From Notamacropus eugenii (Eukaryota > Chordata > Mammalia > Diprotodontia > Macropodidae): a stretch of 64,000 nucleotides of DNA. This document shows, one piece after another, positions 1 to 64,000 of the stretch; positions within the stretch are counted from its first letter, which is position 1; each line of letters opens with the position of its first letter. The notes beneath the pieces were generated by a model. It was not told the DNA's origin. It worked only from the letters and a program-made list of their open reading frames with translations, and did not search any database. The position numbers and the translations under genes were made by a program. The stretch is taken from the NCBI RefSeq assembly GCF_028372415.1, contig NC_092878.1, forward strand, positions 26,394,903 to 26,458,902, written 5' to 3'.

Positions 1-867
1 TTATCCTGTTATCTCCAAGCAGATTCAAAACCTACTTTTCTCAACTGGCTGCCAAGAACAGCAGTGTCAGTCACAACTCTGGAGCTTTGATTTGGGGTAA
101 AGGTTTGTCTCTTCTGTCTCCCACTACTTTCCCTGGTGGTTCCTTCAAGTCTTGTCTTCAAAGACTAGGAGTTTGAATAGGGCCAATTTATTTTTCCCAG
201 CATGGGAACCATCAAGATACTATTAGGAGACACCCCGTTTTCCAGAGCTAAGGCCCAGCAACTAAACTGTGCCCTGAAGTTAGCACAACAAAAATCTTTT
301 GTGCTCACCTTCTGGAATGGATGGTTCCAGAGCTCTGGCAAACACCAGCAGGCTCAGGTGTGACTTTTTGTCACTGGACAACTTTGCCTCATTGCTGCTG
401 TTTTGTCTCAGTACTGTTGCTGTGCTACACTGTTTGATTCTTTATTCACAAGCATATAAATACAGGTTGGACCAGACTAAAGTGGGTCCCCAAACCAGGG
501 GCAGGGCCCCAGCACATGTGTCTAATAAGCCTCCTTGCTTACAAGTTATTTCCCTAATTTTGGAGTTAAACTTCTGTTTGATTCCTGACTCTCCTGTCCC
601 TAGCCTGCTGTTAGGTTCTGGCCGTCCATAGGTTAGAGGCAGGTTCTGTCCCAGCCCACATATAGATCCAGCTCTATCTCTCAATAGATATCTTTTGAAA
701 CTTCCAACAAGTGAGGACTATATATGTGTGTTTTTATCTGCTATGTTCTGAGGTTGGTTAGAGATGGAGGCTGTGGGTGGTGGGGTGGTGGAGGACAGGA
801 GTAAGATGTTGTTCCTTCTGGCTCCAGTCAGTAGCCATAGTAACTAACATTACTCTCTGAATTTCAG
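1..867. other. Upstream flank of PHGR1, no coding gene seen
   Basis: No exon or convincing ORF is visible. A TATA-like box (TATAAATA) lies at 455-462. It is followed by an AATAAG-type signal near 522 and a pyrimidine-rich stretch to about 632. This layout could be a promoter for an untranslated first exon of PHGR1, or the remnant of an LTR; the sequence alone does not decide. A possible donor (GTGAGG) sits near 710, ahead of the acceptor at 866-867. Confidence 0.4.
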
Positions 868-906
868 GTGTCACTGGAATCTCTCCCTGTGTGTTGACCC
901 AGAAAG

Positions 907-3900
907 ATGAATCCAGGTAGGGAACCAGTCTGGGTAGTTGGGGAATGAAGTGAAGGATAAAAGCTAAAGAGTGGCTTGAAGTGGAATTGAGGGTTAAAGG
1001 GAGAAGAGTGAACCAATCTGCCATATTACTTAGCAACCATTCCCACAATCAGGAAGGTAAGACTTAAGCCTTAGTGACAGGAAGACATCAACTGTTGTTA
1101 ATATTACTAATGAGGTTTCCAGCCTCCTTCCTGTTTTGAGACAGCAACCCTTAAAGCGACCCTTGTAATGTGATTGTAAGAGATTTCTTCGTGGTAGGGT
1201 ACTGTGATGTGTCTGGTTTCATGTTCCCCTTTGGCTGTGTGTATTTTTTGGGAAAGTCTGCTGTACTGGGCTGCCTGGGAACTTAGGAAGAATATATGGC
1301 AGGGCTAGGTCATAAAGACAGTGACACCTGCTGGCTTTGACAATACCTAAATCCTTCCTCGTTCTCTTGACTATTCCTCTTTGTCAGAGGTCCCCAAACC
1401 CTCATCAGTCATGGAATATACATTATGTTAGCATATAGCTTTTTCTTTTGTGGACTGTTGAAGGGGAAATACAAAATAATATTAATACCTTACATTCTGA
1501 TAGCCTTTGCTGCTTTTCAATGTACTTTCATGTTTATTGTCTCATTTGACCCTCATAATAACCCCATGAAGTGGATAAGGCAGGTCTTATTATCCCCTTT
1601 TAACAGATGTAGAAATGGAAGCATCTGGAAAATGGGATGATAATGATGAGGGCTGGAAAGGGGATGGGATGGAAGAAATTCTGAAATCCCCCAAAGACCA
1701 GAGTACAGGTGCAATTCATGGGATTACGGAGTGGTTAAGGAGTGGTTAGTTCCTAGACTTTTAGTATCTGCTGCAAAGGTATTTTACCCAGAGTTCATTG
1801 GGAAATAGCCCAGGGTTGGGGGGGATGGGGAGGGTCTACATGGGAAGTATGGTTTTAGGCCTGAAACTTCACCAAATCAACTAACAGTCAGGACTGACTA
1901 AGTAATACCAGGCTGCTCTCATCAATGTCTCGTTAGACAAGATAAACGTAAAGGAGTATACATCCATCTAAGTCTAGGATGCATATGATCAGTCCGTGAG
2001 TAGTAAATGTTCTTATGGCCCAGTACACAGCCAGTTCAGTCAATACACAGCTGAGCCAAACTAATAAATTCTATAGGTACAGCTGGCTACTGTATCAGGA
2101 AGAGAGATTAAAGGTTTTGCTACAGCAGACTGTCCTTGGGCTGGGGAGAAACTGCCTGGGATAGTGTTTTAAGGCTAGGGAGAAGTGTGATTTTAGAATC
2201 GGGGTCCAAGCACAGGCACCAAAACACCCCATCAATATACCTGTAATACCTATCCCCACAGGGTTGTTATAGGGATAGGGACTGAACAAGTTATTTCATT
2301 GGTGTAGGGAACACCTGGGTGAGGGAAGGCATTCCCTCTATCAATTAGATCTGTGATTTCTTTGTAACTTGGAATCTCAGGGAATCTCCTGGGACACTGA
2401 GAGGCTAAGTTGTCTGCTAAGGTCACCCAACTTGCATCAGAGACTGGACTTGAACCCAGGTTTTTCTGTCCTCAAGGGCAGCTTTCTATCCCTTCCCCCA
2501 CTATACCACATTGCCTATATTCTCTTATTGAAATATTCCAAAAGTACTAATTAGAGGGGAGAGAATGATGGAAATACCTGGCTTAGTATCTTACTAGACT
2601 AACACCCTTTGAGTAGTTAAATAAATTTCATCCTCCCACATGCTAAGCTGTTCAGGGGCTCCGTGAGAAAAATGGCCCTCCCTTTAGCTTGGATAGAAAT
2701 GGTCTAGTATTATTATGTGTATTAAGAGCCTACAATAATCATAGTTGATTTGCAGAGCTATCACTTTGCATACATTAACTCTTTTGATTCCTACAATAAC
2801 AGGGTGGTACTACTAGTATGCCCATTTTAAAGTTGGGAAAACTGTGGCTGAGAGATTAATCCACTTTCCTGGGGTCACACAGCTAGCAAGTGCTTGAGTT
2901 CCAGAACTTTGTTAAACTGACCTTTCTATACAGCTGTTACAGGATATTTCTTTGTGGTTTTCAACCAGGTTTTCTTGACTTCAAGTCAAGAATCTCTAAT
3001 CATTACAGCATGCTGCCTCAGGATTATGTTTCTGAGTTGTACAATGGGGCTTTTAGAAAGGTGAGGGAAGAGACAATTTGTTCATTGGTCAGTCTCTCCA
3101 ACTCTGAATAGACCAAGAATTAAGACTCACAGGCAGTCCAAGGCGACAGGGAAGGGAGGAAACATTGAAGCAAGAAAAGGGGAGTTGCTCTGAGTACTGG
3201 AAAGAAGCTCCTTGCAAAGGAGAGGACAGTTTCTAGAGTTTTAAAAAGGCATAACCATTTATTAGAACTATATGGGCTGGACCCCAGTAAGACCGAGATG
3301 CTAATTAGGGATGGGAGAGCTGGAGCTTGTCTAAGGGAAGAATAAGCTCTACCTCTGCCCAGAAAGTACTGATCAATGCAAGAAACATTTATTAAGCACC
3401 TAATATTTTCAAGGCATACAAAGACAAAAACAAAACAGGAAAGATAGATAGATCGGGGCTGTGAAAAGGACCTTAGAAATCAGGTCAGACAGGGTGAGAC
3501 TGAGAAACATCTGTAGATCTTTGTAATTCAACCATGATTTTGCATCAATTATTTTTCCTAATTCCTTAGTAAAGTTTCTCATCTTGATATTGTCTCTGTA
3601 GAATGACGGTTTGTCAAAAAGGGTCCAAGGAATTATGGGAACCATTCAGCTCTTCTTAGGGTTTAGACTAAGTCTGTTGGTATTGGAACAGAGAGGTATT
3701 TGGGGAATGGGCTTTAGGATTCAGATTTGGGCATTTGGCCTTCCGAGGGCATTTTCTGATAGCCCTAAATCAAGGGAGGGTTAGGCTAATTGGGCTCCTA
3801 GTGGGTGAGTGGCTGACAGGGAAGATCAGTACTGGCACTTATACAGAGTGGTAGGCCCTAAAGAAGAGGCTGCTACTTCTCACTTGTATAAAATTATTGA

Positions 3901-6679
3901 AATAATGACCAATGTTTTTCTTTTTCCTTTTCTCACCTCCAGGTCCAAAGGTAAGAAATCCCCCCCTTCTCTTCCTAAGACTCTTTTTCCCACTTCCTTC
4001 CCCTATATCCTCCATTCCCAGTTACCTCAAGCCTCCCAGGACAGATCCCCAAGGAGTTACCCCTCAGGCTCCTCAGAATGGAAATACAGAGGGGAAGATG
4101 TATAACCTCCCCAGGATGTCTTCAGTTCTCATTCCTCTCCACCTGCCACTTCCCTGCTCAGCCTTTTCAGCAGCAATCTTCTTGGCTATTTCTCGTCTTT
4201 TCCCATCTGTTTTGCTCATTCCCTCACAATATCTTCCCCATCACCCAACCCATTCCCAGCCCCCATCTCTCTCTCTCCCGCTGTTTGCCCTCCTGTCCCA
4301 TTCTCCACTCAGTTTCCTTGGCTTCTTTTCCCTCCTCTTTGGCTGCCTCTCTTCCCTCCCCCCAACACCACTTTAAAAAGCCCAACCAGGGTTGTTCCTG
4401 ATGTAGACCTGATGAAGGCAGACCTGTGAGATTGCAATCATGCCCACCTCCCTCTCTGCTCAGCATGCCCAGGCCCTCAGCCAGCTGCTCCCTGCCAAAT
4501 ACAGAGACCTGGGAATCTGATTTTATTCCAGCATACTGCGGTGGAAGGGACAACAGATTGGGTACCAGCAGATTCAGAGGAATGGCGGGGAAAAAGCCTT
4601 GCTGTGGCCCACTCACCTCCCCCAGACCTAACCACAGTCAGTCTGGACCCCACAGTGGGAATAAAGTTAAAGGATGAAGCAGAGTGATGGTTTGAGGACT
4701 GTCCACTTGCCCCTACCCTACTTCTAGTCCTTCCATCCTGCTACCTGCAAACTGAACAGAAAAGGTGATGTCCCAAACCATAGCAAGACTGAAGCCTAAC
4801 CCCTGTTCTCTACCTGGGGAAGCCAGGCAAGGTGCTGGATAGAGCTTCTGCCTTTACTGGTCTTTACAGCAAGGAAAGAAACTCACCGGACTAGGGTATT
4901 TTATTTAATTTTTATCTTCATTGATAACTTTCTATTTTTACATTAGCTTAATTTCCAAATATAACCTACCCACCACCACCATCCCACCCCTTAAAAATAA
5001 AGAAGAAAGAAAGAGAAGAAAAGCAATTTAGCAAATTAATGAGCAATGGATAGAGTCTGACAACATAAATTGTGTTACACACCCATAGTTCCCCACCTCA
5101 GGAAAGAAAGACAGCACATTTTTTCATCTCTTCTTTGGAGCCAGGCTTAGTCATTATAATTACCAACATTTGGTTGGCTCATGAATTTTAAGGGTGGTAT
5201 TATCTAGAAGCAGGATGATTATCTTGATGACCTTTCCGGGTCCCTTCCAATCTTTCATTGCCTGTACCTACTTTTTGGTCCTCCTGACTTCTTGTGGCTT
5301 GCAAACATGGGTTACCAGGTATACACAGGACCACACTGCTCCTTACCCTAACCATTGCTCCTCTCCCTTGATTCTAGCTTCTTCATTTACCTCAACCTCT
5401 CAGGAAACTCTCTGCAGGGCCATCCCCTGGACCCAATCTGCTTTAATAAGAATTACCTGATTTATAGCCCATAACACTATCAGAACTCCAAGTACTACAT
5501 GGTAGCTACTGGTTGAAAATGGAAGGGGAAGGGGAAATAATTGTGTGTGTGTGTGTGTGTGCGTGTGTGTGTGTGTTACTGAAGAGTAAAACTGAGATTT
5601 CTCATGAGTCAAAGTCATATAGCAGATTAGAGGATAAAATGCCATCATTTTGATTCCCACCCACACAACTCCCTACATTTCCCCTTCTTGACTTCTTGGT
5701 TACTCTTAGTGTGCAGAGCCAGGGCCCTGGGTTTGCAGCCCTCTATGCCCACTACAGATTAAAGTTATGGGGCTCAAGTAACAATGAAAATGCTTGAGAG
5801 GCTGCTAGGAGATTCAATGAGCAGAGCACTGGACCTGGACTTCAGGAAGACCTCTCCAGGATTGCTATGAACATAAAACAAGATAACATTGGACAATGCT
5901 TATGTAGCAATTGTTATTATTATTCTACAAGAACAAGATTTCATTGGTCACCTCAAATTGGGCCAGGATCCCCTGATAGTGACCAGGAATGCTCTTTCTC
6001 CTTCTATATCCTCTGTTATGATGTAATTAGTGACCAAATAGACAAAGCACTGGGCCTGGAATCAGGAAGATCTGAGTTCAAATCTAGCCTCAGACATTTA
6101 CTGGCTGTTTAACCTTGTTTGTGTCAGTGTCTTCAACTATAAAATAGGGTTAATATCTCCCAAGGTTGTTGTGCAAATTAAAAGAGATAATATTTGTAAC
6201 ATGCTTAGCAAAGAGTCTGGCACATAGTAGGTACTATATAAATATCTGTTCCTTTCCCTCTATGCAAGACACTGGGATTCCTGAGATTATGATTTAGGAT
6301 TATAGGGACAGTTCATCAAATCCAACCTTTTCAGTGTACAGATAAGGAAACTGAGGTCCAGAAAGGGTAGATGACTTGGTTCCACTCACATAGGGGAGTA
6401 AGGGATGAGTTTGAGTTCTAACTGTGTCTCTTTGGCTTCTTACAGGGACACGGCCCCCCTGGAGGACATCCACCTGGCCACGGGCCTGGGCATGGACCTG
6501 GGCATGGACCTGGGCATGGGCCTGGGCATGGGCCTGGACCTGGGCATGGGCCTGGGCATGGGCATGACAAACACCCACCTGGTCCTGGAGGGCCCCACCC
6601 TGGAAATCACCCACCTGGAAAGTACCACCCTGGTCCTGGAGGGCCTCCTCCAGGAAGACCTCATGGCCCACCTCACTAA
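907..6679 (+). CDS. PHGR1: PHGR1, proline/histidine/glycine-rich protein 1 (three coding exons)
   Basis: The coding sequence is built from 907-916 (ATG AAT CCA G, then donor gtaggg), 3943-3950 (8-nt micro-exon between a CTCCAG acceptor and a gtaag donor) and 6446-6679 (ending TAA). The phases fit exactly and give 83 residues starting MNPGPKGHGPPGGHPPGHG. From memory, human PHGR1 starts MDPGPKGH and is of similar length. The protein is almost only Gly, Pro and His: a run of HGPG repeats (about residues 17-45), then a less regular tail with KHPPGPGG, NHPPGKYH and a final HGPPH. There is no signal peptide, membrane segment or folded domain. Exon 2 of the mRNA probably begins at 868 after a TTTCAG acceptor, so an untranslated exon should lie further upstream. 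Known biology: the human gene is expressed in gut epithelium and its molecular role is unclear. The position beside DISP2 supports orthology. The long Met/Leu/Gly ORF over the last exon is an out-of-frame shadow. Confidence 0.88.
917..3942 (+). other. PHGR1: PHGR1 intron before the micro-exon
   Basis: About 3 kb bounded by a gtaggg donor and a CTCCAG acceptor. It holds old repeat debris: MIR/L2-like sequence at about 1480-1640, a minus-strand SINE-like piece at about 2375-2520, and a minus-strand MIR at about 2700-2890. No other coding exon is visible. Confidence 0.7.
3943..3950 (+). CDS. PHGR1: PHGR1 8-nt coding micro-exon
   Basis: GTCCAAAG sits between a polypyrimidine tract ending CTCCAG and a consensus donor GTAAGA. 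It joins the G ending at 916 and the GGACAC beginning at 6446 to read Gly-Pro-Lys-Gly-His in one frame. It supplies residues 4 (part) to 6, matching the PGPK motif of the human protein. Confidence 0.85.
5540..5576 (+). repeat. (GT)n microsatellite
   Basis: Alternating GT with one GC interruption, directly readable. Confidence 0.95.
6030..6252 (+). repeat. tRNA-derived core-SINE (MAR1/MON1 type)
   Basis: Shows the typical order: 'gacaaagcactgggcctgga', 'cagg(a)aga.ctgagttcaaat', 'cagacatttactggctg', then a tail ending 'gcacatagtaggtactatata'. A second, 5'-only piece of a similar SINE is at about 5815-5857. Confidence 0.75.
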
Positions 6680-6747
6680 GGAAGCAATGCAAAGAGGCAG
6701 GAAGACCAAGGAACTACTTTTGGCAGTATCACCAATCTATTCTGTTT

Positions 6748-6753
6748 AATAAA
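6748..6753 (+). terminator. PHGR1: PHGR1 polyadenylation signal
   Basis: AATAAA lies 69 nt after the stop codon, with a GT-rich/T-rich stretch following. This gives a very short 3' UTR. Confidence 0.7.
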
Positions 6754-7829
6754 CAATCTCTTAGAGGCAAAGGTCTCCTATGAAAAAAAAAGTCTTTTCC
6801 TTGGTCCATCTACCCAATATTCCTCCTGGGTCAGGGAGTCTATCCATTTCCTTATTGCTTTTGAAAAATATATCAGGGGCACTTGCCGCTGAACTAACTC
6901 TCAGTGTTGTTATAAGTCATTCAAACAGCCTTCTTGCCGAAAATTAAATTGTTTGAATTTTAGCTTAAAAGACAACGGAGCCTTATTTGCTCACTGAGTT
7001 ACATGGAATCCGTTACTTCCTCTGCCACTGCCGTCCCTCTAGTTTAGACCTTAACACACTATTGTCAGGTTAACCTTACTAAAACATGGCTTTTCATACA
7101 TCATATCTCTGCCTCTTCAAAAGTCTCTAATGGTTTCTACCAATGAAAATACAAACACCTTAATTTAAAATTTTAAAAAAATGTTTATTGATATCTTTCA
7201 TTTTTATGTTGATGCCCAAATATATTACTCCTTCTTCTCTGTCTAATGAGTCAAGTCTTGAAAGAAAGAACAAGAAAGAAAAATAAGTTCAGCAAAACTA
7301 ACCAGCACTTTTACTCAATCCAACAATATCAGTCAGTTAATCAATAAATACAAATACAAAAAAGAAAGATAGTCTGTGCCCTCAAGGAGCTTATAGTCAA
7401 ATGGGGGAAGACAAAACACAAAAGGAAACTGAAAAGGAAGATGGGAGTGAGGAAGGTACCCAAAGAAGGGGCCTGGTGGAAAAGTCAGGGAAGTTCCAAG
7501 ATAGTTCAGTCAGGTGAGAAATAAAGAAAGAAATATAAACAAATCCCTAGCTTCCCATCTCTGCAAAGAAGGGACAGAGATCAAACACCATATTCTTACA
7601 GAAAGGATACATCAGATCCTATGTCTTGAAATTCTGTAGGGAAAGTGGCTGGAAGAAGGATGGGAAACTCTCATAAATGAAAACTTAAACGCACAAAAGC
7701 AAAAGATTCCAAACAGGGAGAAAATAGGAAGGAAGCGATCTGAAGAAACCAGTGTAGCTGCATTAAAAAAATCCTATCCATCAACTTAGATTTTTAAAAA
7801 TTTGATAATAACAATCACACCTCATATTG

Positions 7830-8010
7830 ATGCCATGCTTGAAAGTATGCAGAGTATTTTACATATACTTTCTTTTGCTCCTCACAACAGCTCTGAGAGG
7901 TCGACTCTATTTAATATCACCATTTTGAAAACTGGAAATAGGCTGAGAGAGATCAAGTGACTTGCCTTTGATCACACAGCTACTAAATGTCTAAGATAAA
8001 ATTCAAATCC
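7830..8010 (-). repeat. MIR element, antisense
   Basis: Carries the MIR antisense signature: 'tactttcttttgctcctcacaac', then a 'cattttgaaaactg' segment and 'cacacagctactaaatg'. Confidence 0.65.
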
Positions 8011-8329
8011 ACTTCTTCTTGGGCACCATCAAATACCCATCTATAATGCAAGAGCAGATAATAGGGAATAAACATAAATATGTAAAGATAAAAGAGTAGC
8101 ATTGTCCTTTAACATCAGGAAGACAAAATCTCAGAACAAGGTGAAGCTGATCATGAACGCAAAAGACAACAACAGCAAAAAACATTTTCAGGAGGTCAAG
8201 GAAAAGATTCTTGGAGACATGGGACTGATTATAGATGACTAAGAAGTATCGTACTTTTACTTTGTTTCTGTTTTCTTTGGATGGAGATGGATACATGGAA
8301 ACAAATATTCAGGAAACTGAAACCCAGGA

Positions 8330-9050
8330 TAATTCAGGAGATAACAAAAGATCACTTGGTGGCCTTCAATGAGCTTAAGTTACCAGACCCAGATGAACTA
8401 CATCCTAAGGTTCTGAAGAACGGGAGGATGTGACTTCTGAGCCACTGTTTGAAAAATGGTGGCAAATAGATAAGGAGCTTCAGGACTGGAGCCTGGCAAA
8501 TGTTGACTTGGCTTTCAAAAAAAAGAGAGAGGGTGAAACATTCTTTCTACAAAATAAGGAGCTTGAAGTCCATTTCTCACAAGTTCCCAGAATATGTTAA
8601 TAAAGGGAAGATTATGAGCATCTAGAAAAGGAAACAGTGATTACCAAAAACTCAGCATGGCTTTATCAAGAACAGGTTGCACCAAAATAACTTCATTTAC
8701 TTTTTTGATAAGACTACTAGATCAATAAATAAGATGAATTCTGCAATTATAGAATATTTGGATTTCACAAGAAATTGACAGTCTTTCACATATGTTTTGT
8801 GGGCAAGACACAAAGATGTATTCTAGATGACAGAATAAAACTGACTGAATGACAACTCAAGGTGCTGTCAACATAAAGGGAGATTTCGTCAAACATTTTT
8901 ATCAACAAATTGAATAAAAATAGCATGGTTATCAAATTTGCTTATGACCTGAAACTAAGGGGAATAGTTAACACAGTTAATGATAATTAGGATCCAAAAA
9001 GACCTCAACAGGCTATATCCTCAACCTAACATTTTTGCTTTATCTTCCAT
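8330..9050 (+). mobile_element. CR1/L3-type LINE fragment, reverse-transcriptase region
   Basis: Degenerate but in the order of CR1/L3 ORF2: a 'ggactggagcctggcaaatg' block, then 'gagcatctagaaaaggaaac', 'cagcatggctttatcaagaa', a block corresponding to the DFSKAFD region and 'atttttatcaacaaattg'. Many breaks in frame; an old, dead copy. Confidence 0.65.
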
Positions 9051-9064
9051 GACTCTTTTACAAG

Positions 9065-9830
9065 TAAAGAGCCACAGATTCACAAAATCAGAATTGGAAA
9101 AAAAAAAAAAAACTTGGAGGTAATCTAGTCCAACTGGTACCTGAACAAGAAAGAATCCTTCCTACAACTCTGATAACAATTGTCCATCCAAGCACCATTT
9201 GAAGACCTCCAGAAATAGGGAACCTACTAACTCCTGAGAAAGCCTATTCCACTTTTGGACAGCACTGATAAAAAGTTTTCATTTGCACCGAACTGCTCTC
9301 TCATTCTGTAACTTTGCCCTTTGTTCTTGGTTCTGGCCTCTGGAGTCAAGCAACATAACTATAACCTTACTTCCACTTGCCAACATTACAAAATCTCTTA
9401 TCTAAGTCTTTTCTTCTTCAGGCTCCAGTACCTAAAACAATTCCTGAATCTAAGACAGCGGGTTCTCAACAGATGCTTGTTGGTTTGAGTTGATTCAACA
9501 ACCCTAGTTCATTCCATCAATCCTTACAGGATATGGTCTTTAGTCCCCTCACCATCTTGGTCAACTTCCTTCTTTCCAATGGTCTTTTTAAAATACTGTG
9601 CCTAAAACTGAACAGGGTATTCCACTTATCTGAGCACATATGTGACACACATACTTTCTCCTTCACTCCCCACTCCCATCCCAGTGTGCTTGTGTTGCTG
9701 TCCAGAATAAAAGTATCCCACACAAACCAATGGTCCCCTACTAAAGTGTACCAGTGCACTAAAGTTTTGCCTTCCCCAAATGAGATTCCATTCTCTCAGT
9801 GCCAGAAACATCCAACAGGACAATTCTGTT
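9065..9830 (-). mobile_element. CR1/L3-type LINE 3' end, antisense
   Basis: The block 'aatctagtccaactggtacc', the 'gaagacctccagaaataggg' segment, 'cctattccacttttggacag' and 'gttcttggttctggcctctg' match the antisense of the CR1/L3 3' region as I know it. Opposite orientation to the neighbouring 8330-9050 fragment. Confidence 0.65.
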
Positions 9831-9844
9831 GAGGTGAATGAAAT

Positions 9845-10110
9845 AATTCATACTTGTTGCTCAGTCATGTCTGACTTTTTGTGACTCTGTGAACCATATC
9901 ATGTCAATATTGTCCATGTGGTTTTCTTATCAAAGATACTGGAGTAGTTTGCCATTTCTTTGTGCATCGGATTAAGGCAAATAGAAATTAAGTGATTTGC
10001 CCAGGGTCACATGGCTAGTTAGTGAGTGTCTGAGGTCGAATCTGAACTCAGATCTTCCTGGCTCCAAGCCCAGCGCTCTGTCACTGAGCCATCTAGCTGC
10101 CTACATTATG
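9845..10110 (-). repeat. Full tRNA-derived SINE, antisense
   Basis: Antisense copy with the 'ttgctcagtcatgtctgact' 3' part, 'gggtcacatggctagttag' and the tRNA-like end 'gtcactgagccatctagctg'. Confidence 0.8.
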
Positions 10111-10739
10111 ACAAATGATATAAAGTTTAAAGTGTGCCTTCGGAGGGGGAAGGTGAGCTGTGTTGGGGAGGGGGCGGGGTGGAGAGGAAAGAGACAGTGA
10201 TATTTCTAAGCAAAGAAAGAAGAAATTCATTCCTCTTTTCTTATTTCAGGCCTTCACTTTTCCTCAACCTCCACCCACCTACCCACCTTCCCACCCATTG
10301 TCCAGGGCAGTAATATGCTCAGCGATTTGGAATTGAGCTTCGGAAAGGTTTCAGAGAAAGCCAGGTTTTCAGTCTTGAATCTGTGATGTTAAGCCCCAAG
10401 CTTCACACTCCTACATCCCACAACTGGAGAAGGAGGAAAAGGAGAGGACTTAGGGACAAGTATATATCAGATCTTCAAGTGCAGTGGTCTTCTACCCCCT
10501 TCCCTCTTTAGTGTCCTCTCTTCTCCTCCCCTACTTCCACCCGTTCTCGTAAAGATCTCTAAGTGCTCTGTACACACAGGAGCCAGGAGTAGCTTTCCCA
10601 GAGTCTCACAGGGAAAAAGTGAAATCTTGAGAGCTGCTTTCCAAAGAAAACTGTATGCAGGCTACCTGGCTCCGGATGCTCAGATCTCCATCCTGGCTCC
10701 TGCTGAGAAGGCTTCGTGGTGAACTGTAGCCTGGTCGGG

Positions 10740-10953
10740 AGTTCCTGGGCTGAGAGCTTCAAAGCAGCACCCAAGGGAACCAGCGCCCTCCGCTCGGCTC
10801 CGCCCCACCCCACCTGGCTTTGGGTCCATTGGCTGGGTCCTTCCCCGACCCACGCCCATTGACTGGGACAGCCTTGGCTAAACGCAGGCGCAGTAAGGCA
10901 GCCTCCACCGCCGCTTCAGCACCAGAGACCGGACAGCGGCGCCGCCCACGGGC
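10740..10953 (+). promoter_or_regulatory. DISP2: DISP2 promoter and 5' UTR region
   Basis: GC-rich, CpG-bearing sequence just before the start codon, with no TATA box. Two inverted CCAAT-like boxes are present (ATTGG at 10828-10832 and a weaker CATTGAC near 10858). The transcription start is not fixed by the sequence. Confidence 0.55.
10915..10943 (+). promoter_or_regulatory. Split RE1/NRSE-like element (REST half-sites)
   Basis: TTCAGCACC (10915-10923) is a perfect left RE1 half. A near-perfect right half, GGACAGCGGC, starts at 10931. The halves are separated by 7 nt, where the canonical element has 2. Expanded spacing is a known class of REST site. It ends 11 nt before the DISP2 ATG. Inference: neuron-restricted control of DISP2. 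Confidence 0.5.
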
Positions 10954-13900
10954 ATGGAGAGCCGAGACAGCAGCGGCCCTAGCCAGGGTTCGGGCCCCGG
11001 CTCCGCATCCACCCCTGGCCCCAGGGAGGAGCAGACTCCAGAGGGACAGCACCTAGCCCCAGACAGCAGTCACCTAGACAGGTAAGGCAAACCGTGACCC
11101 AACCCAACCTCCCATGTCTTCATGAAATCTTTCCCACAATCTGGACAGCCGCCGGCAGTCTTCATACATTCTCTTCACCCTCCCCGTTGCCATGGCCCCC
11201 TTTTATAGTTCCCCGTCATCACTTCCACACGCTCCTCCAAGCCATCCCTCATTACTCCTGCATGTCTTTCCCCAATCTCAACATTCCTCCCTGCCCCCAC
11301 CTCTAGTCCTGTCCATCTTCCTTATCCCCCACTCTGTGGCGCTGACCTATCTACTTCATTCCCGACTCCTAACCCTTCTCTGGTCCTCCAGTTCCAGCCT
11401 ACCTCTTCCCATCTCTGTCACTCCCAGCTCTTTATACCTTGCCCTGCATCTCCTCAGAAAACACATCCATCCTCTGTGACCATCTGTCAGGGGATGAGCT
11501 TCTGAGTCTCTGCTTTCGTGATTGTGTAGAGAAGTGTATGCATGTGAATGTAACACTGGGGTGTGCCTTTGGGTCCTCATCTATGAATGTCTGATTATTT
11601 GCCTTTGTTCATCATTTTGACAAGTTGTATGTCCATGTGTGCACCTGTGAGTTTAAGTCTCTGCCCCACCCATGGCAGTCACATACACAAAGTTGAGCCC
11701 AGGTAGGCAGACTTAGGATCTCAGAACTATACCTGGCACTACTGGAAAGAATCACTGCTCTGGAAATGAGCCCAGTGTTCACAGCACAGAGAAACAAATT
11801 TACAACTTGCTTTGATGATTAAAGCCAACTGTGCAACAATTCCCCACACATCTGATTATTTCTTGTGCATATGACTAGAGCTTCCTAAAGGCAGTGTGGA
11901 CAGCAATATATACCATATAATTATGGTCCCCTGAAGGGTCTTACTCTTTTCTCCCCAGATATCTCCCTCTGCCATGGTACTGCCCTCCTTTCCAACATGA
12001 GAAGAAATTAGACTCACTCCTTTGCTCTGGACATCAAATGTAGGGGCTTTGTTTCTAGAAGGCCACTGTTAAATCACACATCTGTTACCAATGAAGGGGG
12101 CAGGGAGAGAAGGCAGGAGTAGGAAGAGAAGAGACTTGGTAGACTATTATTACATTTTTTTCTGGATTAGTTTATTATGTTATAAAAGTGTTGTCTTCAA
12201 AGGCATAAAAATCCTGTCCTTGAGAGAATGAATAAAAAGCCATCCAATAAACACTATATTTGAACCTGCACTATATGAAAGACACTCTACTAAGCACCAT
12301 AGGAAGTACAAAGATGAATAAGGTGATCTCTTCCTTCATGACAGTTCAGCAAGAAGGAAAAACATATTAAACAAAAGCTATAACACAAACTAGCTTGTGA
12401 AAATGTAGTAAGAAAAATGTACAGTGGTAAAGGCATTCAGAAAAAGGAAAAAGAAACGCAGAACAAGTAACTAAGTTTCAGCGATAAGGGAAAGAACCTC
12501 CACCTCTCCCCCAAGAACATTGAAAAGAAGTGGTCAGGAATATGGTTTTAACAGAAGCCAATCACAAGACCATCTGATCTTACACAAGACAAATTGCTAT
12601 TGTTGTGCAGCCATTCCAGTCATGTCCGACTCTTCATGACCCCTTTTGGGGGGTTTTCTTGGCAAAAATACTGGAGTCATTTTGTCATTTCCTTCTCCAG
12701 TTCATTTGACACATGAGGAACTAAGGCAAACAGGGTTAAATGGCTTGCCCAGGGTCACACAGCTAATAAGTATATGAGACTGGATTTGAACTCAGGAAAA
12801 TGAGTCTTCCTGACCTCAGGCCCTGAATTCTATCCACTGTGCCACCAAACTGCTCCAAGACAGAAGTGAAGAGGCGATTATTGGCAGTACGTAAAAACCC
12901 ACATTTCACTCTATTTCACTACAGGGTCTTTAAAAGTAGCTTCTCGTGCATTTATTATTATTCAACTTAAGGGGAAAATAAAATATTTTTACATATTTTG
13001 GTTCCATCAAGTTTGGTTCTATCCAGTGCTTAGCACAATGCCTGGCACATAGTAGATGCTTAATAAATAGTGACTGACTGAGCAAGTAAAAGATACCTGC
13101 AAATCCATCATTCCCCATCTAAACAAGTAATGGAAAGAGTGATGGACTTGAAGTTAGGAAAACAATGACTGTTAATCCCTTTGGCTTCTGGGCTGAAGTC
13201 TGTGTGTGTATATAGTATTTCCTCCCCCATTCTTCAGCCTGCTGGATCTATCCAAGATAGGCAGGCAAAGCCAGGAAGTTAATCATCACAATCAGCCTTA
13301 GGGCTTCTTTCCGGGGAATTCAGAGGACTAGAGGAGATCATACTTCTGAGGGTGAAGAGGCTAGAATAGTTAATTCTTATAATTACTGGATCAGGTCAAA
13401 TGATTTGTGGGAGTGGGAGCTAGGAAAGAGAACAGTTTTGGATTGAGAAAGATTTTTCTTTATAAAGGGTGGAATTTGACTCTTTTAACATGGGAAAGCA
13501 GAGGAAGAACAGAAGGCTTGGCTCTGCTACCTGTAGAAGATGGATGGGTTCTCAAATTCTGCCAGATTTGGGAGTATTAGATACATCCAGGAGCTGGGGT
13601 TTCTGGAGAAGAGAAAATGGAGCACTAACTTCCCCCCTCCTCAATCCCCTATCAGGGATCAAAATAAATGGAAGAAGTTAGGAATGTCAAAATGGGAGAA
13701 AGAGATACTTTTTGAAGTTGAGATCTAGGTAAAACCCAACAGAAAAAGAACAAAAGAGATTTCTTTAAAAAGGGTGGGACCAGGTGGGTTACTTATTAGT
13801 GATTATTAAGGTGAACTAAACATAAAGTTGGGACTTATCTCCTTCTCATATGGATGCTTGGACTCTGGGAGTGGGGTTCTCTGCTTCTTTCTAGGTACTA

Positions 13901-16900
13901 AAATGGAAACAATAACCCTGGTTTTTGTGGAACTGAACCTGAAGCCCAAACTAGGGGCCTGATCCCCAGATAGAGTCAAACTCAAGAGCTCTAAGGCTTG
14001 AGTAGAAATCCTTTAGGGATCACTCTCCATTTTTTCTTCTACCTGCTTCCTACTAGTGATATCATGCATCCTTTTCAAGAATGAAGGGCGAACAATAGCT
14101 ATTCCCTATGTGCCAGTCAGATTTCGGATCTTAAAGAAGATGGTTGTCTTCTACCAGTTTGGGAAGGAGAGGAAAGGGTTCTGCACTCCAACTTCTCCCC
14201 ACAAGAACAGAACTTATCTCCAAGTTTTCTGTGGCCAACAATGTTGGTCTTTTCACCAGAAATATAAAAATAAGTTCATCTTTTATTTTCTGTCTGTTTA
14301 TTTGGTATTTGCACGAGAACATGGCCTCTCCACATGCTGCCTCCTTCCTTTTCTCGTTTTCCCCATCTCTTCTCCCATCCCATTCTAACCAGAACCCTGA
14401 CTCAGTCTCTCCAGTACAACAGCAGTGTTGGCTATGGAATAAGAACCAGAGCAAGCTCATTCAAGGGCTCTGGCCACCCCACAGGGCAGGGAGGCCTCCC
14501 AGCAGTGCCCAGTCTGCGATCCCGCCAATCAGAGTATATCAAGCTTGTCTCTAAATGTTGATAAGTTCTGCTCCTGCCTGGTGAGTAGGGGCTGTCTCCA
14601 AGCAGTTTCTAGCACAGTTCTGCACATGGCAGTAAAAACTGACATTTGCTGATGGTACTTCTACTGAACCTCCCTGAATCCACTCAGTTTAATGAATTTA
14701 TTGGACCAGACCTGTGATTTCATTTGTATAGGAAACTATTAGTGAGGAAAATCTCTTTGCTAATGCTAATGGGCATTGGTTCTGCAATATATATTTATAT
14801 ATTTAGGAGGAAGCCTGGAGGCACTAAGTGATTAGTCCAGGATCACAATCCTTGTATATATCAGAAATGGAACTTGAACCCAGGTCTTTTGATTCTGAGA
14901 TCAGCTTTCAGGTTCATCATTCAGATTCTCCACTCAATTTAATTTAATTCAATTCAATTCAACAAATTGCCCTATTCTCCGGACAATGTACTAAAAGGAA
15001 TATGAGGGCAACAATGAAACTATTCCTACCCTCAAGGAGCTTATAGTCTGCTAAGGAGACACATTGTGTGTACACAGAATGATTATAAGAGGCAGAGATA
15101 ACTAGTATCCTTGGAGGAGGGAGGGAGTGGTTAAGAAAATATTCTTTTTAGATATGGCTCCTAAACTATGCCTTAAAGGAAAGTAGAAATTCTAAGAATC
15201 TGAGGCAAGAAGGGAAAGTTTTCCAGACAAGGAAGATGAACTTTGCATAAGCAGGAGGTGGAAGATGGAATGTCCTGCATTGAAAGCAGCTTATAGGCCA
15301 ATTTGTTTGGAACAGAGAGTGGGTAAATAAATGAATGAATGAAATTAGACTGGAAAGCCAAGCAAAAGCCAGATTATGGTGAGCTTTAAATGCTACCTTG
15401 AGGATATTATTTGTCCTACAGGAAAATATGGTGCCACAGACAATTCTTGAGCATGATGTGGTCAAATATATGTTTTAGTAATATAATTTCAAAGAATTAA
15501 AAATCGAACCCAGGACATCCAAGCTGTCTAACCCATAATAAAACAAATCCTTTGCCTAGATAGCAAAAGAGTAGGGTATGAAAGTTGAATACAGAGACAC
15601 CAGAGCCTCTTACCTGCTACCACTCCATATTATCCACCTTCCATATGGCACAGTGACTAGCTGTCCAAAGGAACTCTGAGATTCTAGACCTAGCACAAGG
15701 TGGTGGCCCCTGTTTCCCCAACACTGCTGTGGTTGTAGGAGCACATTCCTGGCCCTGGGATGGCCTCATTGACTCCTGTCTCTTCCCTCTCATCCTGATT
15801 GTTTTTTGTTTTCTCTCTCCAAACAGTTCCCAGACTGAGGTCCCTGTGCCTGATCCAAGCCAGGAGAGAAGATGCCCTCTCCACCGATGCCCAGTTACCA
15901 CACCTCTCATCTCTTCAGGCCCATTACCAGTTTCAAGTACCCTCCAACCACAGGGTCAGAACTTGTCCAGTCCCTCAGGTCCTCCCCAATTCCCTTATCC
16001 CCGGACCCAGCAGGAGTTCCGAGGTGGCTACACCTTGCCTGGGCCTGGGGACAGAACTGCCCTATGTTCCCACCACTCCAGCCTCAGCCCTTCTCCTGTC
16101 CCCTCACAGAGGGATAGCTCCTGGAAGCCCAGACCTGTGCAGCACCACGTGGTAAGCGTCAGGTAAGGAGTGAGATTAGAGTGGGGTGGGGTAGGGAAAC
16201 AGAGAATAAAATAGCCTACCCTCTGTCCATGGGATTAAACTAGAGATTGAGAGCCCAGGTCTCAGAACTCCTGGATATAGGAGTTCCAGGGGTACAAGGA
16301 TGCTGGGGATAGGGTTCTAGACTGGAGAACACACAGGCTTGAATGCAGCTAGAAAAAAATTTAGGACCTGGACGGGGAGATCTGGTAATGCAATGAAAGG
16401 GTTAATGCCATGCTTCCCATTGCACTGAAAGAAATAACTCTCCAATTAGCTATTTTTCTTATCTGCAGGCATGAGCAGGCTTTTCGGATGCCAAGGAGGT
16501 AGGAACTGCGTTTTCCTTTATCCTTTCATATCTGTCATCATGTTCTCCCTGCCACTTTCTTGGCCACAGCTTTCCTTATGACAGTATTTCCCAAGTTATG
16601 GCTCACATTGACAAAACATGTGAGGGCAGAGTTTTATAATGAATATTTTGGCTAGCTATCCACAGGTAGGGGATAAATGTTTCTGAAAATCAGCTTCAAG
16701 GCCAAAGAATCACTTCTGCTGTTTTTTCATGGAGGAGGTGGAGTGCATATATGGCCCATATGTGCCACAGGAAGGGAGATAAGTGGTGTCTCTTGCCCTG
16801 ATGGAAACTGACCCATGAACACCAAAGAGACTAGAGAGTGAGAGTAGCCTGTGGTTTGGCACAGTCCCCTTCAGGGCAGAAGGAGAGCCTTCTACTGGGC

Positions 16901-19900
16901 TGGTAGGATGAATGGTCATTGAAGTACTTGCTAGCATTGAAATGTTCTCATGGAATCCCTAGTCACATGGTTGCATGGAACACACTTTGGGAAATTCATT
17001 AAAGTAACGTAACCAGGAAATGCCTTCAGTCCTGTCCCCTGAGGAACTCTTCTCTGCTGTGTCCCAGAGTACCAGTGGGTACTGAACTCTCACTCATGCC
17101 CTGGCTCCCCTCCCTTCCAGCTACTCCCAGCTGATTGCTGAGTGGCCCCTGGCTGTGCTGCTGGTGTGCCTGGCCACTGTCTTGCTCTGTACAATAGCTG
17201 GGCTGCTGGGGGGACAGATGCCTGACTTCTCCGAGCCCTTACTGGTAAGTGACAGAGGGACAAGGAGGGAAAGGCAGAGGTCCCAGCTCTATTTCCCGCA
17301 AGATAGAGTGAGATGGGATGGAGTCAGCTGTGGGGAACTGGTACCTGGGTAAGAAGCTGGGCTTTGAAGCATCAGAGAGAATGGACAAAAGTTAGAGAGA
17401 AAGGGAAACATTCAGAATAAAAAGAGATTGTTACTTAGAGATCAAGTGATCCAGGTGGGCTTCATCTCTTTTGGTCTCTGCATTAGGGGAGCAGGGATCC
17501 AGAGAATGGGCAATAGGAGACAGATTGGTGACTTGTGGAACTAGGAAGGAAAGGGGAAAAAAGGGGAGTCCTAGTTGGAGAATTTATCCCCACACTCCAT
17601 TAATCCTGCCCTCACTGCAGGGCTTTGAGCCTCGGGACACCGACATCGGGCGAAAACTGGCCGTCTGGAGAATCGTGCAGGAACTCACTGGGCACAAGAA
17701 GGTGTTCTCATTAACCCCTGACCCTGACCTGAATAGGTATGAGCCATGGCATGGGGAGGGTGGGATATCCATGTCCCTGTAAGACTACATGCCTACCATG
17801 GTCACACACATGCGCACACACACACACAGCGTCAGGTAACTTCTCAAAGAACAGCAGTACCCTTTTGGGTCCTCTGGGTCCACATATCTTTTGGATCCAC
17901 TGAGGGAACTTTGATCACATAGCCCAGCTGACCTGTTTCCTTTGCCCCTCTCCTTGAGTTAACTATCAATAAGTTAAGCCTTTACTTGTTACCTGGACTT
18001 GCTGGTGACTTCCCTGTTATGGGAACTTTCTCTCTCTACCTCAGTTCTGACAGCTCTATTACTATGAGCCCCTTGGATTGGGGCAGTGCCCAGGAAGGGT
18101 TGGCCCGGCCTCGTAGGATGGTGGAGCCCTGGGAGAACAGAGGACAGGATGGCTTCTTCTGTGGCCCCCCAGGTGAGTGGCATCTTGGCCAACCCCTCCC
18201 TACCTTGGTGTAATCCACCCAGCTCCTTCCTCTGCTTGGACACTCATTATTTCTAAGCTTGTGGCTAGAGCTGTTTCCCATCCTACTATTAGAGGTCCAA
18301 CGATGTGCTCACTTTTTATTTTCTGCCCAATCAACTTGGTATCTAGAAAGAACACAGCCTCCTCATGTGCTCCCTACTTCCTTCCTTCCTCTCCCATCCC
18401 CCACACCCTAGCTCAGGTTCCCCTTCTCTGCAACAGAATATTTTTGCCCCCCCCCCCCCGAACTTTGGCAATAACAGGATGGGGCAGATGAAAGCTAGGC
18501 ATGAGGAATATGATTAAGGTTTTAATGAAACAAAAGGAAAAAACAAGAGGAGGATTGTTAGGTACCATAAGGTAAACCTTGGGTCAAGTTCATCAGGATT
18601 ATCTGAGGTAAAGAAGAAGAGAAAGGTTTCAAAACAAGGGGTCAATGATGTCCAGGAAAGTTAGTCAGCAGGGATCAGAAACATAATTCAAGAGACAAGG
18701 GAACTTAAGATCAAGGGACCCAGGCTAACAGCCTGAGTAGCAAAGGATCAGAAGCACAGGTTGAAGAGACAGGACAGGATGGAGGCAAGAGAAATAGGGC
18801 CTCAGCAGCAAAAATGGAGCTTATGGTACCAAGCCAACTGCCTTCTGAGGAAAAGAGTCCTGGAGTATATTTTTAAAAATCTGGGGCCAGTGCTATTTGT
18901 GAAATTGTTGAATTGTTTGGCTCTAGCAAGGCTGCTTTCTGTTCCCCTGGGCCAGCTCCCTATCCTATGGACATAGGACCCAGTTAAAGGGTTGGGAACT
19001 AGACGAATGAGCATTGAGGCATGCCAAAAAGGGATAAGACCCCAAGAATCTCATCTTAAGGACAAGTATAGAATGATCTGTCCCTGAGTTGACAGGGACT
19101 CTATAACCCCCAGTAACAATCTGATTCCCATTTGAGAGGCAATTGGGTCAGCCTTAGTTTCTCTTTAAGGAAAACCCCAAGTCCTATCTTACCTGAGACT
19201 AGAAGGGTAACAAGAGGACACTAAGAATCAGAACTGATCTTGACCCCTTACTGCTTTATCCTGCAAGCCTGGACTAATCTTGGCCCTTTTTTTGTGCCTT
19301 ACTTTCCCTACTTATCACACACACAGATAGGGATGATTCAGCCTCCCATGGGGGTGTTAGGGTCCCAAATGGGGTCCTGAGGGGACCATAAGACTGAAGA
19401 GTTAAGTTCTTGGAGTTTGTGTTGCAGAGAAGAGTTACTCGCAGTTGGTGTTCATGTCCACCACAGCAGGCAGTCTGTGGAATCTGCAAGCCATTCAGTC
19501 CATGTGTCGAATCGAGCAGGAAAAGGTGAGCCATGTGGGTGTGTGGGGAAGGGCTGGTATGAAGAGGAAGCAAAAGTGGGGAGGATTGGATAGGGTAATA
19601 GATGGCCAGTTTGGGAAAGAAAAAGTCCCAGGAGGCAGTTGACCCTATTCTAAATGTGAAATCTCATGGAAATTACAAAGCGATGACCTTACTCCTGGCA
19701 TTCTCCTTGCCCTCACCCTCTATCCCTCCCACCCTTGACTGGGTCTGTCTGCTTCCCTCCACCCCCCTACCATTCCACTGTCCCCAAATAAATGGCCAAA
19801 AGAGTGACCCATTGTTATTCACTGGGTTCTTCAAAGTGTCCTTGATAACTTCCATTCCTCAAAGGGACAGGCTTCTTTTCTAAGATAGAAGCCAGGTGTG

Positions 19901-22900
19901 TCACTTGGTGAATTAACATTAGGTGGGAGCTGAGGGTATTGGTCCCAGTCTCCCCAGCCTCCTTCTCTGTAGCTTTCTGGAAAGCAAGGGGATGTATCTA
20001 ATCCTTGGGCTTCCCCACCAGAGCCATTTGAGCTTCCTGAGACCTTGTACTGCTGTCCCTCTGCAGATCCGCTCCCATGCCCATTTCAGGGACCTATGTC
20101 AGCGCACCTCAGCCAACGAGTGCTGCCCCAGCTGGTCCCTAGGCAACTACATCGCCGTGCTCTATAACCGCTCCTCATGCCTGGACATCACCCAGGGGGA
20201 CATTGTCCGTACGCTGGCTCTTCTACGGGCCTGTGCCCCATATTACCACCGTGGTGCCCTGGTGCCAGCCTGCTTGGGTACCCAACGGGAAAAGCACCCA
20301 CTCTGTACCCACGTGCCTGAAAAGTGTGCCCGAGTCAGTGCCATCTACCAGCTCCTGCACTTCCTGGTTGATCGGGATTTCCTGAGTCCCCAGACTGCTG
20401 ACTACCAGGTGCCCTCCCTCAAGTATAGTCTTCTCTTCTTGCCTACCAAGAAGGGGGCCTCCATGATGGGCATCTACCTGGACAATCTGGCCTCCTCCTG
20501 GGAACTCTTAGACAACTATACTTCCATCACAGGAATGGACCTAGGCCTCAAGCAACAGCTGTTCCAGCACTACCTAGCCCGGGACACAGTGTACCCTGTG
20601 CTGGCTCTTGGTGCCATCTTTCTCAGTATCTCCCTGTACCTCCGCTCCCTCTTTATCACCCTGATGGTATTACTGGTGGTGGTAGGATCCCTGCTAGTTG
20701 CCTTCTTCCTGTACCAGGTGGCTTTCCGCTTGGCCTATTTTCCCTTTGTCAATCTGACTGCTATTGTCTTGCTCAGCAGCATCTGTGCCAATCACACCCT
20801 GGTCTTCTTTGACCTCTGGAACCTCAGCAAGAGCCAGCTTCCCTCCTCTGGGCTCCCCCAAAGGGTCAGCCATACCATGCACCATTTTGGCTACTTGCTC
20901 TTGGTCTCTGGTCTCACCACAGGCACAGCATTCTATGCCAGCTACTTGAGTCACTTAACTGCCATTCGATGCTTTGCCATCTATATGGGCACTGCTGTGC
21001 TGGTCAATCTGGCCCTCATGTTCACATGGTTGCCCTCCTCCATGGTGCTGTATGAGCGTTACCTAGCCCCTACCTGTGCAGATCGGCCCCGAGGTTACTG
21101 GGGTGGCAGTAGACACCGGAGGGTAGCCTTGGCCCTGCAGCGGCAGCTTCACACCCTGCAGCGGGCCCTAACGGGGACCTCCCATCTGCTGTTCCAGCGG
21201 CTGCTGCCTTGTAGTGTCATTAAGTTTCGTTACATCTGGATCTGCTGGTTTGCCGCACTGGCAGCAGGAGGGGCCTATATTGCTGGCTTCAGTCCACGGC
21301 TACGGCTTCCTACTCTGACAATGCCCAGGGGACAAGTCTTCCGCCCTAGCCACCCCTTCGAGCGTTTCGATGCTGAATACCGCCAACAATTCATGTTTGA
21401 ACGCCTGCCTCAGGGAGAGGGTGGGCACATGCCCGTGGCAATGGTGTGGGGCATCCTCCCTGTAGACACAGGTGATCCCTTGGATCCCCGCAGCAATGGC
21501 ACTCTGGTGAGTGATCCAACTTTCTCCGCCCGTGGTCCTCAGGCCCAGCGTTGGCTACTGACACTTTGTCACCGAGCTCGCAATCAGAGCTTCTACTATG
21601 TGGATCAGGAGGGGGAGCCCACGCTCTGTTTTGTGGAGGAGCTGCAGCGGTGGATGGCTGGCCATCGGTGTGCCTACCATGGCCCTGGTCTCTGTTGTGG
21701 CCATTTCCACTTCCCCTTTGGTCCCCAGCTCTTCCTGCATTGTCTCAAGATGATGGCCCTGGAACAAAGCCCTGATGGAGGCAGGGACTTGGGGCCTCGG
21801 TTCGATGCCGAGGGCAATCTGGTGGCCCTGGTTTTGCAGTTTCAGACTAATTTCCACTATAGTGTGGATTACAGCCAAACCCACCGCTTCTACCTTGAAG
21901 TGAGCCGCTGGCTCGAGGGAGAGCTGAGCACAGCCCCTGGTGGCCTGCGCAATGGTTGGTTCACCAGCCGCCTGGACCTCTACAGTCTCCAGCACAGCCT
22001 GAGCACAGAGCCCGTGGTGGTCCTGGGCCTGGCCGTCGCCCTGTCTTTTGCCATTCTCCTGCTGGGCACCTGGAATGTGCTGCTCAGTCTGTTTTCTGTG
22101 ACAGCCATTGCCGGCACCGTGATGCTGACTCTGGGGCTGCTAGTGCTTCTGGAGTGGCAGCTCAATGCCGCCGAGTCTCTCTTCCTTTCAGCCGCCGTGG
22201 GCCTTTCTGTGGACTTCACCGTGAACTACTGCATCTCCTATCACCTCTGCCCCCGCCCAGACCGGCTCAGCCGAGTGGCGTTCTCCCTACGCCAGATGAG
22301 CTGTGCCACTGCTGTCGGAGCCTCTGCCCTCTTTGCTGCAGGCGTGCTCATGCTACCTGCCACCGTCTTGCTCTACCGCAAGCTGGGCATCTTCCTCATG
22401 ATGGTCAAGTGCCTCAGCTGTGGCTTTGCCAGCTTCTTCTTCCAGTCCCTCTGCTGTTTCTTTGGGCCTGAGAAGAACTGTGGCCAGATCCTCTGGCCCT
22501 GTGGCCGCCTGCCCCGGGACTATGGAGTCCATGAACCTGGTAAGGAGAAGACTGCCCGCCACCGCCCAGGTCCTGCTGGGGTCTCTTCAGCTGCCTTCAT
22601 AGAACAGTATGAGCTCCAGCCCCTCGCCCGTCGCCGCAGCAACAGTTTTGACACCAGCACAGCCACCAGCAAGCTGTCTCATCGTCCCTCCATGCTGTCG
22701 GAAGATCTGCAGCTCCACGAAAGTCATTGCTATCCCCGGGCCCCTCCGCCACCTGTCCACCAGGAAACTCTGAGGCCTGAACCCCAGGAGCCACTTTTGG
22801 ACCACCAAGTTGTCTTTAGTCAGTGCCCAGCTTTACAGACTTCCTCCCCTTATAAGGAGAGTAGCCCAGCCCCCAAGGTCTGGGCTGGAAAGGATTCCCA

Positions 22901-23351
22901 GAGTTTGGATGCTAGGACTCCACAGTCCACAAGCCAGCCTGTCACGTCTACTCATTCCTCCAAGGCTGAGGCAAAGGAGCCCCCTCCTTGCCTCTGCTCC
23001 TCAGCCAGCTCTCTGGAGGGACTCAGTGTCTCAGACGAGACCTGCCTCAGCGCCTCAGAGCCCAGTGCCCCAGTTCCTGATTCAATCGTCTCCTCCCCAG
23101 AAGCTCAAGATGTGGCTAGGTCTCCCACTCCAGAAAGGGGTCAGCTAAATGGAAAACGTGAGACTCTCTGGCTGGCCCTGCGGCAAACAGTCTATGCCTC
23201 ATCCTCCCCTGCTTCCCACCAGAGCAGCTCTTCCTGGAAGAGCCGTGCTGGCGTTGGGGGCAGCCCTGTTGTGCTGCCCAATAGCCAGCCCAATTTACCT
23301 GATGTGTGGCTCCGCAGATCTAGCACCCAAAATTCTGGTTATAGCAGCTGA
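10954..23351 (+). CDS. DISP2: DISP2, Dispatched-family RND transporter-like protein 2 (eight coding exons, 1414 residues)
   Basis: Coding exons: 10954-11081, 15827-16162, 16469-16498, 17121-17244, 17621-17736, 18045-18172, 19428-19525 and 20067-23351. All have GT/AG borders and the phases add up to 1414 residues; human DISP2 is about 1400. Exons 1-2 encode a disordered Ser/Pro-rich cytoplasmic N-terminus starting MESRDSSGPSQGSG. Exon 4 carries the first membrane span (about residues 174-194). Exons 5-7 begin the first extracellular loop with FEPRDTDIG and RPRRMVEPWE, which match human DISP2. The last exon encodes the remaining 11 spans. The family is the Patched/Dispatched branch of RND proteins; DISP1 releases lipid-modified Hedgehog, whereas DISP2 is mainly neural with an unsettled role. 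The ATG was chosen because it opens the first exon and matches the human N-terminus in style. An apparent longer ORF beginning at 19923 merely runs back into intron 7. Confidence 0.95.
11082..15826 (+). other. DISP2: DISP2 intron 1
   Basis: The longest DISP2 intron, 4.7 kb. It contains an L2-like tract (about 12245-12400), a full minus-strand SINE (12592-12858), MIR/SINE debris (about 14800-14930) and L2-like sequence (about 14960-15110). No additional exon with good borders is seen. Confidence 0.65.
12592..12858 (-). repeat. Full tRNA-derived SINE, antisense
   Basis: Antisense signature in order: 'tcatgtccgactcttcatga', 'ttttcttggcaaaaatactg', 'cccagggtcacacagctaat', 'tctatccactgtgccacc'. 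Confidence 0.85.
18447..18460 (+). repeat. Poly-C tract in DISP2 intron 6
   Basis: A run of about 14 C residues, directly visible. Confidence 0.9.
20067..23351 (+). CDS. DISP2: DISP2 giant last coding exon (residues 321-1414)
   Basis: Starts with IRSHAHFRDLCQR after a CTCTGCAG acceptor and ends SGYSS-stop. It holds a cysteine-rich first luminal loop with N-glycosylation sequons such as NRSS and NYTS. A sterol-sensing-type block of five spans follows (about residues 495-648), then span 7 (about 708-728), the second large loop, and spans 8-12 starting near residue 970. Span 10 has the family motif GLSVDFT, with Asp at residue 1036. Span 4 reads CANHT (560-564) where other RND relatives have an acidic pair. 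After about residue 1125 comes a cytoplasmic Ser/Pro-rich tail with the conserved YELQPLARRRS and LSHRPSMLSEDLQLH blocks. A single exon carrying three quarters of the protein is the known DISP2 arrangement. Confidence 0.95.
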   Translation: MRSHAHFRDLCQRTSANECCPSWSLGNYIAVLYNRSSCLDITQGDIVRTLALLRACAPYYHRGALVPACLGTQREKHPLCTHVPEKCARVSAIYQLLHFLVDRDFLSPQTADYQVPSLKYSLLFLPTKKGASMMGIYLDNLASSWELLDNYTSITGMDLGLKQQLFQHYLARDTVYPVLALGAIFLSISLYLRSLFITLMVLLVVVGSLLVAFFLYQVAFRLAYFPFVNLTAIVLLSSICANHTLVFFDLWNLSKSQLPSSGLPQRVSHTMHHFGYLLLVSGLTTGTAFYASYLSHLTAIRCFAIYMGTAVLVNLALMFTWLPSSMVLYERYLAPTCADRPRGYWGGSRHRRVALALQRQLHTLQRALTGTSHLLFQRLLPCSVIKFRYIWICWFAALAAGGAYIAGFSPRLRLPTLTMPRGQVFRPSHPFERFDAEYRQQFMFERLPQGEGGHMPVAMVWGILPVDTGDPLDPRSNGTLVSDPTFSARGPQAQRWLLTLCHRARNQSFYYVDQEGEPTLCFVEELQRWMAGHRCAYHGPGLCCGHFHFPFGPQLFLHCLKMMALEQSPDGGRDLGPRFDAEGNLVALVLQFQTNFHYSVDYSQTHRFYLEVSRWLEGELSTAPGGLRNGWFTSRLDLYSLQHSLSTEPVVVLGLAVALSFAILLLGTWNVLLSLFSVTAIAGTVMLTLGLLVLLEWQLNAAESLFLSAAVGLSVDFTVNYCISYHLCPRPDRLSRVAFSLRQMSCATAVGASALFAAGVLMLPATVLLYRKLGIFLMMVKCLSCGFASFFFQSLCCFFGPEKNCGQILWPCGRLPRDYGVHEPGKEKTARHRPGPAGVSSAAFIEQYELQPLARRRSNSFDTSTATSKLSHRPSMLSEDLQLHESHCYPRAPPPPVHQETLRPEPQEPLLDHQVVFSQCPALQTSSPYKESSPAPKVWAGKDSQSLDARTPQSTSQPVTSTHSSKAEAKEPPPCLCSSASSLEGLSVSDETCLSASEPSAPVPDSIVSSPEAQDVARSPTPERGQLNGKRETLWLALRQTVYASSSPASHQSSSSWKSRAGVGGSPVVLPNSQPNLPDVWLRRSSTQNSGYSS

Positions 23352-24230
23352 GACTCCCTGACACAATGAAGACTGGAAACTGAAAAACGCAAAGGCGGGA
23401 TTGGAGCCTGAAGCTGATACTTAGCGCCCTGCCCGATGGTCTAGTTATGGGATTGACTCTACGCTCGACTTGAGTAGAAACAAGTTAAAGGGTTCTCCAG
23501 AGGAAAAAGTTAGACTGTCTTTGTGATTCTGGCTAAGTGTGGCCCCTCCGGTCCCTACAAGAGGAAAAAGGGACACTTCCTGTGGAAGGTGCTACCAAGA
23601 TAAGGCAAGAGGGGAAATTCAAGAGACAGCAAAACCAATCCCAGCAGGAGACTCTGTGCCTTGGCTGGAGACGAAACAAACAAAAAAATGATTTTAAAAG
23701 CTGCATTCCCATGGTGCTCCTTTAGTACCAGGTATCAAGGCTTTGGGAAGCAACCAAGAAAATCCCTCCCAAGAGTACTGGGACTTTTTACTGACCAGAA
23801 AGATAAAGCAAGCCTCCCAGCAGCTTCCTGGAGCTTAGACTCACACTCCCTTTGGGGGTCTCCTCAGAATTGTCTCATATTCCTTTTTCAAATCACTTTT
23901 TTGTCCCCAGAATTGAACCCTAGGATCTCCCTACTTCAGCCATCCTTGCCCCTTCACTTTTATGGGTCTGACGAGAAAGTTTCCTGAAACCTGAGAAGTG
24001 TATAACCAGGGAGAGGGAGGAAAGGATCTTTTTTGTGGATTTCTTTGCTGAGAACAAGAAAAATCAGCTCTGGCAACGACTCTGTGTTCCTTGAGTTGGA
24101 AATTGTGCCTTCTGTCCCTGAAGCATTACACTTTGGATTCAGTTCAACATTTCAACAAATATACATTAAGTTCCTACAAGTGCATGCTGGACTCTAGAGG
24201 GAGGGGTAGGGTATAAAGATAATAAACAAC
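23352..24230 (+). other. DISP2: Probable DISP2 3' UTR
   Basis: Follows the stop codon without interruption. The first AATAAA is at 24221-24226, but it lies inside an L2-like repeat (about 24130-24300), so the true poly(A) site is uncertain. Confidence 0.45.
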
Positions 24231-25013
24231 ATGGTTTCTACCCTCAAAGAGTTTAAGATCTACTTAGAGAGTTATAACCTGTAGACAATAAGTATGACAA
24301 AGATAGAATGTTATGAGACAGAAAGTGCCCTAAGAAAAATTGAAGAGGGATTGATAACTTTCATTGGGGTGAGGAAAATAGGAGAGATTACTGGAGATTA
24401 AGGATTTTTGAGTCCCTTTACTTACTCCCTGGGGTTCTTCCACTAACCCTGGCCCAGGCACATCTATCTATTCATTTCTCTGTGGGTACTACTTTTTTTC
24501 ACCCACCCAAGGGTCCTTCTCATTACTGCCAGGGCTAAGACTCCAGATTTTTCCTCTTTCTATTTATTGTCACTAGAAGTAATCTTGGGAGGAAACAGTG
24601 AACTCTAAGATAAACTGCAAAGTTTCTTCCCTGATTCTTCAGTGCCATCTGTCTCCTGAATCTAGTTGGGGATTTTCTTAGTTGATGGGCATTCAGGCTG
24701 CTCTGATTCTTAAGCCTCACAAGGGGAGGGATAAATGAACACTTTTCAGAGTGCTCTAGTGAGTGAGGTGGGCCCACTTCAGATTACCAAGTGGCAGGCA
24801 GCAGGGTTTGTGATTAGAATATAAATAAGGCAGAATCTTGGAGAGTCTGCCCTTTGGGGACAGACGCATGGAGATGGAGCTGGAAGCAGTTAATCAGCAA
24901 GTTATTAAGTTCTTACTATGGACTAAGCACTGTCTAGACCCTGGTGATACAAAGACAAAAAATGCTCCCGGGGGGGGGGGGGGCTTACACTTTATTAGAG
25001 GAAACAACTCTAA

Positions 25014-25240
25014 TAAAGACAGACAGATAGATAAATAGATAGACAGATGATAGGTAGGTAGATGGTAGTTAAATAGATAGATCATAGATAGGTAGGTTAA
25101 TGATAGATAATAGATGGGTACATGATAAGTAAATAGATTATAGGTAAGCTGATAAGTAAATAGATGACAGATGGATAGATAGATGATAGATATGTATATA
25201 TATATATACATACATATATATATACATATATAGGCACTTT
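25014..25240 (+). repeat. (GATA/GACA)n microsatellite passing into (TA/CATA)n
   Basis: Imperfect tetranucleotide array read directly; its open frames are artefacts. A run of about 17 G lies just upstream near 24969-24985. Confidence 0.9.
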
Positions 25241-25454
25241 TTTATAGGACCTATGATTTCACCCATGTAAGGAACTCTGTAAGGAATTTCTACCAATGTA
25301 GACCGACATCTTTTCTGCAATTTAGAGTAGAGAGTTGCCTAGGACATTGATATGTGAAGAGACTTGCCCAGGACCACACAACCAGTGTGTATCAGTCAGA
25401 ATTTGAAGGGAAGTCTTCTTGCCTCTGACACTAGATTTCTATCTATTGTGTCCT

Positions 25455-25460
25455 TGTCTC

Positions 25461-25503
<43 letters not shown>
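25455..25503 (+). repeat. (GT)n microsatellite
   Basis: Long uninterrupted GT run, directly visible. Confidence 0.95.
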
Positions 25504-25505
<2 letters not shown>

Positions 25506-26599
25506 CAAGGTGAAACTCCAGCTGCACTTTGATGAAAACTAAGGGTACTAAAAGGCAGTGGTAGGCAGGATGTGCCTTCCAGGCTTAGGGGACAACCTAC
25601 ACAAAGACATCGACATAGGAGTTGGAGTCTCCCTTGCAGAGAATTGGAATCATTATCCTGGGGCTGCTCCTGTGCTCTATAGGCGTCTGCTTTAATGCCA
25701 GATAGAAGAAGCTCACACAGCTCCCCAGTGTCTTGCTAGCCCCCTCTGACTCCACCACTGATGTCAAAGAAACTTCTTGAGAGATTTTTTGCTTGTTATG
25801 AGGTCTGACTTTTAGGACGGTATTATCATTAGCTCTCATTCATTTGGAGTTTCCAAATCAGAAAGATCCATATTCAAGTTTTGCCTCTGGTATAAGCTAG
25901 CTAGTTGACCCTGGATAAATCACTTAACATCTCAGTGTCCCTAAAGAATATGTTGCAGTGGAGTTGCTGATAAGCTGCTGTTTGGTACAGGAAGCTTCCT
26001 TACCTGGAATTCCCAAAACCAATGAAACATAGCTCCTGATGAAAAAAAAGAAGAAATACATCCTCTGACACTGGTAGGGGTTTCAGTTAGGTTAAGAGCT
26101 GGGAGTACAGAGATGGGCACAGTCTCTGCTTTCAATGAAATTGCATCATAGTTGAGAAGACAGGATGCATACACTGACTATTTTATGGAAGCCTGTGAAA
26201 CAACCCAACCCTGCAAATGCCCAATAAGTTGTATGGATGGTAAATGTGGTTTGTAACAGTTTAGTGAAGGGAAGGTTCAATCACCAAGGACTGGGACAGC
26301 TAAGAAATTGGTCTCAAGTAGAATTGAATTTGGGCCTTGAAGGAAAGATGGGATTTAAATAAAGAGGGAAAATTTGGAAAGGGAATTCCAGATAAGGAGG
26401 TGGGAAGGGCAGATTATGTTCAGGGACCAAGAGCACAATGATTTGGGAAGATCACAGTGTTTTACAGGGAAAGGAGAAGACAGAAAGTTGAAGAGGTAAG
26501 TAAGGAAACAGGTTGCAGAGGGCCTTGAATGCCAGGCCAGAGTTCAGACTTTGTTTTGTCAGCACTGAGGAGCCAATGAAGGATTTTTACTATTATTAT

Positions 26600-26885
26600 T
26601 TAATTATTGTTATTAATTACTGATGCTATGTTACAGGCATTGTTACAATTGTTACAGGCTATGTTACAAGCATTTTACAAATACAATTTATGAATACAAA
26701 TACAAAATTATATCCTCAAAACAACTCTGGGAGGTAGATGCTCTTATTATGCCCATTTTACAGATGAGGAATCTGAAGCAAACAGAAGTTATAACTTATC
26801 TAGTAAGCACCTGAGGCCAGATCTGAATTTGGGTCCTCCTAACTCTAGGCCCTGTGCACTACTCATTGTGTCACCCAGCCATCCC
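26600..26885 (-). repeat. MIR/SINE-like element, antisense
   Basis: Contains 'cattttacagatgaggaatc', then 'cctgaggccagatctgaatt', and ends at a tRNA-like 'cattgtgtcacccagccatc'. Confidence 0.65.
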
Positions 26886-27669
26886 AATATCATAAGCAAA
26901 TATGATGTATGCAAAGCATTATTTTCAGGATACAGAGGCAGCTTGATGTAACCAAGAGAGTGCTGGAACAAAGGACCTAGTGAGAAGATTTGAGTCTGCT
27001 TATTACTTGTGTAACTTTGGACAAGTTGTTTCAATTCCACTATGCTTAGGCTGGTTTACAAGACAGGCCCCAGCTCTAACTTCCATGCAAAGGTAGCCTA
27101 CAATCTCTTAAATCCAGGACTAAGAGCTCTCTTGGGAATTGTACGATTCCCATACAATTGGGAACTGTCCAATCTCACTGTTGGGAAGATCATGAGGGTT
27201 TTGATGTGGGGAGGGGAAGGGATGGAGGGAGGGGAGAGATATATAAAAACCATCGGATCTGAATCCCAAGTTAGGAGCAAGTTCAGTAGTTTCACAGGCC
27301 CTAAGAAAGAGAAATAAGCCTTTTTTGTCCCCATTCATCCTCTCCAGGTCTGAACTTGGGCCCTGTCTAAAGAACCTTAGAGAGATAGACATACTTGATC
27401 ACAGTTTTTGATCAAGATGACTACATCTACAGAACAAAAATCCATCTGTGAGGGAATCAACAAACATTTTAATGCAGTTACTATGCAAGGCAGTTGGCAT
27501 GATTCTCTTGCTTAAGGCTAAGCCTACATTTTTTCTGATAAAGGCACAGTAACTTAGCTGGCTTTAACTTCTGGCCCCATCCATAATCATCCAATTTTAA
27601 GAGGGTTTTACTCCTGGCATCCAGGGCTAAAAGGATCAGGAGCCGCAGATTTTGACTTATGAACTAGAT

Positions 27670-27871
27670 CAGGGTGGAGAACCTGCAGCCTCAAGGCCAC
27701 ATGTGGCCTTCTAGGTCCTTGGGTGTGGCCTTTTGACTGAGTCCAAGTTTTACAGAATAAATTCTTTTATTAAGGAGATTTGTTCTGTGAAGTTTGGATT
27801 CAGTCAAAGGGCCACACTTGAGGACCTAGAGGGCCACATGTGGCCTTGAGGCCACAGGTTCCCCACCTCTG
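27670..27871. mobile_element. Palindromic hAT-type MITE, 202 bp
   Basis: Starts 'cagggtggagaacctgcagc' and ends with the inverted complement '...ggttccccacctctg'. The two halves are near-perfect inverted repeats over almost the whole length, meeting at a TTATTAAGGA centre near 27770. The 8-bp flanks aactagat / agcgagat agree at 6 of 8 positions, fitting a hAT target duplication. No transposase is encoded. Confidence 0.75.
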
Positions 27872-28149
27872 AGCGAGATAGTTAAAGCAAGCTGTCAATG
27901 TGCCAATAAGAAAACCAGGACTTTTCATGTCTTTTAAGATCTGTTCCAACAGCTAAGCCAAAAACAATATGGACTATCGAAGACAGTGTGTAGGAGTAGG
28001 ATGAGGGGGTGAGAAATAAGAAATAGAGAGAACTTTGACCTTCCACCCCAGAATCTTATATAGGTACTTATAAGCCAGCCTTTAGCCACCCCATGTCCAT
28101 TAAAAGGCAAAACTGGGACATAAAGCATAGAATCTCAGTCTAAAGATAA

Positions 28150-28995
28150 TCATTTAGAGTGAGCCAGATGGTGCAGTGTTGGGGGTGTAAGCTCAGTTCC
28201 ATGTGGACAGTCTCAGGCAGGTAAAAGTGAGGACTTCTAAACCTTAGAGTTCTCATGAGGCCCCCCAGGGAACAGCTGGGAATTGAGGTGTGAGACCCGG
28301 GCTATCTCGTGCATTTCTGCCTCTTCCCCGTGGGAAACTTGCTGGGGAGAGCATCCGGCCCTCTAGATTAATCCATGGTCTGAGCACACCTATTGTTGTC
28401 TAGCTAAGGGCTGGGAACAGGCACGGTATTCAGGTGCAAACTGTGCCTCAGGAGAGCTTAAGTAGGGTCAGGAAAGCCTGAAGGCGCTCTCAGCGCTGAG
28501 GGGCCCTTAGAGGACAGAAGGCCCCTCTTCCCTCTCCCCTCTCCCCTCTCCCCTCTCTCCTCTCCCACTCCCACTTCCATTCTCTTACTGTAAGATCTTT
28601 GCCTCCTTGGGAGGAGGACTTCTCTCTCCTGAGGAAGAATTCCCCCTGCACATGTAACCAAGACCCTGAATAAAGCCTAACCTTTGTTCAACTCTGGAAA
28701 GTCTCTTCTCTCACACGTTTATCCGGTTTGGCCAGCCAAAGACCTGAGACAGGTAAGGAAAGACTCGGGTAGCCCTTAGGCCTCTAGGCCTGACAGTGCA
28801 GTGGTTAGAGTAATTGGCTTCAGAGTGACAAAAACCTGTAATCAAATTCTGCCTCAGGTACTTACTATCTGTGTGACCTTGGGTAGATTACTAAATCTCT
28901 TTCTGTAAAAGTAGGATAATAACAGAATATAGTTGTTGTGAGGATAAAATGAGATGATATATATAAAGCAATTTGTAAATACTAGCTCTTATTTT
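28150..28995 (+). repeat. tRNA-derived core-SINE split by a solo LTR
   Basis: The 5' end (about 28150-28176) resumes at 28796 as 'gtgcagtggttagagtaatt' and continues through 'gcctcaggtacttactatct' to an AT-rich tail near 28995. The LTR at 28177-28795 lies inside. Confidence 0.75.
28177..28795 (+). mobile_element. Solo LTR of an endogenous retrovirus, copy A
   Basis: 619 bp beginning TGTTGGGGGTG and ending CCTGACA, flanked by a perfect 6-bp duplication GTGCAG (28171-28176 and 28796-28801). It contains an AATAAA signal in 'cctgaataaagcctaac'. Six-base duplications suggest an ERVK/class II-type integrase. No internal viral sequence is present. It is younger than the SINE it sits in. Confidence 0.85.
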
Positions 28996-28999
28996 TGTT

Positions 29000-29140
29000 T
29001 TTTTGAAGGCAGTTGGGGTTAAGTGACTTGCTCAGGGTCACATAGCTAGGAGTGTCTGAGGTCAGATTTGAACTCAGGTCCTGCTTGAGGTCAGGGCCAG
29101 GTACTCTAACCACTACACCACACAGTTGCCCCTCTTTTAT
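29000..29140 (-). repeat. tRNA-derived SINE, antisense, partial
   Basis: 'cttgctcagggtcacatagc', then 'tgaggtcagatttgaactca', and a tRNA-like 'ctaaccactacaccacacag'. Confidence 0.75.
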
Positions 29141-32100
29141 TCTTTAGTCTAATCCCTACCTAAAGTATGAATGTCCTTTACACCTATCATATAAATATTC
29201 ATCTAATCTTCCTTTGAACACCTCCAATGATGCGGAATTCTCCACCTCCAAAAACAATCACTTTTTTTTTAACTGCTCTAAATGTTTTACAACTCCTTTT
29301 TCTTTCAAACTGATTCCTGCCATACTGTGACTTTCAGACATCAGTCTTAGTTTTATTCACCAAGACTCATGGAACAAGTTTAATAGAGCCACAAGAAGGT
29401 GGTTCTCACATCCTCCTTTCCAGGCTTAACATCATCACTCCAGTTTTTTTAATCCCTCCTTTATGCCAAGGTTTTAAGCCACTTCATTGTCAGTGAATTA
29501 TTATCCTTTAAACACCTACTACATGCTAGGCATTGTGCAAAGCTTTGGGGAAGAAAGGCAAAAGATAGTCCATGTTCTTGAGGAACTCACAATCTAATGG
29601 AGGGGGACAATAAAATGCCAACTGTGTGCAAGCCACATACACACACATATACACACACACGCATATACTATATGTACATATATATGATAAATAGGAAATA
29701 ATCAAGAGAGGGAATTAAGAGGGATTCAGAAAGGCTTCCTGCAGGATGTATGATTTTTTTAGCTGGGACTTGAAGGAAGCCAGGAGGCAGAAATGAGAAG
29801 GGAGAACATTCTAGTCATGGAGACAGTCAGTGAAAATGCCCATAGATGAAAGATGAAATACCTTGTTCAAGACATAGCAAGGAAGCTGGTGTCATTGAAA
29901 CAGAATATGTGGAGGAGTGGGGAGGGGGGAAGAAGAGATATAAGGTGTAAGAAGACTGGAAATGTTAGGGGTGGGGTAGTGAGGGCTGGGTTGCAAATTC
30001 TGAATACCAAGCAGAAGATTTTATATTTAATCTCAGAGAGGATAGGATACCACTGGAGTATATTGAGTAGGGAAGTGATATGTTTGGACCTGTACTTTAG
30101 GAAAATTACTTTGGCAATTAAATGGAGGATGGATTTGGAGTGGAGAGAGACTTGAGGCATGCAGACTCACCAACAGGGTATGGCAATAACCCAGCCATGA
30201 GGTGATGATAAGAGCCTGCACCAGAGTGGTGGCAGTATCAGAGGAATAAAGGGGACGTATTGGAGGGATGTTGCAAAGGTGAAATTGCTAGGCCTTGACC
30301 TGGCTTGGATATGGTAGGGAAGGGGGGAAAGCTAAGAAATAGTGATTCCTAGGTTGGGAGCCTGGAGGACTGGAAATATAGTAATAAGAAATATAATATA
30401 ATTATGATTTCCACAGTAATAGGAAAATTTGGAACTCAGTCACTGAGTTGAGGTAAATGAGTGAAAGTACAGACAGTGTGGGAAAGGGTGGCCAGAAAGA
30501 TCATGTCATCAGGAGGGAGCCAGATCTCAGTAAGAGCCAGAAGATGGAAGGAGTAGGGAAGGAAAAAATTTAAAATGAAAGCAAGTTCATTACTTATGGA
30601 GCAGGCACTCCAAGAAGTACAGTGGAAGGATTGGGTAGGGTTTCATTGACACTTTGGGGGGTGGCATTGAAGAAGATAGGACTAAGTGGGGGATGGGAAA
30701 TGGCATTTGGATGATGACTTACAGGGATTCAGAATTACTGAAATGTGGAAGGCATAACCAGGTTGATTAGAATGGATCAAATCAGAATTTGATGAACTTA
30801 ATCAATAAGTGTCATATTCAAAATATATGATATATATATTACATATATATCTTATATATATAAGATATTATATGTAAGATAACATATAATGTACAATATT
30901 CAAAATCATTAGTATTATGACATGAGAATGGAATCTTTTTAGAGCCTTGAGCAGTTTGTGGGGGCAAGAACTTGGAGTGGGGATACTCTCTTTCTCCAAA
31001 GCAGGAATTTAAGCTAGAAATATTATGATATCAATCAGGTCTGAAACAAAGCTTTGTCTCTTTCAGGGAAAGCTGATCCCTAAGGATTAGGGAAGAAGAA
31101 GAGTCCTGGGTCTCTTTATGTTGTGGATGAGGGGAAAGAACCTGTGTCAAGGAAATGCTGGTAAATATTAGTTCTATGATATACCCTCTCCCTTGGTTGC
31201 AAAGTCCTAAGGTTCTTCTAGAGGACCTTCAACCGTTTAGACCCTTATGGGGCTTCTACTGGATAGTCCTACTGGCATGGAAAGTACTAGGGGGAAAGAG
31301 ACAAAGAAAAGAATTACAGCCTTCCTAGTCAAAGTGTTCCCATAATGAGAGAAAAGAAAAAGAAAAAAAAAATGTGGGGGACAAAAGCCAAAGATGCCAA
31401 CCTTTCCTTCTCTACTTCAGAAAGCCAAATCTCAACAGTCTTGTCTATGCATTGGGTGATGCCAAATCTGTAAGTCTTCTAATGCAAGGTGAACCAGAGC
31501 AGCACCAGGAACATGACAGACACAGCACAGACGATGGAATCTCTAGTACACTTGCAAATTTCTTCTCCTAGTGTGAGGTGCTAACAGTGATCAAAACAGC
31601 TCCAGGAATATCAGTACAATAGCACATCTGGCACAGTCAACAATTCTGAGTCATATTTCAGAGCCATCCATAGTAAAGTGCCTAAGAAAGATTGGTCTCC
31701 ACCACCTGCATCCTATTCCAGGATCTAAGTTGATGCTAAAGCTCTTGCTCTATCTGTACCCACTACATTCTCCGACCCATCTGCCAAAACTTCCCTCCCA
31801 TCCCAAAGTGTCACATCAGAGAAATAATATATTAAAAGAAAAAAAAAACCTTGCCCCCTTAAAGGACTCTGTGGAGTACATCATATTGCATGGTGTTAAC
31901 TACACAAGATAGTTCAGGTAACCTTCTAAGGAAGCAGTGATAGGATAGTCTGCAACTTTCTCGTCATTGATGGGAGTTGTCAAATTTCTACCCTATATCT
32001 GCTCTCTTTCTCCTATTTCATGACTCCAATTTTACCAGGAACCAGAATCTCTGCATCAGAAACCCCATCCCCACCAAGAGAGATCCCTTCATTTACATGG

Positions 32101-32944
32101 AGATGCCAGCTCCAGTAATTGCATCTCGGCTTTAATTACACGGTCCTGGAAAACTGAGAGCTCAGTCCCTAGCTGCTGGATGTGTTCGCCTGGTATACTT
32201 TCAGTCTTATTATGCTGCATAAGTCCAACTAACGCAGAACGGTCAACAACAAGCAAGGAATGCTAAACTTGACTCTTCCTTTACTTTCCCTGGAAGATGA
32301 CTTCAATACCCACTGAGCCCTCCATGACCCAATGAGCTAATCCTTCTGCTTGAATGGGAACTTGCTCCCTATCCCATAGATAGGATTCCTCATGTATGAT
32401 CAGGAAGAGTCTTGAAACTGGGAGCTGAGAAGTGTCCCACCATGCAATCACTCCACCCTCTCCTATATTTGGAGGATTCTTCCTGGAACACAACCAGGAT
32501 ATGAATAATGAAGCCATTTCTTCTCTCTTTAAGTATGACAAGTGTTAGAGGCAGCTAACATCAGATGTTACACTCAGCCCAGGTTTGATAGTTGGAACAA
32601 AGTGAGGCACTCAAAAGTCAACTGACAAAAGGAAGTTTACTTTGCCCTAGCATAGCAAGGATATGCAAAAAGGACACAGTGACTTAGATAATCTAGAGGC
32701 AGCCCTCTCATCTCCACATGGAAACTAGCCATCAGAGTAGGATGTGGTAAAGGATATGGGAACCTGAGGGCTCTTCAGAAATCCAGTAAGGATCAGGGGC
32801 TCTGACTGCCAGGGTCTATGACATTGTATGCCTTTAGGTGGCCAAGAAGCTTTTTAGGAGACTCTAGGGCCATCTGGACCCCAGGAAAAGCTTTGTAAAG
32901 CTTTGTGAACCTAAACTCTTAAGGATTAGGGAAGAAGGAAAGGA

Positions 32945-35075
32945 AAGGTCTGGCTCTCCTCATGTTGGCAAGAAGGAGGAAGCAGAGCTTCTCCACCATC
33001 CCAAACTCCTCCAAATGGATCTAAAAACTACAACAAATACAGATGGGAAAATCCAGAAAAAGTCATAGTGAGTCATTTGTCCAGCCCAGATCAGCATATA
33101 GAAAGACAGAAAATTCTGCAGACATGGTGGTGGGATCGGGTCAGGAGTATAATGCATATGGGAGCTCAGGAAGAGGCTCTGCCTTTGGACAAGAGGAGGA
33201 ACTGTATGAAGGATGCAGAAACAGGTGTCAACTGGCAGTGCCCAACACCCCATGTTAGGCCACAGATCCAAGGCAGACTAAAAGAGAATCTGCACCCAGA
33301 AATGATGTTCTCAGATGTGGTGTGCCAATGGTAAACAGGTGATGTGCCAAGAAAGGAGCAAATTCAGAATCAAGTGGAAGCTTGTTCATTGGAGCAGAAA
33401 GGCATCTCATTTCTAGCATCTAGCTTAGTCTGAAGCCTCTAGAACAGCCAGGGCAGGAATCTCAGGCCAAAGGTGAGCAAAGGACGCAGTTCAATCATTG
33501 AACTGGCAAAGCTTTCCTGCTAGCTGATAAGAGTTGTGTCCAATAACTCTCTATTGTTGCTCAAGCCAAATTCAGATCAGGAACTTTCATAGATCAGATC
33601 AGGATGGCAACAATCAAACTTTGCCCTAGATCAGACCATTTGTGGAATGCTGAAAAACTTGCAGATCTCCAGCCTGTCCTTGAGTTCCTAGTATAACACA
33701 ACTTTAAAACTTACAAAAATAAATAAGATGAGACACTTGAGTAAACAATTGGAAAGGAAATGAGAGCTATGGAAGAAAAAATTAGTAAAGAAACCAATAG
33801 CTTGTCACAAGAGGGACAAAACCTTGTTGAAGCAACAAACTCGCTGAAAATTAGAAAGTGCTAAATAGAAGCCAGTGACTCCATGAGGCAACAAGAAATA
33901 TCAAAACAAAGTCAAAAGATGAGAGAATAGAAGAAAATGTAAGATATCTCATAGCAAAAAGCAACAAACATGGAAAATAGATCAAGGAGAAAAAAATAAA
34001 TTAAGAATCATTGGACTATCTGTATGCCATGACCAGGACAAAAGCTTGGACATAACATTTCAAGAAACCTTAAAAGAAAACTACCCAGATTCCTTAAAAC
34101 AGGGGTGGGGAACCTGTGGCCTCATGGTCACATGTGGCCTTGAGGTCACTGGTTACCCATTCCTGCCTTAGAATCAGAAAGCAAAGTGGAAATTGAAAGA
34201 ATCTACTAGTCACCTCCTGAAAGAAACTCCAAAATGAAAGCTTTGGAACATTATGGTCAAAATCCAAAACTTCCAGATGAAAGAATAACCAAGAAACAAA
34301 GAAAAAAAGAACAAAACACTACAAGCAGTCAAAAAAGAAAGAATTCAAGTACCAAGGAGTCAGAGTCAGACTCCTATATGATTTAGTGGCTACCACTATA
34401 AATGAATGGATAACTTGGAACACAATACTCCAGAAAGCAAAGGATATATAACTTATACAGCAAATTGAATATAATGCTACAGGGGGATGGATGGGAGGGG
34501 ATGGGGGTGGAACGGACCTTTAATGAAGTAGAAGACTTCAAAGCATTCCTGATGAAAAGTCCAGATCTTGGTAGCAATTTTGAAGTTCAAACACAAGAAT
34601 TAAGAGAAAGCTAAAAAGGCAAGGAAATAAACAATGCTAAGGGACTGCACAAGGTAAACTGCTTGCTTCCTAATATGGGGAGATAATACGTGTCCCTTAT
34701 GAGATCTGTCAGGGGTCAGAGAGTGAATCTTATTAGACAGAAGACGTGGAAGTGGTTCTGTTACGTCTTGATGATCTTAAAAGAAGTATGTAAAGAGACG
34801 GGAAGAGGAATACACTTGGGGCAATGTAAGGGAAAGAGGAAAGAAGGTTAGGGGAAATTATCTCACCTAATCAGGGCACACAAGTAGACATCTATACAAA
34901 CAAGGAGGTGGGGATAGGGGATGGATGATGCTTCAATCTCATTTTCCTATCACACTCAGAGTTGGGTACAGAAATGCATTTCACACAATAGGAGGAAAAA
35001 AAGAGGAGGGGTGAATTGGAGGGAGGATAGATTAAGGGAGGAATTAGTACTAACAAACTAGTACAAACAAACTAA
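32945..35075 (+). mobile_element. ORF1-only LINE (HAL1-like), degenerate
   Basis: A 5'-UTR-like part (about 32945-33700) leads into an ORF1 region (about 33730-34620), recognisable from 'aatagatcaaggag', 'ggactatctgtatgccatga' and 'ccagattccttaaaa', in the same order as the better copy at 52915. It is followed by a G/A-rich untranslated tail without an ORF2. Many frame breaks. A 66-bp hAT MITE is inserted in ORF1. Alternative: an L1 with ORF2 deleted. Confidence 0.55.
34100..34165. mobile_element. Minimal hAT-type MITE, 66 bp
   Basis: CAGGGGTGGGGAACCTGTGG at the left and GGTTACCCATTCCTG at the right are inverted ends of the same family as 27670-27871, with nearly all of the middle missing. 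The 8-bp flanks ccttaaaa / ccttagaa (34092-34099, 34166-34173) match at 7 of 8. It interrupts a LINE ORF1. Confidence 0.8.
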
Positions 35076-35079
35076 GGTT

Positions 35080-35304
35080 GTACAAAGTATTTGTAGCTCT
35101 TTTTAAGGTGATAAAAATGGGAATCTGAGGGGTGCTCATAAATTGAGGAGTGGCTAAATATGTTCTGGTATGTAAACGTGATGAACTATTGTGGTGTGCA
35201 AGAAGTAATGAAGATAATGGTTTCAGAGACACCTGGGGAGATTTGCATGAACTGAAGCAGAATGAAGTGAACACAATCGGGAGAGTGATTAATTAATATA
35301 ATGG
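35080..35304 (+). mobile_element. L1 ORF2 3' end, left half
   Basis: Reads through the block typical of the marsupial L1 3' end: 'gaggagtggctaaatatgtt', 'gatttgcatgaactgaagca', 'gaatgaagtgaaca'. It stops at the RTE insertion and resumes at about 36339. Confidence 0.6.
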
Positions 35305-36338
35305 TTGCTGTCCTTTGTCTTCGCAGAGGACCAAAATGACATCACCATATTACAGTGAAATTCAGTGTGTCTGACTGTGGCTGATGAGACCAATAAGATC
35401 TCAGAATACTGTACCACAGGTTGGGCACAGATTGTCCATGTGAATATTTGGGGTGGATACTCCAAATTTGCGCATCCTGCGTTTACTTTGTGCTGTCTCA
35501 ATTCTGCTTTGCTCAAAGAGCACAGCACCCTTTCGGATGTGGGCACACCATGCTGAGCGGGTCCTGTGCCAGTGTCTCCCATGTTGCACAGTCAAATCCA
35601 GAGTTCTTGAGAGAGACCTTGAGAGTATCCTTGTATTGCTTCTTCTTCCCACCATGTGGAACACCTGCCCCACGCGAGTTCTCCATAAAATAAGTCTTTT
35701 TGGCAAGCATACATTTCACATTCGAACAACATGGCCAGCCCATTGGAGTTGCGTTCTCTGGAGCATGGTTTGGCAGTTCAGCTCGAGCAAGGACTTCAGT
35801 ATCTGGTACCTTATCCTACCAGGTGATCCTCAGAATCTTCCTAAGACAGTTCAAATGGAAGTGATTCAGTTTCCTGGCATGGCGCTGGTAGACTGTCCAT
35901 GTTTCACAAGCATATAACAATGAGGGCAACACAACAGCTCTGTAGACCTTCAATTTGGTAGTCAGTTTAATGCCTCTTCTCTCCCAAACTTTTCTTCGGA
36001 GCCTCCCAAACGCTGAGCCAGCTCTGGCAATGTGTGCATCACGTGTGTTCAGGGAGGACCGGTACCTTTGGTGTGATGGCTGCCAAGTCCTTTTCAGGGC
36101 TCTTTCCACCTTTGGTGTCCACCTGTTCCACCCAACTCTCACCTGTGGCTCCAAGAAGCTGCAGCATGCTCAGCGGCCACACCCGGGTAAACCATTGAGG
36201 CAGACTGGCCAAACCAGGTTGAGGGTAACCAAGGGTTCTCACACCCACAGGTGAGTTAGGGAGGTGTGTACCTCAAGTATGTGAAGACTTTCTCTGGTGG
36301 AATGGGCGGATGAGAACAATTTGTTCCAATGGCCATGA
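35305..36338 (-). mobile_element. RTE-clade LINE, 3' part with reverse-transcriptase C-terminus, antisense
   Basis: On the minus strand 36154-35816 encodes a reverse-transcriptase tail with ...IKLTTKLKVYRAVVLPSLLY and CETWTVYQRHARKLNHFHLN, typical of RTE-like LINEs. Frames beyond it (down to about 35513) continue in other registers, so the copy is broken. Flanking near-repeats ATTAATATAATGG and ATTAATGCAATGA (about 35292-35304 and 36339-36351) look like its target duplication inside an L1. Confidence 0.7.
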
Positions 36339-36620
36339 ATTAATGCAATGACAACAATATGAAAGAATTAGCAGCTTGGATCAGCAGGATGACTAAACAC
36401 TATTGCAGAGAACTAATGATGAAATGCTACCTCTTTCCTGATGACAGACTCAGTGAAAAAGAAACTTTTTTTTTGGAACAAAGTCCATGTAAAAATTTGT
36501 TTTGCTTGATACACTTGTTTATAACTAGGATCTTATTTTTCTTTGGCTCTTAATTTGGGGGGTGCACAGATTAGATGAGGGGAGGTAAGAAGATAGATTT
36601 TTGCTAAATAAAAAAATGCA
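36339..36620 (+). mobile_element. L1 3' end, right half
   Basis: Continues the L1 of 35080-35304 beyond the RTE: 'atgcaatgacaacaatatga', then a 'tttgttttgcttgatacact' block and an A-rich end 'gctaaataaaaaaatg'. Confidence 0.6.
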
Positions 36621-36937
36621 AATATAGGAGGACTATGGGCGTGCAACAGTGCACATATTGTCAGACGCAGTCAATGTAGTTTAATCCACTGAGCTGCTTT
36701 AAACCCCTCTGTTTTTTCTTTATTATTAATGAATACAACACAAACTAGGGAAGAGGAGGGAAACACTCATATTCAGAAATAAAAGTGGTGTAAAAACAAA
36801 AGATGGCAATACAAATTAAACAATTTTTTAAAATCTAAAAAAGCTGCTATTAATTCAATAATACCTTCAAATTAATTTGTATTTTAATAATCACAATAGC
36901 AAATATTTAAAGAATAGTAACACTTACGTAAAGAGGT

Positions 36938-37170
36938 AACTTGTAGCATAGTGGATAGAGTGCCAGGCTTGGAGTCAGGAAGACCTGAGTTTAAATCCAG
37001 CTTCAGACACTTACTAGCTGTGTAACCCTGGGCAAAGTCATTTAACCCTCTTTGTGTCAATTCCTTCTCTGTAAAATGAACTGGAGAAGGAAATGGCAAA
37101 CTCCAGTATCTTTGCCAAGAAAATCCCAAAAACGGGTCACAAAGAGTTGGACACAACTGAAAACAACTAA
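36938..37170 (+). repeat. Full tRNA-derived SINE
   Basis: Plus-strand copy in full order: 'tagcatagtggatagagtgc', 'gagtcaggaagacctgagtt', 'gaaggaaatggcaaactcca', 'gagttggacacaactgaaaa'. Confidence 0.85.
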
Positions 37171-37494
37171 ACTACAATAACACATATATAAGATATTATT
37201 TATATAGCATGATTGTTGTTTATAAATAATTTTCATAAATATGTTCTCATTCTTTATAAATAATTCACATTATTTAATGAGATAACTGGTATGCATATGG
37301 ATTCTGGACTATCTTTCAATCTGACTGTTCACCTCCTTAATTTTCCACCCTCTCCCAGTCTTAAGAAATTGGATTTTATGCCAAAATTCAAGAAGAATTC
37401 TGGCAACCAAGCAATGTAATTAATGATGAATGATTAACAACGACAACACAAAATCCTAGATATAAAGCTGGAAGCCTTTCCATTGTACCACTTT

Positions 37495-37600
37495 TATATA
37501 GTGGTACATATATATGTATATATACACATACATATATACGCACATATATATGTATACACACACACATATATATACATATATATATACTGGCATATATTCA
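37495..37600 (+). repeat. (TA/CATA)n low-complexity tract
   Basis: Alternating TATA/CACATA sequence, directly visible. Confidence 0.9.
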
Positions 37601-37628
37601 TATAGTATATAAGAACTATTAGCATAAC

Positions 37629-37858
37629 TCTTAACCTCTTTTGGGGTCATGGACCCCTTTGGCAGTCCAATGAAGCCAATGGACCCTGTCTCAGCATGAT
37701 GCTTTAAAATAATTGTAGGAGAAGCTTAATTTCAGTTAGAGGTTAGTAAAAATAAAGGTGTATTTTTTCCCCCATTCAAGTTCATGAACCTCATCAAACC
37801 TATATCCCTGGACCCCTCTGGGGGGTCTGTGGAGCCCAGGTGAAGAACCTTTGCTTTA
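37629..37858. mobile_element. Non-autonomous hAT-like DNA transposon
   Basis: Left end 'ctcttaacctcttttggggt' with 'catggacccctttggcagtc', right end 'ggtctgtggagcccaggtga' plus 'agaacctttg', forming imperfect inverted ends (TTAACCT / AGAACCTT). No coding capacity. Target duplication not clear. Confidence 0.55.
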
Positions 37859-37984
37859 AGGTCACAAAGGTATTCCATATATTAATTCATCTGATGCTGA
37901 GTTGTCTGGGATCCCTGATGAAGGCTTGGGCAAGCCCAGGTAGATCTTCCAATTCTTGATTAAACAAGATCCTTTATTAAACCC

Positions 37985-38150
37985 ACTGTGCAGTGGATAG
38001 GACGCTGGGTTTGGGAGCCAGGAAGTCTTGCTTCGAAATGCTACCCTTGGCACTCACTAGCTAGTCTTGTATCCCTGGGAAAATCAAGACACCTCTCAGT
38101 GCCTCAGTTTCTCCGTCTGTAAAATGGGGGACTTGGACTAGAGAGTCTTT
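37985..38150 (+). repeat. tRNA-derived SINE abutting the KNSTRN promoter
   Basis: 'ctgtgcagtggataggacgc', 'tgcctcagtttctccgtctg', 'taaaatgggggacttggact'. It ends about 140 bp before the KNSTRN GC-rich promoter sequence. Confidence 0.8.
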
Positions 38151-38159
38151 GATGTCCCC

Positions 38160-39080
38160 AGTCAAGGTCACCGTGCCCTCGCCCCAAGGCCTTCTCCAGC
38201 GATCGTTCCTTCCAACTCCACATCCTGACGAGCTCACCCCAGCCTTTCCCAAACCTCCCACCACGCTCCAGCCCCGGCCAGCCGTACAACATGGCGGCCC
38301 CCTCGCTCTCGTTCCTGTAGGTTTCCTCCGTACAGCATGGCTGCCTCCGGGACTCAGAGCCGGCCCCGCCCCCTTCCACCGGAAGTTTCTGTTTGAAATA
38401 CCGGCGGCGCCTGGGCTGGCGGTTCCTGTGCCCGAGCGTGAGTGGTGATGGAGAGCGGGTGCAGACCGGGGGTCGGGGACCCGGCTTCGGCCGGGGAGCG
38501 TCCGGGGTAAGAGACGGCTTGGAAGGAAGCGGGGACCCGGGGGCTGAGGGGGCGGCGGGCCGGGCCCCGGGGGGGCTGAGGGGGAGGCCTGGGCCCCGGG
38601 GGGGCTGAGGGGCGGCGGGCCGGGTCCCGGGGAGGGGGCTGAGGGGGGGCGGGCCGGGCCCCGGGGGTGCTGAGGGGGAGGCCTGGGCCCCGGGGGGGCT
38701 GAGGGGCGGTGGGCCGGGCCCCGCGGGGGGCTGGGGGGGCGGCGGGCCGGGCCCCGCGGGGGGCTGGGGGGCTGGGGGGGCGGCGGGCCGGGCCCCGCGG
38801 GGGGCTGGGGTGGCGGCGGGTGCCCTCCCGCCCGCAGCCCGCCGGGGCGCCTCTCCCAATGGAGCCCCCTTCCCTCCAGGGTCCAGTCCGGCCGCGCCTC
38901 GAGAGCCAGCACCGCCAGGCCTGCGTTGGGCGGAGGGCAGCCCGCGGGTGAGTACCGGGGCCGGGTCGTGGCCTTCCGCCAGCATCCGTAAAGCGCCCAC
39001 TGTGTGTGCCCTGGGCCCTGGGCATCCCGGGAGGCCCCGAGGTTTGCTAGGGCTAATACCGCGCTGTAACGGGGTGGGGG
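38160..39080. promoter_or_regulatory. KNSTRN: CpG island at the 5' end of KNSTRN
   Basis: High G+C with abundant CpG across the first two exons and intron 1. It includes a YY1-like ACATGGCGGCC (38290-38300), an ETS site CCGGAAGT (38379-38386) and a cell-cycle CHR motif TTTGAA (38392-38397). The last two lie 50-70 nt before the proposed start codon. ETS plus CHR would fit a gene peaking at G2/M. Confidence 0.6.
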
Positions 39081-42000
39081 TGGCGGGGAGCGCAGGTAGA
39101 TACTAATGATGGCTAATGTTTATGTAACACTTAACGGATGCCAGGTGCAGTGCCAAGCCCTTTACCTTTATCGCAACGACCCTATTGGCATCCCCATTTC
39201 ACAGATGAGGTTGAGTGACTTGCCCAAGGTCTCCCAGCTAGTTCACTAACTAGAGGAATTAGGAAAAGCCTTTTCAAGGAGCTGGCACTTGGGCGCCTTC
39301 ATTACTGATTCCCTCGGGGATCTTGTTAGCTCTGACAGATCCAGTTATCATGCCTACGGAACATGTCCCTCAGATCTACTGTCTAGCCCCAGGTCCGCCC
39401 TCACCTCACTGACTGTCTGTCTGCGTGTGTTCTTCATTTTGGAAGAGAATGATGACGTCCCTTGCACTTGACTTTGTTTTGAGTGAGGGAGGGCTGTGCA
39501 GGTCCCCAGCCTCACTTCTCCTCCAGAGCCATCTGGATCCGGTGACCAGATAGTCTTCAGGATGACTGGAGATGACCCAGGATCCAACTGGTTGTTCTGT
39601 GAACATCTTAAACTCAACATCTCCAAAACTGAACTCATTATCTTTTCTATCAGACCTTCCCTTCTTTCTAACTTGGCTGTTACTGTGTAGAGGATACTAT
39701 CAGGAGTCTAGTCACCAAGGCTCACCACCTGCCTATCATCCCCTCCTCCTCTTACCTTACCCCTCCACCCCCATGTCCAATCCGTTGCCATTACCTGTTG
39801 TTTTTACCCTCTTAACATCTATTGCATATGTACCCCCCTCTTCTCTGATGCTGCCACTAGCCTGGTGCCACTTATACCTGAATTTTTGCCATAGCATACT
39901 GCCACAAGTTTCTCCCCATTCTAATCCATCCATCACTAAGCTGGCAGAGTGTTTTTCCTAAACATAGGAAACATAACCATGTCACTGATTTCTTATTGAA
40001 CTCCAGCAATTGCTTGTCACTTCTGGGATCAAATATGAAATCCTCTTTGGCATGCAAAACTCTTCATAGCCTGTTCTCCTCTCCCTCCTCCTCCAGAAGC
40101 ACAAAAGCATGTGTCTGGAGAGCAAGGGTGGTTTTTCTTTTTGTCTTCATAGTTCTAGCCCTTAGCACATTGCTTTACAGAGTGCTAGTGTGGATACACT
40201 GAGAACCTACTGACTTGGACTTTTAAAAGACATATATTAAAGGTGCAAGAGAAAGTAGGTGTCAGAGGATAAATCCAGAAGAGTGGTGACTCCCTACCTG
40301 TACAAATACAGACTAACATGGCTGATACAGAGTTGAAGTTGAAGTTAAGTAAGGCATTTGTTTGTAAGAAAGCATCTGGCTGCCCTCAAGTCCCCAGACT
40401 TGGACTACCACAACAGTCAGTACATGAAAAAATTGGTAGAAGTGATTGCTAAACTGATGTAAATAATCTTTGAAGAATTTTAGAGAATGGGAGAGGTGCC
40501 ATAGAATTGGAGGTAACAATTGTCCTCATTTTGAATGAGGGAAAGAAGAGCCTTCCAGTTACAGGCTAGGGAACTTGAAAAGAGTAGAAACTGGATGCTG
40601 GGAGACTAATTAGGAGGCTGTTGTTAGAGTGCAGGTAAAAGATGGTGTAAGCTTGAATTAGGGTAGTGATCCTGTGAATAATAGGTTCAAATCCCACCTC
40701 TAACATCCAGACTTGTATGAACTGATGCAAAGCGAAATGAGCAGGACCAGGAGAATAACCTGTCCAGTTACGGTAATATTGTGAAGGTAATCAGCTTTAA
40801 AAGACTTGGTAATTTTGATGAACGCAACAAGTCATCACAATTCCAAAGATTCATCACAGAATGCTGTCCAGAAAGATAACCAGTTGACCCAGAGTGCAGA
40901 TTTGAAGCATATTTCATCCTTCTTTCTTTTCCTGGCTTTTTTTGAAACAAGCTTGATGTGGAAATTAGTTTTGCATAACTGAATTTGTAATGGGTTTTGT
41001 TTTCTTCTCAGTGGATTGGGGAGGGGGGAGTAGGGAGAGAGAAGGAAATTTGGAACTGAAATAAAAGCGTAAAAAAGTCTCCGTTTTAAAAAGTAATCTT
41101 GTAAAAAAAAAAGTTGTTAATAAAAATTTATTTTTTAAAAAGAAATGAAATAAAGTAGCTAAGACCCATTAAATAGTTCCAGCAAATTATGAAATATAGC
41201 TATGGTGTGTTTAGGGAGTTTAAGCCTGTATTCTCCACCTTCCTATCTTCATTCTTTTTTTAAATCTTATTCCTTTCGCTTATATTAGCCACCATGTTAC
41301 GTTTATACCCTTTTTATCTCTTCCAGCCTTAGAGATCCTCAGATGAGTACTCAAAGAGTCCATGTATTATTTTGGGTAGTGTTACTTAGATATGGCCTTT
41401 TTATCCCAAGGAGATTAAAATTCAGTGATTCAAAGCTGCTCTTCCTAGAATGAAGTTGACTCAATTAGGACATGGCAATTTGGATTAAAACACTGACCAT
41501 GATATTAGAATTGGGTTACGTTGGTTGGGTTTTCACCCTCTTAATTTTCCTTTCACAGAAACACATTCTCGGGCTGCTTCTAAGAGTCAGATACCCCAGA
41601 GGTGCAAAGAAGTAGAACTCCACAAGGCCCTCAGCTCAACAGGTCTAGAGAATGAATTGTACAAAACTACCAAACAGAGGTCAGAACATAGAAATAGACG
41701 GTTGCACTTAAATGGATAATTTTGTCAGAAGTGACTTCAAATGACCTGACCCTGAAAAGGAGGTTTTGAGTAGAACATGAGAAATGTATTAATGTACACT
41801 GTTGTTGAGCAGCGCACAGTTCCTTTGTCAGTCTCCCAACCCCCTTAGAGATCTGTTCTGGAAAAGACAAATTGAAGTCACTAACAGAAGGTGTTTTGAA
41901 GCTGTCCTTTCCTCTCTCATCACAACCTTTTACATGTCCTTACCAAAAAGTAGATACAAGTGGAACTGGAAACAGAACAATTAGTAAGCCACATTTATTT

Positions 42001-45000
42001 GAATTGAGCCCTAACTTTGAAGTTAAACTCATTGCAGTGGGATGGGTTTTCTTTTGTTAACCTTTTTCCCTTTATAATGGGAAATCCAGAGTTCCTGCTA
42101 ACAGTTTGAGCTAAGATAAATGAGGCTTTACTTTAGCCCTGAGATTTGAAGATGGTTAGAAATAAGTTTGGAGGACCTCCGAGGAAGTGCTACTACCAGG
42201 TGTAGCTTGTAGTCTCCAGACTGAGGGCCATTGTTTCCATTAGATTCATAGTAAGGAAGAATTAGATGATTGCTAAGGACTCCTGCATCTTTAACAGTCA
42301 GTGAGTCTCAATGCAAATGACACTCGGGTTGTTTACTGGCTTATTTCTGTATCGTTGACTCTAGGCAGATGAAGACCATGGATCCTGCTATTAAGAAGAA
42401 CATTAGAAAAAGGTGAATCTTGGGGCAAATGAAACTGCTTTTCTTTTTGAGTTGAATGTCCTTTTATCCTAGTGTCACAAATACTGCGTAAGCAGGGCTG
42501 TCATCTCTACCAGCTAGAAAATGTTTTTAACTTTTTTAAAAAAGAAAGTGCAATCTAGATTCCAATTGTCATTGCAGCTACAATCCGTTAAATCGACAGA
42601 AAGCTGAGGAAGAACTCAAAGAGAAGAATCAGATGCTAGAGGCAGTTAACAGGCAGTTGTACCTGAAGCTGACTGAAAGCCAGGTAAAAAGCCAGTCCTG
42701 TGAAACCAAGATTATCTGGAATTCTAAAGGATGGCCCTTCAGGTGGTCCAGAAACACAAGGTTACTCAGAGCAGAGATGGAGGTCAGGCTTGTGCCATAT
42801 TTACCCAAAAGAGAAATCATACAGGCCAGGTCTGGTGTTGGGGTCCCCTAGACCCTACCCAAGGCTCTTGTCCGGCAAGAGATCTTGATCTAGTGAGTAA
42901 TGAATGAGACGGGAGACAGGATGGTGATTTACTCCGTTTATTCCAGCTAGCTCACACACTTTTATAGCCTCGGTTACATAAGCTTACATTGCAAACCTAT
43001 CACATAACTGATTTCCTTATATGGATAGCTTCTTCACTCTATACCCACAACTTCCACGTTGTCAACCAGGGCGAGACCCTTCCTCCTAATGCCATCTTGT
43101 TCCACCCCTACTGACAAGCTCCTAGTTTACCTAGGCAGGCTCTCAGTGTGGCATCCGGAGATGGGCAGGGGTCGGTTCTAACTCGTCCCGTTACAGTCTA
43201 GTAAGCTGGACTGATTTGGAACTGTTTGTTATCTCACAGGGAGAGCTGAAGGTGCTGACTCAAAAGGTGGAGTTGCTGGAGAAATCTCAGGATAACTACT
43301 TGGCAATCTTGGAGAGTGGCAATATTGACCCAGGTGAGAGGCCTATGCCTATACCTTTCTCTGAAAGGTTCCAGAGTTTCGCCAGTTACTCTAACTTTGA
43401 AAGACTTGGGCCCCTCATCATCATAATTCTTATAATTAGGTCTTTGACAACTGGTCATCAGGGTTATCAAAGATTCAGAGTATGTGTGTGGGGACACAGA
43501 TGAGAGAGATACAGAGAGACAGAGAGAGGAGAAGAGAGAGTGAGGTTGAGCCGATGGGGTTTTAGCAGCTTTAGCTTTGCTCATCTGCTTCCATTTAATA
43601 GTGAGTTAACATACATAAATAAAGCTGTCATTTTTATAGAACTTTAAGATTTGCAAAGCAGTTTACAGATATTCTTATTGTACCATCACAACAACCCTGG
43701 GAGATAGGTGCAATTATTATCTCCATTTTTCAAATGAGGAAATTGAGGCAGACAGATTATATGACTTGCCCATAGTCACACAGCTAGTAACTATCTGAGG
43801 TAGAATTCGAACTCAAGTCTTCCCAATTCCAGATCCATTGCTCTATCCACTATACTACCTCATAGCCTAGATAGCAGATACCTGTTGGTTATAGTAATAA
43901 GTAGGATATCTTTATTTCCTACAAATTCTTAGTGGGATTTATTGCCTGTACTTGGTATTTAAGCATATAGCATATCCTTTTTGTATGCCATGTGAACAGT
44001 AAGTTGTTGAAAAGATGTTTTACTGACTTGCTATGTTTTTTTTCTTCTCAACTGAAACGTATTCTATACTTTTCATCCCCCAAAGTGTCTAACACAGTTT
44101 GTTGTACAGAGTAGGTTCTCAATGTATTGGGGGTGGGTTGGGGTGAGGGGGAACATAAAGGAGTGGGAACTTCTGTATCAATCAGCTCACTGAGGACACG
44201 TTTATCAGTTACAGGCAGACAGATCCTGGAAAAGCAGCAAGAAACAAGGAAATGTCAAATGGAGTCTGTGGTGAGGGGCTGGGTTTAGAGGGGTGGGAAG
44301 CTAGTAAAGAAGAGAGCTATACTACAGTATGCTGTATATGCTCATCGCAGGCAAAATAGTTCAGTGGAGTGGGCTTGCACAATGTTAAGTTTGCTAAGTA
44401 TCAACTGATCTTGGATTGTTCATGTTAATGAAAGGGAACACTCATGTCTAGTCCAAAATTAATTTCTCTTTAAAATCAGAAGATTTCTTATCAGTAAGTC
44501 CTATGATGTAGTTTCTTCATTCAGGTCCCTTATTAAAATTCTCCCTTCATGCTGGGGATGAACTATATGATGCAAAGGACCAGCCTAATTAGTGTTGGGG
44601 TTTTCTCCTTGAACGAAGAAGGTAATTATTCAGCTTGGAAGCCCTTCCAAGTCCTACTTGGAGTAAAATAGCTCCTAATACCTATATATCTGTTTGACTG
44701 GAACAAGTATTCACTTTCTGATACAAAGATTGCCCTCCATCTTATTTTATTTTAGTTGCTCTTGCAAAGTCTAAAAGATGAACTGAAGCTCTTTAACCAG
44801 ACAGCTACAAAACAGATGGAGGAGTTACAGGTGAGAGTGTTGTCTTGAGGTTTGGAGCTCCCTACGTTCCTCTTATCCCAATGCCATTTGTCTGAGGTTC
44901 TGTCCCAGTGACCATGGGATGAGAAGTGGTATGCTGCTCATTATGTTGACCCCAGATGATCTTTTGGTAATACCTTTAAAACCTGTGCTTTGAAGCTGGA

Positions 45001-45540
45001 ACATGAAAAAGCATCTGAATTTTGCAAGGAAGAGGTCTTACAGAGAGAAGCCCAGGACTCTGGGTTGTTCACGGGATACTTTGTGGTGTTACAGTAGATG
45101 CTACATTGAATTTACATTGTTTTGTGTTCTGTATAGTTTGGTTTTAAGAATTTAACCATCTAGATTACCGCTATGCCAACTCTATAGAACACAGATAGTC
45201 AAACAAAAGGATATAAAAACATGTTCTTTTGATGGTAGAGTACATGTTGTTTACATAGAAGCATTTATGTTATGTATGTAGCAGCGTATAATTTGCTAAC
45301 TGCCACTTTGTATCTTCCCTAGTGGGACAGAATGATAATTTATAAATTTGTCTGCCATATTTTCCAGTAAGTCAAGTAAAAATTTTTTTAATGGCTCCTT
45401 CTTTGTAGGCATTGAAAATTAAGTTGAAGATGGAAGAAGATGAAAGAGCTGGTTTCCTAGAAAAACGGGAAGCATTTAACAACAAAAGAGATGATTTCAC
45501 AGCCATTCTTGAGCAAATGGAACAATTGCTATCACTTTGA
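38448..45540 (+). CDS. KNSTRN: KNSTRN, kinetochore-localised astrin (SPAG5)-binding protein / SKAP (nine coding exons, 266 residues)
   Basis: Exons: 38448-38506, 38838-38947, 41559-41679, 42365-42412, 42578-42683, 43240-43333, 44215-44270, 44756-44830 and 45409-45540. All have GT/AG borders and phases close to 266 residues. The start MESGCRPGVGDPASAGERP was chosen because it has a good Kozak (gtgATGG) and is the only ATG in exon 1 that feeds the frame demanded by exon 2, where ALGGGQPAETHSRAASKS matches human ALSGGQPADTQTRATSKS. The C-terminal half is coiled coil: EEELKEKNQMLEAVNRQLY, GELKVLTQKVELLEKS, LKDELKLFNQTATKQMEELQ, ending in EQMEQLLSL. SKAP works with astrin at kinetochores and spindle microtubule ends to secure chromosome alignment. 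The human long form has about 78 extra N-terminal residues; the length here resembles the shorter mitotic isoform. The AATAAA at 45722-45727 gives a 3' UTR of about 200 nt. Confidence 0.9.
38536..38825 (+). repeat. GC-rich minisatellite in KNSTRN intron 1
   Basis: About nine imperfect units of roughly 29-33 bp, each built from GGGGCTGAGGGG, a G/C block and CGGGCCCCGGGG. The purine-rich strand is the sense strand. The array leaves several frames open on both strands, producing long spurious ORFs of about 220-300 residues. Confidence 0.85.
39108..39250 (-). repeat. MIR-type element, antisense
   Basis: 'aagccctttacctttatcgc' and 'catttcacagatgaggttga', then 'gacttgcccaaggtctccca'. Confidence 0.7.
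39404..39590. repeat. RTE-derived SINE (RTESINE type)
   Basis: Shares blocks with 48110-48300 (reverse) and 49818-50005 (same direction): 'gagtgagggagggctgtgca', 'ccagcctcacttctcctcca', 'gagccatctgg', and a 'gatgactggagatgacccag' end. Confidence 0.7.
40330..40625 (+). mobile_element. CR1/L3-type LINE fragment
   Basis: 'tagagaatgggagaggtgcc' and the following blocks match the reverse-transcriptase region of CR1/L3, related to 8330-9050. Frames broken. Confidence 0.5.
40715..41150 (+). mobile_element. L1 3' end in KNSTRN intron 2
   Basis: 'gtatgaactgatgcaaagcg', 'aatgagcaggaccaggagaa', 'gactttaaaa..' type blocks and an A/T-rich tail ending 'gaaatgaaataaagtagcta'. Confidence 0.6.
42836..43195 (-). 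mobile_element. Solo LTR in KNSTRN intron 5
   Basis: 360 bp, TG...CA ends, in antisense to the gene. On the minus strand it shows a TATA box (CTATAAAAGTG), an AATAAA (in ggaataaacgg) and a U5-like tail. Flanks are a 6-bp duplication, gtctgg/gtctag (42830-42835, 43196-43201), pointing to an ERVK/class II-like origin. No internal viral genes. It is a different family from the 28 kb and 48 kb LTRs. Confidence 0.8.
43620..43868 (-). repeat. SINE/MIR-like element, antisense, KNSTRN intron 6
   Basis: 'atttgcaaagcagtttacag', 'caacaaccctgggagatagg', 'gtcacacagctagtaactat', tRNA-like end 'tctatccactatactacctc'. Confidence 0.75.
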
Positions 45541-45721
45541 GAAGAAAGGGGATTCATTCCTTCAGCTAAGGTCAAACTATAAAAACATTTTCTTAAGGTT
45601 TCTTTGAAGAGGACTTCCTTTACACCCCCAACTAAAATATCTTCAGAAACAAAGTTGGAATAATCCAGGTTTGTACTGAGACGCATTCGTGCCTTATAGG
45701 CCTATGTTGGCCAAGCAGCCA

Positions 45722-45727
45722 AATAAA
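45722..45727 (+). terminator. KNSTRN: KNSTRN polyadenylation signal
   Basis: AATAAA 182 nt after the stop codon, in non-repeat sequence. Confidence 0.65.
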
Positions 45728-48109
45728 TGAATCATCTGTTGGTGAATAGCTTTAAGATTCGACGAGAAAAGCTGGACCCTTGGGCTTCCTTGCTGTAATG
45801 CAGCTCAGGGGCAGAATCAGAAATTGAAACCAGTTAACATGACTAAGAAGGATAATTCTCAGATTGGGGATTAGAAATTTGAAATGTTAAAAAACTGTAG
45901 AGTGAAACTAAAAGGAAAGAAGTACTGAGTTCCTTGCTGTCATAACCCAATTTGAGTAATTTTTTTTTGTTAGATTTTCCTAGTTGAGATTTAGGCATGT
46001 TTTATGGCATGAACTCTTCTTTATGCTCCTTCCTTTCTGTTCCCAGTCAAATTTCTAAGCTTAAAATGGGTCAACATAGATTTCCTAAATGAGAAACAAA
46101 AGTGTACAGATGGGTGATTAACAGCTTCCTGTAATAACTGAATAGAATAGTGGACTTGAAATGAATGCATTGCTATGGTCATCTTGGTCCAAATCACCTG
46201 GCGTTTTTTTTTTTTTATTAAGCTAAAATACTTCTATAAATAAATATTTTTGGACTAAAATAGAATGGGAAAGGATTTATTAAACACTATGTATGTGCCA
46301 AGCACTGTGCTACATACTGAGTATGTAAATAGAAATTCAAAGAACTCACATTCTACTTGAGAGAAACAATATATATTAAAGAGTCCAGGACTGATGGAAA
46401 GGTCCTTAGGGCTCAGTGACAGGCCAGATGGTAAGATTTAGTGGTCTTCATCCTTGTCAGAAGGATTGTAAATCAAAGTGGCACAGCAGCCTGGAGATTT
46501 GGAGGATGTAGGCCCAGACCCTTGGGAAGGGAATTTCCTCATAGGATCTGAGCAAGAGACAGGGTATATCAAGCACTCCACCCTTAGCTCCGGGTTAGTG
46601 CATTCTAAGAAGGATTTAGGTTTGGGCTGGAACACTTGGGGAAAAGGTCCTTCATAAGGTATGTCTCTAACATTAAGAAGTAAAAACAATCTTTAAAAAA
46701 CCAACTTGTCCCTCTATACAGAGTTGATCTTGCTGATCTCTGGCTATTTTTCCCGGAATCATTAATAGACTCTTAATCTAACCAAGAATTATTTCCAGTA
46801 TTTGTTGTAAGCCTCTGTGACCAGTTCAGTAGCAGGGGGTATTTCCTTCTCTTGCCCAGGGCTGTTATCCCTTGCCACCAACATTCTTCTAAGCCATGTG
46901 GGCGCAAGCATTGCGCCCCCATCCAAAATCCACCCTTAGACTCGAAGGCAGCACATCAAAGGTCACTCGAGACAAAAGGGTCATGCATCTACACTAAAGA
47001 AGTCAACTCATGTTTCCCATGCCCATCCCAGATTGTCCAGGGCAGTACCCAAGACAGCTGAAACCCTTAGCCTCTTTTTTCAAATGGAAGAGCTTTTTCT
47101 CCATCTGATCTCAGCAAGAAAGGAAATGCAACATTTCAAGGTAGACAAAATTTGTCACTTCTACTTATCTCTTTTTTGGTATTCCTTTCCTATTTCCATT
47201 TGTCTTCAGCTATTCCATGTTCCAAACTTTTTTCCTGCTTATGATCTCCCTTCCTCTGAGTCACACAGTGGACATTTTCATTTGAAACAATTCCCACAAC
47301 TCAGTGCTGTCTTTCTTGGGCTCCATTCTCACTTCCCTTAGCGAAGTTGGTTGGTTGTTGTCGAAGAGGACCTTAGCAAACTACAAACAAGTGGAGATAT
47401 ATGGCAGGCTTTAGTGATCGGGACTGGATCTCTAGGGAGTTATATAGATTCACAATACGGTAAGTCAGTTGTCTGTACAACAAAATGGAAAGCTTGGTCC
47501 AAAGGGTTATGGTGGAGATGGAGCAAAAATGTATAGAACAGATCATACACAATCTAGAACATTCTCTTAAATACTAAATAGCAAGCATCAATCACCAAGA
47601 ATCAATTGTGCTTTAATAAATGTGGAAAGAAATAAAAGGCAATTTGAACAAACTAGGTCTTAAACCTTCCAAAAACGTTAGGATACTCTAAGGGATAAAT
47701 AATAAACGTAATCAGAATTAGTAAAAACAAAAAACCCTTCGTTCTTAGTATTTGTGAAGATCCAAAAGCTTTCCGTTTTCCAGCTTACCACATCCTAATC
47801 CAAAAACACCATTAGGAATTAAGAAAATCACATTCTGGAGTTTTACATATAAAGCGAATGTATGACTTCACTCGACCCAAAGAGATTTGGCAGCATTTGA
47901 CTTAGAGAAGGTAATGAACTACATACAAACACAAAAGGAGAGTCTTCTAAACTTTGGTCTGGTGATCCAAAGTTGACTCAGACATAGTTCTGCTATTTAG
48001 TTATTTTTTTTTCTTTTGCTCCTTTAAGGGACTACTGACTACTTCTTAAAGAGGCCTATTCACTGAATGGGCATTACCTCCCTCACAGTGAGTGTCTGAA
48101 AAGGCCTTA

Positions 48110-48300
48110 CCCTAAAAAGGCCAAGGTCTCCCAGTGCACCCTGGGTCATCTCCAGTCACCCTGATGAATATCTGGTCATTGGATCCAGATGGCTCAGGAG
48201 GAGAAAGTGAGGCTGGTGACCTGCACACTCAAAGTCAAGTGCAAGTGATGTCATCATTTCTCTGATGGCATGGTCTTCTTCGAAAACATAGGACAGTTCA
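48110..48300. repeat. RTE-derived SINE, reverse of the 39.4 kb copy's direction in part
   Basis: 'ctgggtcatctccagtcacc', 'tggatccagatggctcagga', 'gtgaggctggtgacctgcac', 'gtgatgtcatcatttctctg'; a mixed, partly rearranged relative of the 39.4 and 49.8 kb copies. Confidence 0.5.
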
Positions 48301-48363
48301 CAAACATAAATCATTTCCATGCAGGACAAACAAAACTTTAAACCTTCCCCTTAGGCCAAGAGT

Positions 48364-48946
48364 TGTTGGGGGTGTAAGCTCAGTTCCATGTGGACAGTCT
48401 CGGGCAGGTAAAGGTGAGAACTTCTAAACCTTAGAGTTCTCATGAGGCCCCCCCAGGGAACAGCAGGGAATTGAGGTGTGAGACCGAGCTATCTCGTGAA
48501 TTTCCGCCTCTTCCCGTGAGAACGTGATGGGAGAGAGCATCCCCACCCTTGAGATTGGCCCAGGTCTGAGCACACCTATTGTTATCTAACAGGCACAGTA
48601 TTCAGGTGCAAACTATGTGGCAGGAGAGCTTAAGTAGGGTCAGGAAAGCCTGAAGGTGCTCTCAGCGCTGAGGGGCCCTTAGAGGACAGAAGGCCCCTCT
48701 TTCCTCTCTCCCCACTTCCACTTCTGCTTTCATTCTCTTACTGTAAGATCTTTGCCTTCTTGGGAGATTTCTCTCTCTCCTAAGGAAGAGTTCCCCCTGC
48801 ACATGTAACCAAGACCCTGAATAAAGCCTAACCCTTGTTCGACTCTGGAAAGTCTTTTCTCTCATACGTTTATCCGGTTTGGCCAGCCGAAGACCTGCAA
48901 TAGGTAAGGTAAGACTCGGGTAGCCCTCAGGCCTCTAGGCCTGGCA
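48364..48946 (+). mobile_element. Solo LTR of an endogenous retrovirus, copy B
   Basis: 583 bp, same family and direction as 28177-28795 (TGTTGGGGGTGTAAGC... to ...CTAGGCCTGGCA). Flanked by its own perfect 6-bp duplication AAGAGT (48358-48363, 48947-48952), so it is a separate insertion. By eye the two copies differ by scattered changes and one length difference in a C/T-rich part. No internal sequence. Confidence 0.85.
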
Positions 48947-49817
48947 AAGAGTTATGTTTTTTAGAACAGAGGAAGAAATTTTAGTTCCTTCCTAAACCAA
49001 ATTGTCTCTAGTCTCAGGGAAGAATTTAATAGACTCCCACTTATACACCTTTCCCAGTAACTTCTTTCACAGCGTTAAGAGCTTATGATCTTACTGGAGT
49101 GCAAAACTTTAGAGGCTCTGGCAAGGTCCCATAAAGCTGCTCAATGACAATGAGACTTTGATAACCCTGAATGTACACATTTTGAATTTGTGTGTGTGTA
49201 AATATTTTTCATTTTAAACTTAAATACAGAACAAGAAAAGAAAAAATTTCCATCTACACAGCAGAACAAAAAAGAGGATTCAATGTAAACAAGATATTTC
49301 CATTTCAAGAAAACCTACATGATAAATACTACACATTGTTTTCGAAGCTGCCCAGCTTTTCTTAGCTTCCTTCTAGGTTTTCTTTTGTTCTCTGCTGTGC
49401 ACTTTTTACCTCCCTCCCTGCCCCCTGCATTTTGAATTCTTAGAATAGCCTTTAACCAAAAGGGCGTTCTGCCTCAAGTTAAAAAACCACAACATTTAAA
49501 GATGTACTTGTAAGTGCATCATACCTTAGGTACCTTCCCACAATTCAACAATACTAAGATGCCAGAAACTCAGACATAATAGTGATATAAAATATGAATT
49601 TAAAACATGAAACAAAACTTACTACCAGTCAAATGACATTAATGCAGTTGAGTGAATCAGGTCAGCTACATAAACCAACTATTCCATTTCTCTTAGCAAT
49701 TTTTGGCATTCTATACTTGTTGCATTCAGAGTAAGGGAAGGAAAGTCTACCACATACCACATACTAGGCACCGTTAATCACATTTTTACAAATATCTCAT
49801 TTGATCCTCATAATGTT

Positions 49818-50005
49818 ATTACTGCTGCTGGTCCTTCATTCTCAAAGAGAACCATGACATCAGGAAGATGATGCCCTGACTTGCAAGTGAATTGGATTTA
49901 AGTGAGGGAGGGTTGTGCAGGGTCACCAGCCTCACCTCCTCCAGAGCCATCTGGGTCCAGTAGTAAGATATAGATGAAGACGACTGGAAATGGCTCTGAA
50001 TCCTC
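49818..50005. repeat. RTE-derived SINE (RTESINE type)
   Basis: 'gctgctggtccttcattctc', 'tgacatcaggaagatgatgc', 'agggttgtgcagggtcacca', 'ccagagccatctgggtccag', 'gaagacgactggaaatggct'. Confidence 0.7.
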
Positions 50006-50477
50006 ACATTAACCCTGCATTATCCCCATTTTACAATTGAGAAAACCAAGGCAAATTTCAAATATTACTACATTATTCCAGCTACTTTATACAACCACAA
50101 GAATAAAAACATCTATGAAATAAAGCTTAGAAATCATGAAAAATCTCAAAACTTACTAACTTCCTGGGAAAGAAATGGGCAGTTCTCTGCTTGTGGAGTT
50201 CACAACTTTACAGACATCTTTCCAGTCTCCTCTTTCAATGAGATCCAAAACATCTTTAAACTTTCTGCAAATATTCTGCTAATTTCTGGGTTTTTCTTTT
50301 GGCCTATACTAGACATTTTGATAATTAACAAAGATGAGGACCTTCTATTGTCCCAGGTTGGATGAAAATTACTAGTTCTATATTTCTGCCCTTTTGGAAA
50401 AAACTCTTACTTAATAGTGCCCTCTAAATGTTTGATATCTACCCAACATCAATGTAATTTTAAACCTCCTTTAACTG

Positions 50478-50960
50478 TGTGTGGGTTGGCTCAGATCCCT
50501 ACTTAAATCAATTACTCAGAGGCCTCTCAAAGTGATGACAGAAAGTTGATTTACTAGATTCTCGAGAATCGGGACAATCCTACAGCAGTTCACCTGGAGT
50601 AGGAAAGCCGAAGACTAAGAAAAGGCAGTGATCTATACAGACCCTAACGCAAGTCCCTCCTCCCCCACTGATCATTATCCTCATTAGCTGAGAATATGAT
50701 CTTACATTCTAGACACGAAATCTAACCAATCCCTTTTGAAATGAAGACATTGAAGAATTAGGTAAACTTTATCCAATCATTGAGACCCTAATGTACTACA
50801 CAGTTTTATATCCTTGTATGGAATTATTCTGTTCTAAAAATATAGTAACCTTGAGCCTCTCAGTCTTACCTCACCCCTGGGAGAAGAATTACAATCTGAG
50901 AAGTCTTCACTAAACCTATCCCACTCAACTGTCTTTCCCTTTCTTCCTTTGAACTTTGAT
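50478..50960 (-). mobile_element. Possible LTR remnant, antisense
   Basis: The left edge 'tgtgtgggttggctcagatc' and the block 'gtgatgacagaaagttgatt' resemble the U5/R part of a marsupial LTR read backwards. The right edge and target duplication were not found, so the end is approximate. Confidence 0.35.
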
Positions 50961-52334
50961 TAAAGGTCTTTTTTGTAGCTCTATACTGACTCAGTATTAC
51001 ACTTTCCTTCACTTCTTTGTCAATTATTCATGTTTACTTCCCAAACATATCCTAAGTCAACTTCACAATTAATTTTCCTCTACAACTGAAATTTATTGCA
51101 AAAGCTTTTCTCATCTTTCCAAGTAAAACACTTGCAATTTGGTTTCTTGCTTACGAGCTTGTAAGTGAATGTTCTCTTTTAATTTCAGGGTGAACTTGCT
51201 TCTAATTTACCTAGGCAATTAAATTCTGCCAAATCATCCACAGAAGATCACAACTACCCATTTTGAAAATATTTTTTATTTTTCTAAATTTGACTTAAAC
51301 AAGTCTTTGAGTTGGAGAGTTTTTAATACTTGAACTAGGTAGTTCTGGAGTACCAGATAAGGCTCTGAAAATTCAAAAGGCAAACCTGTTTTCTCATTTG
51401 TTTCGGAGTTATTGCAGGAAAAACTTCTATATTGACTTTAATTCAGTTTGGGACTGAGAATTCTGTAACTGGGCAAATCACCTTCCCTTTTCACTCTCCA
51501 GAGAAGGGAGAGTGAGATATGTTTGGATGTTGTTCATATGTAAATTCCACAAAGTCTCTATTTTTAACCCTCAGTACCTGTGCCCCTCAAAACCCACTGA
51601 GCTATTTCAACATGTATAAAACATTAAAATCACAAGCCCATCATAATGTGGAAATATATATTAAAACTTCAGTCACAAATTCAGTCTTCAATTAGTTGGT
51701 CATAGTGCCAGTTGCCATAATTTGCCATAATTTTCTGCAAATAAAGAAAGGATTTCTTTCCCTTTGATCTGTATTTCTCTCAAGTCCCAACCTGGCCAGA
51801 ATTAGAAATACAGAGCTGAAACTGATGGGAGACTCTGGGAGCCTCCTTGAGCTCCCCTTGAATCTTCCCACTTAATCTGGCCTTTCTTACTCAAATCTAA
51901 TCTTCCCATTTGTTCGGGTGGTCTTCAGGAAGCCCATGGGCTTTTCATTATCATTCTACTCCAGTCTCAGTTACACCCTCCACCCTTGATCCCATCAAAA
52001 CCCCATTTCCCCAGGCTGCAGACCACGCCCATCAAGATCCCATACTGCCCCTATCAAGATCTCTGAATTGCCCCACCTGCTTCCCACCCAAACCCTCTAT
52101 TGTCAGCTGGATTTAGGCACAGAATACATACAATGATAACAGAATAAACTTTACATTTCATGAAACACAAAACACTGCTCACTCTTAAGCTAACAATAAA
52201 CACTTGCTCTTTTTTCTATTATCCATTTTGCATTTCATATTATTCCCTGTCTCTTGATTGGTCATAAGTTCTTCCATTCTCCATAAATCTAACAGTTAAA
52301 TTATTCCTTGCTCTCCTAATTTGCTTATAGTATT

Positions 52335-52910
52335 AGCCTTTATTCTAAATCATGTACTCATTTTGACTTCATCTTGGTATGCAGTTTAAGATGTTGGTCT
52401 AAGTTTAGTTTCTCCCATACTATTTTCCAGTTTTCCCAGCAGTTTTTGTTAAATAGTGAGTTCTTATCCCAGAAGCTGGGGTCCTTGGATTTATCAAATA
52501 GTAGACTGCTGTATTCACTGACTACTGCGTCTTGAGTACCTAACCTATTCCACTGAACTACCCCTCTATTTCTCAGCAGTACCAAGTACTTTTGATGATT
52601 TCTGTGTTATAATACAATTTAAGATCTGGTACAGGTAGTCTACTTTCCCTTGCATTACTTTTCATTAATTCCCTTGATATTCTGGACCTTTTGTTCTAGC
52701 AGATGAATTTTGTTATTTTTTCTAGCTCTATAAAATTGTTTTTGGTTGTTTGATATAGCACTGAATAAGTAAATTAATTTTGGTAGAATTGTCATCTTTC
52801 TTATATTAGCTTGGCATACCCATAAAGCAACTGATATTTTTCCAATGATTTAAATTTGACTTTATTTGTATGGAAAATGTTTTGTAATTATGTTCATATA
52901 GTTCCTGAGT
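52335..52910 (-). mobile_element. L1 ORF2 C-terminal fragment, antisense
   Basis: The minus-strand peptide (52585-52358) with CCWENW-type order (FNKNCWENWKIVWEKLNLDQ) and the following nucleotide blocks ('gcacc/agttttcccagcagttt', 'ggttgtttgatatagcactg') match the 3' third of L1 ORF2. Truncated at both ends. Confidence 0.65.
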
Positions 52911-52914
52911 TCAA

Positions 52915-54540
52915 AAGTTCACTGAACAAAACAGTTTGTTGAAAGAGAGAATTAAGTTCAGGGAATGAATGACTATGAGATAAACCAAGCAGTTAAAAAA
53001 CAAAACTAAAAGTTTGAAAAAATAGAAGATTAATGTGAAACACCTCATTGGAAAAACAACTGACCTGGAAAATAGATCCAGGAGAAACAATTTAAAAATT
53101 ATGGGACTACCTGAAAGCCATGATCAAAAAAAAGAGCCTAGGCATTATCTTCCACGAAGTTATCAAGGAAAACTGCCCTGATATTCTAGAATCAGAGAGC
53201 AAAATAAATATTGAAAGAATCCACCAATCACCTCCTGAAAGAGACCCGAACAGAGAAACTCCTAGGAATATTGTGGCCAAATTTCAGAGTTCCCAGATCA
53301 GGGAGAAAATATTGTAAGCAGCTAAAAATAAACAATTTGAGTATTGTGGAAATACAATCAGGATAACACAGGATCTGGCAGCTTCTACATTAAGGGATCA
53401 AAGGGCTTGGAATAGGATATTCCAGAGGTCAAAGGAACTAGGATTAAAACTAAGAATCACCTACCCAGCAAATCTGAGTATAATACTTCAAGGGAATAAA
53501 TGGTCATTCAATGATATAGAGGACTTTGAAGCATTCATATTAAGGAAAAGACCAGAACTGTATAGAAGATTTTACTTTCCAATACAAGAATCAAGAGAAG
53601 TATGAAAAGGTAAACAGGAAAGAAAAATCATAAAAGACTTTCTAAAGCTGAACTGTTTACATTACTACATGGAAAGAAAATATTTATAACTCTTGAATTT
53701 TTTCTCAATATTTGGGTAGGTGGAGGGATTGTACATACACACACACATACACATATACAAGCAGAGAGTACAGGTTGTGTTGAATCAGAAGAGATGATAT
53801 CCACACACAAAAAGTAAAATAAAAATTAAGGGGTGAGGGAGGAAAATAGTGGGAGGAAAAAGGGAGAAATGGAATGAGGCAGGCTATAACTCATAAAAGA
53901 GATAAGAAAAATCTTGTTCAATGGAGGAGAAAAGGGAGAAGGGGAGAGGGGAAAAGTGAAGTTACTCTCTCTACATATGGCTGAAGGAGGGCATAACATG
54001 CTCACTAAATTTGATATGAAAATCTATCTTACACCACAGGAAAGCAGGGGAGGAGGCAACAAGTGGGGTGAGGGGAATGATAGAAGGGAGGGCAAATGGA
54101 AGAAGGGAGTTACTAGAAATAAACACTTTCAGGAAGGGACAAGGTCAAATGAAGGAAAAAAAATAAGGGAGGATAGAGTAGGATAAAGGGCAATATAGTT
54201 AGTATTATGGAAGTCCTTTGCAAAACAACACATATTTAGTCTGTATTGAATTGCTTGCCTTCTCAGTGGGGTTGGGGAGGGAGGGAGGGAGGAAGAAAAG
54301 TTGGAATTCAAAATATTAGCAACGAATGTTGAGAATTTTTATTGCATATAACTGAGAAATAAGAAATACAGGGACTGGGGTATAGAAATTTATCTTGTCC
54401 TACAAGAAAAGAGAGAAGATGGGTATAAGGGAAGGGTGGGATGTGATAGAAGGGTGGGTACATTGAGGGAAGGAGTAATCAGAATGCAAGGTATTAGGAA
54501 GCAGGTGGAAGGGAGTGATGGGGAGAAAAATTGGACATGT
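52915..54540 (+). mobile_element. ORF1-only LINE (HAL1-like)
   Basis: The ORF1 region (about 52925-53620) includes the RNA-binding part: in-frame peptide at 53120-53317 with SLGIIFHEVIKENCPDILES and INIERIHQSPPERDPN, a strong L1 ORF1 signature. It is followed directly by a G/A-rich 3' untranslated region (to about 54540) with no ORF2. ORF1 is interrupted. Same architecture as 32945-35075. Confidence 0.65.
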
Positions 54541-55554
54541 TACAAAGTGAGGTAAAAGCAATTAGTATTAAAACAATTGACTGAATTAATTATTGAGAAT
54601 AAATCAATGACATCTTAAGTTTGGGGAAAAGAATTTTAATCTAAATTTCCTAGAGGAAGGTAACCTTGGGTAAAATTTGGCATTGATGGAAAAGTTAAGG
54701 TTTTAATGGTAAATTTGATTTTATGATTGCTATTTAATCAGGAACTAGAACATGCATAGAAAGGCATGTAAGCCACTTAAGACTTGCCTCAAAAGATGTT
54801 CGTTAGTCAAAGTGAAATTATAATCATATTCGAAACCTGGTTATTGAAACTTGCTATTTTAAGATACTATGGGACTAATAAGTGACTATTCTTCTGAGTC
54901 TAACTCCAGATATGTATAGCAAGAAAGGCGCTCCAAGCGCCAATCCATGATGCCAGTAAGCCTGTGAGATGCTGGTATGAACTGCAAAAGGTGATCTCAT
55001 GGGAAGGGTGGGAGAGTGGCTGTTCAGCCTGGGCTGAGGTAGGATTCTACTGACCCAATTTCCCCACTGACACCTGGCAGACTTTAAGCCTGACTGAATG
55101 CAAATTGACAATCTACTCCTGTCTGGAATTGACATGAAGCTGGGGAGATATTGTTTCCCTGCAATGTTCCTACTTTTAGTGGCAATTTCCTATAGTCAAA
55201 ACATTTGTAAGCTTAATACCACATCTATTAAATTATAGATTGTTTGTAGGGAAACATCAGAGGTTAAGTCTAAAATTAAGCTATTAGGCTTAGGACTTTA
55301 GAGCAACAACAATAAGTTAGGGTCCTTTAATTCTTAGTAATACTGTGGAGACAGGTCAAGGGCTTGTGAAGTTAGCAAACATAAATATTTGTGTCTCAGT
55401 TGGTTAATGTTTTAAAAAAAAATTCTTTTGTGGTCTATATGGTAAATGCTTTAAGAAGAAGTATCACCTGACCAAAAGTTGGAATTGTTTTATGTGTTAT
55501 GAATTCTGTTAAAAATGGAAAAATTAAAAAAAAGAAAAAAGAAAAAGAAAATTT

Positions 55555-56620
55555 TCCATTATAATTTCTTGAAATATGATGTCTAGGCTTTTTTTTTTTT
55601 CTAATATGGCTTTCAGGTAGTCCAATAATTTTTAAATTATCTCTCTCCTCTATTTTCAGGTCAGTTGTTTTTCAAATGAGATATTTCACAGTTTCTTCTA
55701 TATTTTCATTCATTTGAGTTTGAATTATTGTTTCTTGATGTCTCATGGGGTCATTAGCTTCCACTTGCCCAGTTCTAACTTTTAAAGAATTATTTTCCTT
55801 AGTGAGTTTTGTCGCTCTTTTTCCATTTGGCCAATTCTGTTTTTTTAAGGGGTTCTTTTCTTCAGTGAATTTCTGTGCCTCTTTCACCATTTGGCCAATT
55901 TTGTTTTTTAAGGTGTTTCTTCAGTATTTCTTTTGTAACTCTTTTACCAAGCTTTTAATTCTCTTTTCATAATGTTCTTGCATCACTTATTTTTTTTCCT
56001 CCCTCAGTCTTATACCTTTCTTTAACCTTTCTAGGAATTCTTTTTGACCTTGGGTCCAATTAACATCTATTTTTTGAAGCCTTGTTTGTAGCTGTTTTCA
56101 TATTGTCCTCTCCTTCCGAGTTTAGTCTCTAATGCCACCACAGTATCTTTCTCATGGTGAAGTTTTCTTTGTTGTCCTTGTTGTAGGCTCATTTTTCCAA
56201 ATCACTTTGAACTTAGAAGTTGAGCTCTGCTCACCTGGGGATGGGAAGGCACTGTGCCAAGTCGCAGGCTTTTTCAGAAGAGTTTGGAAGGAGGGGGCAA
56301 GGAAGAAAGGGAGTTTGAAAGCTTTCAGTTTTTCCAAGATGGTGTGATCTAGAGAGAGGTGTGATCTAGAGAGAGGTGTGGTCAGTCATTGCTCTCCTGG
56401 TCTGCCCTCATCTTTACCCAAGAAGGCCCTGGCTACCCTACAGCTGCAAGTGCTAGCCTTCCTCTTGATTCTGGAACTGTGACCAGCTCTCTTGCTCTCC
56501 TGCAGCCACGAGTGCTAGTGGTCCTCTCAGTCTATGGACTATCTCTCACTCATCTCAGTAGCCCTTAGTCCTGGGCAATACCTCAAACATCAATATTCTT
56601 GAAAGTGTCTTGGCTTTACT
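55555..56620 (-). mobile_element. L1/HAL1 5' part with ORF1 coiled coil, antisense
   Basis: The minus-strand ORF at 55890-55672 reads KEAQKFTEEKNPLKKQNWPN and LTKENNSLKVRTGQVEANDP, a Lys/Glu/Asn-rich coiled coil like the N-terminal half of L1/HAL1 ORF1. A 5'-UTR-like stretch lies to the right (56110-56620). Truncated on the left. Confidence 0.6.
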
Positions 56621-56847
56621 GTGTGCTGAAAGGAGAGGGAAGTTGTAATTTAAGCCTGGTTGCTCTGATTCCCTAGAAGACTTTAGTCATTAAAAACCAA
56701 CCAAACAACAACCAATTAAACCCATCAGCAGTTGCATTGGCACCACATCTCTTGGCCGTCATCTCCTATCTCCTGTCCTCACAGTAGCACCCCACGCCTA
56801 TCAGGCACTTGTTTAATTTTTGTCCATTGCTACTACTGGGGTCCTTT

Positions 56848-57090
56848 GGCGGTACCAGGGATAGAGCGCCAGGCTTGGGGTCACGAAGGCCTCATTTGAA
56901 ATCTAGCCTCAAACGCTCACTAGAAGCAGGACCTTGGACAAGACACTCAACCTCCATCTTCCTCAATGGCCTCACCAATGGAGATCACTCTAACCCCTAC
57001 CTCCAAGGGTGTTGGGAGGAAACATGGAGGGAATGTCTTGGACAGACAGTAGGTGGTATCTGGAGGATAACTAATGATACAAATGACCAT
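56848..57090 (+). repeat. tRNA-derived core-SINE
   Basis: 'gggatagagcgccaggcttg', 'gcctcatttgaaatctagcc', 'cttggacaagacactcaacc'; degraded copy abutting the IVD CpG island. Confidence 0.65.
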
Positions 57091-57129
57091 CATTTAAGAC
57101 TGGGAGCGTCTCTGCGGTCTGGCACTCCC

Positions 57130-58350
57130 AATCCCATTTCAGGTCGCCATTTTGTCCTTCTCTTGGCTTCCATATCCATGTCGTCCTCCTTCACCTGCCG
57201 CGAATCTCAGACTGACACGCCCCCAGGCCCGGACTGCGAAGTGGGGAGCAGCGCTTTTTCCTTGGGATTGTGGCTGGGGAAGAAGGAGGGGCAGAGGGCG
57301 GCTCCCCGTGGGGATGGCGATGGTGAGAGTAGGCCGCCGCCCACTGTGGTCACTTCGGGACTTCGGGGGAGGAGGCCCAGCCCCTGGGGACTCGCTGCTG
57401 ATTGGCTCGAAGGGAAGCTCCGGCTGGGGGAGGGGGTCGTTCAGAGCGGCTGGACGCTGATAGGCTGCAGGGGACCCCACCCCCTCCCTGATTGGACAGA
57501 GGCAGAGACGCTCGCGATTGGCGGAGTTGCTGGGGGAAGCCCAGGTCAAAAGGCTGAAGTGCTGCTCGGGAGCAGCGATGGCGACGGCAGCTCGTCTGGC
57601 CTGTGCGCGTCTGCCCGGGTGGAGAGGGCGTCTGGCCGCGCTCTCCGCCTCGCGGCCGGGCTATTCGACGATGCCTGTGGATGACACGATAAATGGGCTG
57701 AGCGAAGAGCAAAGACAGGTAGCGGAAGTGCTTCCCCGCCCCTGGCCGAGGGGTCCCCCCGCGGGGTCCGTATGGGCGGCCGCTAGCCTCGCGCCGTGCC
57801 CGGGCCTCCCCTCTCACCGCCCTCCGCTGCCCCGGGCCCAGGCCCAGCCTCAGCTTCTCGAGTGCCGGCGGCCCGAGGTAGACGGACCAGCGCCGGCCTC
57901 CCCTTCCCTCGCCCAGGGGAACGACCCCTGCGGAGCCTCGGGACCCCCGGGAGCCGGGCGCCGGGGAACCGGGGCTCCGGGGACTGCCGAGCCGGGCGCC
58001 GGGGAACCGGGGCTCCGGGGACTGCCGAGCCGGGCGCCGGGGAACCGGGGCTCCGGGGACTGCCGAGCCGGGCTCCGGGGAACCGGGGCTCCGGGGACTG
58101 CCGAGCCGGGCTCCGGGGAACCGGGGCTCCGGGGACTGCCGAGCCGGGCGCCGGGGAACCGGGGCTCCGGGGACTGCCGAGCCGGGCGCCGGGGAACCGG
58201 GGCTCCGGGGACTGCCGAGCCGGGCGCCGGGGAACCGGGGCTCCGGGGACTGCCGAGCACGCAGTAGCCGGGCCCGGCGCTGTCGGGCGTCTTTAGAGGG
58301 ACTTCCACCGGGACTTTGCCCAGGACACTTGCAGTCCGGGCCAGCGTTTG
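57130..58350. promoter_or_regulatory. IVD: CpG-island promoter of IVD
   Basis: GC-rich, CpG-dense, TATA-less. Inverted CCAAT boxes (ATTGG) lie at 57401-57405, 57491-57495 and 57517-57521, the last about 57 nt before the ATG. A YY1-like CGCCATTTTG is at about 57145. Fits a housekeeping promoter driven by NF-Y. The island continues over exon 1 into the minisatellite of intron 1. Confidence 0.65.
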
Positions 58351-59884
58351 AACGTAAACATTGCCAGGCACTCCTGTAGGGAAAGCCTTTCCACAAGGGC
58401 ATCCCGAGGGCACGTGGAGATTGGAAAAGGAGGCACCTTTTGGAATGACTCCGGTCATTCTGAACGCATAATGCTTATTTTGCTTTGCCTTTCGGTAGAG
58501 CCAGGTCCTACTGGCACCGTCTAAGGCCCCAGGGCCCCCTGCTGTGATGGTTGACAGTGAGTTTCATGGAGCCTGAGAATTTACAGGGAGGGACCTCAGG
58601 GTTTAATGGACAGTTTGGTGGCACAGTGGATAGAAGCCGGGTCTGGAGTCGGGTCCTGAGTTCAAACGTGGCCCCAGACGTTGGGCACCAACCCCCTCAA
58701 CCCCCTTTGCCTCAGTTCCTGAGCTAGAGAAGAAAATGGCAAACCGCCCCGGTATTCATGCCAAGAAAACAAATTCGATCAGGATCAGACACAACTGAGC
58801 AAAGGAGGGTTTCAAAGGTTCTTCGTTCTGAAGTCTCGGCTGCACCTGAAACATCTCCAACAGCATTTTTCCATGCCGTTTCTTACGCTTTCCCAGGGCA
58901 TGCATTTACCAGCTTTGTAACCCTGGGCAAGCAAGACATTTTAACTTCTGAACCTCTGTTTCCTCATCTTTAAAATGAGAGGGTTGGACCCTAGTCCACC
59001 CTAAGGTGCCTTCTAGCTCTGGATGTATGGTTCTGTCTATGACTGCGCTCTGTGAAGTCTTGGGCAGGGGATATCTGGGACTCCTAACCAACTCTAGTTC
59101 ATCAGAGCTGGCTGTCATGGCAAACAGAAGTCAGACAATTCAAAACCTTTATGCTCTTGGGCAGATAACTTCACTTGTCTTTCCTCAAGTGTAAAATAAG
59201 GGGATTGGAATTGATCACCTCTAAAATCCTTTTCTGTTTGTAATCTCTAATCTTCTTGGCAGTTTGGGGGCCAATTTAGAGATTCTGTTGTCCTGTGGAA
59301 TGACATTTCATTTCTAGGTCCTCGCCTCAGCTTGTGGGTTAGCATGTGTTTTGATGTCCCTCTTTAAGCTGAGACTAGTTCTTATGATGAGAATGTGGAA
59401 AGAATTTGTAACCTGTACAGTGAGTGGTCTCTTCAGCAATGCTTATACATCCTCTCTTCTTGTTTCCCAGCTCCGGCAGACGGTGTTCAAATTCTTTCAG
59501 CAACATTTAGCCCCCAAGGCCCATGAAATTGATCAGACCAACGAGTTCAAGGACCTTCGGGTAAGTCCAGAGTTTTGTATTACTGGCAATGAGAAGATAT
59601 CCTCTCAGAGAAAAACCTGAGAGCAAGCAGTGAAGTGTTGGAATGGGTAGGGTCCCATGTCATTGCTTATGAAGACTCATTTGTTTGTATGGCTAAAATT
59701 TTTGCTAAAATCTACCCAGTAATAATAGGTCCTTTCTTTAAGTGGCTTGAGATTGAGTGTTTGGGTTCTGGGCAATTGCTTCATATGTCAGATACTGGTT
59801 GCCTGGTTTTGCATTTCCTTTTCTATTTGCAGGAATTCTGGAAGCAACTGGGGAACCTAGGAGTCTTGGGCATAACAGTCCCTG
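57578..59884 (+). CDS. IVD: IVD, isovaleryl-CoA dehydrogenase, exons 1-3 (partial, continues past the window)
   Basis: Exon 1 57578-57718 (47 codons), exon 2 59471-59560 (30 codons), exon 3 59833-59884 (ends in phase 1 before gtgagt). The start [19 protein letters not shown] is an Arg/Ala-rich mitochondrial targeting peptide of about 30 residues. It is followed by [15 protein letters not shown], then [20 protein letters not shown] and [18 protein letters not shown], each close to human IVD ([40 protein letters not shown]). These form the N-terminal helical domain of the acyl-CoA dehydrogenase fold. The FAD-binding middle and the catalytic glutamate lie in exons not in this window. IVD is a matrix flavoenzyme of leucine breakdown, converting isovaleryl-CoA to 3-methylcrotonyl-CoA and passing electrons to ETF. 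A TTG-initiated extension at 57518 is not favoured. Confidence 0.93.
57951..58254 (+). repeat. 38-bp minisatellite, eight units, IVD intron 1
   Basis: Units start at 57951, 57989, 58027, 58065, 58103, 58141, 58179 and 58217, in exact 38-bp steps. They are almost identical; units 4 and 5 share one variant (GGGCTCC for GGGCGCC). Each unit carries four G runs (GGG, GGGG, GGGG, GGGG) separated by 4-nt loops. The array keeps several frames open on both strands, which explains the 200-350-residue spurious ORFs here. Confidence 0.95.
58612..58800 (+). repeat. tRNA-derived SINE, IVD intron 1
   Basis: 'ggtggcacagtggatagaag', 'gagaagaaaatggcaaaccg', 'gatcagacacaactgagcaa'. A second SINE/MIR-like piece is at about 58900-59040. 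Confidence 0.8.
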
Positions 59885-60348
59885 GTGAGTTTGGACCCTG
59901 AAAAAAAAATAGATTTTCCTATTGTCTTTATGCCTACTATTCCCAGAAGGAGTGAGGAGAATAGTGTTTACTGATAATACAAGAAATTTCTACCTTCATC
60001 ATCCCCAGCTCCACCCAGTGTCCTCAGCTTTTTGCCTAACCTGCTCAGGGCATCCTCTTTCTGCCTAGTATCTTCCTCCTTCCTTTTCAGCCTCTGGGTC
60101 ATCATGAACACCAGCTGGTTTGTTGATTAACTCCCAACCTCCTATGGTAGTTCCCAGTTCCCTCCTTCGTTCTTGTGTCTGGCCTTGGAAGTAGTCTTGA
60201 CTTCTAAGAGCTTGAAGTAGTGAAGTAGTTGAGATCTATCTGTCTTCCCTTGTCCTGCCCTTCATCTTCATCTCTGGCTAGACTTAACAAGAGTCCAGAC
60301 AATAAATGGATAATACTAAATTCAGGCTCTGATCGGGATATGGGGACT

Positions 60349-60936
60349 TAGGTTCCCAAACTTATTTGGCCTGTCACCCCCTTTTCAAAAGAAAATTACT
60401 TAGTGCCCCCCTGGAAATCTACTTTCTTTAACCTTTTAATGGTTTTTTTGAAATTTGCATCATTTCTAAAAAAAAAAACTTTGAAATGACACATCTTAAT
60501 TTTAATAATTCATTGTAAATTTGTGGATTTTCTGCATTGAAATTTTGATGGCAAAATATTGTATCATGTAATCACATAGTGTCACATTGTAAACAAGTCT
60601 TTACACCCACACATCCCAGAGTCAATAAGCTCACCTGCTAACACTTGTTTTTTTTAAGACCTGTTGGTGGACTTGATAACCAATAACAGATTGGTTATAA
60701 CTTGCATTTTGTGTGTTTATTTAGAAAATAACATAAGTACTATGATTTTATCTCCGTTACACAACAAATGAACCATCTACGAACAGTTTTTCAAAATCCT
60801 CCTCTCTTTCCTTATGCTTTCACCGCTCACTTATTTTTATTCAGTCTCTCCCAGTTACACCTGAGGTGACTACTACCCCTCCATCATTCCAGTGCCCCAA
60901 GGGGGCAGTGTCACCCACTTTGGGAACCTCTGTAGC
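60349..60936. mobile_element. Non-autonomous hAT-like DNA transposon
   Basis: Ends are inverted: AGGTTCCCAAACTT at the left and ACTTTGGGAACCT at the right. Sub-terminal 'gtcacccccttttcaaaaga' is mirrored by 'ccccaagggggcagtgtcac'. AT-rich middle, no transposase frame. Confidence 0.65.
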
Positions 60937-62010
60937 GAATAGATCAAGAAACGAAAGCAAGCTAATTTAGCAATCAGGCTCCTCTCTCCCCCATTGCTTC
61001 CATCCCTCTGATGAGTAAAAGACCTTGTGCTAGGTTTCTGCCCAGGGGACTCTTCTCAATGGTCAAATTGGGGAGGGAATAAAGAGGGAGGAGATTGCAG
61101 TGACATCTGTCCCAAAAGCTTTGAGCCTGGTTAGAGAAAGAACATGGGGCAGAGGGGAAGTTGTTTTTTAATATGCTACAGGGAGCATATTAAACGTAGT
61201 AGGTAAGAAGCCTAGTTATTCTTTCTGATGGGTAGTTAGGAGAGTTCCCACTTCCCACCCCTACCTGGAATAGCCTAATGCAGGACTTTGAGAACAGGAA
61301 TTTCACCACCCCAATACAAAAATCTGCTTTGCCCTGCTGTCTGCATAGGTTTCCAAACCAAAGGATTTATGAAACCCCCCCCTGTATCTTAAAGCTCTCT
61401 AGTCTTGGGTGCAGGAGGCATTCCTTTTGCTTAGTTCTCTTTTACCAAAAAATGTGAGGGTTGCATTTAATTGTAGTGGTGAGCCAAAGATAGATTCTCA
61501 ATCCTGGGCAGTCCCAGGAGTCAGGGCATAGTCAGAAGCAGGCCTTGGTGCTGCTCTCCTTTGATATTCTTATTGATATACTCTGGCCCAGTGGCTAGAG
61601 CAGGATTGCTGTCCCAGTAGGTAATTTAAAAGTGTTAAATGAATGTACTCTTCTTTCCCTTCCAAGACATATGGTTCCTCACAACAAGGAGTTCTCCTGA
61701 TGACCTAACCTTAACTAAAAGAATGAAAAAAAAAATGACAGACTCCTGAATGAGAGTGCTAATTCTCCATCAGTCGTCCCCATAGAGAATATATTGAATC
61801 AAAAAATGTTTGATTTCTAATGTGAGAACTTAATAAAAATGGACCTGTAGAGTTGGGGGACCTTGAAAAGACAGCTACCTTTGAGCCCTTTTGCCTAGAA
61901 TAGCTTGGCAAATTCCCTAGTTACCACAGTGCTGCAGCATTGCTTTGTTTTGTTTAAATTCAAAGGGTATGACAATTTTACTCCCTGAAAATCCTTAACA
62001 TGAGTTTCTC

Positions 62011-62655
62011 TCCACAACCACCTCACTTCCAGCTCCAACAAGCCAGCACTTGGGGGCTGAGGTTCAAATGAGCTGCTCCCAAGCATCAGGGGCTTTCGGC
62101 AGGGGCAGGGCTGCTAGTCAATGTGAGATTAAGATCAGCTGCTCAGGAGGGGGCAGGGCCACCACCCAGGGCTCAGTTCCCTCAGGGGGTTTATGCTGAG
62201 ATCTTCAACCATGGATGCGGGCTACTGCCTGCTTTGGGAGCCCTGTCTGCTGCTGCCACCTGAGGAAGCCTGAGTTACAGGGACACCCCACTCCCCTCTC
62301 ACTCAGCCGAAAAGACCCTCTCACTGACCTTTGGCGCCTGTGGGTTGAGGGATCTGCGCTGCTGCTAGAGATTCTGCCCCTGAAGCCTGTTCGGATCTGT
62401 TCCTTTCGGTGCGCATGGCAAAGGCAGGGCTGGGCTCTGCTCGCTGCGTCCGCGTCCGTAGAGCAACAGACCTTTCCCGTCGGTCGTCGGTCTTTTGGGT
62501 CTCTCTGGGACAGAAATCTCCTCCACTCCATTGTTCTGTGGCTTCTGCTGCTCTAGAATTTGTTGAGAGTTCTTCTTTACAGGTATTTTATGGGCTGTGG
62601 GGGAAGAGCTAAGCATATGTGCGTCTTTCTGCTCCACGGTCTTGGCTCCTCCCCT
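62011..62655 (-). mobile_element. L1 5'-UTR fragment flanked by 17-bp direct repeats
   Basis: Read on the minus strand it starts 'ggggaggagccaagaccgtg' near 62655 and runs through 'aaattctagagcagcagaag' and 'gtggaggagatttctgtccc', the 5' untranslated region of marsupial L1. It is well preserved. Direct repeats CTTAACATGAGTTTCTC lie at 61994-62010 and 62656-62672. No ORF1, ORF2 or poly(A) is inside. Confidence 0.7.
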
Positions 62656-63094
62656 CTTAACATGAGTTTCTCCAAGAACTACTCTGCTTTTTCTACATAG
62701 CTCTGTTCATTTTTTTATCTTTCCTTCTCAGATTCTTCCCACCAAAATATGGCATCTCTGTCACCAGTCCAGTTTCTGATTCTCTAGTTTTATAAATCTA
62801 TGCCAAGAAAACCTGTCACTTTAAGCCTATCTACCCTTGACCCCTGACCAGGATCTCTTGTACCAGCATCTCAAAAACTCCTTTCTTTCTAAACTCCATA
62901 CCTCCAAACTTAATTATCATTTGAGTTGGCTGACAACCTGCTATTTCTTTTTTCCGAAGTGATAGGTATGGCCTCAGGTACTATTTGTATTCGCCTTGTA
63001 GACAATACTTATGTAGGACAGGAAAGACAGAACCAGTCTGGTAAGTTTTCAGGTATAGTCCAGAACTATCCTGCCGGACAATCTTGAAAATCAT

Positions 63095-63790
63095 AAATGT
63101 TGAAGGGACTGTGAGAAAACTGGTACATTAATTCACAGTTAGTGGAACTATGAATTGGTCCTGCCATTCTGGAAAGCAATTTGGAACTATACTCAAAAAG
63201 CTGTTTAACTGTACATACTTTTTGACCCCGTGATATCACTATTGGGCCTATACCCCAAAGAAGTCAACATACCTAAATAGTTATAGCAATTCTTTTTGTA
63301 GTGGCAAAGAACTAGAAACTAAGAGTACCCATCAGCTGAGGAATGTGAGGACCTGATATGGTTGGAATATAACTCAGCATTCCAGAATGAATCTGTTGAT
63401 CGTGGCAATATATGAAGTCTTACGGAAACAGACAGATTGTACTGTAAGAAATGATGAAGGGGATAGTTTATGAGAAACTGAGAAAGACTAGTATGAGCTG
63501 ATCCAGACTAAAGTGGGCAGAACCGGAAGAGTAATTTATACAGTAACAACATTCTAAAGACAAACAACTTTGAAAGACTTTCAAACTCTTATCAATGCAA
63601 TGACCAACTGCTGTTTCATGGAACATGTACCTGCCTCCTGATAAGAATTTATTAAACCTGCATTAAATGTTTTGGATATGGCCAATGTGGGAATTTCTTT
63701 TGCTTGACTGTGTATTTGTTACAGTGATTTTGGTTTTGTTTTTTTTCCATGGGGAGGGAGGACAGAAGGAAATAAAACAGATTTTTTATT
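63095..63790 (+). mobile_element. L1 ORF2 3' end and tail
   Basis: 'ctatgaattggtcctgccat', 'tctggaaagcaatttggaac', 'gtggcaaagaactagaaact', 'aatgatgaaggggatagttt', then 'ggccaatgtgggaatttctt' and an A-rich end. Frames broken. Confidence 0.65.
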
Positions 63791-64000
63791 TTGTACTTAA
63801 TAGTATTTTATTTTTTCCAATTACATGTAAAGATAGTTTTCAGCATTCATTTTTGTAAGATTTTGAGTTCCTAGTTTTTCTCCTTCTCCCCTCTCCAAGA
63901 CAACAAGCAGTCTGATATAGGTTAAACATATAAATCAGTCATGTTAAAGCATATTTCCGTACTAGTCATGTTGTGAAAGAAAAATTAGAGCAAAAGGGAA
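63790..64000 (-). repeat. Antisense LINE-type 3' fragment
   Basis: 'tccaattacatgtaaagata', 'tcttgagttc..' type blocks and 'tagtcatgttgtgaaagaaa' form a repeat I know as very frequent in marsupial genomes. Clade (L1 or RTE) not settled; runs off the window. Confidence 0.5.

What the first reader, a model, noticed from the sequence alone, without database searches (positions are those of the whole stretch)
907..6679. PHGR1 uses an 8-nt coding micro-exon that restores the exact conserved N-terminus
Neither the 10-nt start piece (907-916) nor the 8-nt piece (3943-3950) would be found by ORF or standard exon prediction. Yet with the last exon they give MNPGPKGHG..., matching the human start MDPGPKGH, with perfect donors, acceptors and phase. 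Standard annotation may miss this gene or mis-start it in the out-of-frame Met/Leu/Gly ORF at 6405-6749.
Basis: partly seen in the sequence, partly recalled or inferred. Interest (0 to 1): 0.75.

Follow-up and report, generated by a model that had tools for sequence, protein, structure and literature searches.

The report
Eight-letter coding exon in marsupial PHGR1
A small gut protein gene in a marsupial genome seems to carry one coding exon only eight bases long, needed to join its start to its body in the right reading frame; it looks real and probably inherited, but it belongs to a known kind of tiny exon.

Summary
ATGAATCCAG (907-916), GTCCAAAG (3943-3950) and the exon at 6446-6679 join through GT-AG introns into an 83-residue protein, MNPGPKGHG...PPH. 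With a recalled-consensus splice score, the 8-nt exon ranks first of 13,469 possible 3-30 nt micro-exons on both strands of the window (16.2, next 11.8). The runner-up is a real DISP2 micro-exon, a useful positive control. Of 1000 shuffles of the intron, 1 reaches its score and 26 offer any 8-nt exon coding Gly-Pro-Lys. The last exon has no in-frame ATG, and skipping the 8 nt gives a 43-residue frameshift. Identity as PHGR1 rests on DISP2 and IVD downstream, composition, and Lys6-Gly7 as published for human (PMC5803922). The three cysteines of placental PHGR1 are absent. Human PHGR1 has four exons, so the structure is probably inherited; I saw no human exon sizes. No RNA evidence was available, exon 1 was not identified, and the annotation claim could not be tested. 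Verdict: real, a new member of a known kind (micro-exon not divisible by three, probably constitutive).

The parts
868..916 (+). Exon 2 (predicted): 39 nt of 5' UTR plus the first 10 coding bases ATGAATCCAG; start codon 907-909; in-frame TGA at 895-897
   Evidence: Acceptor ...gaatttcag|GTG with a CTAAC branch-point match beginning 24 nt before the intron end, donor CAG|GTAGGG; 907 is the only ATG of the exon
917..3942 (+). Intron 2, 3,026 nt, phase 1
   Evidence: GT...AG, sequence
3943..3950 (+). 8-nt coding micro-exon GTCCAAAG: completes Gly4, then Pro5 and Lys6
   Evidence: Top micro-exon pair of the window, score 16.22, rank 1 of 13,469; shuffles; frame
3951..6445 (+). Intron 3, 2,495 nt, phase 0
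   Evidence: GTAAGA...TTCTTACAG with a CTAAC branch-point match beginning 28 nt before the intron end
6446..6679 (+). Last coding exon (exon 4): residues 7-83, Pro/His/Gly-rich, 12-nt repeat array 6473-6566; TAA 6677-6679
   Evidence: Sequence, tandem repeats
6748..6753 (+). AATAAA poly(A) signal, 68 nt after the stop codon
10954..23348 (+). DISP2, downstream, same strand (neighbour marker)
   Evidence: tblastn with Sarcophilus DISP2 (P0003), 7 stretches, 76-96% identity; the 1142-aa open frame 19923-23348 found DISP2 proteins in the database
57572..57733 (+). IVD, first coding stretch, further downstream (neighbour marker; approximate)
   Evidence: Residues 37-90 of the frame 57464-58264 match isovaleryl-CoA dehydrogenase 9jq4, E 5.5e-7

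Best explanation
This is the marsupial orthologue of PHGR1, a gut-epithelium protein, and its coding sequence is spread over three exons with 10, 8 and 234 coding bases (stop included). The 8-nt exon is probably spliced in constitutively because both its splice sites are very strong: a 20-nt pyrimidine run (3915-3934) followed by one A and CCTCCAG, and an AAG|GTAAGA donor. It supplies Gly4-Pro5-Lys6 and sets the frame, so that the start codon at 907 reads into the Pro/His/Gly frame of the last exon, which has no ATG of its own. Shown: the sequence, sites, frame, rank against chance and the neighbouring genes. Inferred: inclusion in mRNA, constitutive use, and common descent with the four-exon human gene.
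For: Sites and frame. Splice-score rank 1 of 13,469 pairs; micro acceptor 7th of 9,680 AG and donor 21st of 6,294 GT. The same ranking put a genuine 30-nt DISP2 exon second: 16469-16498 reads HEQAFRMPR, where Sarcophilus DISP2 has HEQTFQMPR. 1 of 1000 shuffles reach the score; 26 of 1000 hold any GPK 8-mer exon. No in-frame ATG in 6422-6679; in-frame TGA 895-897; 907 is the only ATG of exon 2. ATG NNN CCN G|GT occurs only at 907 in the 13.9 kb searched. Four of four differences among seven in-register 12-nt repeat units are synonymous in the PHG frame and none in the other two. DISP2 and IVD lie downstream. Human PHGR1: four exons, 82 aa, Lys at residue 6, Gly at +1 (PMC5803922 passages). Constitutive micro-exons have stronger splice sites (PMC4317164, PMC7821500 passages).
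Against: No RNA reads. No other mammalian genome could be searched, so conservation of the exon is not shown directly. Exon 1 was not identified. The three cysteines present in all six placental orthologues aligned in PMC5803922 are absent, and there are 3 Lys instead of one. The introns of 3.0 and 2.5 kb are not obviously short, whereas constitutive micro-exons tend to have short ones. In HeLa reporters with shortened introns only MPC1, not the other four similar micro-exons, was constitutively spliced (PMC9929638 passages). The seven repeat units were chosen after looking; with three overlapping shifted units the PHG frame had 5 of 10 synonymous differences, no better than one of the other frames. 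The splice matrices were recalled, not trained.
Confidence: 0.92

Rival explanations
1. Recursive splicing: AG|GT at 3942/3943 is only a stepping stone, so the 8 nt are removed again and the mRNA joins 916 to 6446.
For: AG is followed directly by GT.
Against: The rebuilt donor CAG|GTCCAA scores -4.2 against 6.8 for AAG|GTAAGA 8 nt on, and the product would be a 43-residue Trp/Ala-rich frameshift.
Confidence: 0.02
2. The micro-exon is an alternative cassette: some transcripts skip it and make the frameshifted peptide.
For: Very short exons tend to be skipped (PMC4317164 passages); in reporters four of five similar micro-exons were not constitutive (PMC9929638 passages). The skip stop at 6565-6567 lies in the last exon, so nonsense-mediated decay would not be expected (inference).
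Against: Both sites are among the strongest in the window. Included micro-exon clusters have the strongest sites (PMC7821500 passages), and the endogenous transcripts of five human genes with coding micro-exons of 4-7 bp showed no skipping in the cell lines tested (PMC9929638 section 7).
Confidence: 0.06
3. The gene is translated from a different 5' exon or from the out-of-frame ATG at 6405, and the 8-nt exon is a chance match.
For: An ATG-started frame of 114 aa exists at 6405-6749. Five other short start-donor pairs of the right phase exist in the 13.9 kb scanned, and strong donors lie further upstream.
Against: The 6405 ATG lies in intron sequence before a good acceptor (39th of 9,680); differences among the seven in-register repeat units are nonsynonymous in that frame, 4 of 4; chance tests; the only start of the form ATG NNN CCN G|GT in 13.9 kb is 907.
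Confidence: 0.03

Closest known systems
Human PHGR1 (NM_001145643, 15q15.1; PMC5803922)
   Same: Pro/His/Gly-rich, 82 against 83 aa, Lys at residue 6 followed by Gly, Gly/Pro/His repeats; the four-exon gene fits exons 2-4 found here plus an unseen exon 1
   Different: The marsupial protein has no Cys (three are shared by six placental orthologues), 3 Lys, N instead of D at residue 2 (D is recalled), and 4-residue GHGP repeats where the paper describes repeats of about 11 residues
Coding micro-exons not divisible by three: MPC1 (4 bp), TNNI1 (4), KSR1 (5), TMEM237 (5), MUSK (7) (PMC9929638)
   Same: Under 10 nt, coding, frame-shifting if skipped
   Different: Those are shown in mRNA by RT-PCR; here inclusion is predicted. 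MPC1 inclusion was mapped to 67 nt upstream plus 6 nt downstream; not tested here
Neuronal micro-exon programme (SRRM4, RBFOX, PTBP1)
   Same: Very small exon
   Different: Those are mostly in frame with weaker sites (PMC7821500 passages); this one has strong sites and lies in a gut gene, with no TGC between pyrimidine tract and AG (sequence; the TGC motif is recalled)

Membership tests
PHGR1 | Extreme Pro/His/Gly content (human 29/18/31%) | tested here: met
   33.7/19.3/36.1%
PHGR1 | Lys at residue 6 followed by Gly | tested here: met
   MNPGPKG; human from PMC5803922 passages
PHGR1 | Position next to DISP2 and IVD (human order recalled; 15q15.1 from PMC5803922) | tested here: met
   DISP2 and IVD found downstream; KNSTRN, recalled as lying between them, was not identified
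PHGR1 | Three cysteines, present in all six placental orthologues aligned by the paper (an observed trait, not a definition) | tested here: not met
   0 Cys
PHGR1 | Single lysine | tested here: not met
   3 Lys
PHGR1 | Four exons, about 434-nt mRNA | tested here: inconclusive
   Three exons placed; exon 1 not identified
PHGR1 | Expression in gut epithelium | not testable with these tools
   no RNA data
Constitutive micro-exon not divisible by three | 30 nt or less, not a multiple of 3, coding | tested here: met
   8 nt; coding by frame inference
Constitutive micro-exon not divisible by three | Strong canonical splice sites with pyrimidine tract | tested here: met
   rank 1 of 13,469 pairs
Constitutive micro-exon not divisible by three | Short flanking introns | tested here: inconclusive
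   3,026 and 2,495 nt; no distribution compared
Constitutive micro-exon not divisible by three | Near-complete inclusion in mRNA | not testable with these tools
   no RNA data

The most novel reading that the evidence does not exclude
The 8-nt exon is kept as a unit because it delivers the lysine (K6, in Gly-Pro-Lys-Gly) proposed in PMC5803922 as the site of PHGR1's covalent modification. Inclusion then sets both frame and modification, and skipping would switch to a Trp/Ala-rich peptide from an mRNA that escapes nonsense-mediated decay.
Probability: 0.07. Interest if true: 0.55.

Novelty: new member of a known kind. Interest (0 to 1): 0.38.

Why it matters
Coding exons under 12 nt that are not multiples of three are few: 77% of human micro-exons under 12 bp are multiples of three (PMC9929638 section 7). 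RNA-seq aligners lose sensitivity below 8-10 nt (PMC7821500 passages), and in plants such exons are often missing from annotation (PMC8831610 passages). For PHGR1, a candidate gene in diverticular disease (PMC11148476 passages), missing 8 nt destroys the protein model, so orthologue searches and marsupial annotations could lose the gene. The in-frame TGA just before the start codon also argues against an N-terminal extension in this species, in line with the paper's choice of the 82-aa human frame.

Tried and rejected
DISP2 as a control found 518 proteins, the best being Sarcophilus DISP2 at 94%, so the database does hold mammals. Local controls: phmmer scored relatives made by random substitution (no gaps) at E up to 1 in 100 of 100 at each of 5, 10, 15, 20, 25 and 30% and 93 of 100 at 40%. 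Since human PHGR1, which exists in public records (PMC5803922), was not returned either, I draw no conclusion about marsupial annotation.

Spliced-copy (retrogene) search of the own genome: not answered in 16 tries. Exon 1: donors in window 1-840 are middling at best (4.04 at 710, 3.91 at 357); stronger donors lie in the 10 kb upstream (for example 7.5 at -2561 and 6.85 at -7595), but nothing tells which, if any, belongs to this gene. A TATAAATA at 455-462 is only a candidate promoter. Pfam: no family for the protein at E up to 0.001. Papers: PHGR1 with microexon, with micro-exon and with marsupial gave 0 papers each, and the string MDPGPKG 0 papers; supplements could not be read, and the library holds open-licence papers only.

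Full report
What is in the sequence. The window is a stretch of a 3.45-Gb genome (G000:C24:26394903-26458902), very probably a marsupial: its DISP2 is 94-95% identical over the large exon to Sarcophilus harrisii DISP2. The three pieces named in the finding are where it says: ATGAATCCAG at 907-916 followed by gtaggg, GTCCAAAG at 3943-3950 between ...cacctccag and gtaaga, and GGACACGGC... from 6446 after ...cttcttacag, with TAA at 6677-6679. Spliced, they give 83 residues, MNPGPKGHGPPGG...RPHGPPH. The first intron is phase 1, the second phase 0, and the micro-exon provides the last two bases of Gly4, all of Pro5 and all of Lys6.

Is it more than chance? I scored all AG...GT pairs 3-30 nt apart on both strands of the 64-kb window with one donor and one acceptor matrix (recalled consensus frequencies, so relative ranks only). 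The 8-nt exon came first of 13,469 pairs with 16.22; the next was 11.82. That next pair, 16469-16498, lies between two DISP2 exons and translates to HEQAFRMPR. It fills the gap (residues 154-159) between the tblastn matches of Sarcophilus DISP2, which reads HEQTFQMPR there; of four DISP2 proteins looked at, three show a like stretch and the fourth, an echidna protein, does not show it in the part printed. The scoring knew neither gene, so this is a positive control. In 1000 dinucleotide shuffles of 917-6445, 1 reached the observed score and 26 contained any 8-nt exon able to code Gly-Pro-Lys. The spurious-match formula of MicroExonator (PMC7821500 passages) gives 3.3e-4 for this exact 8-mer and 0.010 for all codings of GPK. 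Of the 18 8-nt AG...GT pieces in the stretch, only this one gives GPK.

Why the gene needs it. The Pro/His/Gly frame of the last exon is open only from 6422 and holds no ATG (one near-cognate CTG at 6422 lies in the intron), so its start must come from upstream. ATG907 is the only ATG in exon 2 and has an in-frame TGA four codons before it. In 13.9 kb (10 kb upstream, L009, plus window 1-3942) ATG NNN CCN G|GT occurs only there; a looser scan for short open starts ending in G|GTRRG gave 907 and five other start-donor pairs whose residues do not resemble M-x-P-G. Joining 916 straight to 6446 gives 43 residues, MNPGTRPPWRTS..., ending in the last exon. Among seven in-register copies of the 12-nt repeat, 4 of 4 differences from the consensus are synonymous in the PHG frame and 0 of 4 in each of the other two. 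When three shifted overlapping copies were counted too, it was 5 of 10 in the PHG frame, 0 of 10 and 5 of 10 in the others, so this is mild support only.

Which gene. Downstream on the same strand come DISP2 (seven stretches, 10954-23348) and IVD (about 57.6 kb). I recall the human order at 15q15 as PHGR1, DISP2, KNSTRN, IVD; the paper confirms 15q15.1 only, and I did not identify KNSTRN here. Human PHGR1 has four exons, a 434-nt mRNA and an 82-aa frame judged best conserved over a 93-aa alternative; its only trypsin site is residue 6, a lysine with Gly after it (PMC5803922: passages, section 23). The window protein keeps that lysine and glycine. It lacks all cysteines, although three are present in the six placental orthologues aligned there, and it has three lysines. 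PHGR1 is listed among proteins whose compositionally ordered sections usually differ between human and mouse (PMC3836704, one passage), so a diverged body is not surprising. I call it the PHGR1 orthologue by position, N-terminus and composition, with two placental traits not met.

How it probably works. The acceptor has a 20-nt pyrimidine run (3915-3934), one A, then CCTCCAG, with a branch-point-like TGAC beginning 37 nt before the intron end; the donor is AAG|GTAAGA. Constitutive micro-exons are marked by strong sites (PMC4317164 and PMC7821500 passages). Five human genes with coding micro-exons of 4-7 bp that are not multiples of three showed no skipping in the cell lines tested (PMC9929638 section 7), and for MPC1 67 nt upstream plus 6 nt downstream were enough; in HeLa reporters, however, the other four were not constitutively spliced (same paper, passages). 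By analogy I infer constitutive inclusion. Recursive splicing is unlikely, because the rebuilt donor CAG|GTCCAA scores -4.2.

What remains open. No RNA was available. Exon 1 was not identified: donors in window 1-840 are middling, and stronger ones further upstream cannot be assigned. Conservation in other mammals could not be tested directly, because I had no other mammalian genome to search. The retrogene search did not complete 16 times. The protein database returned no mammalian PHGR1, including human, so the claim that annotation misses the gene stays untested. The four-exon human gene suggests that the micro-exon is already in human records; I saw no exon sizes.

Verdict. The finding holds on sequence evidence: an 8-nt coding micro-exon, most likely constitutive and inherited, in marsupial PHGR1. 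It is rare and instructive for annotation, but of a known kind.

Noticed in passing
16469-16498: A 30-nt DISP2 micro-exon (HEQAFRMPR...), second-best micro-exon score of the window, matched by DISP2 proteins of other mammals (three of four looked at).
   Followed up: yes
4101-4400: The intron after the micro-exon is pyrimidine-rich on the + strand (73-79% C+T per 100 nt); possible binding region for pyrimidine-tract proteins, not tested.
   Followed up: no
455-620: TATAAATA at 455-462 followed by sequence that reminded me of a retroviral LTR (impression only); could be the PHGR1 promoter. Copy number was not searched.
   Followed up: no
6045-6250: A stretch resembling a marsupial SINE (recalled, no search) lies about 200 nt before the last exon.
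   Followed up: no
57787-58474: Long Pro/Gly/Ser/Arg open frames on both strands with visibly repeated peptide units, just after the first IVD coding stretch.
   Followed up: no
G000 whole genome: The mistyped 14-mer ATGAACCCAGGTCC occurs 241 times against 16 for its reversed control, as if it lies in an interspersed repeat.
   Followed up: no
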